From positions 1 through 23,033 of IMG/VR virus record IMGVR_UViG_3300009128_000137: a stretch of 23,033 bases of DNA. One strand, written 5' to 3'. The number at the start of each line of letters is the position of its first letter. Position 1 is the first letter of the stretch. The notes beneath the pieces were generated by a model. The model ran no database searches, was not told where the DNA came from, and worked only from the letters and a program-made list of their open reading frames with translations. A program made the position numbers and the translations under genes. This document shows, piece after piece, positions 1-23,033 of the stretch. The stretch comes from a virus.

Positions 1-1892
1 TAGCTAGTCTTACCGGCCTCACCTAAGAGTCCGCGAACGACAACAAGGCCGTACATATCAGGACGCACCATCTTCTTCGCATAACGAGTCATCACGCCCT
101 TGCGAGGCACGAAGTCTTCTGGTCCGAAGATTGTAGGTGTGGTCTGCAGTGGGACGTATGGTGCGTACACATATCCGCTTTCAAGGAAAGAGGATCCGCG
201 ACGGCCAACAAGAACCACGTTGCGGAGGAAGTAAGGATCAACGATAACGTCGAACTTCTTGCTCAGCGAACCAACATTAACTGCTCCAATTGAACCAGTC
301 TCGTCGTCAGCAGTTACGCTAGCACGGAATCCAGCGGTGAACTCAAGGATGTTGGCAACTTCGGGTCCGCAGACAACAAAGTTAGCACCACCACGCAGAG
401 TCTTGCGGTGAATTTGTGCAGAAACATCGTTGATAGTCTCAACGAGAGTCTCGTACCACTCGGATACAGTACCGGTGAAGTCAGGGGCAGCAGAGCTAGC
501 ACCAACTTCAGCACCACTTGTCTTATCTAAGAAAAGACCCGGGGCGCGTGACCAGTAATAGGTAGCAGCTTTAGCTCCATTGACAAGGTCAGCAACGATC
601 TCACGATCAATCTCAAGAGCAATTTGCTCAGAGAGAATGCTGGTCAACTCAACCTCAGCGTCAAGGTTGTGGTAGGCGTTAAGGTCTTGACCTAACTCCG
701 GAGTCCACTTAGCCTTCAGCTTCTTGGTCTGTGCTGTCACAGCAATGCTGTCCACCTTGATATCGATCTCGGGGATATCAGCTTGCCCTTCAAGGCCCCA
801 AACAGTCTGACCTTGAATAGAACCAATGCCGCCTGAATTAGAGTTGGCGAAGTCGTCAGTTTGTGGGAACAACCAAGTACAAGAAGAACTCAGAGCCACC
901 TTGGGAGCGGGCGCTCCGGCCGAACCGAGGGCGGGAGGAGTGGTTCGAACTTCATCGTTCGCAGAACCAGTCTTACCAACCCAAGTAATCAAGATGCTGT
1001 CCTCAGAATTCGTTGCATCCCAACCACAGTTAAGATCATCGGCGAATCCGGGAGGAACCGGACGTGTCAGACGACGTACAAGACGCGCGCCATTGCCAAG
1101 AATTTTGAGTCCACTTGCTGCCTTTATGGTAGTAGCATTAACTCCAGCCGTCGCCGATGATGTGATAGCAGAAAGATTCTGTACATCAAGTTGATCAAGA
1201 GCCGAAGCCGAGAACGCAATAACTGCGTACGCATGGGTTGCTGTTCCAGTACCATTATCAAGCGCAAGAAGGTCAGGATCGTAGTCAATTAACTTACGGT
1301 CAAGGTCCGTCATGCTTGTAAAGATAGCAGCACCGGTGACAAAAACACCCAAAACAGATGAGTCAGAACCACTTGGCGAGCCATATGCGTAACCACGTGC
1401 GGACGTGCGAGGACCAGAAATGTCACCACCACGAACATCGAGGAGGTCAACACCACCAGTGATTTGTGCACCAACACGATCGGTACCGTAGATGGATTGT
1501 CCAGCCGTGTTACCAAGTTGGTTGTTGCCCGATGAATCACCACCAAGATCTCCCGAGAATGTGAAGTCAAGGAAGAAGATGAGTCCACTGGGGAGGCTCA
1601 TAGGTTGTACAGAAACAAGATCGTTAGCGATCAAGCCTGCGAAAACGCGACGAACGATAGGGAATGCGACAGAGGCAAAACCCTGTACATCACTGGCGTT
1701 CATGGCGGATGCTTCGCGAAGAAGCTCCTTAGCTTGGTTCTCAAGAAGACGAGCCATACCGTTTTTGGTACGTTCGTCACCGAGTCCTTCTAAGAGTCCG
1801 GTCTTTTCCCACTTTGACAGTAGGGCGTGACCTTCGGCACGCATATCACGATTAACCATACCTTCGGTTAATCTTTCAATAATACCAGCCAT
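1..1892 (-). CDS. 23: Major capsid protein, T4 gp23-like (3' end outside window)
   Basis: Translating the minus strand from the ATG at 1892-1890 gives an uninterrupted frame of 630 codons running off the left edge without a stop. The start has a strong ribosome binding site (AAGGAG, 7 bases upstream). The C-terminal part is typical of T4-family capsid proteins: YVYAPYVPLQTTPTIFGPEDF, then PRKGVMTRYAKKMVRPDMYG and LVVVRGLL. The N-terminal part holds ENQ...ELLREAS, where E60 (codon 1715-1713) fits the gp21 prohead protease rule (L/I)-x-E and matches the place where T4 gp23 loses its 65-residue propeptide; VQPMSLPSG follows at about residue 95, as in T4. At more than 630 residues it is over 100 longer than T4 gp23 (521). 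The extra length lies in the middle (about residues 130-370) and suggests an enlarged surface insertion. It forms the hexamers of the head shell, and gp22 lies 21 bases upstream. Confidence 0.95.
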   Translation of the reverse strand, partial: MAGIIERLTEGMVNRDMRAEGHALLSKWEKTGLLEGLGDERTKNGMARLLENQAKELLREASAMNASDVQGFASVAFPIVRRVFAGLIANDLVSVQPMSLPSGLIFFLDFTFSGDLGGDSSGNNQLGNTAGQSIYGTDRVGAQITGGVDLLDVRGGDISGPRTSARGYAYGSPSGSDSSVLGVFVTGAAIFTSMTDLDRKLIDYDPDLLALDNGTGTATHAYAVIAFSASALDQLDVQNLSAITSSATAGVNATTIKAASGLKILGNGARLVRRLTRPVPPGFADDLNCGWDATNSEDSILITWVGKTGSANDEVRTTPPALGSAGAPAPKVALSSSCTWLFPQTDDFANSNSGGIGSIQGQTVWGLEGQADIPEIDIKVDSIAVTAQTKKLKAKWTPELGQDLNAYHNLDAEVELTSILSEQIALEIDREIVADLVNGAKAATYYWSRAPGLFLDKTSGAEVGASSAAPDFTGTVSEWYETLVETINDVSAQIHRKTLRGGANFVVCGPEVANILEFTAGFRASVTADDETGSIGAVNVGSLSKKFDVIVDPYFLRNVVLVGRRGSSFLESGYVYAPYVPLQTTPTIFGPEDFVPRKGVMTRYAKKMVRPDMYGLVVVRGLLGEAGKTS

Positions 1893-1913
1893 TTTTAATA
1901 TCTCCTTATAATT

Positions 1914-3221
1914 TTAATTAATACCTGCTAGTTTCTTCATTCTATCAGCAATTGGATCGGCAGGGTTTGCCTCTCCCCTGCTATTAGCACGAAGAATGGA
2001 AGAACGACGGTTGATCGTTTCGCTCAGTGATTGTGGTCCGCGTTTAGGCGTGGACTCCACTGTGCTTTGAAGCGTTTCAAATATTGTCTTTGCTTCCGGG
2101 ACAGAACCAGCTTTAGAAATCGCTTCGACAATCTTATCTTTTTGTCGCTCATTTAAGGAGGTATTTCTTAACACACGGTTCGTGTATAATAAACGAGCAT
2201 TTGAAAGATTAACGTCCGTGACGCTCTCTTTTAATTGCCCAACTACGTTTTCGTAGTTTTGAAGCTTCTCTTTGAGATGGTTATTTTCAAAAACCAACTC
2301 TTCTTGAGCTTGTTTCAAATCGTCTAACTCAGTCTTAGTGTCGGGCGCCGGTGAGTCGGCATCATCCTCTTCTAAGTGAGTATCTTGTGCATGAGTGGAT
2401 CTACGTGCAGCAAGTTCTTTTTCCATTGCGAACTTTTTGTCCTCGGCTCTGCGGCCGGCCCAACCTGTGAGGTCGGCGCCCATGTCTACAGTAAGTCTTT
2501 CCACAACAGCATCAACGAGGGCGTCGGTATCAGTTTCTTCTTCAAGTTCTTTTTCGTCGTTAGGGCATGGACCATCTTCGCCCTCTTCTTGAACTTCAGG
2601 GTCTTTATCGTCCTCATCAAGAGAAAACTTCTCCATGATGGCATCAACGAGAGAATCCATGTCAATATCTTCTTCCATACCTTTCGTAGCTTCTTCGTCT
2701 TGCTCAGCGGCAGCGGCGGTTTGTGCAGCGGCAGCTTCCCCTTCGCCGGCGCTACCGGAATCGTCTGCCATTTCGCCGGAGCCTTGAGGATCTTCATCAT
2801 CATCCTCTGTCAAAGCAGCTAAGTCTTTTTCTGTGAGTTCAATCTCTTCGTCTTCTTCAATTGGGGCAGTCTCTAATTCTTCTTCTAGGCGCTGAAGAGT
2901 CTCAGCCAACTCGTCAAAGTTGATTTTAATTGTGGATTCCTCGCCCTCATCATCGCAACCACAGAGTTCTTCGCCTTCAGCAGCACCAAGAGGCACATCT
3001 TCAGCGGCATCGCCAGCAGGAGCGGGTGCAACGCCCATAGGCTCCATGCCGCCGGCGGCGGGAGGGCCTCCAAGATCTAATCCATCTTGTTCTAGAATTT
3101 TCTCTAAGGTTTCCTTAACCTCAGTCGAATATTTTTCGACGATAGTAGCCTCGGCATTTTTCAAGGCTGCTTCTTTAAGTGCTTTAGCGTCCACAAACGC
3201 TTGCTCAAGTAAAGATGACAT
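1914..3221 (-). CDS. 22: Prohead core scaffold protein, T4 gp22-like
   Basis: 435 residues. The N-terminus is helical (MSSLLEQAFVDAKALKEAAL). Residues about 45-280 are extremely acidic and low in complexity, rich in Glu, Asp, Ala and Gly. Residues 323-389 are a helical segment (YENVVGQLKESVTDVNLSNA, then RLLYTNRVLRN and a KIVEAISKA helix) that strongly resembles the conserved C-terminal region of T4-family gp22. Position directly before the capsid gene agrees with T4 order 22-23. The protein should form the internal core on which the shell assembles and then be degraded by gp21; many (L/I)-x-E sites are present. T4 gp22 is about 270 residues, so this one is larger, mostly by the acidic region. 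It ends in KKLAGIN, a tail also seen in the 644-residue protein at 9613-11547. The start has AGGAG 8 bases upstream, and a candidate promoter lies in the 75-base gap before it. Confidence 0.88.
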   Translation of the reverse strand: MSSLLEQAFVDAKALKEAALKNAEATIVEKYSTEVKETLEKILEQDGLDLGGPPAAGGMEPMGVAPAPAGDAAEDVPLGAAEGEELCGCDDEGEESTIKINFDELAETLQRLEEELETAPIEEDEEIELTEKDLAALTEDDDEDPQGSGEMADDSGSAGEGEAAAAQTAAAAEQDEEATKGMEEDIDMDSLVDAIMEKFSLDEDDKDPEVQEEGEDGPCPNDEKELEEETDTDALVDAVVERLTVDMGADLTGWAGRRAEDKKFAMEKELAARRSTHAQDTHLEEDDADSPAPDTKTELDDLKQAQEELVFENNHLKEKLQNYENVVGQLKESVTDVNLSNARLLYTNRVLRNTSLNERQKDKIVEAISKAGSVPEAKTIFETLQSTVESTPKRGPQSLSETINRRSSILRANSRGEANPADPIADRMKKLAGIN

Positions 3222-3252
3222 GTATTAGCTCCTATAAAACAGTAATTCACTG

Positions 3253-3270
3253 TAAATAGTGCGCATTATA
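3253..3270 (-). promoter_or_regulatory. Candidate promoter upstream of gp22 (ACTATTTA plus TATAAT)
   Basis: On the coding strand the 75-base gap before gp22 reads TATAAT, then GCGC, then ACTATTTA, ending 32 bases before the ATG. ACTATTTA recurs upstream of three other genes at similar distances. TATAAT matches a sigma-70 -10 box, but no good -35 is visible at 17 bases. Either element could be the promoter. This is inference from recurrence and position only. Confidence 0.4.
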
Positions 3271-3296
3271 CACAAAAACCATTTTTAATGATTTTA

Positions 3297-5261
3297 TCAT
3301 GAAGCATTATAATAATTTAGAATAGCCCATTCATAACCTTCTGGGCCATTGTAGCCCATTACGGTCACCGAATCGCCCTCTTCCAGCACTTTATTTGCGG
3401 CCGTATCAATAAGCTGCGCTGTGTTGGTGGAGCCCGTGAGTGTAACGTTTGCGGAGCCTACACTCTTGACTGTTATTGTTATACCATTTAAGGAATCGTT
3501 TAATTCTGGTAGATATGCGTTATGTGGAGAAGACAGGACGAAGATTGCGACTCTATCTGTGGCTCCGGAGATATACGTATCGGCAGAAGTTGTTTTAAGC
3601 ACATAATTGTGGCGGACCGAGCCGCTCAAATAAGCACTTCGGCCAACAAACATATCGCCACTGCCGCTTACATAGAATGCTGGATTAAGAGCATTGCTTT
3701 TTGCTGTTATTAACTTATCATCGTTTGAGCCGCTGACATTGAATTTGCCGTCCAGATAACCTGCCCCAACGGCTACTTGGCCGCCGGCAGATCCTGTAGC
3801 AGCTAAAATAGTTTCATTGCTCAAAGATCTTACCAGCAACACCAATTCATCATCCAAAGCTTTAAGTTGGAAGGCTGCTTTGTCTGAGGACGCGCCGACA
3901 TCTTCACCAAGCGATAATGTATCAAAATGGGCGTGAGCAGAACCAGATACGTTTCCGTTTGCTGTTAAGGTGCCGGCGACCTCTAATTTAGCAGACGGAA
4001 CAGCCACACCGATCCCAACATTGCCCGAATTATTTATAACCATCTTTTGTGTTGCTGTCGTAGAACCTGTGTTTGTCGTCCAGAATGATAACCGTGATGG
4101 AGAATTTATTGAAGTCCATGCGGAACCATCGGCCTCCGCTCTAATTCTAGATGTAAGTGAGATTGTTCCGCCCAAGGTTGAACCAGCAAAGGCAACATCC
4201 CCAAGATCGTCGCCATCAGTATAGTATGTTGATGCTGATCTGTGGAGGCCCAGCACTGGTGCTGAGCCAATTTCGGTGAGTTGTATTGTTGTGCCGGGCT
4301 CATCATTATTAATACCGATCCGCTTATTCCAACCATCTACAAACAACAGTGGCATATCGGTTGTACCACTGACACTGAGGAGGCCTCGCTGGGCACTCGT
4401 CGCGCCCGAGATGGCTAACGTCGTACCATCAAACGTAAGATTGGCTTCTGCGTTAGCCAATCTGACGGCAGAGGTATCCATAGTCAGAAGCCTGTTGTTC
4501 CCTGTGTTTGTAATATTTGTGAGAGCAGGGGCAGATATACTATCAGTGATTGCCGTTTTAATTTGAGTGTATGTTAAATTTTTCAGAGAGTCACCGTCAC
4601 TAGAATCGGCAATAATAAATTCATCGTTGCTAGATGGGCCGCCACCCTTGTTTGTGGTTTTCGAAGGATCGGACCGGAGAGTGGGGCCGGTGAAAGAAAG
4701 TCCGCCGTTAGAAGCCGTGAGCACTCTCACACCCTCTGTGTCGACAAAGATTCCTTGGCCGCCGGTAACTTCAAGTGCTGGGCCATACCCAGTGCCACCC
4801 GGATCGACACTACTAGATAAGCCAATGCCCAGAACGAGGTTTGAAGCTGACAGTCTGTTGGCTAAACCGTCATAGTTTGTGGCTGCCAAGTGATCGGGGT
4901 TTAATATAATGCCCGTTATGCCGTGTGCAGAACCAGAAAAAGTAGAGCCTGTTATCGGGCCGCTTACAATAAAACTAGTTATGCTAGCAGCTGTGGTAAT
5001 AGTCACGCCCGACTCGGCTGTGAGCGTGCCATCACCATCGGAAGTTAAAACTCGGTTTGCGCCGTCGCTGCCAATTAAAGCTGATAAAGGCTCAAGCTTA
5101 GCGTTGCGAGTTGAATCCCAATATCCACTAGCAGTAATATTACTAGTAAATGTTTTAGTTCCCCCGACTGTTTGATTTCTCCAAATGTCTACTAAGCTCT
5201 CGATTGAGCCAGTGGTTGAGTTAGAGAATTCTACTCTCCCTTTGATGATGTTATATGCCAT
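3297..5261 (-). CDS. Large fibre/appendage-like structural protein
   Basis: 654 residues, rich in Ser, Thr, Gly and Ala, with short beta-type repeats of the kind found in trimeric phage fibres: FSGSAHGITGI (about residue 108), LTFDGTTLAISG, and GNVGIGVAVPSAKLEVAG (about residue 415), a motif common in tail-fibre shafts. The N-terminus MAYNIIKGRVEF resembles those of the proteins at 6821-7609 (MGYNVLSGNVLL) and 5353-6684 (MAYKFQFGTTRL), which suggests a shared virion attachment segment. The C-terminus (GITITVKSVG to EWAILNYY) resembles the ends of the other fibre genes. Start chosen by GAGGAAG 8 bases upstream. It is preceded by a strong terminator and an ACTATTTA motif, so it may begin its own transcript. 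Tail fibre, whisker or head fibre cannot be separated from sequence; its place inside the capsid gene cluster makes a head or neck appendage possible. Confidence 0.75.
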   Translation of the reverse strand: MAYNIIKGRVEFSNSTTGSIESLVDIWRNQTVGGTKTFTSNITASGYWDSTRNAKLEPLSALIGSDGANRVLTSDGDGTLTAESGVTITTAASITSFIVSGPITGSTFSGSAHGITGIILNPDHLAATNYDGLANRLSASNLVLGIGLSSSVDPGGTGYGPALEVTGGQGIFVDTEGVRVLTASNGGLSFTGPTLRSDPSKTTNKGGGPSSNDEFIIADSSDGDSLKNLTYTQIKTAITDSISAPALTNITNTGNNRLLTMDTSAVRLANAEANLTFDGTTLAISGATSAQRGLLSVSGTTDMPLLFVDGWNKRIGINNDEPGTTIQLTEIGSAPVLGLHRSASTYYTDGDDLGDVAFAGSTLGGTISLTSRIRAEADGSAWTSINSPSRLSFWTTNTGSTTATQKMVINNSGNVGIGVAVPSAKLEVAGTLTANGNVSGSAHAHFDTLSLGEDVGASSDKAAFQLKALDDELVLLVRSLSNETILAATGSAGGQVAVGAGYLDGKFNVSGSNDDKLITAKSNALNPAFYVSGSGDMFVGRSAYLSGSVRHNYVLKTTSADTYISGATDRVAIFVLSSPHNAYLPELNDSLNGITITVKSVGSANVTLTGSTNTAQLIDTAANKVLEEGDSVTVMGYNGPEGYEWAILNYYNAS

Positions 5262-5280
5262 GTTTTTATCTTCCTCGTAT

Positions 5281-5288
5281 TAAATAGT
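5281..5288 (-). promoter_or_regulatory. ACTATTTA motif, candidate promoter
   Basis: The coding strand carries TACTATTTAATAC just after the terminator at 5291-5330 and 20 bases before the ATG of the 654-residue fibre gene. It is the same 8-mer as at 3253, 8943 and 19673. A promoter directly after a terminator would be a natural arrangement, but function is inferred only. Confidence 0.35.
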
Positions 5289-5290
5289 AC

Positions 5291-5330
5291 GAAAAAAAGG
5301 ATGCCCCCCTTTCGGGAGACATCCAAAAAA
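5291..5330 (-). terminator. Rho-independent terminator after the 443-residue fibre gene
   Basis: The coding strand reads GGATGTCTCCC, loop GAAA, GGGGGGCATCC, then seven T. The stem is 11 bp including two T-G wobble pairs, closed by a stable GNRA-type tetraloop and followed by a clean T tract. It sits 23-54 bases downstream of the stop of the gene at 5353-6684 and before the next fibre gene, so it separates two transcripts. This is the clearest intrinsic terminator in the window. Confidence 0.9.
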
Positions 5331-5352
5331 GAAATTGTAAAACAATCTCGGT

Positions 5353-6684
5353 TTAGTAGATTACCCACTGTCCATAGCCAGTATCACTATAGATTAGTGA
5401 AACAGCACCGTGTGGAGACTCAATAATTGCTTGTGAGAATCCATCGATTTCGTTACCATTGGCTAAAGAAGATGAGATCTTGATGAAGTTAGTGTTACTA
5501 ACTCCAGCAGCAGCTTTGACGATAACAACATCACCAGCAGAACCAGATGGTAAGACCAAGCTAGTAGAACCAGAAACTTCGTCAACAAAAACGTTTAAAC
5601 CAGTGCTAAGTGTGAAACCATCGTTGGCCGCGGCTATGTAACCGATCACCGTTGAAGTCATGCTGTCACCACCGGTGGTATCAACAGAGAAAACACCGTT
5701 AGTAGCAGTAACACCAGTACCAGCCATCGAAGCGGCTACATCGACCAGTGAAGATCTATGAACCGTACCTGAGCCAGAGTCAAAGTAAAGCATTCCGTCT
5801 TGCGCAAGTTTTGCCTCGGTCATAGCTTCTTCAGGAGCGAAGGTGCCAGAAACGTGAAGCGGAGCCGTCACAAGAACTGCGTTCTCGTTAACAACCAATC
5901 GGCTGTTGCCAAACGATGCTGCGCCCATCAAGTCAAGAGCACCAGAACCAGACATGTCACCAACAAGTGTTGGTGCAGTAACGCTTGTGAATACACCGGT
6001 CGTCGCCGAAGTAGCACCAATGGTTGTACCATCAATGGCACCGCCGTTGATATCAACATCACCGGTTGCGGAAACTGTAAAGAACCCGTTTCCAGCGGTA
6101 ACTACACCGCCAGCATGCAATGTGGTGGAAGCTGACAACGAAGTTGCCTTAACAGAAGACAGAGTAGTCTCACCGATCGTAGTGCCGTCAATTGCACCAC
6201 CGTTGATATCAACATCACCGGTTGCGGAAACTGTAAAGAAACCGTTTCCAGCGGTAACTACACCGCCAGCATGCAATGTGCTGGAAGCTGACAACGTGGT
6301 TCCGACGACAGCAGCGAAGGTACCAGCAACAGCCGAGTTGGCGCCAATAATGGTACCATCAATTGCGCCACCGTTGATATCAACATCACCGGTTGCGGAA
6401 ACTGTAAAGAAACCGTTTCCAGCGGTAACTACGCCGCCAGCATGCAATGTGCTGGAAGCTGACAACGTGGTTGCCTTAACAGAAGACTGTGTGGTGGCAC
6501 CGATTGTAGTGCCGTCAATGGCACCTCCATCGATGTTACAGTCTGCCGCAGTAACCTTGTCAGTTGTAACACTGAGTAAGGACGCAACGCCCGACGATGA
6601 AAGCGTTGACGCGGCTATCAATGCCTCCTCATAAGTTGTGGATCCGCTAAGTCGAGTCGTTCCAAATTGAAATTTATAAGCCAT
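5353..6684 (-). CDS. Fibre-like protein with tandem internal repeats
   Basis: 443 residues with low-complexity Ser/Thr/Gly/Ala composition. The N-terminal half is built from about four repeat units, each containing GGAIDGTTIG, then SVKAT.LSAS.TLHAGGVV and TAGNGFFTVSATGDVDIN, spaced 52-57 residues apart. These look like beta-helical shaft modules of a trimeric fibre. The last 80 residues form a distinct end domain (LVLPSGSAGDVVIVK, EIDGFSQAIIESPHGAVSLI, QWVIY) that resembles the C-terminus of the 6821-7609 protein (YIIKDEGG, TIDGENSLVLESPYASLSLY, KYYVY). The start has GGAGGG about 8 bases upstream; a 136-base gap precedes it and a strong terminator follows it. Probably a virion fibre or appendage subunit; exact location unknown. 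Confidence 0.75.
   Translation of the reverse strand: MAYKFQFGTTRLSGSTTYEEALIAASTLSSSGVASLLSVTTDKVTAADCNIDGGAIDGTTIGATTQSSVKATTLSASSTLHAGGVVTAGNGFFTVSATGDVDINGGAIDGTIIGANSAVAGTFAAVVGTTLSASSTLHAGGVVTAGNGFFTVSATGDVDINGGAIDGTTIGETTLSSVKATSLSASTTLHAGGVVTAGNGFFTVSATGDVDINGGAIDGTTIGATSATTGVFTSVTAPTLVGDMSGSGALDLMGAASFGNSRLVVNENAVLVTAPLHVSGTFAPEEAMTEAKLAQDGMLYFDSGSGTVHRSSLVDVAASMAGTGVTATNGVFSVDTTGGDSMTSTVIGYIAAANDGFTLSTGLNVFVDEVSGSTSLVLPSGSAGDVVIVKAAAGVSNTNFIKISSSLANGNEIDGFSQAIIESPHGAVSLIYSDTGYGQWVIY
6025..6560 (-). repeat. Tandem repeats within the 443-residue fibre gene
   Basis: The core GTTGATATC and its flanks recur at 6046, 6202 and 6373, with a diverged fourth copy (GATGTTACA) at 6532, giving periods of 156, 171 and 159 bases, all multiples of three. 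The first three copies are almost identical at the DNA level over more than 80 bases each, including silent positions, which points to recent duplication or gene conversion rather than old divergence. Confidence 0.9.
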
Positions 6685-6715
6685 TTATAAAACCCTCCAT
6701 ATAAAATTGATTTTT

Positions 6716-6777
6716 AAATGTTAAAAATGTTAAACAATGAGCAACAAGGTTTTTGCCTAAGACATTTGCCTAAAACA
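6716..6777. repeat. Two short tandem duplications in the 136-base intergenic gap
   Basis: The gap 6685-6820 holds AAATGTTAA twice in a row (6716-6724, 6725-6733) and TTTGCCTAAGACA followed by TTTGCCTAAAACA (6752-6764, 6765-6777, one mismatch). The gap also carries CTATTTA on the coding strand at 6803-6809. No strong terminator was found in it. These could be regulatory half-sites or replication-slippage remnants. Confidence 0.5.
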
Positions 6778-6820
6778 AGAACACAGGATGCCCACCGCTC
6801 ATAAATAGGTGCCCTATCAA

Positions 6821-7609
6821 TTAGTAGACATAGTACTTACTGACACCATTACAATAAAGGGACAGAGAAGCATAAGGTGATTCCAAAACTAGTGAATTTT
6901 CACCGTCGATTGTTTGAGATCCAGAAGCCAGAATTGTTATATTGTTGGTATGGGCGGCGCCGCCTTCATCTTTAATAATGTATGTATGCCCATCCGTTAA
7001 AACTGCTGCATCTGGAAGACGAAGTTCAACTTCGCCGGCGGAAGAATCCATACCAATATAGTAATCATCAACCGAAGCCGTCATCGTAGCCGTTGAAGTT
7101 TTATGATGATAAACAACCGCACCAGATATGTGTAAACGGCCGCCAACAAAGCCTGAAGCTGAAACATTTAAGCTAGCAGAGATAGCTCCGCTAACAGCAA
7201 TCTTGTGATCTGGAGCAGTGTTGGCGCCGATTGTTAAACTGCTGGTGGTATAAGCGTTTATATTGCTAAGCTGCGTGAATATGCCTCCGCCAGTACCGCC
7301 GCCGCCGCCGCTAATCCCAGTGAGTTTTGAGCCATCGCCATAAAAGGCAGACGCAGATATATTAATGCTAGCGCTAACATCACCAGTGATCGTCAGCGTA
7401 TTACCATTAAAGGTTAAATTTGACTCACCTGTAAGCTTATAGGAATCGGTACCGATCGTCGTTAAATTATAGCGATCGGGTCCAGAAGTAATCTTTAGAA
7501 CATGTTCAAGCTCTTTGCCATCACCAACGAAAGCACTAGATGAAACTTGGCCATCTGCCAATAATTGACCGGGAAGCAGTACGTTTCCCGATAAGACATT
7601 ATATCCCAT
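6821..7609 (-). CDS. Fibre/appendage-like structural protein
   Basis: 262 residues. The N-terminus MGYNVLSGNVLLPGQ is close to that of the 654-residue fibre protein. Two copies of a fibre motif follow: SSSAFVGDGKELEHV (about residue 24) and SASAFYGDGSKLTGI (about 86), both of the F.GDGS.LTGI type common in phage tail-fibre and structural proteins. A Gly-rich linker (ISGGGGGTGGG) then leads to a C-terminal beta domain (HTYIIKDEGG, TIDGENSLVLESPYASLSLY, KYYVY). GAGGG lies about 8 bases before the ATG. Likely a trimeric virion appendage; this is the best example of the paralogous family in the window. Confidence 0.72.
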   Translation of the reverse strand: MGYNVLSGNVLLPGQLLADGQVSSSAFVGDGKELEHVLKITSGPDRYNLTTIGTDSYKLTGESNLTFNGNTLTITGDVSASINISASAFYGDGSKLTGISGGGGGTGGGIFTQLSNINAYTTSSLTIGANTAPDHKIAVSGAISASLNVSASGFVGGRLHISGAVVYHHKTSTATMTASVDDYYIGMDSSAGEVELRLPDAAVLTDGHTYIIKDEGGAAHTNNITILASGSQTIDGENSLVLESPYASLSLYCNGVSKYYVY

Positions 7610-7651
7610 CTACATCAGCCCTCTAAAATAATTATACAATTACAATTATAA

Positions 7652-8443
7652 TTAGAAGACAAACCAGTTAGAGCCGTTAGAATAGATATTAATAGCAGTC
7701 ATTGTGCCTGTCATTTCATAATATGCTTGCCCATCAATGAACTCGCCGGCTGAAGCAGACACTAAAATTGCGCCCGGGGCGGTGTCGATCGGCGCTCTAG
7801 AACCGGTGAATTCATCTTTAATTGTTAATATAGCGCCAGTCATCGGCGAATACGTACCGCCAGCACTGCCAAACGGATAGCCGGCTGGGGGCGAAGAAGA
7901 CGTAGCTGAAGGAAGATAAATAACGGCCGGGTACCCGTTCTTGTCGGGAGAGCCCTTTACTCCCAGTATGTGATCCGCCATGGAGGCTGAATAATAATCA
8001 ATGGCGGCGTTGGAATTTGAGGAGAGCGACCTATAATTCATTCTAAAGCCGCCGACGTTTATTGACTGACTAGCATGAAGATTGACATTGAATGCTGTGA
8101 CTCCGCCACGTTGACCGATGTGCAGACTTCCAGTTCTAACGTGCTGATCATCATTAGTGTTACCAAATCTAGTAGAACCGCTAGCATCAATTCTGGTTAT
8201 GTCTTCAAAGTGATAACTACTAGCGGAGATTGCCCCAGAGATAAAAAATGTCCCAGTCAGGATAAGGCTGCTGGTTGTACCGCCGGCTCCGGGGACAGAA
8301 CCATCATAATTGTACATGAAGTAATTCGAGCCGGAAATGTTACCGGCCCCAGTCAAGAACATTACGGAGCCTGTGACGCCCTCAGCGTTGGCTCCGCTAG
8401 ATGTTTCATCGCAGTTTACATATGCCCAACCAAATCTTGACAT
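7652..8443 (-). CDS. Fibre/appendage-like structural protein
   Basis: 263 residues rich in Ser, Gly and Thr. It contains shaft-like phrases (FISGAISASSYHFEDI, GSLHIGQRGGV) and ends in the same type of C-terminal domain as its neighbours: GAILTIKDEFTG about 60 residues from the end, then GEFIDGQAYYEM and IYSNGSNWFVF. Unlike the others it begins MSRFGWAYVNCDETSS, so it may attach differently or act as a partner of another fibre protein. It begins 3 bases after the stop of the 154-residue protein, with GGAG 12 bases upstream of its ATG, so the two are probably translated together. Function inferred from composition and context. Confidence 0.68.
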   Translation of the reverse strand: MSRFGWAYVNCDETSSGANAEGVTGSVMFLTGAGNISGSNYFMYNYDGSVPGAGGTTSSLILTGTFFISGAISASSYHFEDITRIDASGSTRFGNTNDDQHVRTGSLHIGQRGGVTAFNVNLHASQSINVGGFRMNYRSLSSNSNAAIDYYSASMADHILGVKGSPDKNGYPAVIYLPSATSSSPPAGYPFGSAGGTYSPMTGAILTIKDEFTGSRAPIDTAPGAILVSASAGEFIDGQAYYEMTGTMTAINIYSNGSNWFVF

Positions 8444-8446
8444 ATA

Positions 8447-8911
8447 TTAGCCGACTCCGTTATATGAACCTGACCAGCTAATACCGTTTGAATCCAAATG
8501 CCATTGATCTTTGGAGCCTGTTGGGAAATTAACCTTATCTGCATGTATGCTTGTAAGTCCTGCGACAACTGAGATCGGTGAAGCACTGGCAACTAATGTT
8601 GTTTGGTCGCCGCCCTTGACATAAATTCTGCTTACTTTTACTTCCATACGATCTGATGTTGAGCCAGACGGCACAGTAAAATAATTTTTGTTATCGGTCA
8701 CAAACGCGTTGGGCCCGAAACCAACCTTTACAGAACCTGAGCCATCGTTAACAACTTGAATCCACCTCGTAACGTAGGGGAAATTAACAACTTGCTGATC
8801 TGCGTGCGCGTCGATTCCTCCCGAAGCGAATGGGCGACCACTAGTTTGAAAAGCAGGAACATGATTGATTCCTACTCGCATTTGCCACGATGGGTCTTTC
8901 CAGTTTGACAT
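8447..8911 (-). CDS. Putative virion structural protein (beta-rich, unrecognised)
   Basis: 154 residues with no motif I recognise. The composition (Gly, Ser, Val, Thr, aromatic residues) and alternating pattern (VVNFPYVTRWIQVVNDGSGS, VKVGFGPNAF, YFTVPSGSTSDRMEVKVSRI) suggest a beta-sandwich of the kind found in phage decoration or base-attachment proteins. It is the first gene of the fibre module, has GGAG 9 bases before its ATG, and follows a candidate ACTATTTA promoter. It could be a small capsid or appendage protein; that is inference from position. Confidence 0.6.
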   Translation of the reverse strand: MSNWKDPSWQMRVGINHVPAFQTSGRPFASGGIDAHADQQVVNFPYVTRWIQVVNDGSGSVKVGFGPNAFVTDNKNYFTVPSGSTSDRMEVKVSRIYVKGGDQTTLVASASPISVVAGLTSIHADKVNFPTGSKDQWHLDSNGISWSGSYNGVG

Positions 8912-8942
8912 ATTAAATCTCCAAAATTTGTATCATTCGTAG

Positions 8943-8950
8943 TAAATAGT
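8943..8950 (-). promoter_or_regulatory. ACTATTTA motif, candidate promoter of the fibre module
   Basis: The coding strand reads GATACTATTTACTACG, 32 bases before the ATG of the 154-residue gene and immediately after the bS21 stop codon. The spacing to the start codon equals that at gp22 (32 bases). Function inferred from recurrence. Confidence 0.4.
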
Positions 8951-8952
8951 AT

Positions 8953-9192
8953 CTAATTCTTTCTTCTACTACGTTTTTCTAACAGTCTCTTTTGCTTAAG
9001 TTCCTGTCTTTTTCTCTCCCTTTCTGCTCTCGCTCGTTTTTCACGCTTTTTTTCAGAAGGCTTTTTGTACCTTTGCCTATCTTTATATTCTTCAATGATT
9101 CTTTCTTTTTTACATTTTTTAATAAAACGCCTAATCATTCTTTCGTGATTACCGCGGCACTCTTTCGAGTGAACTACTACATTACTACCCAT
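8953..9192 (-). CDS. rpsU: Ribosomal protein bS21 homologue
   Basis: 79 residues, extremely basic. From residue 17 it follows the bacterial S21 pattern: HERMIRRFIKKCKKERIIEE matches E. coli [20 protein letters not shown], and the next segment DRQRYKKPSEKKREKRARAE matches [20 protein letters not shown]. The Arg/Lys-rich C-terminal helix is somewhat longer than in the host type. In bacteria bS21 binds the 30S subunit near the anti-Shine-Dalgarno region and helps mRNA initiation; phage-encoded copies are known and are thought to replace or compete with the host protein. It starts 1 base after the stop of the upstream 140-residue gene, with AGGAA before the ATG, so it is cotranscribed with head genes and probably made late. 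The length of the N-terminal part before the S21 core (about 16 residues) is normal. Confidence 0.85.
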   Translation of the reverse strand: MGSNVVVHSKECRGNHERMIRRFIKKCKKERIIEEYKDRQRYKKPSEKKREKRARAERERKRQELKQKRLLEKRSRRKN

Positions 9193-9193
9193 T

Positions 9194-9616
9194 CTATTTC
9201 CTGTTCATTTGTTTCCAGATTTGTGAAGCGCCTCCGGTGAGGGAAGAAATATCAACTCCGGAGCTACTGGGGTCTCCTAAATCAACCGAGCCGGGTGATG
9301 TGTCACGATGGGATGGTGCGGGAGTGGTACCTTCAAATAGATCCACACCATTATATGCATCAGTGCTAACAGCTTCTAATAATTTCTTTCTATGCTCTTG
9401 TAGTTTCATACGGCCCTCTTCTTGGCTTCGCTTAATTTGCAAGTCTTCATTAAATAGACGCTCATCCTGCTTCTTGTTCTCGACAACAACGTTGCCCTGC
9501 ATACCTTTGGCGACTTCTGAAACAACGTTAGACAAAACGCCCTCTTCTATAAGGACTTCGTGAATACATTCTTTCACCAAAGGTTTAATTAGTTTTTTTA
9601 AGTCAGCTTTTTTCAT
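9194..9616 (-). CDS. Small helical, probably virion-associated protein
   Basis: 140 residues. The N-terminus MKKADLKKLIKPLVKECIHE followed by VLIEEGVLSNVVSEVAKG is strongly amphipathic and helical; the middle is charged coiled-coil (QIKRSQEEGRMKLQEHRKKL), and the C-terminal third is Gly/Ser/Pro-rich and probably disordered. The N-terminal helix recalls the tag-like starts of three other proteins here and contains gp21-type sites (IHE, LIEE). It overlaps the preceding gene by ATGA (9613-9616) and leads directly into bS21, so the three are coupled. I recall similar proteins as conserved hypotheticals in marine phages; function unknown. Confidence 0.65.
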   Translation of the reverse strand: MKKADLKKLIKPLVKECIHEVLIEEGVLSNVVSEVAKGMQGNVVVENKKQDERLFNEDLQIKRSQEEGRMKLQEHRKKLLEAVSTDAYNGVDLFEGTTPAPSHRDTSPGSVDLGDPSSSGVDISSLTGGASQIWKQMNRK

Positions 9617-11547
9617 AATATCCTCTTATTAATTCCTGCGATCGTTTGCCAACGATCATATGTTTCTGCCAATTCCGAAGGATCCATTCCCGGTTCGGGC
9701 ACATCTCTGTTGCTCCGGGTGGGCTCTTTTGGTGGTCCGCCAAGATCTTTGCGTATCCATACAACGGCTTCCTTGAGCGCTTCCACGCCTGCTTTAATTA
9801 TAGGATGTGGGACATACCCAAGGACTTCCAAAACAAAATCTATATAATATTTCTTCCCGTCGTCAGTCTTGGTGTAGACAGCGATGCGGATATATTCTTC
9901 GGGAACGTGTTCATAGAGTTCCTTCACCCCGGCAACGCCTTTCGCGATTTTGGTAGCTTTGAATGCCGGGTCGGCCAATTTCATGGCTTTTGTGGTGGCC
10001 GCAAGTGCTTTTCCTGTTTTCCCAGTGGCTGCGACAGTTTTAGCTATCTTGCCTAAGCTTCCGGCTTTAGCAAATTTACCGGCCCATGGAACTAGCGCAA
10101 TTAAATCCAACAGGGCCCAACCCATTTTCTTCTGGTATAGATTTAAGCCTAGGCTGGCAAGCGTAGCACCAGTCGGTATGAGGGTTGCTTCTGCAGGAGG
10201 GAACACGCCGGCTGCGCTGATGGCGTCCAATGACGATCCTATTATCGATAATACTTTGCTTTCCTGGGCTTTCTCGTCTGTATCTTCTTCCTCGGCTTCA
10301 CCGGTCTCGGTGGGTTCGTCTGGCTCCTCTTCTCCGGGATCTTCGCCGGGCAATGTAATGGGTGTCGTCCGGTTGACCCATTCCTCTTCTTCGTCTTCGG
10401 GCGCGTCAGTCACCTCATCTTCACCCCCTTCGTCATCCCGCGGGATTTCTGGGGGGAGTTCCTCCGGTGGCAGAGCTTGGCCATAATCTGGACCTTTGCT
10501 AAATTTAACTGTGTTAAGCTTGGCCCATTTATTAAGGACTTTTTCTAAGTTCTTTTGAGCTTTGGGGTCTAACCCGAATGAATCTAATAAATCATTTAAT
10601 TTCTCAGTAGTTTCAGGGGAGAAAGTTCTTGGATCGCGTTGTGGATCTCCAATAGCCTCCAGAACTATATCGTCTTGCTCTGTTGCTTGTAGCAGCAATG
10701 ACAACAATTGCCTCTTTTGAGCGCCAGAGATGTTAACGTTCTTTAACATGTTAAGCAGCGAATCAGGATAAGAAAGACTGTTGATGCCGGCAATGATTTT
10801 ATCAAATTCTTCTGGCTCAACAGGCTCATCCGGTTCGGGTTCTGTGGCATCTTCCGGTGCGGCTTCAGGTTCTTCCGGCGCGGCTTCTGGTTCTGTGGTA
10901 GCTTCAGGTTCTTCCGGGGCCATCTCTGCCGGGACTGGTGCCACTTCTGGTTCGGGTTCCTCAAGACCAAGCATCTGTAGGTCAAAATCGCCTAAATCAA
11001 TTGTTGAAAGCTCCTCTTCATCGGATATGCCTAGGTCTGGGAACTCTAATTCTGGCACGGTTTCAACTGCCATAGGTACATCAATTTCTCGCCCAAGTTG
11101 TTGTTCGGCGCTGGCGACAGCACTGCGGACCCATAAATTTCCCATTGCTAATTCGGCTGCGGATGGTTGTCCAGACGGGTAATCCCGGGTTCCGGTGAGC
11201 ACTTGGAGTGTGGATTGACCCCACAACTCACCAAATTCTTCTGATGTGATTGGGATCGGAACTTCAGGCTGGTCTTCCCTGTAAAAGTATAGCCACTGCG
11301 GCTGATCCTGATCGGCTATGGCGAAGCGCTTCCATGCAATTAAATCATGCGCGGCGGAGGTGTCACCCGCCTTTAGGGCGGTCGCCATATCCGTGCCAAT
11401 CTGAGAGCCCCATTCAATAACATAATTTTCTACAGCGTCCTTGATCTCGCTTGGAATATTATTGGTTGTAGAACCCGGCTCAAAGTCATAGCGTGCCTCT
11501 GTCAGATATTTTTGCCACTGATTATATGTGTTCTTGTAACTACTCAC
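9613..11547 (-). CDS. Large composite protein with capsid-targeting-like N-terminus; probable internal head protein
   Basis: 644 residues. The start codon is GTG at 11547-11545 with GAGG 8 bases upstream, overlapping the gp21 stop by 8 bases. The first 20 residues (MSSYKNTYNQWQKYLTEARY) resemble the capsid-targeting sequence of T4 internal proteins (MKTYQEFIAEA); YLTE-A at 14-18 is a good gp21 cleavage site. Residues 40-160 look globular; 165-250 and 350-430 are acidic Pro/Glu linkers; 250-345 are helical. Residues 430-545 are hydrophobic and Gly/Ala/Lys-rich, including a possible membrane segment (WALLDLIALVPWAGKFAKAG), followed by repeated A.K/G.K helices. The C-terminus ends RWQTIAGINKRIL, similar to the gp22 tail. 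Lying directly after the protease, it is most likely packaged in the head and perhaps ejected with DNA; an elaborated scaffold partner is the alternative. No enzyme domain was recognised. Confidence 0.7.
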   Translation of the reverse strand: MSSYKNTYNQWQKYLTEARYDFEPGSTTNNIPSEIKDAVENYVIEWGSQIGTDMATALKAGDTSAAHDLIAWKRFAIADQDQPQWLYFYREDQPEVPIPITSEEFGELWGQSTLQVLTGTRDYPSGQPSAAELAMGNLWVRSAVASAEQQLGREIDVPMAVETVPELEFPDLGISDEEELSTIDLGDFDLQMLGLEEPEPEVAPVPAEMAPEEPEATTEPEAAPEEPEAAPEDATEPEPDEPVEPEEFDKIIAGINSLSYPDSLLNMLKNVNISGAQKRQLLSLLLQATEQDDIVLEAIGDPQRDPRTFSPETTEKLNDLLDSFGLDPKAQKNLEKVLNKWAKLNTVKFSKGPDYGQALPPEELPPEIPRDDEGGEDEVTDAPEDEEEEWVNRTTPITLPGEDPGEEEPDEPTETGEAEEEDTDEKAQESKVLSIIGSSLDAISAAGVFPPAEATLIPTGATLASLGLNLYQKKMGWALLDLIALVPWAGKFAKAGSLGKIAKTVAATGKTGKALAATTKAMKLADPAFKATKIAKGVAGVKELYEHVPEEYIRIAVYTKTDDGKKYYIDFVLEVLGYVPHPIIKAGVEALKEAVVWIRKDLGGPPKEPTRSNRDVPEPGMDPSELAETYDRWQTIAGINKRIL

Positions 11548-12145
11548 AATCCAAAACCTCGTTTAACAGTCTGTTAATACGGTCGGCTTTGGTGAATACT
11601 TGGTTGTTATAATCTTTTGCTTCTTTCATCATAAAAGCATTAGGGGTTGAGGGCTCGGAAACAAAGTCAAAGCATATTAATTGAAAATCTTCTTGAACAA
11701 CGGTCGTATCATTTGATTCGGAAACAGAACCCATGCCGCGGCTAGAGATGCCAAGCTTAACGCCACTTTCGACCAGAGATTTTAATACCTGACCTGATGG
11801 CGTGTCTAATACTTTAACTTTACCCATCACTGATTTGTCTTCCATCCAGATATCAGTTACAAGATGTGACGCATTTCTAAGGTTAATGACCGAATCATCT
11901 GGGTGATCTAATTCACCTAGGGCGCGGTTCTCTCCTACAAGTTTTTTATAGTTCTTTACTTCTCGGGCCAATACTTTATATGGATATACGCGCTGATTTC
12001 CGTTCAGTACATCGGCCTCTTGGAGTTTGCCGGTCAGCATCATGCCACCATCAGCCACATAGCGCTTCTCGTCTTCAGTCAAAAGGTCTTGGCAAACGCC
12101 ACCTTCGCAAAGTTCATAAAATTCTCTAAGTAGCTTCTGACCCAT
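11540..12145 (-). CDS. 21: Prohead core protease, T4 gp21-like
   Basis: 201 residues, close to T4 gp21 (212). It carries the family's signatures in order: GKLQEADVLNGNQRVYPYKV near residue 40 (T4: GIFMQAEVVNRNKRLYP), ALGELDHP with the catalytic-type histidine H81 (T4: ALGELNHP), and VKLGISSRGMGS with the serine pair S134/S135 (T4: PGVSSRGLGS). The last third has FDFVSEPSTPNAFM, matching the substrate-binding end of the fold. The protease is a serine enzyme of the herpesvirus-assemblin type that assembles inside the prohead, cleaves scaffold, capsid and internal proteins after (L/I)-x-E, and then degrades itself. The ATG has AGGG 9 bases upstream; 24 bases separate it from the membrane protein gene before it. 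In T4, gp22 and gp23 follow immediately; here they lie about 8.3 kb further on. Confidence 0.92.
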   Translation of the reverse strand: MGQKLLREFYELCEGGVCQDLLTEDEKRYVADGGMMLTGKLQEADVLNGNQRVYPYKVLAREVKNYKKLVGENRALGELDHPDDSVINLRNASHLVTDIWMEDKSVMGKVKVLDTPSGQVLKSLVESGVKLGISSRGMGSVSESNDTTVVQEDFQLICFDFVSEPSTPNAFMMKEAKDYNNQVFTKADRINRLLNEVLDCE

Positions 12146-12169
12146 AACTAAGACCCTTTACAGCAGCGT

Positions 12170-12535
12170 CTAACTGGCTGAAGCATCCACTTGTTTGTCC
12201 AAGTGGCAGGACTGCTCATTTGCGTGTTTGTGTTCATGTTTAACTCCATTGTCTCCGAATACCATGTTCATTACATAAGATGTGCCAGAGGATAACCATC
12301 CAAGAAGAAAAAAGTTAGCTACTGTAACATCATAGCTAAATAGTTCTGTGAATGGGGAAAGCAGCATTAAAAACCACCCAACGTGAAATCCCATACACAT
12401 TGGGCAGTGAAATACTTTACCATATCCTCCGCCAAAATCTTTTGATGGCCTCCATCTCTTTAAAAGCGGAAGGTCGCTATACACCAAAATTTGTGTAAGC
12501 CCATAGGCACATAATATAAAAGTTAATAATTCCAT
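12170..12535 (-). CDS. DUF1360-like membrane protein
   Basis: 121 residues. Hydrophobic segments at about 3-18 (LLTFILCAYGLTQILVY), 50-63 and 72-92. Between the first two lies FHCPMCMGFHVGWFL, which fits the C-x-x-C-x-G-F/W-x-x-G motif of small DUF1360-type membrane proteins, known from phages and bacteria but of unknown function. The C-terminal 25 residues are His/Lys/Glu-rich (VKHEHKHANEQSCHLDK) and might bind metal. The ATG overlaps the upstream stop (TAATG at 12533-12537), so the two genes are translationally coupled. Why a membrane protein lies between portal and protease genes is unclear; T4 prohead assembly begins at the inner membrane, so a role there is possible but speculative. Confidence 0.65.
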   Translation of the reverse strand: MELLTFILCAYGLTQILVYSDLPLLKRWRPSKDFGGGYGKVFHCPMCMGFHVGWFLMLLSPFTELFSYDVTVANFFLLGWLSSGTSYVMNMVFGDNGVKHEHKHANEQSCHLDKQVDASAS

Positions 12536-13041
12536 TAGTTATCCTGTTCTGCTAAGCCGGTTTCGGCACCACTAGCCATACCGATCACATCAGCAGCCTT
12601 AAGGGCTTTACCTTTGATTAAAATTTCAAAGGCATCTTGCATAATATCAGAGCTAATATCTCCGCCTTGAGACAGTTGAAAAGCCATAAAAGCAATTGCT
12701 GCAGCCGGGGCGCCGTATGTTATAATTTTTTGGCCCAAATCTGTATCAAAGAAATTTTGAGCTTTTACGTAAGCAGTCGCACCAAGTTGATCTAACATTC
12801 CTTCTTGTAGATCCTGATCGATAAGGCTGGACATTTCTTCAAATGATTTTATCAAATCCATTATTTCAGGATCATTTGAGACAATATTAAGAAAACCTTG
12901 CAACTTATCATCGTTTGCGCGGACTAGTTCGTTACCCAGAGATTTTACTGCTTGCGGATCATTTTTGACATTTTCAAGATTTTCGTTTTCAAAAATCAAA
13001 TACGTATCCCAACGCTCCATTAACATTTTCATTTCAGACAT
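12535..13041 (-). CDS. Conserved head-region protein, possible internal protein
   Basis: 168 residues. The N-terminus MSEMKMLMERWDTYLIFENE resembles the targeting start of T4-type internal proteins (a short amphipathic helix with W..YL and a gp21-type site at IFE18). It continues as charged helices, with an Ala-rich hydrophobic segment at about residues 107-122 (YGAPAAAIAFMAFQL) that could be membrane-interacting. AGGAGC lies 8 bases before the ATG. Its place between portal and protease matches where T4 keeps the small core genes 67 and 68, but no direct similarity to either could be seen. Function unknown; a core or internal head role is inferred. Confidence 0.6.
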   Translation of the reverse strand: MSEMKMLMERWDTYLIFENENLENVKNDPQAVKSLGNELVRANDDKLQGFLNIVSNDPEIMDLIKSFEEMSSLIDQDLQEGMLDQLGATAYVKAQNFFDTDLGQKIITYGAPAAAIAFMAFQLSQGGDISSDIMQDAFEILIKGKALKAADVIGMASGAETGLAEQDN

Positions 13042-13052
13042 CCGGGCGCTCC

Positions 13053-13631
13053 TTAGATAGTGTACATGTAGGAAAATCCAAATGGATCCCTTACGTATCC
13101 GGGCCGGATTGAACCCTGTTGTGCCTGTTGTGGTACTTCACCAAGCTCCGTAGAATCGGCCAGATCTGGGTCTACAAACTCAGAATCTGTCGCTGATACC
13201 ATTGCTTCTAAGTTTTCAAAGTAAGGGCGCTCTTCCTCAATAAATTTGCTAATATTAATAAGAGCGAATTTAGCTGCATTAATTTTGTCGCTATATGGCG
13301 CTTCCATCATTCCCTCAATAGCACCATAGTAAGAGCCACCTTGAACTGATTCGGCGATTACAATTCCTTTTTTGCGAAGAAATGTAAACAATCTATTTTG
13401 AGCGCCGTAGACGATATCATTCATTGTCTCTTTTGGGAACGCAGTAATTTTATTATTTTTTGAAGACATAACAATATCAATATCTGCGTGGTCGAAAATC
13501 ATTAAATCCCCACTCAGGCTTTTGCGAATATTAAGTTCCAGAGTAATAGACGGTACCGGCTTTCTGGCCGCGGCGCCCACTTTAATGTGGATAGGCTCAT
13601 CAGAAGGTATTAAATTAATTGTGACCGACAT
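13053..13631 (-). CDS. Conserved hypothetical protein between portal and protease
   Basis: 192 residues. The N-terminal half is beta-like (MSVTINLIPSDEPIHIKVGA, SITLELNIRKSLSGDLMIFD, HADIDIVMSSKNNKITAFPK), the middle is helical with NDIVYGAQNRLFTFLRKKGI, and the end has a disordered Asp/Gln-rich linker before a conserved-looking tail (RPGYVRDPFGFSYMYTI). I recall similar proteins in other marine T4-like phages beside the portal gene but no assigned function. It overlaps the preceding gene by 17 bases, indicating coupling. A structural or assembly role is inferred from location only. Confidence 0.6.
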   Translation of the reverse strand: MSVTINLIPSDEPIHIKVGAAARKPVPSITLELNIRKSLSGDLMIFDHADIDIVMSSKNNKITAFPKETMNDIVYGAQNRLFTFLRKKGIVIAESVQGGSYYGAIEGMMEAPYSDKINAAKFALINISKFIEEERPYFENLEAMVSATDSEFVDPDLADSTELGEVPQQAQQGSIRPGYVRDPFGFSYMYTI

Positions 13632-14445
13632 CTTCGAAAATTTCCTTTACAAGTTGTTGTGTCTTTAACACAGTCATGATGACATTTTCACTGATTGTTT
13701 CATGAGAGTAGCCTTCAAGTCGTGATAAGACTTGTTGTGTCTTTTCAGTCATTGAGGAGTCAGCCTTAATCTCTTCTATTTGTTTAGCTTTTTTCAGCTG
13801 TTCTTTTAATCTACCTATCTCTGCGTTCAAAAACACTTTTAATTCCAGAGAGTTATCAGAAAAAGATGTTATATAGCGAGATAATAAACTCTTTTGCTCC
13901 TCAAGAAGTTGGTTGTCATATTTTTCATTAAATTTATTAACAAAGGTCTTATATACAATGTTGTCAACTGGTACTTCAGTTTCATTTATTGTTGCTGTAT
14001 TACACATATCGTTGATAATCTTAGTTTCAAGAATAACTTTTTCTTTTGGAGACGAAGTATTGAACATTTTATTAATTGTAGCTAAGGCTTTATAGTTTGG
14101 TACAAAATTATTAAATACAGAAGGCGAGAGAGTCTTATTGACTACGTTTATAATCTCTGTTTGTTTGATAAATAACTCATCAGGATTGATCATTCTTTTA
14201 GCTAACGAAGCTTCTTTCAATATCTTTTCACTAATTTCTTGCTCAAGCGATTGGTTTTCATAAAGCGATCTGTAACATTCCAAATCCTTAGTCAGCAACG
14301 ATTCTGCACTAAAATGTTCTCTGATTACATCTACTGCTTTTTTGCTTCTCTCATTATCATTTTTTAAAACAGCGACAGTGGCCTCTTTAATCAGGGCCTC
14401 ATAAACAAATGCTGTATTACGTTTTTTGTTGTGCTTAGCTTTCAT
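13615..14445 (-). CDS. Conserved helical protein downstream of portal
   Basis: 276 residues from the ATG at 14445-14443. This start is preferred over an in-frame ATG 33 bases upstream because GGAG lies 8 bases before it and because it gives MKAKHNKKRNTAFVYEALIK, a start I recall in related marine phage proteins. The protein is almost entirely helical and Lys/Glu/Asn-rich, with probable coiled coils near residues 200-225 (LNAEIGRLKEQLKKAKQIEE). It overlaps the portal stop by 11 bases. No catalytic motif is visible. Its position matches the T4 core proteins gp67/gp68, yet it is longer and I cannot show homology. Confidence 0.62.
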   Translation of the reverse strand: MKAKHNKKRNTAFVYEALIKEATVAVLKNDNERSKKAVDVIREHFSAESLLTKDLECYRSLYENQSLEQEISEKILKEASLAKRMINPDELFIKQTEIINVVNKTLSPSVFNNFVPNYKALATINKMFNTSSPKEKVILETKIINDMCNTATINETEVPVDNIVYKTFVNKFNEKYDNQLLEEQKSLLSRYITSFSDNSLELKVFLNAEIGRLKEQLKKAKQIEEIKADSSMTEKTQQVLSRLEGYSHETISENVIMTVLKTQQLVKEIFEDVGHN

Positions 14446-16399
14446 CTTTTTGCTCCGTTGGCTTTTCTTTCTTATCAAGATCTTCTAAAAGAACTGTTAG
14501 TGATTTATTCATCGATAACATTTTTTGTTCTTCTTTTTGCTCACTCAATGAATAAATAGGCACTTCTTCTTCATAAATGCCTCTAGATAAAGATCTAAGT
14601 TCCGCGCCGCCGAGATTATTAGTTCGGTATGTGTTCGTTTCTGGTGTTGCTATACGTGCATAATTTCTTGTTCTGGCTCCGGCCGGCCGTGAATCTGTAC
14701 GTTGGGGGTAATAAACTTTACCTTTGGCGCCGGGAGTTAGGCGAGGCGCGTCTCTCGCTCCGGGAGGGGCTGCCAAAAGTGTAGAATCATCTTCGCCGTC
14801 GGCGCCTTCTGGCTCGGCGTCGGCTTCGCCGCCGAGATCTAAATCTCCGCCGGCGTCACCGCCAAGATCTAAATCGCCACCGCCAGTATCGCCGCCAAGA
14901 TCTAAGCCACCACCTCCGCCTGCTGCGCCGGCGGCTTGAGCCTCGGCAACGGCCTGAAGAGATGCATCCTGCTTGCGATCGTAAAACATCTCTCTCTGAC
15001 ATCTTGCAAATTCTTCGTGAGACATATTGAAAATGTTTTCGGTAACCCAGCGACGAGAGAAATAGCCCTCGGTTGCGGAGCCGGCGATATCAAACTTAGC
15101 TTTCCAGTGCTCAATCTCTTGAAGTTCCGCAATCTTAGATGGGTTGTTTAAAGAAAGTTTGAAATTAATAAGGTCATCGCCGCGGAAACCAAGAGTATAA
15201 AGATGAATGATGCCGATTTTTTCAAGCTCATGTATAACTGTCCTTTGTAATCTTTGGACTGTTCGGGCAAAGCGAATGTCTTTTTGGGCTAACGTTGTCT
15301 TGTCTTCAGTGGCGCCTTCGCCCATAGAGAGATAAGACTGTGGGACCTTTAATGCTGAAAATAATTTATCTCTTAAATATTTGATGTCATCAATTTCGGT
15401 TGTATTTGTGCCGCCGGCGATGTTCGAAATATCTGTAGCTGAGCCGGCGCGTACGGGAATGTAATAGTCTTCTTCAATTGATAAAGGATTGTAACGCAAG
15501 TCAACTCGTCCAGTGTCTTTGTCTACGATTGAGTGTCTTTTAAGTTGTGAAACAATCTTTTGCATATAGCCTTCAACATCTTGAGGCGGGATGGCGCCGA
15601 CATCAATCTTGAATACGCGCCTTTCGGAAGATCTGACAATACGATATGCCATCATAGCGTCTTCCATAAGTGTAAGTTGGCGCCAAATGCGGCGGGCGGG
15701 CTCCAGAACTGATGAGCCATAAGGGACATATTTATCGTTACCTAGAATACGAAAGTGTGCGACCTGCCAATTTTCAAAAGTCATACCAGCGGAATTCCAT
15801 TGATATTGTACATAATTAGGATTAGTTGCATCTAGCCCTTCTAGTCTTTCAACTTCCTGCAGTGGCAGCGCGATGGCTGACTGGACACCCATCTTATCAT
15901 CAATGTCAAGGTAGAGCATGAAGTCACCATATTTACACATCGTGCGGCACCAGCCAAAAAGATTATATTCAATATTCAATATATTGTGATACAAAAGATC
16001 CAATACCGCCTTAATCTCTTCGTTTGTACAGTTGATGTTGAGCATCGGGCGCAAAGCAGAAAATGTTGTCATTTCATCAGCATAGATATCTAGCGACGAA
16101 GCGATCTCGGGCATATATTCCATCTGATCAAAATCAATATATCTCTCGGCACGTCGTTGATTAGAAATTGCATTAGCGGCAATTTGGTCTAACGGATTAT
16201 AAGTCTGCTTCTTGAACTGCTGTCCAGAAGCAGTCTTGAATCTAGAGGCGTATTTGTCTAGATGCTGTCTTCTAATTTTACGTCCGGATTGCGAACGATA
16301 CGTAACTATCGGACCTGAAAAAAGCCTAGTTAGCGACTTAAATAACGATGATTGTGTGTTCGCAGGGTTTTTCCCTTTTCTCATATTTCTTGGTGCCAT
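14435..16399 (-). CDS. 20: Portal (head-tail connector) protein, T4 gp20-like
   Basis: 654 residues. The family pattern is clear: RAERYIDFDQMEYMPEIASS, LDIYADEMT (about residues 82-110), a long alpha/beta middle, and GEGATEDKTTLAQKDIRFAR, TVQRLQR (about 370), which corresponds to the T4-family EI.F..FI.RLR region. It forms the dodecameric ring at one head vertex through which DNA enters, nucleates shell assembly and docks the terminase. T4 gp20 has 524 residues; the extra length is mainly C-terminal: a Gly/Asp repeat at about 498-524 (LDLGGD three times), an acidic stretch, and a charged 100-residue tail. It lies 8 bases after the terminase stop with a weak binding site (GTGAG), suggesting coupled translation. 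Confidence 0.92.
   Translation of the reverse strand: MAPRNMRKGKNPANTQSSLFKSLTRLFSGPIVTYRSQSGRKIRRQHLDKYASRFKTASGQQFKKQTYNPLDQIAANAISNQRRAERYIDFDQMEYMPEIASSLDIYADEMTTFSALRPMLNINCTNEEIKAVLDLLYHNILNIEYNLFGWCRTMCKYGDFMLYLDIDDKMGVQSAIALPLQEVERLEGLDATNPNYVQYQWNSAGMTFENWQVAHFRILGNDKYVPYGSSVLEPARRIWRQLTLMEDAMMAYRIVRSSERRVFKIDVGAIPPQDVEGYMQKIVSQLKRHSIVDKDTGRVDLRYNPLSIEEDYYIPVRAGSATDISNIAGGTNTTEIDDIKYLRDKLFSALKVPQSYLSMGEGATEDKTTLAQKDIRFARTVQRLQRTVIHELEKIGIIHLYTLGFRGDDLINFKLSLNNPSKIAELQEIEHWKAKFDIAGSATEGYFSRRWVTENIFNMSHEEFARCQREMFYDRKQDASLQAVAEAQAAGAAGGGGGLDLGGDTGGGDLDLGGDAGGDLDLGGEADAEPEGADGEDDSTLLAAPPGARDAPRLTPGAKGKVYYPQRTDSRPAGARTRNYARIATPETNTYRTNNLGGAELRSLSRGIYEEEVPIYSLSEQKEEQKMLSMNKSLTVLLEDLDKKEKPTEQKDES
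14828..14908 (-). repeat. Short in-gene repeats encoding LDLGG(D/E) in the portal tail
   Basis: Three copies of a 20-30 base element with core CCAAGATCTAA or CGAGATCTAAA encode GLDLGGDT, DLDLGGDA and DLDLGGEA. A similar LDLGG with the same DNA core (CCAAGATCTAA) occurs in gp22 near 3069-3079. This is low-complexity sequence inside a coding region. Confidence 0.8.
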
Positions 16400-16407
16400 T
16401 TAATTTC

Positions 16408-17991
16408 TCACTTTATAATCCACATATATTCTTTGTATAAATTTTCTGCATCTGACATTTTATCCATAACTCCATCTTCTTTGTATCCAATTTGTCCCTT
16501 TATTTTTGTATCAAAACTGGTTCTTGAAGTTATTATAGCATCCACAAAAGCTTTCTTGTAGTTCAAATCTCTTTGATTTGTCTGTAATGCAGTATCACGG
16601 ACCCAACAAGCAATCGAGAGCGCCATAACTAAATCATCATTGTATCCTTTTAAAGCTTGGGGTTTTCCATTTGTCCAAATAAATGTTCTCAATTCATTTG
16701 CCAAACGCGACGAATATGTAGTAATTAGTTTGTTTCTTATAAACTCTTCTAATTTAGCAACAACCAAGGGGCGAGTTTTTGAAGATGTTGTAAACCCGGG
16801 GACCGCTGAGTTCCTGTGTTCTGCCATGTGCTGCTCAATATATTCATGAGTTGACTTAACAGAATAATAAATATTTGGGTACTCATAATCAATAAGTTTA
16901 TCTAAAACTGTATATCCGATGCTGTTGTTCTCAATGACCATCATCGCGTTCCCGAACTCCCGGCCGACTTGATTTAATATATTCGCATATAAATCGGGAG
17001 TTGGCTTGCCTTGATATTCTCCCACAACCTGCATTGTCTCTAACTTAATAATGTGAAAAGTTGAATAGTCTGCTCCATCGCCGCGAGCGACATCTGCAGT
17101 CAACAAGTAGCTGCACGAAGGATCGTGCTCTTCCCAAATCCAGAAATTACGATCAAACGCTGTTTTATATTTTGGCTCAACTATGTTGTCTGTAATCCAT
17201 TCAAGAGCATCTGGATCGATAACAGTCTCGCCGGATGTGTTGAAGTTACACTCCAACTCTTGTGCAATTTGCCTGCGTGACATATTTTTAGTTTCTTTTT
17301 TGAACCACTCTTCGTCACGTTCAGGGTGCACATCCCACATTAAAGTTGTTAATTTGAAATTATTTTCATTTGTTTCAGCGCCGACGCAAGTTTTATGGAA
17401 CCAGTTACCGACACCATTCGGGGTTGATATTGCTATACAGCGACCACCAGTTGACAACGTGGGATACAAACCAGTCCACAGATCTTCAAGACCATCAATG
17501 TGTGCAGCCTCGTCAAGAACCAGAAGAGACAGCGCTTCAGAGCGGCCGGCGTCACCAGATGTTGAGGCTGCTTTGATGGTTGAGCCATTTGACAATTCAA
17601 ACGAGGTGCGGTTATCCGTAGAGATAGAAGCGATGCGGATCCAGTCTGGTAGATTTTTCATGATGCTTTTAACTTTGCGGACAAGGTTCCCCGCGGTCTC
17701 AAATTTGGTAGCCATAACCAGAATAGATTTATCGCGGTGAAACAACATCATCCACACAATATAGCCAGCGGTTAACGTAGAGATACCTAATTGCCGGCCC
17801 TTATTGATGACGTTAAAACGATAGTCATTAAAATCGTCTAATAAATCATCTTGATAGTCAAACGTATTAAAAAGAATCAGCCCGTGCATCGGATGAGATA
17901 TACGGGCATACGTTTTAAGAAAGTACGATGGATCTTTTCCGCACTTAACTACTTCTTTTAATATTTCTTTCTTTGTTAATTTGAAACTCAT
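16408..17991 (-). CDS. 17: Terminase large subunit, T4 gp17-like
   Basis: 527 residues from the ATG at 17991, which overlaps the previous stop as ATGA; a longer in-frame reading has a basic 30-residue extension with no support. The ATPase half shows NKGRQLGIST (63-72) at the Walker A place, LLVLDEAAHID (156-166) as Walker B plus catalytic Glu, and the coupling motif AISTPNG (187-193). The nuclease half shows LTADVARGDGADYS (D300), MMVIENNS (E354) and GYNDDLVMAL (D452/D453), the acidic residues of the RNase H-like fold. The protein drives DNA into the prohead through the portal encoded next and cuts the concatemer. The usual Walker A lysine (T4 SRQLGKTT) is replaced by Ile70; K64 at the start of the loop may take over, as in some other terminases. 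No recognisable small terminase gene lies in front of it. Confidence 0.95.
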   Translation of the reverse strand: MSFKLTKKEILKEVVKCGKDPSYFLKTYARISHPMHGLILFNTFDYQDDLLDDFNDYRFNVINKGRQLGISTLTAGYIVWMMLFHRDKSILVMATKFETAGNLVRKVKSIMKNLPDWIRIASISTDNRTSFELSNGSTIKAASTSGDAGRSEALSLLVLDEAAHIDGLEDLWTGLYPTLSTGGRCIAISTPNGVGNWFHKTCVGAETNENNFKLTTLMWDVHPERDEEWFKKETKNMSRRQIAQELECNFNTSGETVIDPDALEWITDNIVEPKYKTAFDRNFWIWEEHDPSCSYLLTADVARGDGADYSTFHIIKLETMQVVGEYQGKPTPDLYANILNQVGREFGNAMMVIENNSIGYTVLDKLIDYEYPNIYYSVKSTHEYIEQHMAEHRNSAVPGFTTSSKTRPLVVAKLEEFIRNKLITTYSSRLANELRTFIWTNGKPQALKGYNDDLVMALSIACWVRDTALQTNQRDLNYKKAFVDAIITSRTSFDTKIKGQIGYKEDGVMDKMSDAENLYKEYMWIIK

Positions 17992-18698
17992 ACATTTTTC
18001 AAGGCCGCCAACACTTCTTCGCGATTGACGAGATCTCCTTCGCCGTCCAATATAATTATTTTTTCGATGCCATCTTTCCAAGCCATATCCACAAGCTGAG
18101 CATCGGTCATTTCTCCGAAGCCGTGAGGATCTAGAGCATCATATTTTTCTTCGTCACCAAAGCCGAAATGATAATCTCCGACTTCATTTAATACTTCTTG
18201 AATTATATATTTAACTTCTCTGAAGCCTATTTCGCGGCGTTGAGGTTCTATATATTCGGGAGCAAGCTTTTCAATAACGGCTGTAAATAAATCTAACATC
18301 TCTTCTGGTGGCAATTCTTGTACCAAGGCTGTGACTTGATCTTCTAAAGGTGGGCCGGCGCGATCTTGGAAACCACTAACGTGGCTCTCTGGTGCGTCGT
18401 CTGATGGAATGTCTGAGGGTCCATATCGTTCTGGCGCGTCGTCTGAGGAAATGTTATCAGCGGGGAAGGGCATCGTCTGTGCTGCTCTGTCGGCATTTGG
18501 ATCCGCTGGAGCACGGCCATATCTTACTTTCTTGCTGTGTCCGTAGTCATCTCCGAGCCAAGCCGGTTTGGGCCCTTGCTTCCGGATCCATGCCAACATT
18601 TCCTCTGCCTGCTGTGGGCTCAATTCTTCTCCAAGAGTCTCTTCTTTTATGTACTCTTCTGCGATAATTCTCTTTAATTGCGATTTTGTAAAATTCAT
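17988..18698 (-). CDS. N-terminally tagged protein before terminase; unrecognised
   Basis: 236 residues. The first 15 (MNFTKSQLKRIIAEE) match a tag shared with two neighbouring proteins and carry a gp21-type site IAE at residue 14. A Pro/Asp-rich linker follows, with a near repeat SSDDAPERYGPSD and PSDDAPESHVS at about 85-110. Then comes a helical part (PPEEMLDLFTAVIEKLAPEY) and a C-terminal domain (AQLVDMAWKDGIEKIIILDG, EGDLVNREEVLAALKNV) that looks compact. It overlaps both neighbours by ATGA. By position it could be the small terminase, but it lacks any recognisable DNA-binding motif; the tag argues for a packaged virion protein instead. Confidence 0.6.
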   Translation of the reverse strand: MNFTKSQLKRIIAEEYIKEETLGEELSPQQAEEMLAWIRKQGPKPAWLGDDYGHSKKVRYGRAPADPNADRAAQTMPFPADNISSDDAPERYGPSDIPSDDAPESHVSGFQDRAGPPLEDQVTALVQELPPEEMLDLFTAVIEKLAPEYIEPQRREIGFREVKYIIQEVLNEVGDYHFGFGDEEKYDALDPHGFGEMTDAQLVDMAWKDGIEKIIILDGEGDLVNREEVLAALKNV

Positions 18699-19093
18699 AT
18701 TCTACCCCCCATACAGTCTTTAATTTTAATAAGGTTTTCAATCACATCAATTTCATTTTGTGTTTCTAATTTTTCTTTATCTTCTTTTGAATCTAAATCT
18801 TGATGAAGAATGTTAAGCGTGTTCTGAAGTTCTTCGCACGACGCTGAGTCATAACCGTCCTCATTGAGTTTAGCTGCAAGACTGGAGGTTGGTCGGTAAG
18901 CACGGCCCATGGTTTTCTGACCAGCGCCGATGGAAACAGGATCGCCACCTATGATAGCGGCAGACAAAAAATCAAGACTAACATCCAGATTTTCTATTTT
19001 GTCAGTCAACGCCCAAATAGCTTTCATTAGAGCAGCATCATTTTGAATCTCTTCTTTGATGATCTGCTTAAGTCGGGATTTGCTGATTTTCAC
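18695..19093 (-). CDS. N-terminally tagged small protein (GTG start)
   Basis: 132 residues if translation begins at GTG 19093-19091. Evidence for this start: it lies 1 base after the upstream stop, has AAAGGAA about 8 bases before it, and yields MKISKSRLKQIIKEEIQ, matching the tag of the proteins at 17988-18698 and 19643-20236. ATG codons further upstream would create a 26-base or longer overlap and a basic extension unlike the family. The rest is helical (LMKAIWALTDKIENLDVSLD; LQNTLNILHQDLDSKEDKEK) with no known motif. It is located where a small terminase often sits (two genes before TerL) and its size is right, but no helix-turn-helix could be identified. IKE at residue 14 is a possible gp21 site. 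Confidence 0.62.
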   Translation of the reverse strand: MKISKSRLKQIIKEEIQNDAALMKAIWALTDKIENLDVSLDFLSAAIIGGDPVSIGAGQKTMGRAYRPTSSLAAKLNEDGYDSASCEELQNTLNILHQDLDSKEDKEKLETQNEIDVIENLIKIKDCMGGRI

Positions 19094-19094
19094 T

Positions 19095-19643
19095 TTACGA
19101 TTCCTTTTTTCTAGAATCATTCTCCGGGCGTTTTCCGCCTTTACCATTCCACCCACCTTGATCGAGGAACTTTTTAAAACTATCTTCAAGGCGATCTTCA
19201 GATGGTTGGCTGTAAGCCATGTTTTCATCTAAACCACCAATTTTGTAGTGCATCTTGGCTGTCACCCAGCTTCTTACTCTGGAAGAGTTTTCGACGCGAA
19301 CATCAACTTCGCCCTCTTTGGTAAGGGTAACTCCGGTGCCTGTGATCTTCTTATATTCTTTCTTCAGAAACTTAACAACATCCGCAAGGCGTTGCTCAAT
19401 CTCTTGCTCAAAACCATTAGCATATACTTCACGAAGCTGTACTTCGGAGTGGTAACCTAGACAAAGCATGTTTCCATAAAAACTAACATTAAATCCGTCC
19501 ATCACCCTTTTGTCAATCAGTGGACGCCCTTCATCGCGCTGGAGCCCGGGCTTCAAGGCTTCTCCGTTTTCGTCCAATGCTCCATCATAAGCATTAGCTG
19601 CGGCCTGCGATAAGCCTTGTATAATTTCGTAAACTGTTGCCAT
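19095..19643 (-). CDS. Conserved hypothetical protein upstream of terminase
   Basis: 182 residues. It begins MATVYEIIQGLSQAAANAYD, a start I recall in conserved hypothetical proteins of other marine phages, followed by GRPLIDKRVMDGFNVSFYGN and alternating beta and helix segments (VQLREVYANGFEQEIEQRLA, VVKFLKKEYKKITG). The C-terminal 40 residues are polar with DSFKKFLDQGGWNGKGGK. There is GGAG 8 bases before the ATG, and TAATG overlap with the upstream stop. A candidate ACTATTTA promoter lies 30 bases ahead. No enzymatic motif is visible. The position between tagged proteins and terminase suggests a virion or packaging role. Confidence 0.6.
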   Translation of the reverse strand: MATVYEIIQGLSQAAANAYDGALDENGEALKPGLQRDEGRPLIDKRVMDGFNVSFYGNMLCLGYHSEVQLREVYANGFEQEIEQRLADVVKFLKKEYKKITGTGVTLTKEGEVDVRVENSSRVRSWVTAKMHYKIGGLDENMAYSQPSEDRLEDSFKKFLDQGGWNGKGGKRPENDSRKKES

Positions 19644-20236
19644 TACTGGTCTCCTCTAACGTTCTTGTAATATAAATAGTGTTTAACTGAAGAAAGGTAA
19701 TCAGAGGCTTTGGTGATTTTAGCTTGTACCCACGCATCCAATTCATCACCATCTTGAATCATTTGTTCTAACTCTGACGCATATTCGGCTGCTCTATATA
19801 ATTGTGACTTGGCCATTCTACCTTCGTCGTGTTCATCGCTGTGTGTCATTTGCGGTGGTGGTTCTGCAGAAGGCAACGGGTCGCCACAACCCTCTGTTGT
19901 GACCGTTTGCTGCGTTTCAGGTTCATTTTCAGCGCTAGAACCGCCGGGGTGCATTCTCTTATCGAGCAAATTAAAAACAATTTGGATTACGTTTCTCTTA
20001 GTGTTTAAATCCATACCCTCTTCAGCAGCTAATTGAAGTATATATTCGTAAACCTTAGTTGCGATATTTCGTTCTTGCGGGCTAATCTCACCAGCAGTAT
20101 CCTTCGTAGCTGAGCGGGTTGCTGCTGTGGCTTTTCCAACCCCAGCACTAGCGCGATCTTTCTTAACATCCAAAGGACTCTGTTCTTCAAGTGCCTCTAA
20201 AATTGCCCTCTTGATATCATTTTTCGTTATCTTCAT
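19643..20236 (-). CDS. N-terminally tagged protein with conserved C-terminal helical module
   Basis: 197 residues. It begins with the tag MKITKNDIKRAILEALEEQ (gp21-type site ILE-A at 12-15). Residues 45-95 form a helical domain (QERNIATKVYEYILQLAAEE, DLNTKRNVIQIVFNLLDKRM). After a disordered linker, residues 140-190 form a second module: GRMAKSQLYRAAEYASELEQ, MIQDGDELDAWVQAKITKAS, DYLSSVKHYLYY. I recall this last module as frequent in marine phage proteins of unknown function, often next to tags of this kind. The ATG lies 20 bases inside the end of the zinc-ribbon gene, with AGGA about 10 bases upstream. Likely a virion-associated protein; not proven. Confidence 0.62.
   Translation of the reverse strand: MKITKNDIKRAILEALEEQSPLDVKKDRASAGVGKATAATRSATKDTAGEISPQERNIATKVYEYILQLAAEEGMDLNTKRNVIQIVFNLLDKRMHPGGSSAENEPETQQTVTTEGCGDPLPSAEPPPQMTHSDEHDEGRMAKSQLYRAAEYASELEQMIQDGDELDAWVQAKITKASDYLSSVKHYLYYKNVRGDQ
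19673..19680 (-). promoter_or_regulatory. ACTATTTA motif, candidate promoter before the terminase cluster
   Basis: The coding strand reads CACTATTTATATTACAAG, ending 30 bases before the ATG at 19643 and lying in the 3' end of the upstream gene. It matches the elements before gp22 and the fibre module in sequence and spacing. Function inferred. Confidence 0.3.
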
Positions 20237-20606
20237 TTGGTCGCCATCCTTTTAGCCATCTATCTTCGCGCTGCTGTACATACTGAAAATAGCATTTCTC
20301 GCAACATTCAAATTTTACCATGCAAACATTATCCATAGATTTTTTGGGATAACTCCCGCAAACTGGGCATGTCTGGGTCGGCTCTCTATTAAGTAGTTTT
20401 TTTGATACCTTTATACCATTAATATCGATTTTCTCAACAGAGTCTTCGTTTTGTTTCGCTTTCTGGTACAATTCTTTCATCTGTTGGAGATAGTCTCTCT
20501 CTTTATTCTGATCCCAATTTGCCTTTGGATTTTGAATAGTCTCGTCGCCGTATTTTTCAGCTATAGCTTTCTCAACAGCAGCAATTTGATCATAGTTTTT
20601 ATTCAT
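20217..20606 (-). CDS. Zinc-ribbon-like protein
   Basis: 129 residues. The N-terminal part is helical and charged (DYLQQMKELYQKAKQNEDSV). The C-terminal third has two cysteine pairs, CPVCGSYPK at about 79 and CCEKCYFQYV at about 99-108, typical of a treble-clef or zinc-ribbon metal site, followed by the basic aromatic tail QREDRWLKGWRPN. I recall relatives of this tail in other marine phage genomes. The ATG overlaps the upstream stop (ATGA 20603-20606). Zinc ribbons of this size commonly bind nucleic acid or act as adaptors, but nothing here fixes the role. Confidence 0.65.
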   Translation of the reverse strand: MNKNYDQIAAVEKAIAEKYGDETIQNPKANWDQNKERDYLQQMKELYQKAKQNEDSVEKIDINGIKVSKKLLNREPTQTCPVCGSYPKKSMDNVCMVKFECCEKCYFQYVQQREDRWLKGWRPNEDNEK

Positions 20607-21019
20607 TTTAAGGCCCTATATACGCCATAGGAGCTTGCAGTACCAATAAGGATCCCACCAGCAAAATATAGCCATTTGTGCCGGGGCGAAGTTTTTTTTA
20701 GTGCATTAGCAAGAAAGTCAATCTCTTTGTCTTTCTGTATTATAAACAAATCATACTCATCTGTTAAAGACTTATGTTCTATTCTTAAATTTTCTAATTT
20801 AAAATCATATTCTTCTTTCTGAATTTTTAATTCATAGTCTGTTCGTATATCGCACGAATACTTGAATATATCATAATCGGACATTATTTTAGAAATAGCA
20901 TGTTCGTCAAACAAAACACCTGCGAACGGGGCCGGGGCCTTGTATTCCAGTATGGAAAATTTGGCGGCCTCGGTTGCATTGGCCGAAAGGCTAAACATTA
21001 GTAAAAGTTTAAGGAACAT
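20603..21019 (-). CDS. Secreted coiled-coil protein with C-terminal anchor; lysis-associated candidate
   Basis: 138 residues from the ATG at 21019-21017; an in-frame TTG four codons upstream is possible but less likely. The N-terminus MFLKLLLMFSLSANATEAAK is a signal peptide with probable cleavage after ANA. Then come APAPFAGVLFDEHAISKIMS, a long charged coiled coil (about 55-105, ending DEYDLFIIQKDKEIDFL) and a C-terminal hydrophobic segment (WLYFAGGILIGTASSYGVY). This build, with a coiled coil between two membrane segments, recurs in phage proteins next to spanin-like genes. It has no lipobox cysteine, so it is not a standard outer-membrane lipoprotein spanin. It overlaps the i-spanin-like gene by 11 bases, supporting a joint role in the envelope. 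Confidence 0.65.
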   Translation of the reverse strand: MFLKLLLMFSLSANATEAAKFSILEYKAPAPFAGVLFDEHAISKIMSDYDIFKYSCDIRTDYELKIQKEEYDFKLENLRIEHKSLTDEYDLFIIQKDKEIDFLANALKKTSPRHKWLYFAGGILIGTASSYGVYRALK

Positions 21020-21392
21020 ATTGAATACCAAAAGTTTGTTCTATATCTTTAATTAGCTGTTCTCGGTCGTTGTTAAATTTGTTTCTGTATTCATCCTTCT
21101 TATCTTCCCTTAACCGCTCAATCATCCCAAGCGCATCTTCATAGTCTTCTTCAATCGCTGCGATTGACTCTAGGTGACTTTCCATTAGCTTTTGTTTTTC
21201 ACGAAGCTCTTGCTTGTGAATTTCCTTTAAGCCATCAATTTGTGCCTGATGTGACTCATTTTGCGATTCGTATGCTTGCTGCATTAGATGATAGTCATAT
21301 CTACTTTTCAATGCTACAACTGCCGACAACAACAATATTAACAACACTTTCCAATTTTTAAGAGCAAAATCAAGAATCTTTGCTTTAATCAT
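21009..21392 (-). CDS. Inner-membrane spanin-like (Rz-like) protein
   Basis: 127 residues from the ATG at 21392 (start MIKAKILDFALKNWK); a start 30 bases upstream lies deeper inside the holin-like gene and is less plausible. One transmembrane segment (about 14-28, WKVLLILLLSAVVAL) with a short basic cytoplasmic end is followed by a long charged periplasmic coiled coil rich in Glu, Gln and Lys to the C-terminus. This is the topology of type-II i-spanins, which link inner and outer membranes in the last step of Gram-negative lysis. It overlaps the holin-like gene by 8 bases and the secreted coiled-coil gene by 11. Identification rests on topology and context, not on sequence identity. Confidence 0.6.
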   Translation of the reverse strand: MIKAKILDFALKNWKVLLILLLSAVVALKSRYDYHLMQQAYESQNESHQAQIDGLKEIHKQELREKQKLMESHLESIAAIEEDYEDALGMIERLREDKKDEYRNKFNNDREQLIKDIEQTFGIQYVP

Positions 21393-21585
21393 TATAACCT
21401 CGTAATCTTGCAATACCATCAATAACCGTCTGGCCGCCGATATAGATTGCTGAAATGATTACCCAATCTTCGCTAGTTACGTGCCCAGCGAGTGTAAGGC
21501 CGGTGGCTGTTAACCATACCATTAACTTGCGGGATGTAAGTTTTGCCAGCCATGTGTCCATAAATGCTTGTGCTTTAGCCATCAT
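21385..21585 (-). CDS. Small membrane protein, holin-like
   Basis: 66 residues. After an amphipathic start (MMAKAQAFMDTWLAKLTSRK) come two moderately hydrophobic segments, MVWLTATGLTLAGHV (about 22-36) and WVIISAIYIGGQTVIDGIA (about 41-59), with a charged end (RLRGYND). Size, two-segment topology and position directly before a spanin-like gene fit a phage holin or a related membrane protein. CGGAG lies 6 bases before the first of two adjacent ATG codons. Hydrophobicity is modest, so pore formation is inferred. Confidence 0.55.
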   Translation of the reverse strand: MMAKAQAFMDTWLAKLTSRKLMVWLTATGLTLAGHVTSEDWVIISAIYIGGQTVIDGIARLRGYND

Positions 21586-21629
21586 TGTTTTCTCCGTTTC
21601 TCAACTCCACCTGAGTTCACTTTGTCTGG

Positions 21630-21809
21630 TCAGGTGTCTTCTTCTGCCAAAAAATTATTTAATTCTTTTTTTACCATTTCTTCGACAGAGTATAGTTTGC
21701 TCATGTACTTCTCTGCGGCTTTTTCATTGTCAGAGCAGCCTTTCTTTTTACCACGAGAGCCGTCCGGCTTTTTCTTATATACACATTTACCGGAACGCAT
21801 GTAGGGCAT
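21630..21809 (-). CDS. Small basic protein, unknown
   Basis: 59 residues: it begins MPYMRSGKCVYKKKPDGSRG, continues KKKGCSDNEKAAEKYMSKLY and ends with an acidic helix (SVEEMVKKELNNFLAEEDT). The ATG at 21809 follows immediately after the upstream stop codon (21812-21810), so it should be coupled. Two cysteines flank the Lys/Gly-rich loop (C9 and C25), which could form a small metal or disulphide knuckle. I recall similar short phage proteins with GKCVYKK...G.KKGC but no function. Both coupling and plausible composition support it as real. Confidence 0.6.
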   Translation of the reverse strand: MPYMRSGKCVYKKKPDGSRGKKKGCSDNEKAAEKYMSKLYSVEEMVKKELNNFLAEEDT

Positions 21810-22115
21810 TTACTTAAGCCTCGCCAATTTAGGCGCCATTTCTGGATGTTCAGCTTTAAACTGGGGTATTGAAGCCTTGATGTTCTCAATATTGGCGGGG
21901 CCATCGTACCATGCGAAGAAAATTGAGGCCATATTGTATCTAACAACCCATCTCTTTTGAATTCCAGCTTCAATACACAGATTTGTAAATATTTCGGCGA
22001 CGTCGCCATCATCTTCCTCTACGACCACAAGGGTTGGCTTATGCGGAACATCACAGCAGCCATCCGCACTCGGAGTAATAAACCAATTCCAAAGTTGTTT
22101 TAATAAATTCATCAT
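21810..22115 (-). CDS. Hypothetical protein, unknown
   Basis: 101 residues (or 100 from the second ATG at 22112, which has better spacing to AGGAG). It begins MMNLLKQLWNWFITPSADGC, an amphipathic start with aromatic residues, followed by a small alpha/beta-like domain (KPTLVVVEEDDGDVAEIFTN, GIQKRWVVRYNMASIFFAWY). No known motif was recognised. It lies 6 bases after the ParB-like gene and is followed without a gap by the 59-residue gene. Confidence 0.55.
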   Translation of the reverse strand: MMNLLKQLWNWFITPSADGCCDVPHKPTLVVVEEDDGDVAEIFTNLCIEAGIQKRWVVRYNMASIFFAWYDGPANIENIKASIPQFKAEHPEMAPKLARLK

Positions 22116-22121
22116 AATCTC

Positions 22122-22763
22122 CTATGTTGCTAATCCATTCAGGCTTCTTTTCAGTTCGTTCAGTGAAAAGTTTTCAAATCTTTCTTCTTTGGTGGGCAAA
22201 AGCCAACCATCAGCACCAGAATACCAATTAATTTCGCAATAGCAAGATGTCTCGCCATTTTGAATAAATTCAACCAATCTATGGAGCCCATCTACAACTA
22301 AGAATTTTTGCTCTTCTTCGATCCAGTTTACTTTAATTGGTCCTTGTGTTTGGCTACGAACCCCATCAAGAATATCCTTGTAAGCCCCGACAATTCCTTC
22401 TTCTAAATTTCCAGCCTCAATTATTAAGTGATCAAAACTAATTTTTGCTTCGCCCAATGCGCCAAACAATGCTTTAAGTTGTGTTTGCAAAGCAGCAAGT
22501 GTCGCTTGTATTTTTTGTCCCGACGCTTTCACCGCGGCAGGATTAACTCCTTGTTGTGGCGCCGCTTTTTTTGCTGGTACCTTCCGGGTGAAGTTGAGAT
22601 CATGAGGGCCTGGCTGCGCAGTTGCCGGCTGCGGGGCACGTTGCGGGGTGGCTTGGACTTTACGAGTACTGCCGAAAGGATCTTTCTCTTCCTTAACAAT
22701 CTCTGTCTTCTCGTCCATAAAATAACGAGGATCAATAAATTTCTTGTTTTTTCTTATAGCCAT
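22122..22763 (-). CDS. Protein with ParB/sulfiredoxin-like DGxHR motif
   Basis: 213 residues. The first 15 are basic (MAIRKNKKFIDPRYFMDEK); residues 30-80 are Pro/Gln/Ala-rich and probably disordered. A helical part (KIQATLAALQTQLKALFGAL) leads to a C-terminal domain with KVNWIEEEQKFLVVDGLHRL, VEFIQNGETSCYCEINW (about 148-184). The VVDGLHRL segment followed by N-G-E-T and a strand matches the general pattern of ParB/sulfiredoxin-fold proteins (strand, DG.HR helix, strand), here as an isolated domain. In phages such domains are often found near packaging genes; activity (nucleotide or DNA binding) is inferred. AGGAG lies 7 bases before the ATG. Confidence 0.55.
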   Translation of the reverse strand: MAIRKNKKFIDPRYFMDEKTEIVKEEKDPFGSTRKVQATPQRAPQPATAQPGPHDLNFTRKVPAKKAAPQQGVNPAAVKASGQKIQATLAALQTQLKALFGALGEAKISFDHLIIEAGNLEEGIVGAYKDILDGVRSQTQGPIKVNWIEEEQKFLVVDGLHRLVEFIQNGETSCYCEINWYSGADGWLLPTKEERFENFSLNELKRSLNGLAT

Positions 22764-22775
22764 TATAATCTCCTT

Positions 22776-23021
22776 TTAATAGCCTGCATCGTATGGTGAT
22801 TCGTCGCCATACCAATCGTGTGAGCCATGTATATCTTGACCTGTTTCGTCTGCTAACTCTTTGTACATCTCTTCTGTGTCATTATACATTGACACTTTGC
22901 CGTCTTGGTGCTTTACTATAATAGAAGGCTTTCCATCGCTAGCAATCTCGACGAAGGCTTCGACATTAAACTTGTCAGCCAAGTCTTGTACCTCTTCGTC
23001 CCTAATTTCTTCGGGGCTCAT
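22776..23021 (-). CDS. Hypothetical acidic protein, start uncertain at window edge
   Basis: 81 residues from the ATG at 23021; the frame is open for the remaining 12 bases to the window edge, so the true start may lie outside. The protein is acidic: MSPEEIRDEEVQDLADKFNV, a beta-like segment (AFVEIASDGKPSIIVKHQDG), then a Glu/Asp-rich tail ending WYGDESPYDAGY. I recall related marine phage proteins in which this part follows a longer N-terminus. Function unknown. Confidence 0.5.
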   Translation of the reverse strand: MSPEEIRDEEVQDLADKFNVEAFVEIASDGKPSIIVKHQDGKVSMYNDTEEMYKELADETGQDIHGSHDWYGDESPYDAGY

Positions 23022-23033
23022 GTAATCTTCGCC

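Follow-up and report, generated by a model that had tools for sequence, protein, structure and literature searches.

Three unrelated proteins with a common start

Why should three neighbouring genes of an uncultured T4-like phage, whose products have unrelated bodies, open with a common N-terminal sequence? The genes lie on the minus strand of the window (the whole stretch of DNA analysed, 23,033 nucleotides) and encode tagged, putative cargo proteins 1 (17988..18698, 236 aa), 2 (18695..19093, 132 aa) and 3 (19643..20236, 197 aa), none of which has a significant match in Pfam or PHROG. Residues 1-15 of each form the tag: MNFTKSQLKRIIAE↓E in protein 1 (18654..18698; arrows mark cuts, which in the tags are predicted, here after Glu14), MKISKSRLKQIIKE↓E in protein 2 (19049..19093) and MKITKNDIKRAILE↓A in protein 3 (20192..20236), all (-). 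The first-pass annotation, made from the sequence alone, had claimed three neighbouring proteins with unrelated bodies and a common start, and this held, coordinates included. Two of its adjectives did not: 'near-identical' is too strong for starts that are pairwise identical at 7-9 of 15 positions, and 'amphipathic' is unsupported, the hydrophobic moment of the tag being not above that of shuffled sequences. The claimed helix finds support in the second protein, whose residues 5-18 are helical in an AlphaFold2 prediction (pLDDT about 83; the low-confidence model of the whole protein is all-helical). A helical stretch containing EE is compatible with other roles too. The claim of an I-x-E motif with its Glu at exactly residue 14 held for this tag (Ile/Leu-x-Glu ends at residue 14 in 3/3 window tags) and is not universal, related forms having the Glu at 12 or 17.

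Protein 2 begins at a GTG codon with an AAGGAA ribosome site upstream, and M1, K2, K5, K9 and E14 of its tag are invariant across 11 orthologues; orthologues of protein 1 retain Glu14 even where the tag has drifted to MDVSRAELYRLIIEE. Protein 1 itself consists of two modules joined via an internal tag-like segment, GFREVKYIIQE↓VLNE (residues 158-172; 18183..18227, (-); cut predicted). In two other loci (L183 and L197) the C-terminal module stands alone as a gene, which carries an MKITK-type tag at the aligned position, so that the module junction of protein 1 is elsewhere a gene boundary with a tag of its own.

The window also encodes, as had been claimed, a gp21 homologue. This gp21-type prohead protease (Peptidase_S77; 11540..12145, (-)) matches PF03420 (E 2.5e-30; 105.9 bits, cut-off 27), phrog_207 (E 3e-54) and PDB 5jbl (E 8e-19). 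Its active-site His and Ser segments are kept (GELDHP and SRGMGS vs GELNHP and SRGLGS in T4 gp21), and its N-terminus bears its own LLRE-8, comparable to LIE-9 of T4 gp21. A T4-type portal, gp20 (14435..16399, (-); PF07230, E 4.8e-77), and the terminase large subunit gp17 (16408..17985, (-); PF03237, E 4.3e-11) are present, with the tagged genes directly upstream of the terminase. The major capsid protein gp23 (3-1892, (-)), whose gene extends beyond the window, has a predicted gp21 site, LLRE↓A, in its propeptide (1710..1724, (-)), and a site of the form [LIV][LIV]xE↓[ASQ] is present in 22/24 relatives.

In T4, the internal proteins IPII and IPIII start with MKTYQEFIAE↓A; many ip genes of T-even phages are recognised via their start sequence, and T4 internal proteins counteract restriction enzymes (PMC12373910). 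Our main reading, to which we give a probability of roughly 0.83, is that the tag is an alternative capsid-targeting sequence (CTS) cut by gp21, as in T4 internal proteins. This had also been the first-pass proposal; it is well supported and remains unproven, since presence in the virion and cleavage are inferred.

The tag marks a large phage-specific family

A tblastn search of phage records with the bare tag gave no matches, low-complexity filtering being the likely cause, and we therefore used DNA patterns and a tag profile. The profile exceeded its threshold at 3/625 candidate starts in the window and at 111 starts in the 1.03 Mb that make up 78 loci around gp21 relatives; 120 random viral loci, 1.06 Mb in all, gave 0/24,099. 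The tag DNA pattern occurs in at least 120 stretches of IMG/VR; read backwards as a control, it occurs in only 4 stretches of the whole collection. Across 84,980 prokaryote genomes the tag was found in only seven contigs, at least two of which are likely to be phage DNA. A tag equally common without a gp21-type protease would have counted against the proposal; this is not so, the tag being near-absent from cellular genomes and random viral DNA. The 466 tagged proteins of at least 60 aa in our sample fall into 316 body families, with folds as unrelated as GNAT, pentapeptide repeat and helical, and one 289-kb genome holds 27 tagged genes. Specific to phages, the tag family is large and is spread across uncultured, mostly ocean-derived T4-like phages.

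Tagged genes form tandem clusters in some genomes, and in large genomes many of them lie at a distance from the head genes.

Conservation centres on Glu14 and acts on the protein

In a set of 86 non-redundant tags chosen by residues 1-12 only, with Glu14 ignored, residue 14 is Glu in 85/86. Conservation is higher at Glu14 than at Glu15 both in this set (99% vs 94%) and in a separate tally (96% vs 80%). IxE occupies positions 12-14 in 161/168 tags, position 13 varying freely. Weak conservation continues to residue 22 and is lost beyond, and a second [LI]xE falls at residues 18-24 in 51% of tags, vs 5-8% further on. Tags without Glu14 are rare: three in one genome (G013) have Lys14, and one tagged family has Asp14.

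Could the common start be an effect at the level of DNA or translation, whether from a region that promotes strong initiation or from a recombination hot spot that was copied from gene to gene? Initiation is favoured by AT-rich starts (ATG AAA ATT ACA AAA and the like), and the tandem clusters would fit. Against this, the invariant Leu8 is encoded by CTT, CTC, TTA, TTG and CTA within one genome, and synonymous codons vary at invariant tag residues between genomes too; therefore the protein, not the DNA, is conserved. Ile11, Ile12 and Glu14 are, moreover, beyond the reach of initiation. We rejected this explanation as contradicted by the codon variation, and regard it as practically ruled out.

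The tag is exchanged with one resembling the T4 capsid-targeting sequence

Six body families carry the MKITKxxLKxIIxE tag in one phage and a MKLIMENWRKFLTE-type (W-type) tag in another. Glu14 is present in both types, and the body restarts directly after residue 14, with homologous bodies up to 76% identical despite the change of tag. One body occurs with three tags (MKITKLQLRRIIAE↓A, MKKLLTEWRKYLSE↓I and MKHLRQYIRQILLE↓S), and homologues of protein 3 bear an MKITK, a W-type or a shorter MKAEELRELIRE tag. The two types occur in the same genomes, and the MK-form of the W-type tag has the same length to Glu14 and is likewise hydrophobic at 8, 11 and 12; unlike the MKITK tag, however, the W-type is aromatic at 8 and 11 (W, F/Y) and much nearer the T4 CTS. 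The window contains two such starts. Directly downstream of gp21, a 644-aa protein (9613-11547) carries the W-type tag VSSYKNTYNQWQKYLTE↓AR (11494..11547, (-)), similar to T4 YQEFIAE↓AR. Between portal and gp21, in the T4 gp67/gp68 slot, the protein at 12535-13041 starts with MSEMKMLMERWDTYLIFE (12985..13041, (-)), its Glu off register by one residue; relatives have MSEMKVIMENWEGFITE and MSEMKLIMESWNSFLIE.

These exchanges bear on a second alternative, that the tagged proteins are paralogues from a single family that has diverged most slowly at the N-terminus. Some tagged modules do recur and recombine (in L167, L171 and L193, modules of protein 2 are joined to modules of protein 3), but 316 body families with unrelated folds speak against common descent, and the tag changes while the homologous body is kept. 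Simple paralogy, contradicted by the tag exchange, was rejected, and we see very little chance that it is correct.

Aligned in register by the Glu, Y4, F7, I8 and E10 of the T4 CTS correspond to tag residues 8, 11, 12 and 14, the conserved residues of both tag types. In T4, genetic work assigns targeting to CTS residues 4 and 7, and processing to residues 8 and 10 (PMC9026906); both tag types are hydrophobic at the targeting positions and have the aliphatic residue and Glu at the processing positions. As in T4, a short N-terminal label ending in [LI]xE sits on unrelated small proteins, with gp21 co-encoded. Unlike the T4 CTS, the MKITK tag is four residues longer, strongly basic and without an aromatic residue, and it often has another LxE around residue 22; two genomes here have 8 and 27 tagged genes vs three IP genes in T4. 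The tag DNA pattern has 0 matches in T4, and the tag is too short for significant alignment to the T4 CTS; the connection rests on the exchange with the W-type tag, itself T4-CTS-like.

Neither tag was found in T4, HTVC008M, P-SSM2, KVP40 or phiKZ, nor in the nearest isolates, Flavobacterium phage immuto and Microcystis phage Mel-JY01, which left no published virion proteome from a phage carrying the tag to draw on. T4-type CTSs are already known, but the tag itself was not found in the literature we could search, where matches to its sequence were unrelated and capsid-targeting papers did not contain it; no description of the W-type tag was found there either.

Tagged genes are linked to gp21

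All 86 non-redundant tags (86/86) lie on the strand of gp21, in two clusters: 27 tags 225-1003 bp upstream of it, in the T4 gp67/gp68 slot, and a second group 5.6-9.9 kb upstream, ahead of the terminase. Among records of at least 30 kb, to which this comparison was limited, S77 was detected in 36/50 tag-bearing vs 2/28 random records (p 1.6e-8); among those of at least 80 kb, in 23/27 vs 2/6 controls (p 0.02). Confinement of the tag to genomes with gp21, proposed as a check by the first-pass annotation, thus mostly held. Of 14 S77-negative tag records, 13 also lack a T4 portal and are therefore fragments without the head module; the one real exception, G010, combines a T4-type portal and a single tag with no detectable S77.

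A 146.7-kb record with tags and no S77 (G049) was considered as a counter-example and treated as a fragment, a status that is not proven. A T4 portal is missing from it, as are matches to the window terminase and capsid protein, and it contains a W-tagged swap partner (L340).

The well-studied S77 phages T4, KVP40, P-SSM2 and HTVC008M, and the closest isolates, lack the tag, and the tag-gp21 link is therefore partly a clade effect. A third alternative takes this further: the tag would recruit proteins to another phage partner (a replication site, a membrane, a host factor or the transcription machinery), the link to gp21 reflecting clade only. That tag phages are a subset of S77 phages, and that many tagged genes of large genomes are remote from the head genes, can be cited for it. 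However, one tag cluster occupies the gp67/gp68 slot beside gp21, the tag swaps with one whose functional sites agree with the T4 CTS at every residue, and none of 139 tagged proteins scanned is a replication or tail protein. We consider this alternative highly improbable.

Proposed mechanism

We propose that, during assembly of the scaffolding core, residues 1-14, probably helical, would dock on one of the core proteins, with the hydrophobic residues at 8 and 11 as contacts, drawing many unrelated small proteins into the prohead. Activated gp21 would then cut after Glu14 (aliphatic 12, any residue at 13, Glu14), and often also at the second [LI]xE around residues 21-22. The mature protein would be released inside the head and would probably enter the host together with the ejected DNA. 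Docking, cleavage, packaging and ejection are all inferred; no virion or N-terminus was measured.

A variant of this model keeps the docking helix, on the core or inner shell, and leaves it uncut at Glu14, the tag being retained or cut only at the second LxE near 22. The weak conservation to residue 22 and the enrichment of [LI]xE there favour it, and the EE pair at 14-15 might be no more than a property of the helix. The Asp14 family is also compatible, as Asp at the processing Glu in T4 permits targeting without processing (PMC9026906). However, Glu14 is more constrained than Glu15, position 13 is free and bodies resume after 14, a pattern more in keeping with a P1 residue than with a contact made by the helix; the gp23 site of this clade, LLRE↓A/S, is moreover a motif of the same kind as the tag site. 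We judge the uncut helix unlikely, and retain cleavage by gp21 as the preferred reading.

A bolder version would see in this a cargo-loading system of general use: dozens of different proteins in each phage, among them enzymes and multi-module precursors to be cleaved by gp21 in the head, would bear one label, interchangeable between at least two sequence forms, and the virion would deliver a large mixed effector set into the host with its DNA. The evidence, in our estimation, falls a little short of favouring this version.

Relation to other head-packaging systems

The phiKZ-like giant phages also have head proteins with a common short N-terminus and a gp21-related protease that cuts after Glu (PMC5694885); the propeptide of SPN3US gp53/gp54 is MANFVKSKLARESVE, and phiKZ gp93 is cut at SLE-13 (PMC5694885). 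Their motif, unlike that of the tag, is A/S-x-E, their protease family is diverged, they have long extra propeptides, and the short stretch is common to two paralogues, whereas the tag occurs on many unrelated proteins. Identity with a phiKZ/SPN3US-type propeptide was rejected, the motif here being IxE, the protease S77 proper, and phiKZ without the tag. The DarA-type internal defence proteins of phage P1 are likewise head-packaged and active in the new host (PMC9024508, PMC12810830), a likeness drawn without sequence comparison; the P1 head, unlike that of tag phages, is not T4-type.

A single CTS model, with hydrophobic residues at -6 and -3, an aliphatic residue at -2 and Glu at 0, would unite T4 and the tag phages. 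With a recognisable CTS, metagenomes of uncultured T4-like phages yield lists of likely injected proteins, here hundreds of families, almost unannotated, many of them possibly anti-defence or host-takeover factors. Phage heads might also be loaded with foreign proteins by way of these tags, as a new set of labels. Among the tagged bodies, a GNAT-type enzyme is found with either tag type, reminiscent of T4 Alt.

Three similar starts in a T4-like head module

The window, a 23,033-base fragment of a virus record in IMG/VR, carries a T4-like phage head module on its minus strand: terminase gp17 (16408-17985), portal gp20 (14435-16399), the gp21 protease (11540-12145) and the gp23 major capsid protein (3-1892, continuing beyond the window edge), with the gp22 position, judged by place in the module, occupied by a gene (1914-3221, minus strand) whose product has no significant family match in Pfam or PHROG. 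Three genes bearing the tag, an MKITK-type N-terminal start of 14 residues ending in Ile/Leu-x-Glu, adjoin the terminase on its upstream side. Their products begin MNFTKSQLKRIIAE followed by E (protein 1, 17988-18698), MKISKSRLKQIIKE followed by E (protein 2, 18695-19093, with a GTG start codon and an AAGGAA site) and MKITKNDIKRAILE followed by A (protein 3, 19643-20236); their bodies have no significant match in Pfam or PHROG. The first-pass annotation called these starts near-identical, which fails in degree: they are similar only, sharing 7-9 of 15 residues.

The tag is a conserved protein feature, mostly of phages encoding gp21

A DNA pattern encoding M-K-I-[ST]-K-x-x-L-[KR]-x-I-I, unconstrained from residue 13 onward, matched more than 120 stretches in IMG/VR; its reverse had only 4 matches across the entire database. 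The forward pattern yielded 168 non-redundant tagged proteins, in which Glu occupies residue 14 in 96% and residue 15 in 80%. Information declines to background level by residue 23, showing the size and boundary of the tag. In 78 loci (1.03 Mb) chosen solely for encoding a gp21 relative, a profile found 111 tagged starts; 120 viral loci taken at random (1.06 Mb) yielded none. When selection used residues 1-12 alone, Glu14 was present in 85 of 86 tags, all 86 on gp21's strand. Codon choice is unconstrained at the invariant positions, indicating that selection acts on the protein.

Near gp21, tags form two clusters, one 225-1003 bp upstream, where T4 has its core proteins gp67/gp68, and one 5.6-9.9 kb upstream, before terminase, as in the window; placement with head genes is thereby shown. 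Tagged genes number 27 in one 289-kb genome (G013) and 8 in another of 155 kb (G028). In large genomes we also observed one-strand tandem runs of up to ~15 tagged genes (G013 at 52-60 kb, L064, L015), resembling an arsenal island.

The T4-type prohead protease (S77, gp21) is encoded in 36 of 50 tag-bearing records of at least 30 kb and in 2 of 28 random ones (p 1.6e-8); the same comparison at 80 kb or more gives 23/27 against 2/6 (p 0.02). Thirteen of the 14 S77-negative tag records also lack a T4 portal, and the head module is therefore absent from them. The exception is G010 (L017, L349), a 125-kb record with T4-type portal and terminase and one tag, in which S77 went undetected by Pfam or PHROG; its genes downstream of the portal differ from the usual head genes. 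Confinement of the tag to gp21-encoding genomes thus largely held. Shared ancestry could also produce such a link, and because the tag is absent from T4, KVP40, P-SSM2, HTVC008M, phiKZ and the two nearest isolates, the association is partly one of clade, in keeping with the weaker contrast at 80 kb or more.

The tag is phage-specific: across 84,980 prokaryote species genomes its DNA pattern was confined to seven contigs, each belonging to a metagenome-assembled genome, and the assemblies of the two most tag-rich contain an S77 protease, as expected for binned phage DNA. NHDW01000006.1 (L334, L337, L338) and PBIO01000025.1 (L336), each with many tagged genes and binned in bacterial assemblies named Methylococcaceae TMED69 and Halobacteriovorax that both include an S77 protease, are in all likelihood large phages misfiled as bacterial DNA.

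Homologous bodies exchange the tag for a T4-like start

Tagged proteins of 60 aa or more number 466 and represent 316 body families. Querying bodies without their starts revealed a second, W-type tag (MKLIMENWRKFLTE and variants) on homologous bodies. Six families bear an MKITK or a W-type start depending on the phage, and residue 14 is Glu either way; in the clearest swap, MKITKQRLKEIIKE followed by ELEEALAKDIRVEKLPNGFYRF (L139) faces MKLILENWNNFVNE followed by EGELEEAMAKNIKAEKLPNGFYRF (L077) at 76% body identity. One body bears three tags: MKITKLQLRRIIAE then A (L090), MKKLLTEWRKYLSE then I (L340) and MKHLRQYIRQILLE then S (L362). W-type starts number 33 in gp21 loci versus 2, of a single family, in random loci. 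Among homologues without the MKITK form, 39 of 54 begin with either a W-type tag or a more general core pattern (hydrophobic-x-x-hydrophobic-aliphatic-x-Glu), versus 1-4% of control ORFs. Homologues of protein 3 have a shorter form, MKAEELRELIRE, with Glu at residue 12; the distance from the start is therefore variable and the core spacing fixed.

Directly after gp21 in the window lies a W-type-tagged 644-aa protein (9613-11547, minus strand) with an acidic Pro/Glu-rich middle, a hydrophobic Gly/Ala stretch at about residues 460-540 and no Pfam or PHROG match; in many relatives gp21 is likewise followed by long W-tagged proteins.

The shared positions are those that matter in T4

T4 IPII and IPIII begin MKTYQEFIAE followed by A, and gp21 cleaves after L/I-X-E. 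Aligned on Glu, T4 Y4, F7, I8 and E10 correspond to residues 8, 11, 12 and 14 of both tags, which hold L/W, I/F/Y, I/L and E. The positions common to the tags are exactly these four functional positions: in the T4 capsid targeting sequence (CTS), residues 4 and 7 chiefly serve targeting and 8 and 10 processing (PMC9026906). We consider it very likely (probability about 0.83) that the tag works as a CTS in the manner of the T4 internal proteins; on this reading it belongs to a broader CTS type, with T4's spacing and critical residues in a different sequence. The earlier proposal of an alternative capsid-targeting sequence is thus upheld and widened, with docking to the core, cutting after Glu14, packaging and ejection all remaining inferred. 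Our search of the open-access literature found no published description of the tag.

Asp at T4 position 10 stops processing and leaves targeting intact (PMC9026906). A family with Asp14, MKITKSRLKEIIADVLREE (L005, L044, L079, L106), would by this rule be packaged uncut, and offers a natural test case, by analogy with T4. Around residue 60, the clade's major capsid protein contains [LIV][LIV]xE followed by [ASQ] (22 of 24 relatives; LLRE followed by A in the window's gp23). A second [LI]xE ends at residues 18-24 in 51% of tags, versus 5-8% further along; several cuts in one propeptide are known from SPN3US.

Tagged bodies and their modules

Among 139 of the longest tagged proteins, Pfam recognised two with pentapeptide repeats and one GNAT acetyltransferase; its other matches were to families without known function, and no replication or tail proteins appeared. 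The GNAT-like body occurs under both tags, and its model, of modest confidence, best matches acetyltransferases in the PDB; if packaged, it would parallel T4 Alt, a packaged enzyme.

Protein 1 comprises two modules. In relatives, an internal segment, GF..ELM.LIxE, aligns column by column with the tag and precedes the C-terminal module, which in L183 and L197 is a separate 84-85-aa gene starting MKFSKLYLKQIIKEE or MKISTARLKQIIKEE. The simplest reading, inferred from ten sequences, is that gp21 would cut the longer protein internally into two mature pieces. In L167, L171 and L193, one tag heads a fusion of modules from proteins 2 and 3, suggesting a shared place of action.

Elsewhere on the window's minus strand, the gene at 9194-9616, adjoining the gp21 block, starts MKKADLKKLIKPLVKECIHEVLIEEG without meeting the tag score and possibly encodes another core protein. 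Tail-fibre-like paralogues lie at 5353-6684 and 3297-8443, the former containing several repeats of the module HAGGVVTAGNGFFTVSATGDVDINGGAIDG.
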